Below are positions 1-41,727 of a stretch of 41,727 bases of DNA, piece by piece. How positions within the stretch are numbered: the stretch's first letter is position 1; the number at the start of each line of letters is the position of its first letter. The DNA comes from Nitrospiria bacterium (GTDB lineage Bacteria > Nitrospirota > UBA9217). The DNA is taken from assembly GCA_919901555.1 (NCBI GenBank), contig CAKKPG010000074.1:1-41727 (forward strand), given 5' to 3'. The notes beneath the pieces were generated by a model that worked only from the letters and a program-made list of their open reading frames with translations, made no database searches and was not told the DNA's origin. A program made the translations under genes and the position numbers.

Positions 1-19
1 CTTCCTTGACGATATTCAT
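1..19 (-). CDS. 5' end of an unidentified gene leaving the window
   Basis: Only the start of a minus-strand gene is visible: an ATG at 19-17 followed by codons for N-I-V-K-E. An AAGGAGA ribosome binding site lies about 10 bases upstream, and a sigma70-type promoter lies at 67-95. Six codons are too few to name a product. The alternative ATG four bases upstream meets a stop codon at once, which supports the chosen start. Confidence 0.4.
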
Positions 20-66
20 GGCATTTCGTCTCCTTCAACTGTTTCCAAAAACATCTAAACAATTAC

Positions 67-95
67 ATTATATCATTTACAGACCGGCCCAACAA
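67..95 (-). promoter_or_regulatory. Putative sigma70 promoter of the gene leaving the left edge
   Basis: On the minus strand TTGTTG (95-90) and TATAAT (72-67) are separated by 17 bases. The -10 box is a perfect match. It lies about 48 bases upstream of the partial gene's ATG. Confidence 0.5.
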
Positions 96-162
96 TCGCA
101 ATCTCATCCTCCATTGAACTTCAGACAACCTCAAAACCGAGCGGCATTTTTCATATGGGTTT

Positions 163-308
163 CTATGGATTTGACACGCGCATGAGCGACAGGTGGCCTT
201 CATGGAGAAATCCCATGGTGGGAACGAAGCCGATTCGCTTGCCCTGCCTGCGCAGCGACTCGGCAGCGGATTGCACGTCGGCTATCATTTAATAATCCTC
301 ATATTCAT
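163..308 (-). pseudogene. panC: panC 5' fragment (pantothenate synthetase), frameshifted and truncated
   Basis: Read on the minus strand from 288, this stretch encodes a peptide with the N-terminal signature of pantoate-beta-alanine ligase, including [20 protein letters not shown]. That segment holds the P-T-M-G-x-L-H-E-G-H ATP-binding motif of the family. The first codons (M-R-I-I-K at 302-288) are in another frame, so one base has been lost or gained near 287. Homology stops after L-M-R, and a TAG ends the frame at 163-165. About 45 of the usual 280 residues remain, so the fragment cannot be active. Its 5' end is fused to the truncated nucleotidyltransferase gene immediately upstream, suggesting a deletion or rearrangement joint. 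Identification is by the PanC motif, which is distinctive. Confidence 0.75.
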
Positions 309-572
309 CACGTCCGTATCTATCAGGTTGGCCATGCCCCTGCCGGATATCGCCTCGGCGACCGCTTCTTCATCAAGATAATAGCCCGGAGCGGGGAACG
401 CGCCCGCCAGCTCATGCGCCTTCGACCGAGGCAGGTTCACGACGATATCGATATCGTGCGTTGACCGGGGCTCGCCCTGAAGACTGGACGCTATGGAACC
501 AGTTACCATATAGCCGATTCCCAGGCGATCCAGCGTCATAGCGACCTTTTTCAATAGTTCCTGTTGTGACAT
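285..572 (-). CDS. MNT-type nucleotidyltransferase, C-terminally truncated
   Basis: The 95-residue product begins like the MNT/AbiEii-type nucleotidyltransferases found in toxin-antitoxin-like pairs. The G-S-x-A-S substrate loop is near residue 26 and the D-I-D-I-V metal-binding aspartates are near residue 40. Family members are usually 150-180 residues long. Here homology ends at about residue 89 (M-A-N-L-I-D-T-D), and the last codons are the start of a panC fragment. The gene has therefore lost its 3' half and is probably inactive, although the N-terminal catalytic loop remains. It overlaps the small upstream partner gene by 22 bases, so the pair was once translationally coupled. Confidence 0.65.
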
Positions 573-766
573 TTATCAAGCCTCTCAAGATAGAGCTTGT
601 GGATTTCCGCGTCTGACAGACTCGGATGCCGCCTGCGCAAGCCTTGCCGAAAGAGAGTTCGCGAGAACTCAGTAAGCTCAAAAGCCTGCGCGAGCCGCGC
701 CTCGGGCGACATCCGGCGCAAAATTTGGATATAGAGTGAATGGTTTGGACGTTCTTTGATGTTCAT
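551..766 (-). CDS. Small partner protein of the nucleotidyltransferase
   Basis: This 71-residue, Arg-rich, probably helical protein contains the pattern M-S-P-E-A-R-L-A-Q-A-F-E-L and ends in [10 protein letters not shown] have seen small proteins of this type encoded immediately before nucleotidyltransferase genes, and here it overlaps such a gene by 22 bases. No catalytic motif is visible. It may be the antitoxin-like or accessory half of a pair whose other half is now truncated. It starts 19 bases downstream of mod, so it may be co-transcribed with the restriction-modification genes. The function is unproven. Confidence 0.6.
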   Translation of the reverse strand: MNIKERPNHSLYIQILRRMSPEARLAQAFELTEFSRTLFRQGLRRRHPSLSDAEIHKLYLERLDKCHNRNY

Positions 767-785
767 ACCGTCGGCTCCAATATCA

Positions 786-2774
786 TTAAACAGCCTTTAC
801 GAACAGCACTTCTTCCCCCAGCATATCAATGATCTTCACGGCGACGGTCGTCTCTTTGCTCGGCGTGGGAAGCTCATAGCTACCATTCACAAGGTCTGTC
901 TTTTTCTCCGGAACATCGGAAAGAACGACATTAAAGACCTTGCCGTCATAGGCGGTATCAATCATCACGCAGTCCACCATCGCGCGCCAGTCGTCGATCT
1001 TGGGTTTGAGAATGCCGGCCTGCTGCGTAAGGCGCTCGATGATCGTGGGAGAAATGAAGTCTTCGATCTCGACAGCTATCTTGTCCTTCTTGCGGCTGAT
1101 CTTGACCTTTGCTTTCGCAGGCTCGTGCTTCATGAACTTTCCGTACTTGGGATCAGTGCGAAGCTCGATGACGCTGATCTTATTCACGGCGTCCCTGCCC
1201 TTCCGCAGTTTGTTCCAGTCTTCGACCCACAATGCCGCAGCCAACTCCATGCCGAGGCAGACGAGGGTGATGGGACGCTCTTCGTCAGGCCGGGCTTCCA
1301 GTTCGCGTTTCAGTTCTTCGAGGTCGAGTGGAGTAAGAGGATGGCCGAAAGGAATGATCTTGACGAGAGCTTTTCCGAGCGTTCCGTCAAAGTACGCGTC
1401 CGTGCGCGTGCGCTCGACGCCTATATGCTCGCACGCGAGATTTACCGCCTCGTTGTGCTGGATGGCAAGGTCATAGTCGTTCACGCGCCAGACGGTGAAG
1501 GATGTCTGCGCAGGTTCAAATCCCCCCTCGCCCCCCTTTGCTAAAGGGGGGATATTATTTTCGGAATCGTTGCTACTTCCCCCTTTGGAAAAGGGGGATT
1601 GAGGGGGATTTTCATGTGTCAGCGGCAGGGTGAGAGGACTGTTTCTCTCCGCCTCAATCTGTTCCTGGATAACCGCCTGCAACCGCTTAGCTGTTGTCTG
1701 AACAGCGCCTTTGTTGATGTCGCACCCGATCCAGCGACGGCCAAGTTTTTGTGCTACTGCCGCAGCTGTACCTGAACCGATAAAACAATCAAGAACAATA
1801 TCGTCGGGGTCGGAACAAGCCAATAGAATTCTTTCGATTATTGAATCTGGTTTTTGTGTAGGAAACCCAGTGCGCACAGGATCATTCCCGCGAAGGAATT
1901 GCAGATCATCCCAAACATCGTTCAGCGCTCTTCCTTCTTTTAATATGTCGTCTACATATCTTTTATACGGCTGTTGTCCTGCTGCCTGACCTCTTGTTTC
2001 CCATACCCACTCTCGACCATCTTCATCTTTGGAAACCTTTCTACGGAGTCCTTTTAGTCGCTCTGCTCTATCATAGGCTATCGCAACATCTTTCATGTTT
2101 ATTTTTGTGCTATCTGATTTAGCTATAAACAAGAGAGTGTCGTGCTTAGCGTTAAACTTATTTTCAATATGCATTTCTCTGCCGGGATAAGCCCATACAA
2201 TTTCATTACGAAAATTCTCTGCGCCGAATATTTCGTCGAGTAAAAATCTGAGATGATGCGATTTATGCCAGTCGCAGTGTAACCAGAGACTGCCATCCTC
2301 TGCAAGCAATTCCTTCAACAGCATCAATCTCTGATACATGAACTGTAGATAATTGTCATTCGCCCAAATGTCGGTGTACTGAATCTGCTCGCCGAGGGTG
2401 TAGGTTTCGCCGTCAAGCTTTGCCGTGCCTTTGGGACCGCGGAGCGAAACCTTCCGCACATAGTCCGCGCCGGAGTCGAAGGGCGGATCGATGTATATAA
2501 GGTTCACCTTGCCGCGAAAGCCGTTGGCGAGGAGATGGGCGAGGACTTCCTTGTTGTCACCGTGAAAGAGAAGGCCGCCTTTGGGATAAGACGACGGCCA
2601 ATCCTTCCAGATCGCCCCCTCACCCCCGCCCTCTCCCCCGAGGGGCGAGGGAGAAAACGTTTCTACATGCTGTGCCGGGAAGGCCGTGACATATGACAAG
2701 GGCCGCTTGCCTACCCAGGTGAGCATGGGACGGCCTTTGGCGGGCTTGATCTCTATCTTTTTTCCTTCGGGCAT
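786..2774 (-). CDS. mod: Type III restriction-modification DNA methyltransferase (Mod)
   Basis: This 662-residue adenine-specific methyltransferase should modify the recognition site of the type III system and supply its specificity. Motif IV is D-P-P-F at 96-99 (the usual form is DPPY). A F-P-T-Q-K-P segment lies at 304-309, and the AdoMet-binding F-I-G-S-G-T lies at 331-336. This motif order is that of beta-class Mod subunits. The ATG has an AGGAG site six bases upstream and a near-consensus promoter at 2807-2836. Two stretches look foreign: residues 41-53 (S-P-S-P-L-G-G-E-G-G-G-E-G) and 389-420 (NPPQSPFSKGG and IPPLAKGGEGGF). These are translated dispersed palindromic repeats inserted in frame, outside the catalytic motifs. 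The enzyme is probably still functional. The res gene lies 427 bases upstream. Confidence 0.88.
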   Translation of the reverse strand: MPEGKKIEIKPAKGRPMLTWVGKRPLSYVTAFPAQHVETFSPSPLGGEGGGEGAIWKDWPSSYPKGGLLFHGDNKEVLAHLLANGFRGKVNLIYIDPPFDSGADYVRKVSLRGPKGTAKLDGETYTLGEQIQYTDIWANDNYLQFMYQRLMLLKELLAEDGSLWLHCDWHKSHHLRFLLDEIFGAENFRNEIVWAYPGREMHIENKFNAKHDTLLFIAKSDSTKINMKDVAIAYDRAERLKGLRRKVSKDEDGREWVWETRGQAAGQQPYKRYVDDILKEGRALNDVWDDLQFLRGNDPVRTGFPTQKPDSIIERILLACSDPDDIVLDCFIGSGTAAAVAQKLGRRWIGCDINKGAVQTTAKRLQAVIQEQIEAERNSPLTLPLTHENPPQSPFSKGGSSNDSENNIPPLAKGGEGGFEPAQTSFTVWRVNDYDLAIQHNEAVNLACEHIGVERTRTDAYFDGTLGKALVKIIPFGHPLTPLDLEELKRELEARPDEERPITLVCLGMELAAALWVEDWNKLRKGRDAVNKISVIELRTDPKYGKFMKHEPAKAKVKISRKKDKIAVEIEDFISPTIIERLTQQAGILKPKIDDWRAMVDCVMIDTAYDGKVFNVVLSDVPEKKTDLVNGSYELPTPSKETTVAVKIIDMLGEEVLFVKAV
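1517..1612. repeat. Dispersed palindromic repeat pair inside mod
   Basis: Two hairpin-forming units lie here: a C-run / TTTGCTAAA / G-run unit, then a CCCCC-TTTGGAA-AAGGGGG unit followed by ATTGAGGGGGATTTT. They are read in frame in mod as NPPQSPFSKGG and IPPLAKGGEGGF. This sequence type is normally an intergenic repeat in many bacterial genomes. The insert sits in the linker after the methyltransferase core. Confidence 0.75.
2610..2656. repeat. GC-rich palindromic repeat inside mod N-terminus
   Basis: CCCTCACCCCCGCCCTCTCC followed by a CGAGGGGCGAGGGAGA arm forms a strong hairpin and encodes residues 41-53 of Mod. A related element occurs in the intergenic region at 20431-20480 (CCCTCTCCCCCAGGGGAGAGGG...GGGGTGAGGGG type). 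The two copies show that this is a dispersed family. Confidence 0.7.
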
Positions 2775-2806
2775 CGATCGCTCCTGATTATGCTTGATCG
2801 GACCAA

Positions 2807-2836
2807 ATTATACTTAGATATAAATGTCGCTGTCAA
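2807..2836 (-). promoter_or_regulatory. Near-consensus sigma70 promoter of mod
   Basis: On the minus strand a perfect TTGACA (2836-2831) and a perfect TATAAT (2812-2807) are separated by 18 bases. Transcription should start near 2800, giving a leader of about 25 bases with an AGGAG site before the ATG at 2774. The -35 box abuts a perfect inverted repeat (2836-2866), a likely operator. Confidence 0.8.
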
Positions 2837-2866
2837 AATTATACTTTTCGACGAAAAGTATAATTT
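2836..2866. promoter_or_regulatory. Perfect 15-bp inverted repeat, probable operator at the mod promoter
   Basis: AAATTATACTTTTCG (2836-2850), one spacer base, and its exact reverse complement (2852-2866). It overlaps the first base of the mod -35 box. The symmetry, short spacer and position suggest a binding site for a dimeric regulator. No regulator gene is visible nearby. Confidence 0.6.
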
Positions 2867-2894
2867 ACAATAACTGATTGAATTTCCAGGTTTT

Positions 2895-2983
2895 CTTATG
2901 ATACTCAAATATCACTATTTCCAGCTTATAATACTTTATCGCCTTAAAGTATCATAAGGTTTTTGTTATGATACTCGAGTATC
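2895..2983. promoter_or_regulatory. Cluster of TTATGATACT palindromes upstream of mod
   Basis: CTTATGATACT (2895-2905) is exactly inverted as AGTATCATAAG (2948-2958), and the same core recurs as TTATGATACT at 2966-2975 within the perfect 14-bp palindrome GATACTCGAGTATC (2970-2983). Three related half-sites in 90 bases look like an operator array, distinct in sequence from the repeat at 2836-2866. Confidence 0.5.
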
Positions 2984-3000
2984 GTTCCCTGTGATTGTGG

Positions 3001-3064
3001 CTTATTAAAGTTTTTTTAATTCTACCAAGCCTTATTAAAAAAACAGGCCTGAAATTTTAATAAG
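3001..3064. repeat. CTTATTAAA direct and inverted repeats
   Basis: CTTATTAAAG (3001-3010) recurs as CTTATTAAAA (3031-3040), which is inverted as TTTTAATAAG (3055-3064). The rest of the AT-rich res-mod spacer (2775-3201) shows no convincing gene. These repeats could be a third operator family or a weak hairpin at the end of the res transcript. Confidence 0.45.
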
Positions 3065-3201
3065 AATAATGAAAAGATGCTTTCACAAGCAAAACGCTAA
3101 TGAAAAGATAAAGGGTTATTTTTTCATTACGCAAGACCAAAAACCATTATATATCAAAGTGTTTATAAAAGTCTACTGCTTCGCCTTTTTCCAGCGCCAT
3201 C

Positions 3202-5844
3202 TTAACCTTCGTCCACAGCCCTCCGCACTTCCTGCACCTGATCGGCGCTTACGGTATCGGTGCTGGTGAAGATCATTTGATATTTCAGCCGGTCGGGATT
3301 CAGCTTTTCCCATTTCCTGAGCGCCATTGCTTTGCGGCCTGTATCACCGTCAACGGGATGCGCCCGGTCATACTCCCGCTTGATCTCGACGATCACGACC
3401 CTGCCGGAGCCGGGCTTGCCGCCCTGCTTCGGCTTCCTACGGATAACGAAGTCCGGCGTGTAGCGCCGCATCTTGCCCTTGTCGTCTTTGTATTCCACGT
3501 AGAAATCGGTCTTTGCGGGGTCGGTGATCGCGCCGGTGAAATAAACGTCTTCGACTTCGTCCGGCTTCATATTCAGTTGCACGAGCATCTGCTCAAAAAA
3601 GTTCTTTTCGGGGTTTGAGTCGAAATTATATGGCGCGTAGTGGAAACCGTAATCGCCTGGATTCTCCTTCTTCATTGCTTCCCACGAGAGCAGGAGCTTT
3701 TCCCGGTCCTTGGGGTAGACGATCTCGGCAGTGTAGAGCTCCGCGCCCGAGGCGTCCCGCTCCAGTTGGAAGCCGTCCGGCTTTACCAAGGCAAGGGCGA
3801 CATCGACCTTCTCTTCCTTTACCTCATAGAACCGGGTCTGCTCCTCAATCTGGCTGCCGAGGTCGCCAAGATGACCGGACGGAATGTCATCAGCTCCGTA
3901 GAGGCGCTTCAGTTCATCATAAACCTGCCAGAGATCGAGCCGGTAGAGACCGGAAAGCTCCACCGCCGCGGCATAGCAATCCATTCCGTCATGCTCCGTC
4001 TCGATGGTCACGGATTCGCTCACCTGCCGGAGCACGCTGTAGGTGGATTCCTGCTCACCCACGGTGTAGACCCGCTTCAGGAGCCGGTCAGAAGGGCCGT
4101 CCATCGGATGTTCGAGCCGGAGCGGCTTGACCTCGCCCTCTTTTTTCACAATGGTCCGCACGATCTGCGTCACGACGAGCGGCGGCAAATCCAGCTTCCT
4201 GAGAACGATCCGGGCGCGGCGGGTTTCCTGTCCCGCGTGGTTCAGGTCGGCAATTGTCTCTCCGTAGGTTTCCTGAAGCTGCCGGTCGAGAATGTTGTGG
4301 TTGTCCGAGGAGAGATAGACCCGGGCCTTGGCCGTATTGCCGGGGACCTGCCTCAGACACCGGGTGGCCGCCTGAAGGACGAAGTTGTTCGATGTCTTGA
4401 GCTTTCGCGCAAGCGCGCAGGCAAAGAGGCTCGGGCAGTTCCAGCCTTCGGTGCCCTTGTTCACGAGCAGGATCACTCTATGCGGCGCAGAGGGATCGTT
4501 GAGCCGATTGAACGCATCGATGTCAGCCTGCTTTGTCAGCTTTTCGTCGGAGGTGTTCACCAGACAGATTGCGGGACCCTGACCCACTTTGACGAGGGCT
4601 CGATCAATGGTCGGCTTCAGCTCTTTCAGATCATCGGTCTGCGGGAAATAGATCGCCAGCTTCGCCGGAGCCCCGTTCGGTAGGTGCACGTTGCCGTAGT
4701 CTTTGAAAAAATCTTCGATAACGTGTGCCACGTACTTTTTCGCGTTGCCGTCGAATTCATAGGCCTGGATGTTGCCGGCCAAGTCTTTGAGAATGCCGTC
4801 CTTGATCCCCTGGGAAAGCCCGTACCAGATGACCACGTCCTTGAGCGGCTGGCGCTGGAAATACGGAGTTCCGGTCGTGTTCACGACGCATATAACGTTC
4901 GTGCTCGCAGCGAGGTAATCAACGGTCTTTCGGACTTTCTTCAGTTCCGTGTCGAGCGACTGGCCGTAGGTATGGTGGGCCTCGTCCGAGAAGACCGCGA
5001 GGTGCGGCAGGCTTGCTATTGTCTGAAGCCGCAGATTTGCCACCTCCGCGCGCGCTTCATCCTCGCGTTCTGGATTGAACAACCTGCCGATATCGCTTTT
5101 CCTGATCGTTTCCTTTTGGATGCGTATCTTCTCCGTGTTGGTCACGACCACGTTAAACGATGAGCCGCGAATGACGGGAACGTTCTTTTCGCCGTCGCGT
5201 GTAAAGGTCAGCTTGACGGACGCGGCAAAGGCCTTATAGAGGCGTGGGGGAAGTATCTTTTCGTAATGGACCTCCGCCAGTTCGCGGAGTGATTCGATGA
5301 TCGTCTTGCCGGGAGCAAATACAAGGGCATTCTGGACAAAAGGCCCCTGGGGATACTCCAGGGCCAGGCCGAATTCGGTGGCGATGATGGCGCCGATCAG
5401 AATGGTCTTTCCGGCGCCCATTGCAAGGGCAAGGATGTAGCTGGAATAGTCGAGGGTCAGTGTTTCTCGAAGGGATTCGAGCTTGAAATCCTTTACAAAG
5501 GCGTCATCGGTCTTGATGCGTTTCCAGAGCGCGTCAAGTCCTTCATCCAGGACGTATGCTCTGATATCACTGTGATCAAGCCCGAGTGCCGTTAGAAGTT
5601 CCGATTGCTTCGGGTAGATTTTTCGGTAAAGGTCGAAAACGTGTGGGGTTTGTTCAATGAGGCGAAGGTACCAGTAGGTTTCAAGCGCCCGGAGCTGCGG
5701 ACGGCGTAAAAAACGCAGATTCCCGGTCTCCGTCTCTGTGGCCCACTCCAGCACTTCGGCTATTGCAGGATAATCATCGCTCGCATAGCCGTCGGTGCGC
5801 CATGCATCGACACGGACTGCGATATGACGGTGAAGGTGGTTCAT
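3202..5844 (-). CDS. res: Type III restriction endonuclease (Res) helicase-nuclease
   Basis: The 880-residue product should be the ATP-dependent translocating and cleaving subunit of the type III system, acting in complex with Mod. A helicase superfamily 2 core is visible: Walker A A-M-G-A-G-K-T at 141-147 and the D-E-A-H box at 287-290. A C-terminal PD-(D/E)xK nuclease is marked by P-D-F-V-I (797-801) and V-E-I-K (819-822). Length is normal for the family. An ATG with GGAGA five bases upstream is a reasonable start. The gene order res then mod, with an independent promoter for mod, would allow methylation to be established separately. It begins 109 bases downstream of icd, with no sign of a shared operon needed. 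Confidence 0.88.
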   Translation of the reverse strand: MNHLHRHIAVRVDAWRTDGYASDDYPAIAEVLEWATETETGNLRFLRRPQLRALETYWYLRLIEQTPHVFDLYRKIYPKQSELLTALGLDHSDIRAYVLDEGLDALWKRIKTDDAFVKDFKLESLRETLTLDYSSYILALAMGAGKTILIGAIIATEFGLALEYPQGPFVQNALVFAPGKTIIESLRELAEVHYEKILPPRLYKAFAASVKLTFTRDGEKNVPVIRGSSFNVVVTNTEKIRIQKETIRKSDIGRLFNPEREDEARAEVANLRLQTIASLPHLAVFSDEAHHTYGQSLDTELKKVRKTVDYLAASTNVICVVNTTGTPYFQRQPLKDVVIWYGLSQGIKDGILKDLAGNIQAYEFDGNAKKYVAHVIEDFFKDYGNVHLPNGAPAKLAIYFPQTDDLKELKPTIDRALVKVGQGPAICLVNTSDEKLTKQADIDAFNRLNDPSAPHRVILLVNKGTEGWNCPSLFACALARKLKTSNNFVLQAATRCLRQVPGNTAKARVYLSSDNHNILDRQLQETYGETIADLNHAGQETRRARIVLRKLDLPPLVVTQIVRTIVKKEGEVKPLRLEHPMDGPSDRLLKRVYTVGEQESTYSVLRQVSESVTIETEHDGMDCYAAAVELSGLYRLDLWQVYDELKRLYGADDIPSGHLGDLGSQIEEQTRFYEVKEEKVDVALALVKPDGFQLERDASGAELYTAEIVYPKDREKLLLSWEAMKKENPGDYGFHYAPYNFDSNPEKNFFEQMLVQLNMKPDEVEDVYFTGAITDPAKTDFYVEYKDDKGKMRRYTPDFVIRRKPKQGGKPGSGRVVIVEIKREYDRAHPVDGDTGRKAMALRKWEKLNPDRLKYQMIFTSTDTVSADQVQEVRRAVDEG

Positions 5845-5953
5845 GCCGGTCTCCGCAAGCCTGGCTGGTAATGTTGGATCCTGAATGAGTTGAAGATAGT
5901 ACAGAATGCTGGAAATTGCAAGGAAGAATTGAAGGAAGAGAGTACCGGCAGGC

Positions 5954-7150
5954 TTATCCCTTCAGCCTCGCAGCGACAGCATCTATAAACTCCTCGGTGA
6001 GCGCGTACTTCTTCGGCTTCGGTTCCGCGATCGAAGCGAGGTCTTTGGTCATGATCCCCTCTTCGATGGCCTTGATGACAACGGCTTCTACCTTCCGGGC
6101 GAACTCCGTGACCGCAGGCGTACCGTCGAGCTCGCCGCGGCGCGCAAGGGCGCCGGTCCAGGCGAAGATGGACGCAACCGAATTCGTCGAGGTGGGATTG
6201 CCTTTCAGGTGTTCGTAATAGTGGCGCATCACGGTGCCGTGGGCCGCCTCGTACAGGTATTTCCCGTCGGGCGAAACCAGGACGGAGGTCATGAGCCCCA
6301 GGCTGCCGAAGCCCGAGGCCACCATGTCGCTCATCACGTCGCCGTCGTAGTTCATGCAGGCCCAGAGCATCCCGCCCTCGGCCTTCATGATCTGGGCCAC
6401 GGCGTCGTCGATGAGCATGTAGCGGTACGTGACGCCCGCCTTTTCGAAGCCGGCCTTGTGCGCCTCCGTCTCCTGGTCGAACACTTCCTTGAAGAAGGCG
6501 TGGTAGGTCTTGGAGATGGTGTCCTTTGCGCCGAACCACAGGTCGCACTTCTCCCCGAGACTGTAGTTGATACATGCCCGTGCAAAGCTCCTGATGGATT
6601 TCTCCGTATTGTGCATCCCCATGATCACTCCGGGGCCCTTGAACTCATGGACCGCGAGGGAGACGCGCTCGCCGGACGCAGGCGTGAACACCAGTTCGGC
6701 CTTGCCCGGCCCCGGCACTTTGTATTCAACGGATTTATAGATATCGCCGTAGGCGTGCCTGCCGATGCTGATGGGCTTCTTCCAGCTCCGCACCGCAGGG
6801 GGGATGTTCCTGACGATGATGGGCTTGCGGAAGACCGTGCCGTCGAGGATGGAGCGGATGGTCCCGTTGGGGCTCTTCCACTGCTGCTTGAGGCTGTACT
6901 CCTTCACCCGCGCGGCGTTCGGCGTGATGGTGGCGCACTTGACGCCCACGCCGTGCTCCTTGACGGCGTTCGCCGCGTCGATGGTAACCCGGTCGTCCGT
7001 CTCGTCGCGGTGCTTGACGCTTAGGTCAAAGTACTTGAGGTCCATCTTCAGGTGGGGCAGGAGCAGCTTGTCCTTGATCATCTTCCAGATGATCCGCGTC
7101 ATCTCGTCGCCGTCCATCTCCACGATGGGGTTTTTCACGGTTATGGCCAC
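5954..7150 (-). CDS. icd: NADP-dependent isocitrate dehydrogenase, dimeric eukaryote-like type
   Basis: This enzyme oxidatively decarboxylates isocitrate to 2-oxoglutarate in the cytoplasm, supplying NADPH and glutamate precursors. The 398-residue product has the type II signatures: N-G-T-I-R-S-I-L near 95-102, F-R-K-P-I at 107-111, and G-R-H-A-Y-G-D at 130-136. That last segment contains the substrate-binding Arg equivalent to human IDH1 Arg132. The start is a GTG at 7150 with AGGGAGG seven bases upstream; this site lies just past the stop codon of a guaA remnant. Length is close to the family's usual 400-410. It stands alone among restriction genes and a gene remnant, so its neighbours say nothing about its role. 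Confidence 0.93.
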
Positions 7151-7162
7151 AGGTAAGCCTCC

Positions 7163-7427
7163 CTACTCCCACTCGATCGTGCTCGGCGGCTTGGAGGAGA
7201 TGTCGAAAACCACGCGATTCACGCCCTTCACTTCGTTGATGATCCTGTTCGACATGGTCCCCAGAAGTTCGTAGGGGACCTTGGCCCAGTCCGCGGTCAT
7301 GCCGTCCTGGCTCGTGACGGCAGGGCTGGTGGTCGATGATCTCGTCCGGCATCCTGAGCTCGCGGCCGATGGCGCAAACTTCGTCTTTAAACAATTCCCT
7401 CAGCGGCTCCACGAGCTTCAGCTTCAT
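7163..7427 (-). pseudogene. guaA: guaA remnant with internal deletion
   Basis: This is the last third of a GMP synthase gene, broken by a 212-base deletion. Bases 7322-7427 encode [17 protein letters not shown] and differ from the intact gene at roughly 22 of 106 positions. Bases 7164-7321 are identical to 16936-17093 over 158 bp and encode the C-terminus up to T-I-E-W-E. The deletion joins the two parts out of frame. The stop codon (TAG, 7163-7165) sits at the icd ribosome binding site. No function is expected. Confidence 0.85.
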
Positions 7428-7438
7428 CCCCGGGCTGT

Positions 7439-8362
7439 TTATCTTTGCGCTTCTTCCGGGGTCAGCGTCTGAAACGAATCGTCATGTTTGAGGTTGAACT
7501 CGGTTACGTGCTGCAGGTGCTTCGGATCAAAACCTTCCTGCCTGATCTTCTGGATAAGCTCCCCGAATGAGGCTTGCGCCTTGACCATGGTTGATGTAGC
7601 TTTCCTCGGCAGCGGGTAGTCGGCAACAATCTTCGCCCCCTTATTGCCGTTGTTCTTTCGTCCATCGGAATAGAACTGCGACAGGGCAACAATCCTCGTG
7701 CCCAGATAACAGGCCTCCTCAAGATCGTGAGTAACGAAAAAGATCGTCATCTTCGTTTTTTCCCATATTTCAAGAATGAATACCTGCATGCTTTCCCTGG
7801 TTCCGGGGTCGAGCGCGCCGAAAGGCTCGTCCATCAGAAGAATAGACGGGTTCATGATCACCGCCTGTGCGATAGCGACCCTCTGCTGCATGCCGCCGGA
7901 AAGTTCGTGGGGATATTTTTTATAATGTTCCCTGAGCTGAACCTTCTCAAGAAAGTGCATCGCTTCCTCTTCAAACGTCTTATGCTTGCGGAACCGTTCT
8001 ACAATTCCGGCGCACAGTTTTTTCCCGAGCAGGACATTCTCCAATACGGTAAGGTGGGGGAACAGCGAATATTTCTGGTACACGATCCCGCGATCCCTGC
8101 CTGCGGATTCCGCGGGGCATCCGTCAATGAACAGCCCCCCTTTTGTCGGCCGCTCCTGCCCCAGGATAAGACGCAGGAGCGTCGACTTCCCGCAGCCGCT
8201 CGGCCCTACCACCGTGCAAAACTCTCCGCGTGCAACGGAGAGGTCCACATTGTCGAGGACAACCTTGTTCCCGTATATTTTATAGACATCCTGAATGTGC
8301 AGGATGTTCTTCTCTTCAAGACCGCCGGCCTTGACACACATGCTGTTATTGCTTCCGTTCAA
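7439..8362 (-). CDS. ABC transporter ATPase, nitrate/sulfonate/taurine type
   Basis: This 307-residue protein is the energising subunit of the importer encoded by this operon. It has Walker [10 protein letters not shown] at 53-61, the signature L-S-G-G-M-Q-Q-R at 154-161, and Walker B I-L-L-M-D-E-P at 174-180. The probable start is a TTG at 8362, placed eight bases after a GGAGG site that lies beside the permease stop codon; an ATG seven codons further in is the alternative. The C-terminal 60 residues beyond the ATPase core are specific to this subgroup. It is the last gene of the operon and ends next to the guaA remnant. The substrate is not known. Confidence 0.88.
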
Positions 8363-8375
8363 GTCTCCCGCCTCC

Positions 8376-9212
8376 TCACCCGCCGGATTTCACGTACCAC
8401 GGGTATTTCCTTTCCGCGAATTTCCTGAGGAGAAGATCCATGGAAAATCCGAGGAACGTGATCCAGAAAACAAGCGGTATGATGAGGTCCATCGAGAGGT
8501 ACCGTCTCACGAGGAATATCCGGTAACCAAGTCCGTCCGTTGAGGCGATGGCCTCCGATGCGATAAGAAAAAGCCAGGCAGGCCCGAGACTCAGCCTGAC
8601 CGTGTTGATGAGTCGCGGCATAACCTGAGGAAGGATTATCTGGTATGCGGTCTGGGTTCCTGAAGCCCCAAGCGTCAAGGCTTTGATCGTCTGCTCCCGG
8701 GGGAAGCTTTCCACCGTGAGCGTTATGTCCCGCGCTATGAGGAATACCGTACCGAGGAAAATCAGCATTACCTTTCCGACCTCTCCTACCCCGAATACGA
8801 TAAACAGTATCGGCAGAATCGCAAGAGGCGGAATGATGGAAAGAAATTTCACAAAGGAGTTGCCGAGTGCTTTGAAACCGGGGAAAAGCCCGATGTTCAG
8901 CCCCGCCAGCAGGCCGAAGATTGCCGCACTTCCAACCCCGATAACGAGACGGCGCAAACTGGAGAGGGTATCCTGCACCATGAGCTGCTCGCCGTTTGTC
9001 CTGTCGCCCGTCCATGCATATTGTTTTATTGCCTGAACCATCTTGCTTACGGGCGGAAGCAGCTTATCGTCGGGATTGTCCGCAAGGCGCATATGCGAAG
9101 CAAAAAGATATGCGGCAGTCAGAATAATGAAGGGCAGCGCGAGCAGGAACCAGTTTAACCCCATGGTCGGCTCGGCATGAAGCCCGATGAACCTCGGTAT
9201 TCTTCTCGACAT
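8376..9212 (-). CDS. ABC transporter permease, nitrate/sulfonate/taurine type
   Basis: The 278-residue integral membrane protein has several hydrophobic helices. The first is near residues 18-40 and the last is at the C-terminus. An EAA-like loop (A-S-E-A-I-A-S-T-D-G-L-G-Y) near residue 220 is where permeases dock to the ATPase. It should form the channel of the importer with the ATPase encoded 13 bases downstream. The ATG is preceded by AAAGG. The pairing with the substrate-binding gene upstream is conserved in this transporter class. Confidence 0.88.
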   Translation of the reverse strand: MSRRIPRFIGLHAEPTMGLNWFLLALPFIILTAAYLFASHMRLADNPDDKLLPPVSKMVQAIKQYAWTGDRTNGEQLMVQDTLSSLRRLVIGVGSAAIFGLLAGLNIGLFPGFKALGNSFVKFLSIIPPLAILPILFIVFGVGEVGKVMLIFLGTVFLIARDITLTVESFPREQTIKALTLGASGTQTAYQIILPQVMPRLINTVRLSLGPAWLFLIASEAIASTDGLGYRIFLVRRYLSMDLIIPLVFWITFLGFSMDLLLRKFAERKYPWYVKSGG

Positions 9213-9301
9213 CGTTAGACCTTTCTGAGCGGTCGAGCGGCGATGCTCTGCCGGGTGCTCAAAAGCGCGCCTTCGGTTTTTGTATCTTCTTCAAGACTGC
9301 T

Positions 9302-10357
9302 TCAGATTTTTCCTTCAGCAGCCATCCGCATGTACTTGTCCGTAAAGCGCAGCTTTACATTCCGCTTGCTTCCCATGACGGTTGCATCAGGAAATTCGAT
9401 GCCGATAAAGTCCTTCGATGAAGCATTCTGTCCGAAGAGACCGCGCTCGAAGGTGAACGTGCGGACATATTCCATCGTCTTTTTCAGATTTTCGCTCTTT
9501 GCGAAATCGGCCGCATCTTTTGCAGTATAGTACATGGCCGTGGTCTTGAGCTGAGCGACGAAGGACTGTTCCGTGTTGCCCGCGATCTTTGCCATATACG
9601 CGATCGACTCATCCGCGGTTTTGCCCTTCCCGGACATTACCCGCATCGTCTCGTACCATGCGCCAATAAGGGCTTTCTTGAGAGAATCGGGCGCGTTGGT
9701 CCGTACAACCATAAGGTCCAGGATCTCGCCCGGGATCTTCGAGGAATCGAAAATGATCTTGGCGCCCGCCTCCCGGATCGTCATCAGTGGGGGGTTCCAG
9801 GTGACGGCAATAGCCTTCGGGTTAGAGGCGAACAGGCCTGCGATCTCCGCGTCGCTCACATTCACGAGCTTCATCCCGATATCTTTTTCTGTTTTGCCGG
9901 CCTGATCAATGGCCCTGGCCAGAAGATAATGCGACACGGAATACTGCACCAGCATCACTTCTTTTCCGGTAAATTCAGTGACTGACCCTTCGCCCCTGGT
10001 GCCGATGCCGTCATTGCCGTTCGAGTAATCCCCGATGATGAGCGCGGTCGAATCGATGCCGCCGACGGAGGGAATGGTGAGCGCATCCATGTTCGTCATG
10101 ACACAGCCGTCATATTGTCCAGCGGTATACTGGTTGATCGATTCGACATAATCATTGACGAGGGTAAGACTTATGTCGATCCCGTACTTGTTCGCCCATT
10201 TCTTGAGAATACCCGCGTGGTTTGCATATTCCCAGGGCTCCCACCCGGTATAATGGGACCAGGCGATCTTGAACTTTTCTTTTGCAAATGCCTCATTCAT
10301 CGGAATCAACGAGATAGTAAGAACCAGCGCGAGAAGCATTATTGGAAATCTCTTCAT
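9302..10357 (-). CDS. ABC substrate-binding protein, urea-carboxylase-region type
   Basis: This 351-residue periplasmic protein begins with a signal peptide (about residues 1-22, ending N-E-A-F-A). The mature part starts with K-F-K-I-A-W-S-H-Y-T-G-W-E-P-W and contains D-Y-V-E-S-I-N-Q-Y-T-A-G-Q-Y-D-G followed by T-N-M-D-A-L. This is the pattern of the family named for its position near urea carboxylase genes. No urea carboxylase gene is present here, so the ligand cannot be inferred. The ATG at 10357 was chosen because AGGAGG stands eight bases upstream and the signal peptide starts there. It lies between telA and the permease gene. Confidence 0.85.
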   Translation of the reverse strand: MKRFPIMLLALVLTISLIPMNEAFAKEKFKIAWSHYTGWEPWEYANHAGILKKWANKYGIDISLTLVNDYVESINQYTAGQYDGCVMTNMDALTIPSVGGIDSTALIIGDYSNGNDGIGTRGEGSVTEFTGKEVMLVQYSVSHYLLARAIDQAGKTEKDIGMKLVNVSDAEIAGLFASNPKAIAVTWNPPLMTIREAGAKIIFDSSKIPGEILDLMVVRTNAPDSLKKALIGAWYETMRVMSGKGKTADESIAYMAKIAGNTEQSFVAQLKTTAMYYTAKDAADFAKSENLKKTMEYVRTFTFERGLFGQNASSKDFIGIEFPDATVMGSKRNVKLRFTDKYMRMAAEGKI

Positions 10358-10415
10358 GTATTGTTCCTCCTTTTTATAGATCTTTGCCCGATTATCTGAA
10401 GGCATAGGATCGCGA

Positions 10416-11633
10416 TCACATAACCTCGAGCCGGTATGCGGGCCGTGCAGCATTCCCCTTTTCCATTTTTACGATTTCCTTTTCCGATTCCCCGGTCAGA
10501 CGGTCCATGACCAGGATCTGCTCCGCCATCTTTGGAAGCGCAGTGCGGCGGAAGGCGGTAATGTCGTCAAAGGCGGCCTGGATATCGGAAAAGGCCGCTT
10601 TGAGGGCTTCGATGTCGAGCATGGCGCTCGAGGCCTGCTTCTGGATGGCAGCGCCCTGGGTTTTAAGGCGCGCTGCGGTGCCGGATATGATGTCGGAGGT
10701 CGTCTTGGTGACGGACTCGACCCTGTCGAGCACGATCTTCTGGTTCGCAAGCGCCATCGCAACCGCAACCGCAATCTCAAGCGCGCTGATCGTTACGTCA
10801 AGCACCCGGTTGACACCGCGGGTCAGCTCCTTGTTGTTTCTGATGATCAGCTCGGAAGCAAGGACCCCCTGCTGGTTGACCGCGAGCTGCTGCTGCAGGT
10901 CCAGGGCGCGTTGTCGCAGCGGAAAAATGATCTCCTCCTGGATGAATTTTGTCCGTTCCTCGTTCGGCGAAGTCTTCTCGAGCTCGTCCGCGATTTTCTT
11001 GTCGATGAGTATTGCGAGCTTCACCGTCTTCTCGAGCTTGAGCGTGGTCTCGCGCATCCTCTTCTGATCATCGGCCAGCGTGATATTGTCCCTCTTGAGC
11101 TCTTCCCTCCCGATTTCAAGAGCGCGGATGATGGCACCGATGACGGTCTGGGCTGATTCGTACTGAGTGAAATAGCGTTTAACCGGGGTTCCAATGAAGG
11201 GCAGCCTGCCGATATTGCGGCTGATCCAGCCCGGTTCAAAATCGAACTTACCCGGATCGAGTTCCTCTACCTTTATCTTGAGGTTGACCAGATCCTTTGC
11301 CAGCGGACCGCCGTCCTCCCCGGCCTTTGCAAGCTTCTTCACGGGCTCCTTCAAAAGGCGGCTCTCGCCGGCCGCCCTCCGCTGCACTTCCCGTCCCATG
11401 TACTCGACAGCTTCTGACTTATCTTTCCGGGCCGTCAAGTCCTTTGGATCCATTGAAAAAAGCATTTTAACGAACCCCTCGGCCTGCTTTGCCAGTGCTG
11501 GATCCTCCTCGGGCCTGGCCTCGAGCTTTTTTGGTTCTGCCAGCATCAATTCCTTCCCGACTGTGGAAACATCGGCGACCACAAGCGGGACAAAAGCCTT
11601 TTTTTCAGCAACTGCAACTCTGGTCTGTGCCAT
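10416..11633 (-). CDS. telA: TelA/KlaA family protein (toxic anion resistance family)
   Basis: The 405-residue protein is mostly alpha-helical. It contains the family core: R-A-L-D-L-Q-Q-Q-L-A-V-N-Q-Q-G, then R-N-N-K-E-L-T-R-G-V and a V-A-V-A-M-A-L-A-N-Q-K-I-V-L-D segment. TelA proteins were linked to tellurite resistance on plasmids, but their biochemical role is unknown; comparative studies place them in Ter/Tel stress-response neighbourhoods with VWA proteins. Here telA sits between a membrane coiled-coil gene and an ABC importer, with a VWA gene two further upstream. No signal peptide is visible, so it is probably cytoplasmic. AAGGAG lies six bases before the ATG. Confidence 0.87.
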   Translation of the reverse strand: MAQTRVAVAEKKAFVPLVVADVSTVGKELMLAEPKKLEARPEEDPALAKQAEGFVKMLFSMDPKDLTARKDKSEAVEYMGREVQRRAAGESRLLKEPVKKLAKAGEDGGPLAKDLVNLKIKVEELDPGKFDFEPGWISRNIGRLPFIGTPVKRYFTQYESAQTVIGAIIRALEIGREELKRDNITLADDQKRMRETTLKLEKTVKLAILIDKKIADELEKTSPNEERTKFIQEEIIFPLRQRALDLQQQLAVNQQGVLASELIIRNNKELTRGVNRVLDVTISALEIAVAVAMALANQKIVLDRVESVTKTTSDIISGTAARLKTQGAAIQKQASSAMLDIEALKAAFSDIQAAFDDITAFRRTALPKMAEQILVMDRLTGESEKEIVKMEKGNAARPAYRLEVM

Positions 11634-11669
11634 CGATATTCTCCTTTTTCATGTAGTATGACAATCCCG

Positions 11670-12530
11670 CTACATCTTGTTTGAAGCGTACTGATGTGCG
11701 CGCGAGGCAAGCTCTTCAAGTTGTTTTCGCGCTGTTTCCATGTCAACCGTCGCCCGACTCCTGGTGATCGAAACAAGCGATACCGTTGCCTTCTCGATCT
11801 CGGTCATGGCCTGCTCGTTCTCGGTCAGGAGCACGTTGACTTCCTGCAGCTTGTCGTCGCGGAGCTTGCGGCGCTCGTGAAGCGTCTTCCCCTCCTCCTC
11901 ATCGGCCGCGGTAAGCGTTTTGAGCTTTCTCAGCGCCTGCAGCCTGTCTTCGATATAAGAAACATCGATCGTGCTTATGCTTTCCAGAATGATCGACATC
12001 TTGTCGAGGTTGTCGAGCACGGAGAGGTAGACCTGCTCAGCAGACCCGAGGTATCTGCTGAAGGTCATCTCCTGGGGGTTCAGTTTCTTTCCGAGGACAT
12101 CGCGAAAATTGACGATCTTTTCCTGGATATCCTGAAACTGGTTGATCCCCTGTGACACGTAATCCCCGGCGCCTGGAAGCCGTTTCCACGTTTCAAGGTC
12201 CTTAACGAGTCTGAGGGTCACCCGCTGCTTATACTCCTCCATCTCCTGCTGGATGTTTTCGATATATTTCTGTGCAAGCGTATCGCCGCGCATGAAAAAG
12301 TTCACAATCCAGCTGCCGACGCCTATTGCCGTTCCTCCGATGGCCGCTATCACTGACACTGGTGACGTGCCGAGAACCCCAAGTGCAAGCCAACCGAGCA
12401 GGCCTACTCCTGAACAATAAAGGCTGAGCGGGTGCTGAAGGGTTGTTTTCAGGACGGCTTTTGTAATGGCTGTCTTTGAAAAGTCTTCAATGCTCGGAGG
12501 GTTGGAAAGCCCCGCCTTTTTCCTTGTCAC
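11670..12530 (-). CDS. Membrane-anchored coiled-coil protein encoded before telA
   Basis: The 286-residue product has two closely spaced hydrophobic segments (about residues 36-58 and 60-85). A long, charged, predominantly helical region follows to the C-terminus, with heptad-like spacing suggesting coiled coils. The start is a GTG at 12530, with GGGAGG nine bases upstream. I do not recognise the family. Its place directly before telA resembles that of XpaC-type membrane proteins next to TelA in Firmicutes, but the sequence does not clearly match them. It may hold TelA at the inner membrane. It begins 32 bases after the preceding gene's stop. Confidence 0.6.
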   Translation of the reverse strand: MTRKKAGLSNPPSIEDFSKTAITKAVLKTTLQHPLSLYCSGVGLLGWLALGVLGTSPVSVIAAIGGTAIGVGSWIVNFFMRGDTLAQKYIENIQQEMEEYKQRVTLRLVKDLETWKRLPGAGDYVSQGINQFQDIQEKIVNFRDVLGKKLNPQEMTFSRYLGSAEQVYLSVLDNLDKMSIILESISTIDVSYIEDRLQALRKLKTLTAADEEEGKTLHERRKLRDDKLQEVNVLLTENEQAMTEIEKATVSLVSITRSRATVDMETARKQLEELASRAHQYASNKM

Positions 12531-12562
12531 TCGAATCGCCTCCCTTCGGGCAGGTCCCCCGG

Positions 12563-14116
12563 CTACATCGTTTCTGAAACAAGATACATCTCGACACGCG
12601 GCAGCCTGTACTGATAGGCCCGCTCGCTCTCATCCGGCTGCTGTGAGAGAGGGCGATCCGAGCCCATTCCCATCGTACGAAGCCGATTTGCATCAACATG
12701 AAATGTCGCCTCTATATATTTTTTTACCGCATCCGCTCTCTGCTGCGACAGCCTTTTGTTCTCTTTTTTGTCGCCGCGGAGCCCGGTGTGCCCTTTGATC
12801 ACGACCCGGTAGTTCGGATAATGCTTCAGGGCCTCGATTGCGCTGTCGATCTCTTTTTTGTCCTCAACGCCCAAACCCGCTGTCCCGCTTTGGAACGTGA
12901 TCGGACGTATCCTGAGTGTTCCGATTTCCCTCAAGGCGTCCCATTCCGCGTCGCTCAGGTTCCGGAACTTCTTCTCAAGAGATCCGGTTATCGGCTCCGA
13001 AGCCTTTTCGACACCGAACTGGCTGTTCACCATGCCTGCGTGCAGCTCCTGAATGAATTTTGAATTCATGATACGGTACGGGTCTCCGTCGGGAAGCGGG
13101 TTTTTCGAAAAATCGCGACTGTCCTTCAAAATCTGGATAGTCGACTGGATCGCATCGGACAGATCCTCGAGGCTGGTCCCGCCCTGGGTCGGCACACCGA
13201 ACCATTTCCTGGCATTGCTCTCGAGATTGATCCATTGGACCCCTTTGAGCATCGACTCGGCCTGTTCGGACGTGACATTGTAACGGCCCGCCACTTCCTT
13301 TTTCAGCTGCTCGGGATTTTCGGTGTAGTGCTTCAGCACTTTGAAATATTCGGAAAGCAACACCTGCACGATCTCGGGGTGATCCGCGCTGAAATCCCGG
13401 TTGACCAGCAGTATATCAACGATCAGCTTCTCTGTATTTTCCGTGCTGATCAGCTTGTTGTAGCCTTTTGAAACAGCCTTTGTTATATCCGGTTCCCAGA
13501 GCACGGCAACATCGACCGAGTCCGTCAGAAGCTTTTTCAGCGCTTCTCCTGACCCCTTTGTCTCGACCCTGTTCTCCTTTGCGATAAGAAAGGCGGCGTC
13601 GAAATGCGAAGCGATCGACTTTGCAAGATGCTCGCTCGGCGATCCGGGGGTAAATGCGATCCGGACGACGTTCTTTTTCTTGAGATCGTCTATGCTGCGT
13701 ATCGTTCTTGCCGAGACAAGTCCGTCGCCTCCTTTTGACTCGTCGATCACGGCAACGATCACTGCGGGATATTTCTTCTCGCTCCCGTTCAGAATATAGG
13801 AGTCAACGGTCGCAACGGCGAAGAACGACTGCTGTCTTTGAAGCCTCTCCATCCTGCCGAGATAATCTGCGTTGTCGTCATTACATTTGAGTCCGTATCC
13901 CCTAACTTTGAGCCTCCGCTTCATTTCCTGGGAACAGAGCGGATAGTAACCGATCCAGCTGTCCATGTCGATTGTTATCGTCGTCTTTACCTCTCCGGCG
14001 TCGGACGTGCTTTTTTGCTTCCTGTCTTCAAAGAGAGGGGTCAGCACCTTGATGCCGAAGATCGCGGCAGTTCCGAGCGCGATCAGGAGGATGAATCCGA
14101 TGATCTTTTTGTTCAT
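12563..14116 (-). CDS. Substrate-binding protein fused to an OmpA-like domain (second copy)
   Basis: This 517-residue protein has an N-terminal hydrophobic anchor (about 5-28). A type II periplasmic binding fold of the NMT1/SsuA class follows (about 45-340; note D-V-A-V-L-W-E-P-D). An OmpA-like domain ends the protein (about 395-515, with R-L-S-Q-Q-R-A-D-A-V). This architecture is annotated in databases as phosphate ABC transporter substrate-binding/OmpA family. The usual G-H-T-D of the peptidoglycan-binding OmpA motif reads G-H-T-G here, although the conserved Arg is present, so cell-wall binding may be weakened. The uncleaved-looking anchor suggests that it spans the inner membrane and faces the periplasm. 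It lies between the VWA gene and the membrane coiled-coil gene. Confidence 0.82.
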   Translation of the reverse strand: MNKKIIGFILLIALGTAAIFGIKVLTPLFEDRKQKSTSDAGEVKTTITIDMDSWIGYYPLCSQEMKRRLKVRGYGLKCNDDNADYLGRMERLQRQQSFFAVATVDSYILNGSEKKYPAVIVAVIDESKGGDGLVSARTIRSIDDLKKKNVVRIAFTPGSPSEHLAKSIASHFDAAFLIAKENRVETKGSGEALKKLLTDSVDVAVLWEPDITKAVSKGYNKLISTENTEKLIVDILLVNRDFSADHPEIVQVLLSEYFKVLKHYTENPEQLKKEVAGRYNVTSEQAESMLKGVQWINLESNARKWFGVPTQGGTSLEDLSDAIQSTIQILKDSRDFSKNPLPDGDPYRIMNSKFIQELHAGMVNSQFGVEKASEPITGSLEKKFRNLSDAEWDALREIGTLRIRPITFQSGTAGLGVEDKKEIDSAIEALKHYPNYRVVIKGHTGLRGDKKENKRLSQQRADAVKKYIEATFHVDANRLRTMGMGSDRPLSQQPDESERAYQYRLPRVEMYLVSETM

Positions 14117-14189
14117 CTGCGGCTACCTGGGTCCCCTTCAAAAGCTGGCAAGGCCGAAAAGCGATTTGTACTTCGTTTGTTCCGCCGGG

Positions 14190-14900
14190 CTAAAATTTCT
14201 CGGATTCAGCGACCACGGCTTTAAGACCTTTGATAAGCTCCTGAGGGTCTTTCGCAGTCCGGTAACTGGTGCGCCCCGGCTGGTTCAGCGGATGATTCGG
14301 ATCTATGCAAAAACCGATTGTATGAATCATGATCGGCGTGTTATTAAGGATATAGTTTACCGCATCATTCGGCTCCTGGCCGGGGTTCGCCATTCCATCG
14401 GTAACGATGACGAGATGATACTCGCCGTACCCGAGTTGCGCTTTCGCCTGTTTCTCTATTGCCGAGAGGGCCGTTACGACGGCATCATGAAGAGGCGTGC
14501 CATCGCCCGGCTGCACAGCATTGACCTCGGCAATTATCCTGTCACGGTTCTTCGTGCCCAGCGGTGCGATTTCCCGGACACCGTCCTTGTCGAAAACAAG
14601 AAGCCCCAAATTCGCCCGCGCAGGGACAACATCCACGAATTCGACAAACGCCCTCTTCGAGACTGCCGACTTCGTGGACCCCTCGGCGCATTCCCGGTCG
14701 CCCATGCTTCCCGAGCTGTCGAGAATGACGTAATAGTTCTTTGCAAGCAGGTCCTTTGCGACTTCCACCTTCTCGCCTTCCTTGATTTCCGGCGGCCAGG
14801 TGCTTGAAATGATCAACGGCAGCTTTGAGGACTGCTTCGTTTCGCACCCGAACGGAAGAAGGAATGCAAGGAACATCAGCGACAACACGAATCTGTTCAT
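14190..14900 (-). CDS. VWA-domain lipoprotein
   Basis: The 236-residue product has a signal sequence ending L-P-F-G-C, a lipobox-like site with Cys19. A von Willebrand factor A domain follows. Its metal-ion-dependent adhesion site is intact: D61-x-S63-x-S65 in D-S-S-G-S-M-G-D, a Thr in G-D-G-T-P-L-H, and a D-G-M-A-N-P segment. Such domains bind protein partners through a metal ion. A periplasmic, membrane-attached adhesion role among the binding proteins of this operon is likely. GGGAGGGGGGG lies just before the ATG. It follows the first substrate-binding/OmpA gene by 14 bases. VWA proteins are also known partners in Ter/Tel gene neighbourhoods. Confidence 0.85.
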   Translation of the reverse strand: MNRFVLSLMFLAFLLPFGCETKQSSKLPLIISSTWPPEIKEGEKVEVAKDLLAKNYYVILDSSGSMGDRECAEGSTKSAVSKRAFVEFVDVVPARANLGLLVFDKDGVREIAPLGTKNRDRIIAEVNAVQPGDGTPLHDAVVTALSAIEKQAKAQLGYGEYHLVIVTDGMANPGQEPNDAVNYILNNTPIMIHTIGFCIDPNHPLNQPGRTSYRTAKDPQELIKGLKAVVAESEKF

Positions 14901-14914
14901 GTGACCCCCCCTCC

Positions 14915-16615
14915 CTAGAGTGCTTCAAATTGAACGGCTTCGCCTTCCACCTGCAGGATCTTGAAAACCACCCTCATGTTGCTCAGCCACTCTTTTTCAT
15001 TCTTGGGAGCACAGGGGTCGTCGCCGCACATTCCGCCCCTCGGGCTCATGATGCCGTGGCCGAGGACGGCGAACTGGCTCTCGTCAAGGATAATTCCCTT
15101 CGATTTCGCATGGTCGATGATGTTCTGCCGCACCTGGTTCGCCCGTGAGAGGCTCAGGTTCTTGGCGGATTGTTTGATCTGCCTCAGGACCAGTTCCGCG
15201 GTTGCAGCCTTTTTCTTTTTGAGATACTCCAACGGGTCTGAGTGTCCTTCCACGGTTATTACGGCCCCGCCGTACGTCGTGGCGTACTCGATCACTTTCT
15301 GAAATTCATCCTTGTACGCCTCTACAGGGAAAGTGTTCTGGTTCGGCTTGAAATAAATTTCGAAGCTGAAAAGCACGCCTTCCTCGCTCTGCTGCCTTTT
15401 CACGACCGCTTTTGCAACCTTCCCGGTGTCGAACCTGGGCGCTTCTACGTCGCCTGTATCCGCAAGTCCGGGCTTGAATCTTTTGTAATCCCATTTTGCA
15501 TGGTCCAGGCTTCCTCGGCCGCTGATCACACCCAGAGCAATAAGGCCTTTCTGGATATCCGCGGTTGTCCTCTCGAAGTTCCGCGGGTTGTTCTTGTCCC
15601 CAAAAAACTTTACGTTCCCTTTCCATCCCGCGTACCTGCAGTCGGCGTATAACCCCTCTGTATCTGCCACGGCATCCGCGCTGTCAAGAAGGATCTGCGC
15701 GGAGGCCTTTATCGCCTCGGTGTATCCGCTGCCCTTGTTTTTGAAGAGCTTCGCCGTAGCTTCCTCGGCAACCAGGAGGCCATGAACAAGATTTGCCACC
15801 TCTTCTTTATGGCTTGCGAGGTAGTCCGCCCGGACGGCATAGACGTCCGCAATTACATGGTCGGCTGTCTTCGTGGAAAGAAGTATTTTTGCGCCTTTTA
15901 CGGAATTCTCGGCCCCGGTCCCGGTTTTCCCGCCGGAGGTCAGGGCAAGCGCATCCGGCGTAATCACCATAGCGGCATCCACATCCGGTTCACGGAACGC
16001 GGTGACCGGCGTTTCTTCTGTCCCGGTCAGGTCTTTTGTCCACCGGATCTTGATGTCCTTGAACGTAAGACCCGCGCTAACAAGGATGCGATCAAGGTAT
16101 TCGAGATGGGGGCCGTAGGCCTGCAGGCTGATCGTTTTCCCCCTGAGCTGCTCCGGCCTCTTGATATGGCTTTTTACAACAAGTGTGTCGCCGCCGGCCG
16201 AGTATGTATGCTGATAGATTACGACGAGCTTTGTCCTCGGGTCCCTGTTCGCTGCATCAGAAGCCATGTTGATCATGCCGAGCGTGCCGCGCAGGTACGG
16301 CGTTTCGCATGAAAGATACTTTTCCACTTGCCGCGGGAATACATCCTCACGGAACAATTTAAAGTGCAGGCCTTTCTCAGCAAAGATGCTTCCTGCCTTC
16401 GTGTCAACCTGGTCGCCATTGGCATAGATCGTGGCTATGTCGCCGCCCCACGTAATAATCGGCAGATTTACGGTATGCCGGTCTTCACAACCTCGCACCG
16501 GCGATTTCACTATTTCGTTCAGTGCTTTCAGGGCTACCTGCTTTGGGGCCGCGGATACAGTGCAGGCAAGCAGCATCACCGTCAGGAACGAAATTGCGCC
16601 CACAATCCTTTTCAT
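14915..16615 (-). CDS. Substrate-binding protein fused to an OmpA-like domain (first gene of the operon)
   Basis: The 566-residue protein starts with a signal sequence containing L-L-A-C at 15-18 (a possible lipobox) and V-S-A-A at 20-23 (a possible ordinary cleavage site). An NMT1-type periplasmic binding domain spans about 45-370. A C-terminal OmpA-like domain spans about 425-560, with V-E-G-H-S-D and L-S-L-S-R-A-N. Here both the Asp and the Arg used by OmpA proteins to bind diaminopimelate are kept, so the protein should hold the peptidoglycan. Four Cys near the C-terminal half and within the OmpA domain (C-G-D-D-P-C) may form disulfides. AGGAGG stands six bases before the ATG. It opens an eight-gene operon reaching 7439. 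Confidence 0.85.
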   Translation of the reverse strand: MKRIVGAISFLTVMLLACTVSAAPKQVALKALNEIVKSPVRGCEDRHTVNLPIITWGGDIATIYANGDQVDTKAGSIFAEKGLHFKLFREDVFPRQVEKYLSCETPYLRGTLGMINMASDAANRDPRTKLVVIYQHTYSAGGDTLVVKSHIKRPEQLRGKTISLQAYGPHLEYLDRILVSAGLTFKDIKIRWTKDLTGTEETPVTAFREPDVDAAMVITPDALALTSGGKTGTGAENSVKGAKILLSTKTADHVIADVYAVRADYLASHKEEVANLVHGLLVAEEATAKLFKNKGSGYTEAIKASAQILLDSADAVADTEGLYADCRYAGWKGNVKFFGDKNNPRNFERTTADIQKGLIALGVISGRGSLDHAKWDYKRFKPGLADTGDVEAPRFDTGKVAKAVVKRQQSEEGVLFSFEIYFKPNQNTFPVEAYKDEFQKVIEYATTYGGAVITVEGHSDPLEYLKKKKAATAELVLRQIKQSAKNLSLSRANQVRQNIIDHAKSKGIILDESQFAVLGHGIMSPRGGMCGDDPCAPKNEKEWLSNMRVVFKILQVEGEAVQFEAL

Positions 16616-16934
16616 TGCTTCCTCCTCATTTTATGATGGTATTGCCAAAAAGTTCATTGAAAAACGCCAAGGAAGGGTCGGAGAACTTTAAATAATCAAA
16701 AGCAGCTGTGCCTCCCTTCCCACTACTATTCTCAACTGGGATATTGATAGCAAAAACAGCGCAAGTACGCATAATTTTATGACACGTGAACGTATTTCAA
16801 GCGTCTTCTCGCGTTTCTTATGTTTACTATATATGATTCAGTTCTGGGAAGCAGGGTAAGTGATAGAAACCTTCCCATTGGCATTGAGCGTACTATAAAA
16901 AACGGGAAATGGCAAGGATATACGATGTATTTTT
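16616..16934. other. 319-bp intergenic region upstream of the TelA/ABC operon
   Basis: No gene is visible between guaA and the first operon gene. Near 16774-16800 on the minus strand TTGAAA and TAAAAT stand 15 bases apart, a possible but tightly spaced promoter with a CACGTG palindrome between the boxes. No hairpin followed by a T-run was seen for guaA. Confidence 0.4.
16774..16800 (-). promoter_or_regulatory. Weak candidate promoter for the TelA/ABC operon
   Basis: TTGAAA (16800-16795) and TAAAAT (16779-16774) each match five of six consensus bases, but the 15-base spacer is short. The leader would be about 150 bases. Confidence 0.3.
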
Positions 16935-18506
16935 TTACTCCCACTCGATCGTGCTCGGCGGCTTGGAGGAGATGTCGAAAACCACGCGATTCACGCCCTT
17001 CACTTCGTTGATGATCCTGTTCGACATGGTCCCCAGAAGTTCGTAGGGGACCTTGGCCCAGTCCGCGGTCATGCCGTCCTGGCTCGTGACGGCGCGGATG
17101 GCGACCACGTTCTCGTAGGTCCGCTCGTCGCCCATGACGCCCACGGTCTTGATCGGCAGCAGCACGGCAAAGGACTGCCAGATCTCTTTATACAGACCCG
17201 CCTTCTTGATTTCCTCGATCACGATCGCATCCGCCTCGCGCAATATCCTGAGCCTCGGCCCGGTCACCTCGCCCAGGATGCGGATGGCGAGCCCCGGGCC
17301 GGGGAAGGGCTGGCGGTCGATGATGTCGCCGGGCATCTTCATCTCACGGCCGATAGCGCGAACCTCGTCCTTGAATAACTCACGAAGCGGTTCCACCAAT
17401 TTCAGCTTCATCTTCTCGGGCAGGCCGCCCACGTTATGGTGGGACTTGATGATCGCCGACGGGCCCTTGAAGGAGACGCTCTCGATCACGTCGGGATAGA
17501 GCGTGCCCTGGACCAGGAACTCGGCCCCGCCGGCAGCATGGGCCTCCCGCTCGAACACCTCGATAAAGGTGTTGCCGATGATCTTCCGCTTCTTCTCCGG
17601 GTCCTCCACGCCTTTGAGCCGCTCCAGGAACAGGGACGAAGCATCAACGTACTTGAGGTTCAGCCCCATGTCCTTGAACGTGTGCTGCACCTTCTCGGCC
17701 TCGTCCTTGCGGAGCACGCCGTTGTTCACGAAGATGCTGATGAGCTGCTTGCCTATGGCCTTGTTCACGAGCACCGCGGCCACGGAGGAGTCCACGCCGC
17801 CGGACAGGCCGCAAACCGCCTGCTTATCACCGACGGCCTTCCGGATCTCGCCCACGGAGTAGTCGACAAAGGAAGCCATGTTCCACGTCGGCTTGCACCC
17901 GCAGATGGTATAGACGAAGTTCCTGAGTATCTGCGTGCCCTGGGGCGTGTGCGCCACCTCGGGGTGGAACTGGACGCCGTAGAACCTCCGCTTTTCGTCG
18001 GCCATGGCTGCTGTCGGCGAATTGTCGGTGTGCGCTATGGCATGGAACCCTTCGGGCATCTTCTCGATGCGGTCGCCGTGGCTCATCCATACGACACTTC
18101 GGAGTTCGGAGTTCGGAGTTTGGAGTTTTGAATCAATACCGAAGAAGAGGCCATCATTCTTGTGGATGATCAGCTCGGCCCTGCCGTACTCCCGTTTTTG
18201 CGATTTCGCGACCAACCCGCCCAGAATGTGCGTCAGGAGCTGCATGCCGTAGCAGATGCCCAGGACCGGGATGCCGAGATCAAGGTGGGTTTTATCGATG
18301 AGCGGCGCTCCGCTGTCATACACGCTGGAGGGGCCGCCGGAGAGGATCAGCCCCTTGGGCCGGAAGGCCTTGACCTTCTCAAGCCCCGCGTTGAACGGGA
18401 ATATCTCGCAATAGACCTTGGCCTCGCGCACCCTGCGGGCGATGAGCTGGGTGTACTGGGACCCGAAGTCGAGGATCAGGATTCGTTCACTGTGGATATC
18501 GGACAT
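16935..18506 (-). CDS. guaA: GMP synthase (glutamine-hydrolysing)
   Basis: This enzyme converts XMP to GMP with ATP and glutamine in purine synthesis. The 523-residue product has a class I glutaminase domain (L-S-G-G-P-S near 55-60; catalytic Cys in G-I-C-Y-G-M-Q; H-P-E-V). A PP-loop ATP pyrophosphatase domain (L-S-G-G-V-D-S-S) and the dimerisation domain ending T-I-E-W-E follow. The ATG at 18506 is chosen because AGGAG lies six bases upstream; a TTG two codons earlier is less likely. The glutaminase domain carries an odd insert, [11 protein letters not shown], coded by a tandem heptamer repeat at 18098-18125. Its last 158 bases are duplicated next to icd. Confidence 0.95.
18098..18125. repeat. 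Tandem TTCGGAG heptamers inside guaA
   Basis: Three TTCGGAG units and one TTTGGAG unit stand head to tail. Read on the minus strand they give part of the peptide [11 protein letters not shown], absent from ordinary GuaA proteins, between the glutaminase L-F-F-G-I-D and V-W-M-S-H-G-D segments. Such heptamer runs are more usual between genes. Confidence 0.8.
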
Positions 18507-18538
18507 GGACAACTCCTTTCAGAACCGGGTGTTATCGC

Positions 18539-18568
18539 ATATTACCGTAAGTAACGGACGCATGTCAA
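18539..18568 (-). promoter_or_regulatory. Promoter of guaA
   Basis: TTGACA (18568-18563) and TAATAT (18544-18539) lie 18 bases apart on the minus strand. The leader to the ATG at 18506 would be about 27 bases with an AGGAG site. Confidence 0.6.
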
Positions 18569-18594
18569 TCTCAAGATTCGCTGTCAAAGTTTTC

Positions 18595-18624
18595 TTGACA
18601 ATGCGCGTGCGCAACGATTAATAT
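18595..18624 (+). promoter_or_regulatory. Promoter of the HD-domain gene at 18631
   Basis: TTGACA (18595-18600) and TAATAT (18619-18624) are 18 bases apart on the plus strand, back to back with the guaA promoter. Transcription should begin within a base or two of the ATG at 18631. Confidence 0.5.
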
Positions 18625-18630
18625 TGACCC

Positions 18631-19383
18631 ATGAAGCATGGAATCTATGAGCGACTGCAGGAAACGGCGCACCGGATCGCCCGGACCCAGCCGCATCCCG
18701 CCTTTTACCTGCGGCATGCCGATATCATCCGCCGCGTTGACGACCTGCTCGGGACCGCTGAGCTTATTCGACGGTGCCGAACCTATCTTGACGAATCGCA
18801 GCTGGAATGCGCCCACGGCCTCTGCCATTGCGAAACCGTTGCCCGGGACGCGGGCGCGCTCGTACTCATAGAGGCGCCTGCCGCGGGGATCGGCTCCGGC
18901 TTCGCCGAACGCCTGGCGATCACCGCCGCACTCGCGGGCCTCCTGCATGATATTAAACGGAAAGAGCAGGACCATGCCCTGCGGGGAAGCGTCGAGGCGG
19001 GAAAGATACTTGCCGGTATCGGAATGAACGACCGGGAGCGAGGACACATCACGGCTGCGATCAAGAACCACGAGGCCTTCAAGGAGTCCTTCACGTCGGA
19101 GGACCGGGAGGCACGGCTGGTAAGCGATGCCCTCTATGATGCGGACAAATTCCGGTGGGGGCCGGAAAATTTTACCGTCACCCTCTGGCTCATCCTCGAG
19201 GACAGAAACACGCCCCCCGAAGCGCTCCATCGGACATTCAGGGAAAAGATGAACGGCATTGCGAGGATCAAGGACACGTTCCGGACCGAAACGGGCAGGC
19301 GCTACGGCCCGGAAATTATCGATCAAGGCCTTGTGATTGGAAACGCGATTTACGAGGAAATGAGCGCGATGTTACGGCGGTAG
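18631..19383 (+). CDS. HD-domain phosphohydrolase
   Basis: The 250-residue soluble protein has an HD superfamily metal site: H62 or H66 in C-A-H-G-L-C-H-C-E, H106-D107 in L-L-H-D-I-K, a later N-H-E (147-149), and D170/D172 in Y-D-A-D-K-F. Members hydrolyse phosphate esters or nucleotides; the substrate is not predictable here. There is no ribosome binding site before the ATG, and the promoter's predicted start point falls at the ATG itself, suggesting a leaderless mRNA. It converges with the YkgJ-type gene; a GC-rich palindrome lies between them. Confidence 0.8.
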   Translation: MKHGIYERLQETAHRIARTQPHPAFYLRHADIIRRVDDLLGTAELIRRCRTYLDESQLECAHGLCHCETVARDAGALVLIEAPAAGIGSGFAERLAITAALAGLLHDIKRKEQDHALRGSVEAGKILAGIGMNDRERGHITAAIKNHEAFKESFTSEDREARLVSDALYDADKFRWGPENFTVTLWLILEDRNTPPEALHRTFREKMNGIARIKDTFRTETGRRYGPEIIDQGLVIGNAIYEEMSAMLRR

Positions 19384-19404
19384 GGGAACGGCGCGCCGTG
19401 CCCC
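19383..19404. terminator. GC-rich palindrome between convergent genes
   Basis: ACGGCGCGCCGT is a perfect 12-bp palindrome (19388-19399), extended by GGGG and CCCC arms. It overlaps the stop region of the HD gene and faces the end of the YkgJ-type gene. There is no T-run, so terminator activity is only possible. Confidence 0.3.
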
Positions 19405-19445
19405 TGCGCCGTGCCCTGGCTGTTGCCTATTGCCCGCTGAAACCC

Positions 19446-20339
19446 CTACCCCTCTTTGTTCTGACCACCGTATACTTTTCTGAGCACTGCATCGGCCCGG
19501 TCCTTCCGCGCGTCGGCGACCCCATCCTTGATCTTCAGCGTTTCTTCGGCAAACATCGCCGACCGGAGCCACTCGTAGCCGAGCTTCAACAGCTCCGCAT
19601 CGTCGGTCCGCACCTTCTCGATTCGCTCCTGCGGAATGTCATAGGTATCGAGGAAGCTGCTTCCGAAAACGAACTCGCGAAAATAGTCCGTGTTCGTGCT
19701 GACCATGAAGAACATCCGGTTCTTGATCTCCGGAAACTCCTTCTCGCCGAAGGACTTCTTCTTGATCAGGATCTCCATCCAGCCGCGGTTCATGTCGTCG
19801 TAGAGGTCCGCCCCCTGGTCCTTGCGCCATTCGGCAACGGTCCAGTCCTTGTCCTCCTCGAACCCTTTGCAGTGGTCTTCCTTGACCATGAAGTAGAACT
19901 CGTCCTTGCCTCCCTCGGCGTCCTTTTTCCGGAGCGTTGCCATGCCCGCGGGGTAGTAACGGCAGTTGCTCGGCCGGTCCTCGTACACGGTGCAGCCGTC
20001 GGGGGTCACGAAGGGGCAGCTCTTTTTTTCATCAGTGCCCATCTTTAAGGTTATCACGGGGAGGAGGGTCTTGGCGAGGATCTCGATCTCACCGTACTGG
20101 TTGATGAAGTCCTCGGTTGTCATGCCGAGCCGCTTCCGGAGCCGCAGGAGATCGTAGGGCGGCAGCACGATGTTGATATTGCTGCAGCAGGCCGTAAAGC
20201 ACTTCACTCCCTTGTGGCAGCGGAATTTGAACCTGCTGCTCTCCGTCAGCTTCACCGGCACGACCTTGTCGGACTTGCTCTTTTTCAGCGGCTCGATATC
20301 GAAATCTTCCGCTTGCATTCCTTTTTTCTTACCTTTCAT
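19446..20339 (-). CDS. YkgJ/FliB-type cysteine-cluster protein
   Basis: This 297-residue protein has the family's Cys clusters: C41, C47, C51 and C52 in C-H-K-G-V-K-C-F-T-A-C-C, and C108, C116 and C126 in C-P-F-V-T-P-D-G-C...C-R-Y-Y-P. These probably bind zinc or an iron-sulfur cluster. The family (PF03692) includes the flagellin lysine N-methylase FliB, but no flagellin gene is near and most members are uncharacterised. No signal peptide or membrane segment is visible. The C-terminal 150 residues beyond the Cys domain are helical and of unknown role. Confidence 0.8.
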   Translation of the reverse strand: MKGKKKGMQAEDFDIEPLKKSKSDKVVPVKLTESSRFKFRCHKGVKCFTACCSNINIVLPPYDLLRLRKRLGMTTEDFINQYGEIEILAKTLLPVITLKMGTDEKKSCPFVTPDGCTVYEDRPSNCRYYPAGMATLRKKDAEGGKDEFYFMVKEDHCKGFEEDKDWTVAEWRKDQGADLYDDMNRGWMEILIKKKSFGEKEFPEIKNRMFFMVSTNTDYFREFVFGSSFLDTYDIPQERIEKVRTDDAELLKLGYEWLRSAMFAEETLKIKDGVADARKDRADAVLRKVYGGQNKEG

Positions 20340-20397
20340 GATGACCTCTTAGCTTTTTGCTTTTTTATTCCGCAATCCGAATTCCGCCACATGATGC

Positions 20398-20510
20398 CCC
20401 TCACCTTTATCCTCTCCCGATGATAAAGCCCCCTCTCCCTTTTCCCTCTCCCCCAGGGGAGAGGGGCAGGGGTGAGGGGAATTTGTCTATCGGCGGGGTG
20501 AGGGGTGGTT
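20398..20510. repeat. Intergenic GC-rich palindromic repeat
   Basis: The spacer between the YkgJ-type gene and the second HD gene is filled by C-rich and G-rich arms, centred on CCCTCTCCCCCAGGGGAGAG near 20445-20464 with GGGGTGAGGGG flanks. It is the intergenic counterpart of the element inside mod at 2610-2656. No gene is seen in 20340-20510. Confidence 0.7.
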
Positions 20511-21005
20511 TCACTTCATCCAGCCCTGAATCTCACGATGCTGTCTCATGAACAGCTCGACTCCTTCATGGTCGGGGCCGAGCATTTTTTTGAACCGTGC
20601 CAGCGCTTCGGGGAAGGGTATTTCCCTCACGCCGCTGATCAGATTGTCGGCGTAGGAGACGATCTTCTCTTCCGGGGTAAGAGGAAGATAATCCTGGTTC
20701 GGAAGACCGAGCCGCACCGCCTCCGATGCCGTAATCCCCGCCCCGATGTGGCGTTCGATGATAGCGGTAAGCGCTTTGGAAAAGCCGAGGCTTCGCGCGA
20801 TCTCCACGCCTGCCACCGCATGCCCGATCCCGTGCGTCCGTGACCTGCCGATGTCGTGGAACAAACCGCCCTGACGCACCAGTTCCCGGTCCAGATTGAC
20901 CTTTGCCCGCTCGGCAATGGACAGCGCTGCCATGGAAACCGCAATGCAGTGCGCCACCACGTCCGCGGAGCACCCCGCCTTTACCAGAATATCGACGTCC
21001 CGCAT
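20511..21005 (-). CDS. HDIG-domain protein, TIGR00295 family
   Basis: The 164-residue product is a compact HD hydrolase. H19 in V-V-A-H-C, H50-D51 in L-F-H-D-I-G-R, and H58 and H62 (T-H-G-I-G-H) are metal ligands. A later R-H-I-G-A-G and an S-Y-A-D complete the site. This arrangement matches the TIGR00295 family, whose substrate is unknown. The promoter at 21016-21043 leaves a leader of only about five bases, and no clear ribosome binding site is present. It ends at the palindromic repeat next to the YkgJ-type gene. Confidence 0.83.
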   Translation of the reverse strand: MRDVDILVKAGCSADVVAHCIAVSMAALSIAERAKVNLDRELVRQGGLFHDIGRSRTHGIGHAVAGVEIARSLGFSKALTAIIERHIGAGITASEAVRLGLPNQDYLPLTPEEKIVSYADNLISGVREIPFPEALARFKKMLGPDHEGVELFMRQHREIQGWMK

Positions 21006-21015
21006 AACCGCCTGT

Positions 21016-21043
21016 ATAATACCACGTTAAGCTTAAATTTCAA
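21016..21043 (-). promoter_or_regulatory. Extended -10 promoter of the HDIG gene
   Basis: TTGAAA (21043-21038) and TATTAT (21021-21016) are 16 bases apart, with TGG directly before the -10 box. The predicted start point is four to six bases from the ATG at 21005. Confidence 0.5.
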
Positions 21044-21107
21044 GTAACTACTCAGGTCTGCCGCTGAGCGCAGGCGCAAAAAAGCGTGCAGCGGCGTGCA
21101 GCGGCTC

Positions 21108-21221
21108 ATGTCGAAGGAGCCGGCGAAGCGCAGCCCTCAGGGCGCCTATCCCACCCCCGCGATCGAGGACGTGATCATCGGCTGCGAGCCAGACACCCTC
21201 AGAGCAAAGCTCCTTAAATAA
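21108..21221 (+). CDS. Possible 37-residue ORF or gene fragment
   Basis: A plus-strand frame from ATG 21108 to TAA 21219-21221 encodes 37 residues including G-A-Y-P-T-P-A-I-E-D-V-I-I-G-C-E. The composition looks protein-like, but no family is recognised and no ribosome binding site is clear. It could be the C-terminal remnant of a lost gene. Otherwise the 21044-21220 spacer shows nothing. Confidence 0.25.
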   Translation: MSKEPAKRSPQGAYPTPAIEDVIIGCEPDTLRAKLLK

Positions 21222-21256
21222 AAGGGGCCGGCCATGCATGGCCAGCCCCCTTGTGT
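21219..21256 (-). terminator. Rho-independent terminator of hppA
   Basis: On the minus strand AAGGGGGCTGGCCATG and CATGGCCGGCCCCTT form a long GC-rich stem with one bulge, followed by TTTATTTAAGG. It lies about 20 bases after the hppA stop codon. Confidence 0.75.
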
Positions 21257-21277
21257 TCATGCTTTGTATCCGCGCAA

Positions 21278-23386
21278 TTACTTGCCGAGCTTGATCATGA
21301 TCGGAACGATCAGGAGCGCGACGATGTTGATGACCTTGATCATCGGGTTGATGGCCGGTCCCGCGGTGTCCTTGTAGGGATCGCCGACCGTGTCGCCCGT
21401 GACAGAGGCTTTGTGTCCTTCGCTCCCCTTCTTATGCACGACGCCTTTGCTGTCTGTGACGCCGTCTTCAAAGGACTTCTTGGCATTGTCCCATGCGCCG
21501 CCGCCTGATGTCATGGCGATGGCCTGGAACAGGCCGGTCACAATGGCGCCGATGAGCACGCCGCCGAGGGCTTGTCTGCCCAGGAGGAGGCCCACCACGA
21601 CCGGTACGACAACCGGGAGGAGCGCCGGGACCATCATCTCATTGATGGCGCTTTTGGTCACGATGTCTACGCACTTGCCATACTGCGGCTTTCCCGTGCC
21701 TTCCATGATTCCCTTGATCTCGCGGAACTGACGCCGCACTTCCTCCACCACGCCGCCCGCGGCCTTACCCACGGACTCCATGAGAAGCGAGCCGAAGTAG
21801 TAGGGGAGCAGGCCGCCGATGAAGAGACCGGCCAGGACCATGGGGTTCGAGAGATCGAACTGGATGTCAATCACTTTGCCTGCGGCATCCGTGAAGGACC
21901 GTGAATACTCGGCAAAAAGCACCAGGGCGGCAAGAGCCGCGGAGCCGATGGCATAGCCCTTGGTAACTGCCTTGGTGGTGTTGCCGACCGCATCGAGGGG
22001 ATCGGTAATATCACGGATCGCCTGCGGGAGATGGGCCATTTCAGCGATGCCGCCCGCGTTGTCCGTGATCGGTCCGTAGGAGTCGATGGCCACGACGATG
22101 CCGGTCATGGAAAGCATGGACACGGCAGAGAGCGCGATGGCGAAGAGACCGCCGGATGCCGCATTCGGCAGACCGGAAAATCCGCCACCGAGCCAGTAGG
22201 CGCCGAGGATCGAGGCAACGATCACGAGCACCGGAGCGCCCGTAGACTTCATGCTGACCGCGAGGCCGGCGATCACGTTCGTGCCGTGGCCGGTCAGGCT
22301 GGCTTTAGCAATGTGCTGCACCGGGGAATATTCCTTAGCCGTGAAGTACTCGGTGATCCACACGATCAAGCCGGTGAGAGCAAGTCCGATGAGGGAGATG
22401 AAGAACACGGTGTTCGCCGTGAATACACCGGCATTTGCGCCGAGGCTGTCGATAAAGCTCTTGGACACGAAGTAGAACGCAGCTGCCGCTATAACGCCTG
22501 CGACGGCAAGGCCCTTGTACAGGGCGCCCATGATGTAGTTGTTTTTGCCGAGTTTCACGGCATAGGTGCCGATGATGGAAGCGATGATCGAAACGCCGCC
22601 CAGCATGAGCGGGAACTCGATCCACGGGCTGCCTTCGCCGAACACGGTCTTGGCGAGGAGCATGGCGGCCACAAGGGTCACCGTGTAGGTCTCATAGAGG
22701 TCAGCGGCCATACCGGCACAGTCGCCCACGTTGTCGCCCACGTTGTCGGCGATCACTGCCGGGTTGCGCGGATCGTCCTCGGGGATGTTCTTCTCAACCT
22801 TGCCCACGAGGTCGGCGCCCACGTCAGCGGCCTTGGTGTAGATGCCGCCCGCGATACGGGCGAACACGCTCATGAGCGAACAGCCGAAGCCGAGGCCGAT
22901 AAGCGCATGAGATACTTCGTTGGCCGGCGCGTAGGTCTTGGCGATAAGATAGAAGCCGGCGAGGCCGATGATGCCGAGGCCGACGACCATGATGCCGGTC
23001 ACGGAACCGCCCTTGAAGGCAAGGCTGAGCGCGGCCTGGAGGCCTTTGCTCGCAGCCGCTGCCGTACGCACGTTGGCGCGCAGCGACACCCACATGCCGA
23101 TGAAGCCGGCGAGGGCCGAGCCCACGGTTCCGATAACGAATCCGACGGCCGCCCACTTCCCGAGTTGAGGAACGAAGGCCAGGATACCCACCAGAATGAC
23201 CGCAACAATTGCTACTGTCTTGTACTCGCGCGCTATGAACGCATAGGCGCCTTCCTTCACTGCATTGGAAATTTCCCTCATCTTGGCATTGCCTGAATCC
23301 TGTTTGTTCACCCAGAATGCGGTCATGATGCCGTAGATGACACCGGCCACGCCGCAGATCAGGGCAAATAAAATCGTGTTGCTCAT
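21278..23386 (-). CDS. hppA: Membrane-bound pyrophosphatase, K+-independent H+-pumping type
   Basis: This 702-residue polytopic inner-membrane enzyme couples pyrophosphate hydrolysis to ion pumping. The substrate site [11 protein letters not shown] lies near 188-198, with [12 protein letters not shown] downstream. At 468-473 the sequence is G-N-T-T-K-A; Lys at this place marks the K+-independent proton-pumping subfamily (K+-dependent enzymes have Ala). Beside sat, it can capture the energy of the pyrophosphate made in sulfate activation. AGGAGG lies nine bases before the ATG and a terminator follows. A possible promoter (TTGAGC / TATAAA) lies in the AT-rich stretch around 23417-23443. Confidence 0.95.
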
Positions 23387-23545
23387 TTTATATCTCCTCC
23401 TTATTAAATTAATTTATATCACGATTCCGTCTTGCTCAATAATTAATTCCAGGCCTTTCGTGCGATGAACCACATTCTACGTGCGCCATCCTGCCGTTCA
23501 TTTCCCGGCATCCCTCCCTCTGCCTCTCCGTTTTAGCCGCGCCTG

Positions 23546-23992
23546 CTAACCGCCGATCTCGCCGAGTTTGCCGCCGATCAGGTCCTTGAGGTACTGGTTC
23601 TCGGCCGCGAGGTTCTTCACGAGCACCTTCACCACGTCGCGCATGGAGAGCATGCCCATGAGCCCGCTCTCCTCGATCACGGGCAGGTGGCGGATGTTGT
23701 TCTGGATCATGACCGCCATGACGTAGTCGAGGTCGTCGCCGGGCTTCACCACGAGAAGGTTCGTCGTCATGGCTTCCTTGATGCGGACCTCCTTGCACTG
23801 CTGCCGCTCACTGGCCGCGGTCTTCACGATGTCGCGCTCGGTGACGATGCCGACGAGGGAGCCCCTGTCTATGACCAGGAGCGCGCCGATGTTGCACTCC
23901 GCCATCTGCTTCGCCGCATCAAGGAGCGTCTGATCGCTCGTGATGCTGAAACACTCCAGACCTTTTATGCCCAGCAGTTCTTTGACTTTCAT
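23546..23992 (-). CDS. Two-CBS-domain protein
   Basis: The 148-residue product is a tandem CBS pair (Bateman module) with no fused enzyme. The first repeat has L-L-V-I-D-R-G-S-L-V-G-I-V-T-E-R-D-I-V-K; the second has H-L-P-V-I-E-E-S-G-L-M-G-M-L-S-M-R-D-V-V-K. Such modules commonly bind AMP, ADP, ATP or related nucleotides. Its place between qmoC and hppA, in a pathway that makes AMP, suggests adenylate sensing, but the partner is unknown. The start at 23992 is chosen because AGGGGG stands eight bases upstream and the first CBS strand follows; the open frame upstream is not protein-like. Confidence 0.85.
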   Translation of the reverse strand: MKVKELLGIKGLECFSITSDQTLLDAAKQMAECNIGALLVIDRGSLVGIVTERDIVKTAASERQQCKEVRIKEAMTTNLLVVKPGDDLDYVMAVMIQNNIRHLPVIEESGLMGMLSMRDVVKVLVKNLAAENQYLKDLIGGKLGEIGG

Positions 23993-24080
23993 CGCGTTAC
24001 CCCCTCGTGCGCAAAAACGGTTTGCCCTGTCGGAGCAGGCCGCCGTTCGATTATCGTCGGAGGCTGCTCCCCACTGGAGT

Positions 24081-25250
24081 TTACTTCTTGTCCCGTCCCG
24101 TATACTTCGTAAAGACCATTGCCGTCGTGCGGTAGAACAGGTGCGCGAACTTGGAATAGGGGGCATAGGCAAACAGGGACCACACGAACACCAGGTGGAA
24201 GTAATACACGGCGTACCCGGCGCTCGCATTGGCAAGCCGCAGATACCACGAAAGCATCCCCGTGGCGCCGACGCCGATCACGATCGCGAGGAAGATCCAG
24301 TCGAAGTACGAGCCCATGCCCGCCTTGCCCGCCTTGACGATCCGGTTGAAGAGGATGATGGCGATCCCTGCAGCGAACGCTATCGAGCTCGCGAGGGCCA
24401 GGATCTTCAAGGGATCGTTGTTCGGAAAAGGCGATAAACCAAAGTGCAATGGCCCGATAGGCTCAATACCAAAAATTTTATGCCCATAGATGTAAACGAC
24501 CGCCCAGGCCGTGGTCGTGGCAAGGCCGATGAAGCTGTAGAACAGGAACAGATGGCCGAACTGGCGGAGCCGGTTCACGCTGCAATCCGCAAATTTCGCG
24601 TGCGTCAGGATCTGGGTCAGCGATGCGATGATGTTGCCCTTCAAATCACCGCTTGATTTCATTTCGCCTGCCTGCCCCTTCATGCCGTTCCACAGACGTT
24701 TAATTCCAACAAAAGCCGAGAAGGCGGCAAACGCCGCTGTGAGGGTGAAAATAATGTCGATCGCAAGGATCGGAACAAATTTGTGGTAAACCATGGCCCC
24801 GTCCTCTCCCCGGGGGATGGAAGCAAGGCTCGTGTTGCCCAGCGCCATGAGGAGGATCGAGAAAATCGCCATGGGAATCAAAAACAAAACGGGGAGAAGC
24901 TTCCAGTCCGTCGCGAGCTTCGCGAAGAAGGGCACCATCGCCACGTGCTTGATGCTCTGCTTGCGGATAGCGTTCAGCACTTCGCCCGGCTTCGCGCCGC
25001 GCGGGCAGTAGGCCGTGCAGTCGCTGCATTGATGGCAGAGCCAGACATCGGCGCTGGTGATGAGCTGGTCCTTCTGCCCCCACTGGGCCAGGGCCATCTC
25101 CTTCCGCGGGAAGGGGCTTTCGTCCGGGGTGACGTTGCACACCACGGAGCAGGTTGCGCACTGGTAGCATTTCTTCAGGGACTCGCCGCCGCCCTTGATG
25201 ATCTCGTTTACGAACGCTAAATCCGGTTTAATCACTGTTGCGTCTGACAT
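24081..25250 (-). CDS. qmoC: Quinone-interacting oxidoreductase membrane subunit QmoC
   Basis: This 389-residue subunit takes electrons from menaquinol and passes them to QmoAB and on to APS reductase. The N-terminal part has two [4Fe-4S] motifs of HdrC type (C28, C31, C34, C38 and C72, C75, C78, C82). The C-terminal part is a cytochrome b-like HdrE domain with about six membrane helices and several His (R-Q-F-G-H-L and others) able to bind haem. GGAGG lies six bases before the ATG. It follows qmoB by 81 bases. Confidence 0.93.
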   Translation of the reverse strand: MSDATVIKPDLAFVNEIIKGGGESLKKCYQCATCSVVCNVTPDESPFPRKEMALAQWGQKDQLITSADVWLCHQCSDCTAYCPRGAKPGEVLNAIRKQSIKHVAMVPFFAKLATDWKLLPVLFLIPMAIFSILLMALGNTSLASIPRGEDGAMVYHKFVPILAIDIIFTLTAAFAAFSAFVGIKRLWNGMKGQAGEMKSSGDLKGNIIASLTQILTHAKFADCSVNRLRQFGHLFLFYSFIGLATTTAWAVVYIYGHKIFGIEPIGPLHFGLSPFPNNDPLKILALASSIAFAAGIAIILFNRIVKAGKAGMGSYFDWIFLAIVIGVGATGMLSWYLRLANASAGYAVYYFHLVFVWSLFAYAPYSKFAHLFYRTTAMVFTKYTGRDKK

Positions 25251-25331
25251 ATATATCCTCCATCGTATGGACCAAGGGAACCGTGTTCCCGTTTCACTGA
25301 CACGCCGACACGGTCGGCTTGCTCCAGATCA

Positions 25332-27566
25332 TTACATGCTCTTGAATGGGTTCGGCCCGATCTCCCTGATTCTCTCGGCAAACCCGTTGATCATGTCCGG
25401 GAGCTTGTCGTACTCGTTGATGGCGATCTGCATCAGCTGGACGCGCTCGGACTCGAGCTGGAGCCGGTTCAGGGTCTCGCTGACCTTACTGAAGCGGGTG
25501 TTCGCGAGTTCGCTGCCTTTGACGAAATGGCACTGGTAGTTCTCTCCGTACTTGCAGCCGAGGAGCAGCATGCCGTCGATGCCCTTGGAGAGCGCGTCGG
25601 CGACCCACACGAGGTTCATGCCGCCCAGGCAGCGCATGGAAACGAACCGTACGGACGGATCGAACTTCTTGTGGTTGAGGCCCGCGGTGTCGAGGGCCGG
25701 ATAGGCGTCGTTCTCGCACACGAGGCAGGCGATCCGGAACGTGTCCTCATCATCCGGGACATCGATGGCCTTGAGCATGGAGCCCACGATGTCGACGCTG
25801 TAGTCTTTGAACGACACGATGCGCTCGGGGCAGGCGCCCATGCAGGTACCGCAACGGCGGCAGCGGTTGAGCTTGTAGAATGGAATTCCCTTCTCGTCCT
25901 CTTCAATGGCGCCGAAGGGACACTCTTCCGTGCACCGTTTGCAGGCCGTGCACTTGATGAGCATCGGATCGGGGAACGTGACGTCCCAGGAGCGCGGATG
26001 GACCGCAACGCCGCGCGCCACGTGGTCTATGGCCTGGATGGCCTTGAACGCCGCCCCGGCCCCGTCTTCCTGGGCCTCGGCCATGTTCATGGGCTGATGC
26101 ACGCCACCGGCCGCGTACACGCCGGTCCTGCGCGTCTCATACTGGAAGCAGATGAAGTTCGAATCAGCAAAGCCCGACGCCCCTTCAAGAGTCGGAATTT
26201 CCGGTCCCTGACGGTAGTTAAGGTTCAGGATATAGTCCGGTTTTGGGGTCTGCTCGAGGTAGTTCTTTTTGGCTTCATCTCCGAGCCCTGCCGCCTTGGT
26301 AAGGCCATCGGCGTATTCCTGGGGACCGCGTGTGGTCGGGACCAGGCCCGTTGCCAGGACCACCAGGTCCGCCTCAACCTTCACCTTCTCACCGGTCTTG
26401 GCGCCGAAAAGGGTGTTCTCCATTTCAACGAACATATTGCCGTTCCCGGCATCGGACACGCCGGTCACATCGGCCTTCGTGAGCATCACGCCGGGATTGT
26501 TCTGGGCCTCTTTATAGTAAAGCTCGGTCCTGCCCGGCGTCCGGATGTCCTTGTAGAAGATCATGGCAAGGGCGTCTTCATTCTGTCGCACATACTGCGC
26601 CTGTTTCAGCGACGTAGCACAGCACATGGACGAACAATAGGGAAGATGGTTCGGATCGCGCTGCCCGGCGCACTGGATAAAGGCGACCTTCAGAGCGGGC
26701 TTGCCGTCGGAAGGACGGAGCAGTTTGCCGTTGTTCTTTTTGGCGATCTCTTCGAGTTCAAAGTTCGTGACCACGTTCTTCATTTTGCCGTAGCCGAGGT
26801 AGGCGAGCTTGCTCGCATCGTACGGCTTCCAGCCCGATGCCATGACAATGGCCCCGATCTTCATGGTCTCTCCGTTCGAGAGCGTCACGTCATAGAGACC
26901 GGGCTGACCGTCGGTCTTGCTGACCGTGGTCGATTTGTAGACTTTGATATTAGAGTTGCTCTCGACCTCGCTCACGGTCTTGGCAATGTCGGTATCGACG
27001 ATGAGCGGCTTGTTGATGTAGGATCCGGTCGGGATCTTCTTATAGAGTTTGTTCACGATGCCGCCGAGCTGGGCGTCCTTTTCAACGAGCACGACCTTCT
27101 GGCCCGCGCCCGCGGCGGAGAGGGCCGCGGTCATGCCGGCGATGCCGCCGCCGATCACGAGGATCGTGCTGCTCTGGTCCGGCAGGATGTTCGGCTCGGG
27201 CAACTCGCCCTTCTGGGTCTTCACGATGCCCATGGAGAGGTAGTCGTAGGCGGCATCGTTCGTGGCGTCCGTGTTCGGCTCCATGCTCCAGGCCACGAAC
27301 TCGCGGATGTTCACGCGCTCGACGATAGCGCCGGGGAAATCGAACTCTTCGTATTTGACGCGGGGCGAGCAGGCGGCGATGATGATGGTGTTGACGCCTT
27401 CTTTCGCCATGTCGTCTTTTATGAGCTGAACGCCTTCGGGGCTGCACAGGACGTCGTGGAACTTGTAGTTCTGGACCTTCTTGGCCGCGCCGGCGACCTT
27501 CTCAACGTCCATCGCGTCTTTGATGCCGCATCCCTTACAGATATATACGCCGAATTTCTTCTCCAT
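25332..27566 (-). CDS. qmoB: Quinone-interacting oxidoreductase flavoprotein QmoB
   Basis: The 744-residue HdrA-like protein has an N-terminal Cys segment (I-C-K-G-C-G-I) and an FAD-binding G-G-G-I-A-G-M near 138-144. Two ferredoxin motifs lie in the second half (C-T-A-C-K-R-C-T-E-E-C-P and C-R-R-C-G-T-C-M-G-A-C-P). A C-terminal MvhD-like domain (C-L-V-C-E-N-D-A; R-C-L-G-G-M) follows. This is the canonical QmoB layout. It moves electrons within the complex toward AprBA. It starts two bases after the qmoA stop codon, with its AGGAGG site inside qmoA. Confidence 0.94.
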   Translation of the reverse strand: MEKKFGVYICKGCGIKDAMDVEKVAGAAKKVQNYKFHDVLCSPEGVQLIKDDMAKEGVNTIIIAACSPRVKYEEFDFPGAIVERVNIREFVAWSMEPNTDATNDAAYDYLSMGIVKTQKGELPEPNILPDQSSTILVIGGGIAGMTAALSAAGAGQKVVLVEKDAQLGGIVNKLYKKIPTGSYINKPLIVDTDIAKTVSEVESNSNIKVYKSTTVSKTDGQPGLYDVTLSNGETMKIGAIVMASGWKPYDASKLAYLGYGKMKNVVTNFELEEIAKKNNGKLLRPSDGKPALKVAFIQCAGQRDPNHLPYCSSMCCATSLKQAQYVRQNEDALAMIFYKDIRTPGRTELYYKEAQNNPGVMLTKADVTGVSDAGNGNMFVEMENTLFGAKTGEKVKVEADLVVLATGLVPTTRGPQEYADGLTKAAGLGDEAKKNYLEQTPKPDYILNLNYRQGPEIPTLEGASGFADSNFICFQYETRRTGVYAAGGVHQPMNMAEAQEDGAGAAFKAIQAIDHVARGVAVHPRSWDVTFPDPMLIKCTACKRCTEECPFGAIEEDEKGIPFYKLNRCRRCGTCMGACPERIVSFKDYSVDIVGSMLKAIDVPDDEDTFRIACLVCENDAYPALDTAGLNHKKFDPSVRFVSMRCLGGMNLVWVADALSKGIDGMLLLGCKYGENYQCHFVKGSELANTRFSKVSETLNRLQLESERVQLMQIAINEYDKLPDMINGFAERIREIGPNPFKSM

Positions 27567-27568
27567 CC

Positions 27569-28819
27569 CTATTTCCTCCTCAAGCTCTGGATGCTCTTCA
27601 TCACGACGCCGGTGGCGTCCTGCGCCGACCGCGCCACGTCAACGGGGGTCTTGAGCGTGCCCGTGGCATAGATGCCCTTCGGAAGCGTTGCCTGGTCCAC
27701 AAAGCCGTCGTCGGTCACGGCCACGCCTGCGCCCTTGAGCGACCGCGATGTGGGCTCCATGCCCGTGGCCAGCACCACCATGTCGAAGGTCTCGGTGATC
27801 TTGCCGCCGCCGTGGATGTCCTCGGCCGTCACGGCCACGTCGCCGTTCTGCGCCCGCTCGATCTTGGCGACCTTGCCCTTGAGGAAGGACACGTTCTGGT
27901 CTTCCTTGATCTTGGTATAGAACCGGTTCTCGTAGAGACCGGGGGTCCGCATATCAATGTAGAAGATCTTTGCCTTTGAATCGGGATAAAGCTCCCTGAT
28001 GTAGGTGGCCTGCTTGATCGAGGCCAGGCAGCAGATATAGGAGCAGAAGGGCAGATGGTTCTCGTCGCGCGAGCCCGCGCACTGCACAAAGGCGATGTTC
28101 TTCACCTCTTTGCCGTCGGAAGGCCGCACGATCTTGCCCGCTGTGGGGCCGTTGGGGGCGGCCAGCCGCTCCATCATCATGTTCGTCACCACGTTCTGGA
28201 CCGTGCCGAACCCGAGGTTGTCCATCTTTTTCGCGTCATAGGGGTTCCATCCCGTGGCCATGACCACGGCGCCGACCTTCACGTTCACGGTCTCGGGCTT
28301 CATGTCGAGGTGGATCGCGTCGTACGTGCAGGCCTCGGCGCACTTGCCGCAGGAGGGGCCTTTGCAGGTCTTCTCGTCAATGACGTACTGGAGGGGGAAG
28401 GCCTGGTTGTGCGGGAGGTAGGCGGCCTTTGTCTTGGACATGCCGAAGTCGAAGTCGTTGGGCCGCTCGATCTCGCAAGCCTCGGCGCACTTGTTGCAGG
28501 CCACGCACTTGTCGTTCACGAACCGGGGCCGCGTCTTGATGGTTACGTCGAAGTTGCCCTCGGAACCGGAGATATTCTCCACCTCGGCCAGCGTATAGAT
28601 CGTGACCTGACCGTTGTTCTTGATGCGTTTGTACTGGATCTCGAGGCCGCAGTTCGGGGGGCACATCTTCCAGAAATACTTATTGAGCTGCGTCACCCGG
28701 CCGCCGAGATAAGGGTTCTTTTCCACGATAATGACGTTCGAGCCCGCTTCCGCGGCCTCGACCGCCGCCGTGAGGCCGCTGAAGCCGCCGCCGACTACCA
28801 ATACTGTATTTTCCGCCAT
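27569..28819 (-). CDS. qmoA: Quinone-interacting oxidoreductase flavoprotein QmoA
   Basis: The 416-residue HdrA-like subunit begins with the dinucleotide-binding G-G-G-F-S-G-L (10-16). A Cys-rich segment C-P-P-N-C-G follows near residue 54. Two ferredoxin-like motifs are present (C-V-A-C-N-K-C-A-E-A-C and C-K-G-P-S-C-G-K-C-A-E-A-C). It forms the FAD and iron-sulfur core of the complex with QmoB. An AAGGAGG site lies ten bases upstream of the ATG. A 184-base spacer with a strong hairpin separates it from aprA, so Qmo levels may be set separately from AprBA. Confidence 0.93.
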   Translation of the reverse strand: MAENTVLVVGGGFSGLTAAVEAAEAGSNVIIVEKNPYLGGRVTQLNKYFWKMCPPNCGLEIQYKRIKNNGQVTIYTLAEVENISGSEGNFDVTIKTRPRFVNDKCVACNKCAEACEIERPNDFDFGMSKTKAAYLPHNQAFPLQYVIDEKTCKGPSCGKCAEACTYDAIHLDMKPETVNVKVGAVVMATGWNPYDAKKMDNLGFGTVQNVVTNMMMERLAAPNGPTAGKIVRPSDGKEVKNIAFVQCAGSRDENHLPFCSYICCLASIKQATYIRELYPDSKAKIFYIDMRTPGLYENRFYTKIKEDQNVSFLKGKVAKIERAQNGDVAVTAEDIHGGGKITETFDMVVLATGMEPTSRSLKGAGVAVTDDGFVDQATLPKGIYATGTLKTPVDVARSAQDATGVVMKSIQSLRRK

Positions 28820-28855
28820 GGTATCCTATTCCTCCTTAAGGCAGTAAAGCAGAAA

Positions 28856-28960
28856 AAATTGTAAATTGCAGATTGTAAATTGGAAATTTTAAATTTAAAG
28901 ACGTAAAATGCCGCGCTCTTCACTTTACAATTTGAAATTTACAATTTGCAATTTGCAATG
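28856..28960. repeat. AT-rich repeat with inverted arms between aprA and qmoA
   Basis: TTGTAAATTG-type units run in one direction at 28857-28902 and as CAATTTACAATTTGCAATTT-like units in the other at 28925-28960. They could fold into a long imperfect hairpin. The unit resembles a common intergenic repeat (AAATTGCAAATTGTAAATTG). Confidence 0.65.
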
Positions 28961-28963
28961 AAG

Positions 28964-28993
28964 CTCCGGGGAAGGCGTATGCCTTCCCCGGAG
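28964..28993 (-). terminator. Perfect 13-bp stem after aprA
   Basis: CTCCGGGGAAGGC, a GTAT loop and the exact complement GCCTTCCCCGGAG stand 10 bases past the aprA stop. No T-run follows on the minus strand. It may therefore be a transcript-stabilising 3' structure or an attenuator rather than a full terminator. Confidence 0.7.
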
Positions 28994-29003
28994 TGATGTT
29001 CAG

Positions 29004-31022
29004 TTACGGAACAAGCTGTACGTAGGGAACCTTCTTGACGATCCACGTGTTCTTGTCCTGATCGTACTTTGAGTTCACAAAGCACTTCCAGTTGACATCA
29101 TCCACAAGATCGAAGTCGCCGCGATAGTAGTAGCCGGGATACCGCGACTCTTCGCGGAACATGATGTGGCGCGCATGGGCTTCCACCGACAGGATGCGGT
29201 GATAGTTCTCCCAGCAGCGCATCAGCTCGTGCAGGTTGCCCGCCGCCATCTTGGACGTATCTTCCTTGAGCATGTCGAGCTGCTTGAGGCCTTCGTCGAG
29301 CATGGTCTTGGAGGTCATATACCAGGTCCCGATGCCGCCAAAGTACTCGTCCGAGATTTTCTGCAGACGGGTCTGGAGCATTTTCGGCTTGATGTAGTTC
29401 GGGTTGGTTGCCGTGTCCGTAGTGTAGGTCTTGTACTTCTCGTACACCTCGAAGGGCAGGTAGAGCTCAGCCGAGATCTGGTCCGCGGTTTCCTTGATGG
29501 TCGGCTTGTAGTCCGGGTGGTCAAGGATGTACGCGATCGCGTTCTTGGCTGCTATGCGGCCCTCAGCATGCGAGCCTGAGGAGAACTTGTGGCCGGAGGC
29601 GCCGCAAATGTCGCCGCACATAAAGAGACCTGGCACGGTGGACATGCGGTTGTAGCTGCCGCCCGGCCATTTCTTGTTCCACTCTTCCGGCGCGCCGAGG
29701 TCTTCGGGACCGCAGCACCAGAATCCGGCGCAGCCGGCATGCGAACCGAGGAGATAGGGCTCGGTCGGCATGATCTCGGACGGGGTCTTGTCCGGCTCGA
29801 TGTTCTTGGAGGCCCAGAGACCGGCCTGGCCGATGCACATATCGAGGAAGTCTTCCCACGCCTCCGCCTCGAGGTGCTTCACCTTCTTCTTGCCTTCCTT
29901 CTCGCCGAGCTTCTCGGTGAAGGACTTGTTGATCGCATCCATGGCATGGTGCGTGTTCATGAGGATCGGGCCCTTGCCCGCCTTCATGTCCTTCATCATC
30001 AGGTGGTTCCGGATGGCCGTGCCGAGGACATCGACATACTTGCCGTACTTGGCCTTGGCTTCCGCCAGGTATTCCGGGTTCATGCAATAGTCTTCACCGA
30101 GGCTGTTGGTTGCCTTGGCCTTGAAGAACAGGAACCAGGCGCCCACCGGACCGTAGCCGTCCTTGAAACGGGCGGGCACGAAGCGGTTTTCCATCATGGT
30201 GAGTTCCGCGCCGGCCTGCATGCCGAGGGCATAACCGGAACCGGAGTTCCATACCGGGTACCAGGCGCGGCCCTGGCCTTCCTGCGTCGACCGGGGACGG
30301 AACACGTTCACCGCTCCGCCGGCCGCCAATACCATGGCCTTTGCCTTGAAGATGTAGATCTTGTTCTCACGGACGCTGAAACCGGCCGCTGCTGCCACGC
30401 GCTTCGGGTCCTTGGCGTCATGATAAAGCTTCACGATGAACACGCGCTCATAGTGGTTGGTCTTGATGCCGGTTGCGGCGCGGTTGGTCTCCAGGGCCTT
30501 CTTCGCAGCTTCCGCCACGATGACCTTGTAGGACTCTCCGTTGATCATGATCTGCCACTTGCCTGAACGGACCGGCTTGCCGCCGTCCTTCAGCATGGTC
30601 TTGCCTGCTTCCTTTGCCTGGAAACCGTCGAGGGAGAAGCCGTCGTCTCCCATTTTCCAGATCGGGAGGCCCCATTCCTCGAAGAGGTGCACGGAATCAT
30701 CAACGTGACGGCCCAGGTCATAGACCAGGTCTTCACGGGTGATGCCCATGAGGTCGTTGCGTACATATTTTACATAGTCAGCCGGATCATTCTCACCGCA
30801 ATAGGTGTTGATGGCCGACAGACCCATGGCAACGGCGCCGGACCTGTCGGTCGCGGCCTTGTCAACCATGACGATCTGGATCTTCTTGGGATTTGCCCAG
30901 CGGGCGCCTTCGAATGCAGCGCCGCAGCACGCCATGCCGCCGCCGATGAGGAGGAGATCCGTCTCGATCTCTTCAACTGCCGGCTTCTGGCAGAACGAAA
31001 ATGTACAAGTTTCTTTTTCCAT
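29004..31022 (-). CDS. aprA: Adenylylsulfate (APS) reductase alpha subunit
   Basis: The 672-residue flavoprotein reduces APS to sulfite and AMP in the cytoplasm (the reverse in sulfur oxidisers). The FAD-binding region starts L-L-I-G-G-G-M-A-C-C-G. R-S-G-A-V-A-M-G-L near 61-69 and the substrate-region segment H-K-F-S-S-G-S-H-A-E-G-R are typical of AprA. Length matches the family (about 650-670). AGGAGG stands nine bases before the ATG. It follows aprB by 14 bases, and the pair makes the heterodimer. The sequence alone does not tell which direction the enzyme runs in the cell. Confidence 0.96.
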   Translation of the reverse strand: MEKETCTFSFCQKPAVEEIETDLLLIGGGMACCGAAFEGARWANPKKIQIVMVDKAATDRSGAVAMGLSAINTYCGENDPADYVKYVRNDLMGITREDLVYDLGRHVDDSVHLFEEWGLPIWKMGDDGFSLDGFQAKEAGKTMLKDGGKPVRSGKWQIMINGESYKVIVAEAAKKALETNRAATGIKTNHYERVFIVKLYHDAKDPKRVAAAAGFSVRENKIYIFKAKAMVLAAGGAVNVFRPRSTQEGQGRAWYPVWNSGSGYALGMQAGAELTMMENRFVPARFKDGYGPVGAWFLFFKAKATNSLGEDYCMNPEYLAEAKAKYGKYVDVLGTAIRNHLMMKDMKAGKGPILMNTHHAMDAINKSFTEKLGEKEGKKKVKHLEAEAWEDFLDMCIGQAGLWASKNIEPDKTPSEIMPTEPYLLGSHAGCAGFWCCGPEDLGAPEEWNKKWPGGSYNRMSTVPGLFMCGDICGASGHKFSSGSHAEGRIAAKNAIAYILDHPDYKPTIKETADQISAELYLPFEVYEKYKTYTTDTATNPNYIKPKMLQTRLQKISDEYFGGIGTWYMTSKTMLDEGLKQLDMLKEDTSKMAAGNLHELMRCWENYHRILSVEAHARHIMFREESRYPGYYYRGDFDLVDDVNWKCFVNSKYDQDKNTWIVKKVPYVQLVP

Positions 31023-31036
31023 TTGTCTGTTCCTCC

Positions 31037-31468
31037 TTATTTCTTGATTACCGGCATCGGCTTCGTGGTGGTGAAGAAGCCAACCTGTTTGAGTTTTGCG
31101 AAATCCGCTTCAGGCTTGCCCTTGTAGGGATCGACCGAGCCTTCAGCAGTGGTCCTGATGGGGAACTTGAACCGCTTCAGGATCCCGTTCCGGAACTTCA
31201 CGGTCCACATGATGGAGTCCGTGCCCCTCATCGGAATAACATTTGCCCCCATGGGGGCAAAGTCCTGGTAGGCCCGGACTTCGATCGCCTGCTGCGGGCA
31301 GATCTTGACGCAGTTGTAGCACTCCCAGCACTGCTCAGTCTCCTGGTTCCACGCCTTCATGGTGTCCCTGTTCAGGGCCATGAGGTCGTTCGGGCAGATA
31401 TACTGGCAAGCAGTCTTGTCCTGCGCCTTGCAGCCGTCGCACTTCTCTGTAATTACATAACTCGGCAT
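31037..31468 (-). CDS. aprB: Adenylylsulfate (APS) reductase beta subunit
   Basis: The 143-residue ferredoxin-like subunit carries two [4Fe-4S] clusters (C10, C13, C21, C25 and C47, C50, C53, C57). It has the C-terminal tail that wraps around AprA (ending P-M-P-V-I-K-K). It relays electrons from the Qmo complex to the FAD of AprA. A ribosome site (AGGAGGTAGTAAC) lies before the ATG. The 150-base gap to sat contains a dispersed repeat. Confidence 0.96.
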   Translation of the reverse strand: MPSYVITEKCDGCKAQDKTACQYICPNDLMALNRDTMKAWNQETEQCWECYNCVKICPQQAIEVRAYQDFAPMGANVIPMRGTDSIMWTVKFRNGILKRFKFPIRTTAEGSVDPYKGKPEADFAKLKQVGFFTTTKPMPVIKK

Positions 31469-31514
31469 GTTACTACCTCCTATCGTTAGAATAAAATGAA
31501 CTGCTTCCGCAGTC

Positions 31515-31605
31515 GTAAACTTCTTGTTATTCCGAGCAACGCGAGGAATCTTGCTTTTCTTGATACCTTAACAGATCCTTCGCTTTGCTCAGGATGATGG
31601 TTTCA
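31515..31605. repeat. Dispersed repeat between sat and aprB
   Basis: TTGTTATTCCGAGCAACGCG followed by AGGAATCTTG, and the matching CAGATCCTTCGCTTTGCTCAGGATGATG, are the two ends of a widespread bacterial intergenic repeat (the TCATTCCGAGCGAAGCGAGG-type element). It separates sat from aprBA. Confidence 0.7.
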
Positions 31606-31618
31606 AACTATGAAACCA

Positions 31619-32857
31619 TCACTTCTGCGTATGCGTGCCTTCCGCGTGGCTGTGCAGCTTGATCTCCACCTTCTCGGTGAGGCCCGCATAGTATTTTTTG
31701 AGGATCTCGAGCACTTCGGGGCGGCTGAAATGATCGGGCACGTTCTCGCCCTCGGAGAGCATCTTCCGGAGCTTGGTGCCGGACAGCATGAGCCGGTCTT
31801 CCTTGCCGTGGGGGCAGGTCCTCATGGAGGCCATGCCGTCGCACTTGAAGCAGTAGAACGTATGGTCGATCTTGAGCGGCTGGGTCTCGAGCGCGCCCTT
31901 CGGGATATCGTCGAAGATCTTCTGCGCGTCAAAGGGGCCGTAGTAGTCGCCCACGCCGGCATGGTCACGGCCGACGATCAGGTGGCTGCAGCCGAAGTTC
32001 TGGCGGAAGAGCGCGTGCAGGAGCGCTTCACGCGGTCCGGCATACCGCATTTCCATGGGATAGCCGCACTGGATGGAGGAATCCTTCACAAAGTACTTAT
32101 CCATCAGGGTGTTGATGGCGTCAGCGCGCACATCGGCCGGGATGTCTCCCTCTTTGAGCTTGCCCAGGATCTGGTGGATCAGTACGCCGTCCATGGTCTC
32201 GATGGCGATCTTGGCGAGGTACTCGTGGGAGCGGTGCATGGGGTTCCGGGTCTGGAACGCCGCGATCGTGCTCCACCCCTTGTCCTCGAACATCTTGCGG
32301 GTCTGCTTCGGCGTCATGTAGATGCCCTTGAAGGTCTCCGGGAAGTGGGCCTCGGAAAGGACCTTTACGGGACCGGCCAGGTTCACATCGGGCTGGCCCA
32401 TGACCTTCTGAACGCCCGGGTGTCCTGCAACGTCCACGGTGCGGAAGATCTGCTTGCACTCATGCTCCTTGTCGGACTTGGACATGGCATACTTCTCGGC
32501 CACCTTCATGGTGGCCATGATCGTGCCCGACTCTTCGTCCACGAGGGTGATCTCCTCGCCCTTCTTGAGCGAGTTGGCGAACTCGGTGCTCGCCGAGAGC
32601 GTCACCGGAACCGGCCAGAACGTGCCGTCCGCCATCTTGTACTTGTCGCACACGCCCTTCCAGTCCTTCTTGGTCATGAAGCCCGTGAGCGGGGTGAAGG
32701 CCCCGATGCCCATCATCACGAGGTCCGCGGTCTCGCGCGAGGAGATCTTGAGCTGCTTTAGGGTCTTGGCCTTCTTGAGCTCTTTCTGAAGGGCCGCCCC
32801 TTCCAGAAGAAGCGGCATAAGCTTCTTCTTTTTGCCGTGAGGCTTTACCAGTGCCAT
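31619..32857 (-). CDS. sat: ATP sulfurylase (sulfate adenylyltransferase)
   Basis: The 412-residue enzyme makes APS and pyrophosphate from sulfate and ATP, the first step of sulfate reduction. The active-site motifs [11 protein letters not shown] (202-212) and G-R-D-H-A-G (296-301) are intact. C336, C339, C348 and H350 match the metal-binding site known in Thermus-type and sulfate-reducer enzymes. The ATG at 32857 is chosen because GGAGG lies seven bases upstream; the 19 residues ahead of it are not family-like. It is separated from adk by 75 bases. Confidence 0.96.
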
Positions 32858-32932
32858 AACTATTTCCTCCTTACAAGAATTGTAAATATATATTCCACTG
32901 TGGCTGGAGGCCACAACTCTGTCCGCTTCCGC

Positions 32933-33580
32933 TTAGCCGAGGACGGCCGTCACCTTATTGAAGATGTCGTTGATGCCGCCCACCCCCATGACCGTCTTCA
33001 TAATATTTTTCTTTGAATAGTAGTCGATGAGCGGCGCCGTCTGCTTCTGGTACACGTCGAGCCGCTTCTTGATGGTCTCTTCCTTGTCGTCGTCGCGCTG
33101 GAAGAGCTGGCCGCCGCACTTGTCGCAGGTTCCTTCTTTTTTGGGGGCTGAGAAATAGATATTGTACATCTGCTGGCAGGCTTTGCAGGTCCGCCGGCCG
33201 GTGAGGCGCTTCAGGAGGTCGTTCAGGTCCACATCGATGTTGAGGGCCACGGTGAGCGGCATACCCATGTTGGTCAGGATCTTGTCGAGGGCCTCGGCCT
33301 GGGCCGTGTTGCGCGGGAACCCGTCGAGGATGAAGCCGGCCTTGCAGTCGGGCTGTTTGATGCGCTCTTCGACGAGGCCGAGCACGATCTTGTCGGACAC
33401 GAGCCCGCCCGAGTCCATGATCACCTTTGCCTCTTTGCCGAGGGGCGTTCCATCGGCCACGGCCTTGCGGAGGATATCTCCCGTGGAGATCTGCGGGATC
33501 TTATACTTCTCGATCAACATCTTCGCCTGGGTGCCTTTACCGGCCCCCGGCGCTCCGAGCAACACAACCCTTTTTGCCAT
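32933..33580 (-). CDS. adk: Adenylate kinase with zinc-type LID
   Basis: The 215-residue enzyme converts AMP and ATP to two ADP. The P-loop G-A-P-G-A-G-K-G-T is at 9-17, and D-G-F-P-R at 86-90 is typical. The LID domain has C132-x2-C135 and C152-x2-C155, a four-Cys zinc site. Placed upstream of sat, it should recycle the AMP made by APS reductase. The start M-A-K-R at 33580 follows GAGG by about 10 bases and fits the family. Confidence 0.95.
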   Translation of the reverse strand: MAKRVVLLGAPGAGKGTQAKMLIEKYKIPQISTGDILRKAVADGTPLGKEAKVIMDSGGLVSDKIVLGLVEERIKQPDCKAGFILDGFPRNTAQAEALDKILTNMGMPLTVALNIDVDLNDLLKRLTGRRTCKACQQMYNIYFSAPKKEGTCDKCGGQLFQRDDDKEETIKKRLDVYQKQTAPLIDYYSKKNIMKTVMGVGGINDIFNKVTAVLG

Positions 33581-33791
33581 AAGACGCAACCTCACATTTC
33601 CGCCACAAAGTCACTGAAGAACATTATTAATCCCGGCGCTTTGGTGGCAACTTTTTTCAAAAAAGTGATGCGGTTAAAAACTATAACGCGGGTCAGCAGA
33701 CAAAATGTTAACCCGCCGTGAACGTACTTTGGCAGGGGGTACTATCGTTGAAAACAAGTTTTTTTTCAAGTTAAAAATTATAATTCAAATA

Positions 33792-34403
33792 TTAGTTTTG
33801 TTTATAAACGACGGACGAGCGAAGGAATTCTGATAGTTTTTCAATGGCTTTTCCCCTGTGACTCAGACGGTCCTTCTCTTCAGCGGTCATTTCGGCGAAG
33901 GTCGGTCCATGCCCCTTTGGTATGAAGACGGGGTCATATCCAAACCCCCTTTTCCCGCGCGGCTCCCGGCCTATCCTTCCCGGGGCATAACCAAAAAAGG
34001 TCTTAAACCCGCCATCGGGAAAAGCCAGGGCCAGGCAGCAAACGAACCGCGCTCCCCGCTGTTCATCGGGTGCGTGTTTCAGATCGAGGAGAAGCTTTTC
34101 GTAATTCTTCGGGTCATTCCCGCCGGAAGCATCGGGCGCGTACCGCGCCGAATACACGCCGGGCGCTCCGCCAAGGGCGTCCACTTCGAGACCGGAGTCA
34201 TCGGCCAGCGCAGGCTTGCCCGTGCAGCGGCATACCTCGACGGCCTTCTTCACGGCATTTCCCTCGAAGGTGTCTTTGTCCTCCACAACCTCGGGACAGT
34301 CGGGATAGTCCTCGAGGGAGAGAATGGTGATGGGCAGATCAACGATTATCCTTTTGATCTCCTCTATCTTCTTTTTGTTCCGCGTGGCGAGAACGATGTC
34401 CAT
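33792..34403 (-). CDS. rdgB: XTP/dITP diphosphatase (RdgB/HAM1)
   Basis: The 203-residue enzyme removes non-canonical purine nucleotides (dITP, XTP) from the nucleotide pool. It has the N-terminal A-T-R-N-K-K-K, F-E-G-N-A at 47-51, the A-D-D-S-G-L-E-V catalytic region, and G-F-G-Y-D-P-V-F near 152-159. Length is normal. The ATG at 34403 matches the family start, although no clear ribosome binding site precedes it. The 33581-33791 spacer before adk holds AT-rich sequence and a GCGGGT/ACCCGC hairpin, with no gene. Confidence 0.93.
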   Translation of the reverse strand: MDIVLATRNKKKIEEIKRIIVDLPITILSLEDYPDCPEVVEDKDTFEGNAVKKAVEVCRCTGKPALADDSGLEVDALGGAPGVYSARYAPDASGGNDPKNYEKLLLDLKHAPDEQRGARFVCCLALAFPDGGFKTFFGYAPGRIGREPRGKRGFGYDPVFIPKGHGPTFAEMTAEEKDRLSHRGKAIEKLSEFLRSSVVYKQN

Positions 34404-34554
34404 GGGAAGGCGTACAGTATCACAAAAGGCGGGGCTTTGCAAGACGGTTGAAAAATCCGATTTTGAATCAGCAAGGCCTGCTCTGTTCATCTTTTTTTGC
34501 CGGAGCTTCAGCAGCCTGCTGAAAAAAACCCGCGATCTCTGAGGCGCAATAGAA

Positions 34555-34585
34555 AGCGGAGGGGGGGGAAATCCCTCCGCTTTTT
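34555..34585. terminator. Bidirectional hairpin terminator
   Basis: AGCGGAGGG and CCCTCCGCT flank a G-rich loop that includes an eight-G run. T-rich sequence follows on both strands, the longer T-run being on plus. It lies 19 bases after the stop of the small exported protein gene on the minus strand. Confidence 0.65.
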
Positions 34586-34603
34586 ACGTCGAATACGTTC
34601 CGC

Positions 34604-34936
34604 TTACTTCGCCTTCTGAGCGTCGTGCTTTTCTTTATAGATGTGCCTGCTTGCCCGGTCCTGCTCCCTCTGCAGCTTCTTCCGCTCCAGCGGCGTGAGC
34701 TTCCCGTCGGCCTTCATCCGCTCCTCGTCCTGCTTGATCCTGGCCTGCTCCCGCTCAAGCCTCCCGGCTTCGCGGGGCGTCAGCTCGCCGCTCTTTACAC
34801 CCTGATTGACCCTCTTCTCCTGGCGCTGCTCCCGCTTCCGGACTACCGGGTCATTGGTGCTGCCCGCATAGAGGACCCCTGACAGCAATACCAGCGCTGC
34901 CGCACTTGCACAGACCTTCACGATAAATCCGCTCAT
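34604..34936 (-). CDS. Small exported helical protein
   Basis: The 110-residue product has a signal peptide (about 1-24, ending V-L-Y-A) and a very charged mature part. Two related helical units can be seen: S-G-E-L-T-P-R-E-A-G-R-L-E-R-E-Q and D-G-K-L-T-P-L-E-R-K-K-L-Q-R-E-Q. This repeated L-T-P-x-E pattern occurs in small periplasmic proteins of several Proteobacteria with no assigned function. GGAGG lies five bases before the ATG at 34936. It is probably monocistronic, with its own terminator. Confidence 0.7.
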   Translation of the reverse strand: MSGFIVKVCASAAALVLLSGVLYAGSTNDPVVRKREQRQEKRVNQGVKSGELTPREAGRLEREQARIKQDEERMKADGKLTPLERKKLQREQDRASRHIYKEKHDAQKAK

Positions 34937-35071
34937 TTCCGCCTCCCTGGCTTGTGACTTTGCTGCTTCTGAAAGCAAATTTTAACAAAAGCGGCTGCAG
35001 TGTCAAGGTAATAATACGCGGGGCGGACAGGGAATGCAACACCCGTTCATTCGCCAAGCCGGCCCAGATCC

Positions 35072-36613
35072 TTAATGCTTCATTTCTTTTTCAGCGTACC
35101 AGTTCCGCAATTCCTTCTTGAGGATCTTGCCCGTGGCGTTCCTCGGCAGCTCGTCGGTAAAAAGGAAGCGCCGGGGGATCTTGTAATGGGCCACGTGTTC
35201 CGACAGGAACTCCCGCAGCGCCTTGGGGGTCGCCTGCTTGCCGTCGTTCAGCACCACGTACATGATGGGAAGCTCTTTCTCCTCGTCATGGAGGACGCCG
35301 ATCATGGCGCAGTCCTTGACCGACGGATGACGATAGAGCACTTCTTCGACCTCGTAGGGGTACACGTTCAGACCGTCAACGATGATCATGTCCTTCTTCC
35401 GGTCGATGATCCTGATGTAGCCGTCGGCATCGAGGGCGGCGATGTCGCCCGTGTAGAGCCAGCCGTCCTTGATGGTCTTTGCCGTGTCCTCGGGCCGGTT
35501 CAAATATCCGCGCATCACGCTCGGGCCCTTGACGATGAGCTCGCCCGGCGTTTCCGGCGGCAGGGGGAGGCCGTTGTCGTCGACGACGTTGACCTCAACG
35601 CCGGGGAGCGGAAGGCCCACCGTGCCCGGCTTGTTCTTTCCCTTCTCAAAAGGGTTGATGGAGACGACGGGAGAGGCCTCGGTGAGGCCATAGCCTTCGA
35701 GGAGCGGCACCTTGAAGGCGCCCTCGAATTCCCGGATGACCCTCACCGGAAGCGGCGCGGCGCCGGAGATGCAAAGCCGCAGGTTCAGGAGGAGCTTTAT
35801 GAAGAAGGGCATGTCTTTTTCGGCCAGGATCTTGTACACCGTGGGGATGGCCACGAAAAGCGTGATCCGGTCCACGATGAGACTTTTCACCACCCGCGAA
35901 AAAGGCCGGACCGACGGCAGGAGCGAGATCGCAGCGCCGGAAAGGAGCGGGAGGATCACGCAGACCGTGTAGGTGAAGGAGTGGAACAGGGGCAGGAACA
36001 CGACAAAGCGGTCCTTGTTCGTCACGCGTATGACCGCCGTCGCGGCGAGTGCGTTGGAAATGAAGTTCCGGTGGGTGAGCAGCGCGCCCTTCGGCCGCCC
36101 CGTGGTGCCCGACGTGTAGAGAATGGTCGACACGTCGTCTGCCGAGTTCCGGGAAAAGGTGACGCTGCAGTCAGGGACCAGTCCCGCGGCAGCGGTCTCG
36201 GAGAGGCTGAAAAACGAGCATGACCCCGCCTCCCGGAGTTTTGCAACGGTACCGGAGCAGTCGCCGTCGTAAAAGCACGTCGCCACGCCGGCATCGACGA
36301 GGATAAAATTGATCTCTTCATGGGTGAGCAGGGTGTTGAGGGGCAGGACAATTCCGCCCGCACGGATGATGCCGAAGTACGCCGCGATGTAGTGCGGGCA
36401 GTTGTGGCAGAGGATGGCCACGCGGTCGCCCTTCTGCATGCCCCGGCCCAGGAGAAAGGACGCATACACGTCGGCGAGGTGGTCGATGTCCCTGAACCTG
36501 AATTTTTTACCGTTGAATTTTATGAACGTCTTGCGGGGAGTAAGAGCTGCCCGCCTTTTGAGGATCTGGTCGAGGGGAATGAGGTCTTGTATCATAATGC
36601 ATAAACATACCAT
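35072..36613 (-). CDS. Long-chain acyl-CoA ligase family (AMP-binding)
   Basis: The 513-residue enzyme should activate a carboxylic acid, probably a fatty acid, to its CoA thioester through an acyl-adenylate. The P-loop I-L-Y-T-S-G-T-T-G-R-P-K-G is at 164-176 and G-Y-G-L-T-E-A-S-P near 305. W-L-Y-T-G-D, D-R-K-K-D-M-I and the C-terminal R-N-A-T-G-K-I-L-K (catalytic Lys) are all present. The ATG at 36613 and a later ATG at 36595 are both possible, as neither has a clear ribosome binding site. The substrate chain length cannot be read from the sequence. Confidence 0.88.
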   Translation of the reverse strand: MVCLCIMIQDLIPLDQILKRRAALTPRKTFIKFNGKKFRFRDIDHLADVYASFLLGRGMQKGDRVAILCHNCPHYIAAYFGIIRAGGIVLPLNTLLTHEEINFILVDAGVATCFYDGDCSGTVAKLREAGSCSFFSLSETAAAGLVPDCSVTFSRNSADDVSTILYTSGTTGRPKGALLTHRNFISNALAATAVIRVTNKDRFVVFLPLFHSFTYTVCVILPLLSGAAISLLPSVRPFSRVVKSLIVDRITLFVAIPTVYKILAEKDMPFFIKLLLNLRLCISGAAPLPVRVIREFEGAFKVPLLEGYGLTEASPVVSINPFEKGKNKPGTVGLPLPGVEVNVVDDNGLPLPPETPGELIVKGPSVMRGYLNRPEDTAKTIKDGWLYTGDIAALDADGYIRIIDRKKDMIIVDGLNVYPYEVEEVLYRHPSVKDCAMIGVLHDEEKELPIMYVVLNDGKQATPKALREFLSEHVAHYKIPRRFLFTDELPRNATGKILKKELRNWYAEKEMKH

Positions 36614-36776
36614 ACTTTTGTCGCAAAAGGGAAGGGGAAAAATGAGGCCGCCGGGCGTTTCCGATCAGGCAGGGAGCGCATATCAGCGACGCTGCATCAT
36701 TTGTAACATGCGCTGCGCACCGGGGAAAAGACGGCTCGTTTCCGGGCGGCCCGCGGCCGTCAACAACGCCGGCTTC

Positions 36777-36805
36777 TTGACAATATACAGGATATGTTCT
36801 ATCTT
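36777..36805 (+). promoter_or_regulatory. Sigma70 promoter of tpx
   Basis: TTGACA (36777-36782) and TATCTT (36800-36805) are 17 bases apart. The leader to the tpx start is about 70 bases. Confidence 0.6.
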
Positions 36806-36880
36806 AATTGTAGGAGCGGTGTTTTTCCGGCATGACCAGGAAGGGGTTCGCGACGACACATGCCGGGAAGGAGGTGGCAC

Positions 36881-37417
36881 ATGATGAAAGAGAGAACAGG
36901 TATCGTTACGATCCACGGCAGGCCGCTCACGCTCGTCGGGCCCGAGCTGCAGGTCGGGGAGAAGGCTCCCGACTTTACCGTCCTCGACGGCGAAGTGAAC
37001 GAAGTGCGGTTCGGTGATTTCAGGGGAAAGATCAAGGTCATCAGCGTGACGCCGTCACTGGACACGCCGGTGTGCGATCTGCAGGCGCGGAGGTTCAACC
37101 ATGAGGCCGCATCCTTGCCCGAAGATGTGGTCGTGCTCAACATCAGCATGGATCTTCCCTTCGCGATCGTCCGGTTTTGCGCCACGGCCGGGATCGACCG
37201 GGCAAAGGCCCTTTCGGACCATCGCGACGCGTCCTTCGGGACGGCTTACGGCGTGCTGCTCAAGGAACTGCGGCTCCTGGCCCGTTCGGTTTTCATCGTG
37301 GACAAGGATGACGTTATCCGGTACATCGAGCTCGTTCCCGAGATGACGAACCATCCGGACTACGACAAGGCGCTCGGCGCGCTCGGAAAAATGGTCGGGA
37401 CCGCGAAGGCCGCGTGA
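36881..37417 (+). CDS. tpx: Thiol peroxidase (Tpx)
   Basis: The 178-residue peroxiredoxin reduces hydrogen peroxide and organic hydroperoxides with thioredoxin. The peroxidatic C65 lies in S-L-D-T-P-V-C and the resolving C100 in I-V-R-F-C; their spacing matches atypical two-Cys Tpx enzymes. I-S-M-D-L-P-F-A is also typical. The start at 36881 has AAGGAGG six bases upstream; a second ATG follows at once. It is one of the few plus-strand genes here and has its own promoter. Confidence 0.92.
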   Translation: MMKERTGIVTIHGRPLTLVGPELQVGEKAPDFTVLDGEVNEVRFGDFRGKIKVISVTPSLDTPVCDLQARRFNHEAASLPEDVVVLNISMDLPFAIVRFCATAGIDRAKALSDHRDASFGTAYGVLLKELRLLARSVFIVDKDDVIRYIELVPEMTNHPDYDKALGALGKMVGTAKAA

Positions 37418-37424
37418 GGACCCT

Positions 37425-37468
37425 TAGGCGCTTACGCCTATTACATCGACAAAAGATTGTCGATCTTT
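37425..37468 (+). terminator. Tandem hairpins after tpx
   Basis: TAGGCG-CTTA-CGCCTA (37425-37440) is followed by ATCGACAA-AAGA-TTGTCGAT (37445-37464) and CTTTGA. The T-run is weak, but two hairpins just after the tpx stop suggest transcript ending. Confidence 0.45.
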
Positions 37469-37497
37469 GAATCGAATTCAAAACAAAAAGACGAGTA

Positions 37498-37606
37498 ATT
37501 TTCTCGCAAAGACGCCAAGCTCGCAAAGAGAGGCCAATTGATTCGTTTTTTAAACCCAAGACTTAAAGGTTTTCTTGGCGTCCTTTGCGGCTTTGCGAGA
37601 GACGCC
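37498..37606. repeat. Inverted pair of a dispersed repeat
   Basis: TTTCTCGCAAAGACGCCAAG with GCTCGCAAAGAGA (37500-37531) and TTTCTTGGCGTCCTTTGCGG with CTTTGCGAGAGA (37570-37602) are inverted copies of a common intergenic repeat. A piece of another (CTCCGTGGCTCCGTGAC) follows near 37701. The 37418-37737 gap contains these and no gene. Confidence 0.7.
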
Positions 37607-37737
37607 TTTAGCTTTTATCTTTTGGTTCCGGCTTGTCCGGGTTAGGGAAGAAGGACGAATTTTTTCTTCTGTCATCCCTCCTCTCTCGTCCATCCCTGAT
37701 GTTCTCCGTGGCTCCGTGACGCTGCGGCAAAACGAAA

Positions 37738-38388
37738 TCAGTACCCCGTCATCGAAAAATGCATGAAATCCTTCTGTCTGCCCGCGATCTCGCCGCCCCA
37801 GCGGAGCCCCATGGACGTGAAGGCCCGCACAATATCACCGCCCCTTTCCAGCGTTCCCCGTACGCCGGGCCGCCACTCACCGCCCCGCACGAGCCTGCAT
37901 CGGGGGCCGAACTCGAGGCAGTGGTCGTAAAGGCCGTTCAGCTCCGGGTTGATGTCGACGGCCGTTCCGTAGGAATGGTTGCTGAACCCCGTGCGGTTGC
38001 CGGCGCCGTCCACGGGCCCCCGCGACCTGATAACGCGGTACCCGACGACCTCAAAGACCGGCGCCCCGCTCCGCACAAGGCCCTCGAGGGCGGCGCGCAC
38101 CTGTGGCGCGATTTTGCAGCACAGGAAGAAGGGCTCCAGGGGAGGAACAGCAACGCGCTCCTGGTCTTCCCTGCACACCGTGCAGCCCGTCGCGGGATCG
38201 ACCTCGTCCCCGGCGAGTTCGCTGTAGGGGTGGCTCACGGTCCTGGCATCGACGCTCCGCCTCAGCGCCACGCTCCAGCGCTGCGTCTCGTAGGTGCAGG
38301 CGGCCGGGAGCGGACGCTCATCGGCAAAGCCCCTCCCGGCATGGAACAGAGCGAGGATGCCGAGGGTCACGGCAATGACGTTTCCCAT
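37738..38388 (-). CDS. M15-family D-Ala-D-Ala carboxypeptidase-like protein
   Basis: The 216-residue protein has a signal peptide (about 1-22, ending G-F-A). It carries a peptidase M15 domain with zinc ligands H138 and D145 in N-H-S-Y-G-T-A-V-D-I-N and H210 in D-F-M-H-F-S. It should trim peptidoglycan peptides in the periplasm. Several Cys (31, 69, 72, 90, 91, 157, 164) may form disulfides. There is no clear ribosome binding site; the start is 13 bases after the stop of the small gene upstream, which suggests coupling. Confidence 0.82.
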   Translation of the reverse strand: MGNVIAVTLGILALFHAGRGFADERPLPAACTYETQRWSVALRRSVDARTVSHPYSELAGDEVDPATGCTVCREDQERVAVPPLEPFFLCCKIAPQVRAALEGLVRSGAPVFEVVGYRVIRSRGPVDGAGNRTGFSNHSYGTAVDINPELNGLYDHCLEFGPRCRLVRGGEWRPGVRGTLERGGDIVRAFTSMGLRWGGEIAGRQKDFMHFSMTGY

Positions 38389-38400
38389 GAAGCAACTGTA

Positions 38401-38568
38401 TCAGGACCGGTCCTGTTTGTCAAAACATCGGTGGTAATCCCTCAGTGACGGGGATACATGAGCAGGGGGCAGCAGCCTTGAGCGATAGACGCGCTTTTCA
38501 GTGCCCCGCAGATCACGGTAAAACCACAGCGCGAGCAGGACATCATCGTCCGCACCGTCACGCTCCAC
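38401..38568 (-). CDS. Small unnamed protein between the CsgG-like and M15 genes
   Basis: A minus-strand frame ending at TGA 38401-38403 encodes a protein-like sequence. From the only in-frame conventional start, GTG 38568, it would have 55 residues, including A-L-W-F-Y-R-D-L-R-G-T-E-K-R-V-Y. Coding-like sequence continues upstream in the same frame (I-A-T-R-F-D-E-K-Q-R-I-V-I-K-P-F) to about 38640 with no ATG, GTG or TTG. The true start may therefore be lost by a frameshift or be non-standard. No family is recognised. Confidence 0.45.
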   Translation of the reverse strand: MERDGADDDVLLALWFYRDLRGTEKRVYRSRLLPPAHVSPSLRDYHRCFDKQDRS

Positions 38569-38645
38569 AATGCCCTGACCGTTCCGAAAGGGCTTGATGA
38601 CGATACGCTGCTTTTCGTCAAACCGGGTTGCGATGCCGAGAACCC

Positions 38646-39341
38646 CTAAGGCATGAAATCGTGCACTGCTTCCTGCGCTGCCGCCTCGGCCAGCTTGTCG
38701 AACAGGGCGTAGACGTTCCGGATCTCGTACTCCCCTTCGCGCATGCCGAAGCTCCGCGTCACGGAGCGGCTCCAGACGACCTCGCCCGTGGCAACGGATA
38801 TCATCCGCAGGCTGAAGCCGATGGAGGCGTTGTACTTCTCCACGGTGTACGTGCGCTTCTCCGCCGGGACGTTCAGGAAGTTCGACGTCCGGTCGCCCGG
38901 GGGCAGCGGGATCCCCTGCCCCCGCTCGCGCTCGTAGCGGTACTCCATGGGCGTGGACTCGTGCTGGAAGCCGGTGATCTCGCCCGCGAGCACGGCGTCG
39001 GCGCCCATGAGCCTGCCCGCTTCCTTGGCCGTCTTCTCATCGAGCGCGCCGGCCTGGCCCAGCGCCACCTCGCGGAGCGCGCGGTCTATCTGGCTCCGCT
39101 CCACCAGCTCGAACCGCCCCGTCTTCATGAGCTCCGACGTGAGCAGGCCGAGGACGCGGCCCGGCGCCTCCTTGCTTTCGGTATGGTTCTGGAACTCCAT
39201 CACCGCCAGCCTGCGGATCCCCGCGGCCTTCACCGGCTGCTTTGCGCAGCCCTTGAACACGAGGGCGTCCGGGAGCTGCGGCTGCATCATGCAGCCTTCA
39301 AGAAGAACCAACGCGCAGATGATGCCGAAAGTACGCTTCAT
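38646..39341 (-). CDS. CsgG-like lipoprotein
   Basis: The 231-residue product has a lipoprotein signal (L-L-E-G-C, Cys17). It shows the CsgG-type core pattern: R-R-L-A-V-M-E-F-Q-N, then G-L-L-T-S-E-L-M-K-T-G-R-F-E-L-V-E-R, and G-A-D-A-V-L-A-G-E-I. CsgG proteins form outer-membrane secretion channels for curli; many relatives have unknown roles. No curli subunit gene is present here. The ATG at 39341 has GAGGAG eight bases upstream; an earlier ATG is less likely. Confidence 0.8.
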   Translation of the reverse strand: MKRTFGIICALVLLEGCMMQPQLPDALVFKGCAKQPVKAAGIRRLAVMEFQNHTESKEAPGRVLGLLTSELMKTGRFELVERSQIDRALREVALGQAGALDEKTAKEAGRLMGADAVLAGEITGFQHESTPMEYRYERERGQGIPLPPGDRTSNFLNVPAEKRTYTVEKYNASIGFSLRMISVATGEVVWSRSVTRSFGMREGEYEIRNVYALFDKLAEAAAQEAVHDFMP

Positions 39342-39403
39342 TATTTTTCTCCTCATGATTGCGGTTTTAAAATTCGTGCAATTCGCGTTCCTGGTCCCTG
39401 TCT

Positions 39404-41727
39404 TCAGTAGTTCCGGTACACCGGGACAAAGAACACCTTGACCCGCACCTTATCGTCGGCGCGTTCGTACACGAACAGCCTCAGCAGGAACGAGAAGAAC
39501 ACGTCCTCCCGCTCGCCCGTGGTCTTTTCATATTCCACAAGGGGCTGGAGCATGAACTTCGTGGACGTGGGCGTGGTCTCGGTGCGGTAGAGCCACCACA
39601 GCACCGACGTGACGGAATGGTATGGGTCCTCTTCGTGGTAGAAGAGCCTCCAGAGCAGGGAATACTGGACCCTCCCGGAGGGATACCGCTCATAGTGAAA
39701 CAGCGGGAACAGGGTGAACGAACTCCGGCCGCCGTCTTTGGCGCCGTACCACAACACGGGGAAAAGAACGAAGCGCCTGGCCTTTCCGCCGTCACTTGAC
39801 CAGTAGAACGGCGGCACAAGGGACCACGCGCTGTCTCCGCGGTAGGAATGGAAATACACCGGCGCGAACATGGAGAAGCCGCTGCTGCCGTCATCGGACC
39901 TGCGCACGTAGGTATTGAAGACGAGCGTGCTGCTCCCGGCAGGTGAGGCCGACCGGTAGAAGAAGGGAAACACAAAGGTGCGCGTTACATTCCGGTCCTG
40001 CTCCACGCTTCGGTAATAGAGGGGAAAGAACAGGAAGCTGCTGCGCCTGCCGCGCTCCGACCAGTACGTGTTGAGGAACCACGTATTCGTTCCATCGAGC
40101 CCGGAGGAGCGGTAGAAGAAGGGCAGCACGAAGGTGGTCGTGCGGTCGTGGGTGACGTTCCGGTAGTAGAGCGGAAAGAACGCAAAGGTGTTGCCGTCGG
40201 CCTCGCTGGACCAATACGTATTCAGGACAAGGTTCCTGCTCTCGCCTCCGTAGGCCGAGTGATAGAAGAGCGGGAACACGTAGAACCGGCTCCCCTCCCG
40301 CGACCGTGACGTGTGGAACAGCGGGAAGAAGGTAAAGTCCGCGCCCTCCGCCGAGCTGCCCCAGAACAGGGGCGGCACCACGGTGCGCGAACCCCAGGGC
40401 CGTTCGAAATGCCAGTACAGCGGGAAGACCACGGTGTTTGACGCAAGGGGATCGCGGTTCTTCCAGAACAGCGGGAACACCGCCGTCGTTGAATAATCGG
40501 GCCCCTTGCTGTGGTAGAACAGCGGCAGCACGCGCATGGACGTCTCTTCCGGCCCGGAGCCGAAGCTCACCAAGGGCCAGAGGAAGTGGTGGGACCGGAA
40601 GTTGGCGATGCGGTCGTACTCGTAGCTGTAGGGCCAGACCCGGAGCTTTCTCTTGTCCGGCGTTTCTTCCGAGGCGATGATCGGCCAGAGCACGGTGGTG
40701 TAGCGCCGGCGCTCGGCCTCGTCATAGCTCGTATAGTAAATGGGGAACGCCTTGGTGAAGATCACAAAGGGGAACAGGCTGTTCCACCGGCTTTTGCTGT
40801 CGGCCTTGTCCGTCGTCTTCCTGAGCAGGAGCGGCCAGATGGTCGTAACGGCCTTGTCCTTGTCCTCCTCAAAGGAGTACCACGGCAGGGCGTCGCGCCG
40901 GGTAAGGTCCGGCGAGGTGTAGCTCCGGTAGATGCGGCCGAGAAATGCGCCCTCCTCCACCGGGCCGTCCTTGGTGTAGATATAAATCGGCCAGAGCACG
41001 CTCCGGTACGCGGTCTTGCGCTCTTCGTTCTTCTCCGAATAGTAGAGCCAGAAGAAGGAGCGCTTTTCCGTGCGGTCCTCCTCCTTCTTCGAGATGTAGA
41101 GCGGCCAGACCACCGAGGTGTACCGCGTGTCCTCTCTGCTGTTTTCACGGTGGTAGTAGAAAGGCCAAAGGAACGACGTCTGCTTCGTGCCGTCCAGTCC
41201 CTTCTGCCACACGAAGAAGGGCCAGAGGAGCGATGTATAGGACGTGTCGCGCGTCTCGTTCCCGCGGTGATAGTAGAGTGGCCAAAGCACGGTGAGCCTG
41301 CGCGTCAACGTGCCCCCCCGGGCGTCGCTGGTGGACGTGAAGAAGGGGAAGAACTTTACGCTGTCGTAGTCCTTTGCATGGCGCTCGAAGTACGTGGGAA
41401 ATGCGTACGTGAGAGACGAGCCTCCGCCGCGGGAATAAAAGTAGAACGGAAGCAGGGTGTTCACGTACGCTCCATGGTCCGTGGTGCGCGTGAAGAACGT
41501 GGGAAAGACGTAGAGCGCCCGTCCTGCGCCCTTTTTGGTGAAGTAATAGAAGGGCAGGAAGGTGTTCAATCGGTCGCCCGACTCTTTTTGGGACGAGAGG
41601 TAGGTGGGGAAAATGTAGACCAGGCGGTTGTTCCCTTGGCCCCGGGAATAGTAGAGCGGCAGGAAACCATGATACGGCACGCCCTGCTTCGTTCCCCACA
41701 GAACGTTCGGGAAAATATACCGGGACT
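39404..41727 (-). CDS. Very large aromatic-repeat protein, possible outer-membrane beta barrel (5' end outside window)
   Basis: The frame is open to the right edge, so at least 770 residues are encoded and the start is missing. The protein consists of more than 35 short units, each with an aromatic-Pro-Leu/Phe-aromatic-aromatic core such as F-F-P-L-Y-Y-R, L-W-P-L-Y-Y-H or V-L-P-F-F-Y-R. The units are 15-25 residues apart and separated by Gly/Ser/Asp-rich turns. It ends F-F-V-P-V-Y-R-N-Y, an aromatic C-terminus like that of outer-membrane barrels. The repeats suggest alternating beta strands. I recognise no named family and assign no function. The CsgG-like gene follows 62 bases downstream. 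Confidence 0.8.
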   Translation of the reverse strand, partial: SRYIFPNVLWGTKQGVPYHGFLPLYYSRGQGNNRLVYIFPTYLSSQKESGDRLNTFLPFYYFTKKGAGRALYVFPTFFTRTTDHGAYVNTLLPFYFYSRGGGSSLTYAFPTYFERHAKDYDSVKFFPFFTSTSDARGGTLTRRLTVLWPLYYHRGNETRDTSYTSLLWPFFVWQKGLDGTKQTSFLWPFYYHRENSREDTRYTSVVWPLYISKKEEDRTEKRSFFWLYYSEKNEERKTAYRSVLWPIYIYTKDGPVEEGAFLGRIYRSYTSPDLTRRDALPWYSFEEDKDKAVTTIWPLLLRKTTDKADSKSRWNSLFPFVIFTKAFPIYYTSYDEAERRRYTTVLWPIIASEETPDKRKLRVWPYSYEYDRIANFRSHHFLWPLVSFGSGPEETSMRVLPLFYHSKGPDYSTTAVFPLFWKNRDPLASNTVVFPLYWHFERPWGSRTVVPPLFWGSSAEGADFTFFPLFHTSRSREGSRFYVFPLFYHSAYGGESRNLVLNTYWSSEADGNTFAFFPLYYRNVTHDRTTTFVLPFFYRSSGLDGTNTWFLNTYWSERGRRSSFLFFPLYYRSVEQDRNVTRTFVFPFFYRSASPAGSSTLVFNTYVRRSDDGSSGFSMFAPVYFHSYRGDSAWSLVPPFYWSSDGGKARRFVLFPVLWYGAKDGGRSSFTLFPLFHYERYPSGRVQYSLLWRLFYHEEDPYHSVTSVLWWLYRTETTPTSTKFMLQPLVEYEKTTGEREDVFFSFLLRLFVYERADDKVRVKVFFVPVYRNY

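Follow-up and report, generated by a model that had tools for sequence, protein, structure and literature searches.

An eight-gene TelA operon with OmpA-fused solute-binding proteins as a candidate trans-envelope system in a Nitrospiria bacterium

An eight-gene cluster on the minus strand (16615-7439, from the ORF listing) of contig CAKKPG010000074.1 of a Nitrospiria bacterium very probably encodes a single cell-envelope machine. The window analysed here is the whole 41,727-nucleotide stretch of this contig. In our preferred reading, to which we assign a probability of roughly 0.4, the cluster is a horizontally spread trans-envelope system that senses the state of the envelope or a solute, controls a membrane scaffold and was recently inserted beside guaA.

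Operon organization and origin

From 5′ to 3′, the slots of the operon are occupied by SBP-OmpA1, VWA, SBP-OmpA2, a coiled-coil (CC) protein, TelA, SBP3, a permease and an ATPase (Table 1). The initial annotation had described eight genes on one strand with gaps of at most about 90 bases, and all these ORFs are present, separated by 13-89 bases (in gene order, 14, 73, 32, 36, 58, 89 and 13). Nearly all eight are preceded by a plausible ribosome-binding site, and no terminator-like sites were found on the minus strand between them. The probable promoter upstream, TTGAAA-18-AATTAT at 16800-16771, is weak and was recognized by consensus match only. The conserved set includes no regulator gene.

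Table 1. Features of the operon and its flanks
Feature	Slot	Coordinates	Strand	Length	Characteristics
Upstream region		16616..16934	(-)	319 bases	holds probable promoter
SBP-OmpA1	1	14915..16615	(-)	566 aa	NMT1/OmpA; secreted solute-binding domain and C-terminal OmpA-like domain
VWA protein	V	14190..14900	(-)	236 aa	exported; VWA 42 bits
SBP-OmpA2	2	12563..14116	(-)	517 aa	OmpA 69 bits; SsuA_fam 58 bits
CC	C	11670..12530	(-)	286 aa	membrane protein; hydrophobic segments ~35-78; helical C-terminal part
TelA	T	10416..11633	(-)	405 aa	PF05816
SBP3	3	9302..10357	(-)		free periplasmic binding protein, TIGR03427 type; ribosome-binding site AAAGGAGG
ABC permease	P	8376..9212	(-)	278 aa	NitT/TauT type; BPD_transp_1 59 bits
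ABC ATPase	A	7439..8362	(-)	307 aa	ABC_tran 116 bits
Mosaic guaA 3′ fragment		7164..7428	(-)		downstream end of operon

The operon is probably foreign to the window genome, since its GC3 there is 0.66 versus 0.86, it ends at a mosaic guaA fragment and the system is present in only one of 148 genomes of the phylum Nitrospirota. One part of the guaA fragment (7164-7329) is 98% identical to 16936-17101 and the other (7319-7428) is 79% identical to 17303-17412. Judging by these matches, the mosaic is the footprint of an insertion beside guaA.

Solute-binding proteins and the VWA protein

Three solute-binding proteins (SBPs), two of them fused to OmpA, had been recognized at the outset, and this was borne out; profile comparison identified the solute-binding domains of SBP-OmpA1, SBP-OmpA2 and SBP3 as mutually homologous. 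The slot 1 family was found at 65 loci in other genomes. The Pfam OmpA match of SBP-OmpA1 reaches only 20.5 bits, under the cut-off of 27.2. Both residues that hold diaminopimelate, Asp460 and Arg491, are present in this protein, and the Asp and the Arg are each conserved in 72 of 73 relatives. SBP-OmpA2 consists of an uncleaved N-terminal membrane anchor with MotB-like topology (hydrophobic residues 1-29), a solute-binding domain and an OmpA-like domain, in which Arg460 is kept (63/63 relatives) and the usual Asp is replaced (Asp in 4/63).

The VWA protein, annotated at first as a lipoprotein, does contain a VWA domain and is exported; its lipobox, LLPFGC, is not canonical. Of 73 relatives, 42 have a cysteine at that column; in several of the remainder, an N-terminal membrane anchor takes the place of the lipobox. 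The MIDAS is complete (D61, S63, S65, T135 and D168), its residues being kept in 70-73 of the 73 relatives. Searches by sequence yielded no usable solved structure for SBP3, TelA or SBP-OmpA1.

TelA, its replacement and the coiled-coil protein

The CC protein matches no known family; its hydrophobic segments and helical C-terminal part agree with its description as a membrane coiled-coil protein. Assignment to XpaC or Snf7 was not supported, with a Pfam match in none of 25 members.

TelA was identified correctly from the outset (PF05816, 214 bits against a gathering cut-off of 30), and this copy is the only TelA in the genome. A fold assignment was discarded, the model being of low confidence (pLDDT 66) with no significant match. 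Although TelA has for decades been labelled a toxic-anion resistance protein, it has no known mechanism. In Listeria, as stated in the part of PMC12791056 that cites Collins 2010, a telA (lmo1967) mutant is four-fold more susceptible to nisin and two-fold more susceptible to tellurite.

The TelA slot holds either TelA or a helical-hairpin protein of ~276 aa, never both. The two are mutually exclusive (36 loci versus 10; Fisher 2e-10, kinship not corrected for), at least two changes between them are needed on the tree, and in four genomes carrying the replacement TelA is absent genome-wide. The replacement is modelled, at low confidence (pLDDT 68), as an N-terminal helix followed by a long hairpin. 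Its fold matches are weak, none reaching E 0.001, and repeatedly include ESCRT-III-family proteins (Vipp1, CdvB and Asgard ESCRT-IIIB). Homology to PspA at the sequence level was rejected for want of detectable similarity; Pfam PspA/Snf7 profiles matched neither CC, TelA nor the hairpin protein, and PspA was not found in the window genome. A distant relationship between TelA and its replacement was also rejected. Their sequence similarity is nil, so that it is the slot exchange alone that suggests an equal function. A ninth gene, often present (13 loci), encodes an ARC/Mpa-like AAA+ ATPase; in the window and the window genome this partner is absent, with weak AAA matches only.

The TelA family match, like the name of the family, would also suit an operon conferring resistance to metals or toxic anions of the tellurite kind. 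Such a role is highly improbable: the transporter is of the importer type and has the lineage of guanidine importers, an unrelated protein can occupy the TelA slot instead, and the name TelA derives from old plasmid phenotypes. Moreover, TerB, TerC, TerD and TerZ are all missing from the eight genes, and the suggested link to Ter genes found no support.

The importer and its predicted ligand

The ORF of SBP3 reaches 10453 (383 aa as listed); the signal peptide begins at 10357, the likely start. Against TIGR03427, 'putative urea ABC transporter SBP', the protein scores 458 bits (NCBI cut-off 334). SBP3, the permease and the ATPase share 43-51% identity with importers under guanidine-I riboswitch control, and 55 of the 75 strongly conserved SBP columns are identical in all three proteins compared. 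Because of this identity, and because most conserved SBP residues are common, the ligand is likely to be guanidinium-like. The ATPase has a C-terminal extension ending in FNLxHxDSF, which is found in most module copies inspected and is absent from the ATPases of guanidine operons.

These similarities, together with an SBP3 score above the family cut-off, could indicate high-affinity uptake of a guanidinium-like compound, with the two wall-anchored SBPs concentrating the ligand close to the importer and TelA and VWA only protecting against a toxic cation. We regard this as rather unlikely. In a search run with a positive control, guanidine riboswitches were absent from seven module loci and from the window, as was Guanidine-I from the window genome, and no catabolic genes (carboxylase, deiminase or guanidinase) recur near the loci. 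Uptake also leaves the MIDAS protein, the TelA/hairpin exchange and the AAA+ partner unexplained and would bring phages little gain. Matches in Acinetobacter 'phage MD-2021a' belonged to an unrelated carboxylase locus, not to the module.

Conservation and spread

The initial annotation had staked its proposal on the same families occurring together in other genomes. They do: 34 other loci contain all eight slots, in the window order or in permutations, and co-variation was detected in all 28 family pairs (distance matrices, r 0.64-0.94; 0/200 permutations each). The complete loci span many phyla, Vibrio megaplasmids and huge phages. We found no publication that names the complete eight-gene set.

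In permuted loci the importer shifts as a block, with PA or 3PA at the front, and in several genomes it is located elsewhere or missing. One genome (L021) has the slots 1-V-2-C-T and wholly lacks the TIGR03427 SBP, which means that the importer is not always needed. This behaviour could reflect at least two independent units, with the importer separate from a 1-V-2-C(-T) unit and co-transfer keeping them adjacent. That is quite improbable, as the importer families and the core families have correlated distance matrices (r 0.64-0.92) and the genome still encodes the TIGR03427 protein in four of the six cases in which the importer is unlinked.

LR756511 (595 kb) and two huge viral contigs carry the complete set; phage G and Lak phages carry compact versions. 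Sequence comparison did not support placing gp247 of phage G, or the membrane coiled-coil proteins of the Lak phages, in either the replacement family or the CC family. Along with the Vibrio copies and the insertion footprint at the window locus, the phage sets are compatible with a mobile-element system by which huge phages and megaplasmids would shield the envelope of an infected host or keep competitors out, the bacterial copies being domesticated or defensive. We consider this unlikely: most of the loci found, spread over many phyla, are chromosomal or on MAG contigs, one 545-kb viral contig is possibly bacterial DNA with a prophage, PADLOC returned no defence family but only generic ATPase and OmpA/MotB similarity, and no defence genes recur near the loci.

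Proposed mechanism

In the trans-envelope system that we favour, SBP-OmpA1 would be anchored in the wall, and SBP-OmpA2 in the inner membrane. Both would dock on the permease along with SBP3, and VWA would act between them as a metal-dependent (MIDAS) adaptor. Occupancy by a guanidinium-like small cation, or lost contact between wall and membrane, would be the trigger, changing the cycle of the ATPase or the contacts made by the SBP-OmpA proteins; import would serve as input, not nutrition. The CC protein may relay the signal to the occupant of the TelA slot, be it TelA or the hairpin protein; this occupant would assemble at the inner face of the membrane and stabilize the membrane or change its shape. 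In loci that encode the ARC-like AAA+ ATPase, this enzyme would dismantle the assembly. Wall-anchored solute sensing that reaches TelA through VWA and CC had been proposed from the outset; the MIDAS, the peptidoglycan residues and the anchored SBP-OmpA2 fit this idea, and the signalling itself found no support.

More tentatively, this may be a trans-envelope machine general to prokaryotes: wall-anchored guanidine-type SBPs and a MIDAS adaptor would control interchangeable scaffolds (TelA or an ESCRT-III-like hairpin protein), an ARC-type AAA+ ATPase would disassemble them, and huge phages would have adopted the machine to handle the envelope of their host. If so, TelA would gain a defined role and place. 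Its function becomes testable through the fixed partners, the exchangeable slot and the predicted ligand. The same module in many phyla, megaplasmids and unrelated huge phages points to a basic envelope task, worth room on a 500-kb phage genome, and suggests that guanidine-type importers have a second role outside nitrogen metabolism.

Comparison with known systems

Like MotB/ZorB/Pal-type peptidoglycan anchors, the fusion proteins combine a membrane anchor or secretion signal with an OmpA-like domain. Unlike in those anchors, a solute-binding domain sits between the two, and SBP-OmpA2 lacks the diaminopimelate-binding Asp. The XpaC-TelA (YaaN/YceH) envelope stress pairs of Bacillota also place TelA beside a membrane coiled-coil protein, but that of the window belongs to no known family. 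To our knowledge, SBP, VWA and importer are all lacking from these pairs. With guanidine/urea carboxylase operons, which encode a TIGR03427 SBP, the window shares the related importer trio and the conserved SBP residues; it lacks their riboswitch, carboxylase and UAAP genes and adds the SBP-OmpA proteins, VWA, CC, TelA and the C-terminal tail of the ATPase.

The initial annotation knew of no described system joining such parts. This is almost correct, but a 2024 paper devotes a single sentence to PspA/Snf7-AAA+-ABC transporter-SBP/OmpA operons, mentioning neither TelA nor VWA (Ravi et al., PMC11237479). It reads such operons, exemplified by OGG56892.1, as membrane remodelling linked to solute transport. 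They have in common with the window an ABC ATPase, a permease, an SBP-OmpA protein and a membrane coiled-coil protein, and their AAA+ ATPase has its counterpart in the 13 relatives of the window locus. As described there, those operons have a single SBP-OmpA protein and neither TelA nor VWA; in the window, an AAA+ partner is missing and neither PspA nor Snf7 is detectable. The window locus is related to this barely described kind of operon and differs from it.

Operon organization

An ORF listing of the window bore out the positions of the eight genes of the initial annotation, all on the minus strand, with intergenic gaps of 14, 73, 32, 36, 58, 89 and 13 bases. No minus-strand terminator-like site lies between genes; consensus promoters within genes count neither for nor against a single operon. 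Pfam and NCBIfam searches identified SBP-OmpA1 (slot 1) as an NMT1-like substrate-binding protein (SBP) whose OmpA domain scores weakly, a VWA domain in the VWA protein (V), SBP-OmpA2 (2) as an SsuA-like SBP followed by an OmpA domain, TelA (T) at 214 bits, SBP3 (3) through TIGR03427 at 458 bits (cut-off 334), a BPD-family permease (P) and an ABC-family ATPase (A). The coiled-coil membrane protein CC (C) matched no family in either database. Profile comparison showed the three SBP domains to be mutually homologous.

The residues of the VWA metal site (MIDAS), D61, S63, S65, T135 and D168, are kept in 70-73 of 73 copies. SBP-OmpA1 begins with a signal peptide, and its OmpA domain keeps the Asp and Arg typical of peptidoglycan binders in 72/73 copies. 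SBP-OmpA2 has an uncleaved N-terminal membrane anchor in nearly every copy; in its OmpA domain the Arg is kept in 63/63 and the Asp in 4/63.

Conservation and distribution

The eight genes form a real system. A search for SBP-OmpA1 in a single genome of each species yielded 65 loci, whose slot orders, assigned with home-made profiles, were 1V2CT3PA (14 loci), 1V2Cp3PA (8; p, a replacement in the TelA slot), A1V2CT3P, 1V2C3PAT and PA1V2CT3 (4 each); most remaining loci were truncated by contig ends. These orders sum to 34 complete loci besides the window, a few closely related to one another; their slots stand in the window's order or a permuted one. Slots 1-V-2-C were invariant in order wherever present. 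Pairwise distances correlated for all 28 family pairs (r 0.64-0.94; 0 of 200 permutations as high), an indication that the set moves and evolves jointly. Linkage of this core to the importer (SBP3, permease and ATPase) is incomplete: some loci lack an adjacent importer, and four of six such genomes encode a TIGR03427 protein elsewhere, the search giving only a weak match in L045 and none in the L021 genome.

Hosts comprise Beta- and Gammaproteobacteria, Thermodesulfobacteriota, Nitrospirota, Bdellovibrionota, Verrucomicrobiota, Acidobacteriota, KSB1, Poribacteria, Bacteroidota and Candidate Phyla Radiation bins. In a bin assigned to an uncultured archaeon (L069), the module clusters, at moderate support, with that of L071 from Bacteroidota; misbinning may account for the archaeal assignment.

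Coordinates of features in the window and in compared loci
Feature	Record	Positions	Remark
Mosaic guaA 3' fragment	window	7164-7428	directly downstream of the operon
Fragment, first part	window	7164-7329	166 bases, 98% identical to resident guaA 3' end (16936-17101)
Fragment, second part	window	7319-7428	110 bases, just 79% identical to internal guaA segment (17303-17412)
Type III restriction res-subunit (ResIII) domain protein	window	3202-5844	880 aa, adjoins icd
Direct repeats, first pair	window	27039-27154 / 28679-28794	both pairs: 116-128 bases, ~72% identical
Direct repeats, second pair	window	39951-40077 / 40107-40227	
ARC/Mpa-like AAA+ ATPase	L019	8258-9763	one of 13 loci
Compact form, Bacillus phage G	L077	7941-15023	gp243-gp250
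Compact form, Lak-A2	L078	9364-15727	
TelA gene, Lak-A2	L081	365522-366493 of record	~85 kb from SBP-OmpA/ABC module
SBP-OmpA1-like and longer VWA genes	L080	11866-14911	integrase adjoining

Exchange in the TelA slot and the AAA+ partner

The TelA slot is exchangeable. Acidobacteriota, Poribacteria, KSB1, Aminicenantes and two huge phage genomes encode between CC and SBP3 a protein of ~276 aa without Pfam identity. It and TelA are mutually exclusive (10 versus 36 loci; Fisher 2e-10, loci counted regardless of kinship), TelA being absent genome-wide from L063 (a complete chromosome), L056, L050 and L053, and the SBP-OmpA1 tree requires at least two changes. In the AlphaFold model (pLDDT 68) an N-terminal helix is followed by a long hairpin and, at the C-terminus, by short helices. 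Foldseek returned no match at E <0.001; Vipp1, CdvB and Asgard ESCRT-IIIB recurred among its top 25, all at E >0.001. Since sequence comparison gave no link to PspA, we named it the hairpin protein after this predicted layout, in which alone it appears ESCRT-III-like. The low-confidence, all-helical TelA model had no significant match in a fold search.

In 13 loci the module adjoins a gene for an AAA+ ATPase, often divergent and directly upstream of SBP-OmpA1. This ATPase most resembles ARC/Mpa of the proteasome (TIGR03689, 254 bits, under cut-off); none was found in the window genome.

Probable recent acquisition and mobile carriers

In the window genome the operon is probably a newcomer. TelA and SBP-OmpA1 are single-copy, and SBP-OmpA1 occurs in 1/148 genomes of the phylum and 0/13 of the same family. 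The eight genes have GC3 values of 0.66-0.71; those of the flanking guaA and icd are 0.86 and 0.87. The guaA mosaic looks like the scar of an insertion beside guaA, most simply by recombination that left a stretch of the donor's guaA at one end. In the tree, the window copy falls near those of Nitrospirota, Bdellovibrionota and Betaproteobacteria, without strong support.

All eight families occur on Vibrio megaplasmids pAM7, pIFO15640 and pSEA1 (tblastn), ordered as in the window except for the ATPase at the front. Of the module, Vibrio coralliilyticus plasmid p380 (L080) has only the SBP-OmpA1-like gene and the longer VWA gene, perhaps a minimal or decayed form. LR756511 (595 kb) and IMG/VR contig 3300017388_000001 (436 kb) carry all eight slots, the hairpin protein occupying that of TelA. 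IMG/VR contig 3300037484_000435 (545 kb) carries the full TelA set, with proteins 52% identical to those of the window, and may be a prophage-bearing stretch of bacterial DNA. A compact form in phage G, Lak-A2, L085 and L086 combines a NitT/TauT-type permease, an ATPase, one or two SBP-OmpA proteins and membrane or soluble coiled-coil proteins, the last aligning with neither CC nor the hairpin protein in phage G and Lak-type copies. Terminase genes mark LR756511, phage G and Lak-A2 as phages. The 'Acinetobacter phage MD-2021a' records (L079, CAKLQF020000001.1) hold genes for urea carboxylase, Vgr and metabolism, and resemble plasmid or bacterial DNA more than a phage. That the module serves a mobile element would suit these carriers and has the range of cellular hosts on its other side; we consider it improbable.

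Proposed function and comparison with known systems

We favour an envelope sensor, at a probability of about 0.4. Beyond the observed conservation, TelA-slot exchange, residues and importer kinship, the SBP-OmpA proteins would dock on the permease, the VWA protein would act as adaptor, and a signal would pass to CC and TelA, with a putative scaffold function and possible disassembly by the AAA+ ATPase.

The importer genes share 43-51% identity with their counterparts in carboxylase operons; of the three such operons compared, two carry Guanidine-I and Guanidine-II riboswitches. Reviews describe operons of this type as taking up guanidine by an ABC transporter (PMC12186494). Conservation reaches ≥88% of module copies at 75 SBP columns, and at 55 of these all three guanidine-type proteins are identical. 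Together these make a guanidinium-like ligand our best guess from sequence. A guanidine uptake system would share this kinship; no Guanidine-I riboswitch was found in seven module loci, the window or its genome, no catabolic genes recur beside module loci, and we judge this reading unlikely.

No publication describing the eight-gene set was found. A Listeria telA mutant is described as more sensitive to nisin and tellurite (PMC12791056). The account of PspA/Snf7-AAA-ABC-SBP/OmpA operons by Ravi et al. 2024 (PMC11237479) takes them to couple membrane remodelling to solute transport, and mentions neither TelA nor VWA. The importer ATPase has a C-terminal tail, FNLxHxDSF, shared by most inspected module copies and absent from guanidine-operon ATPases, through which it may contact the additional proteins of the module.
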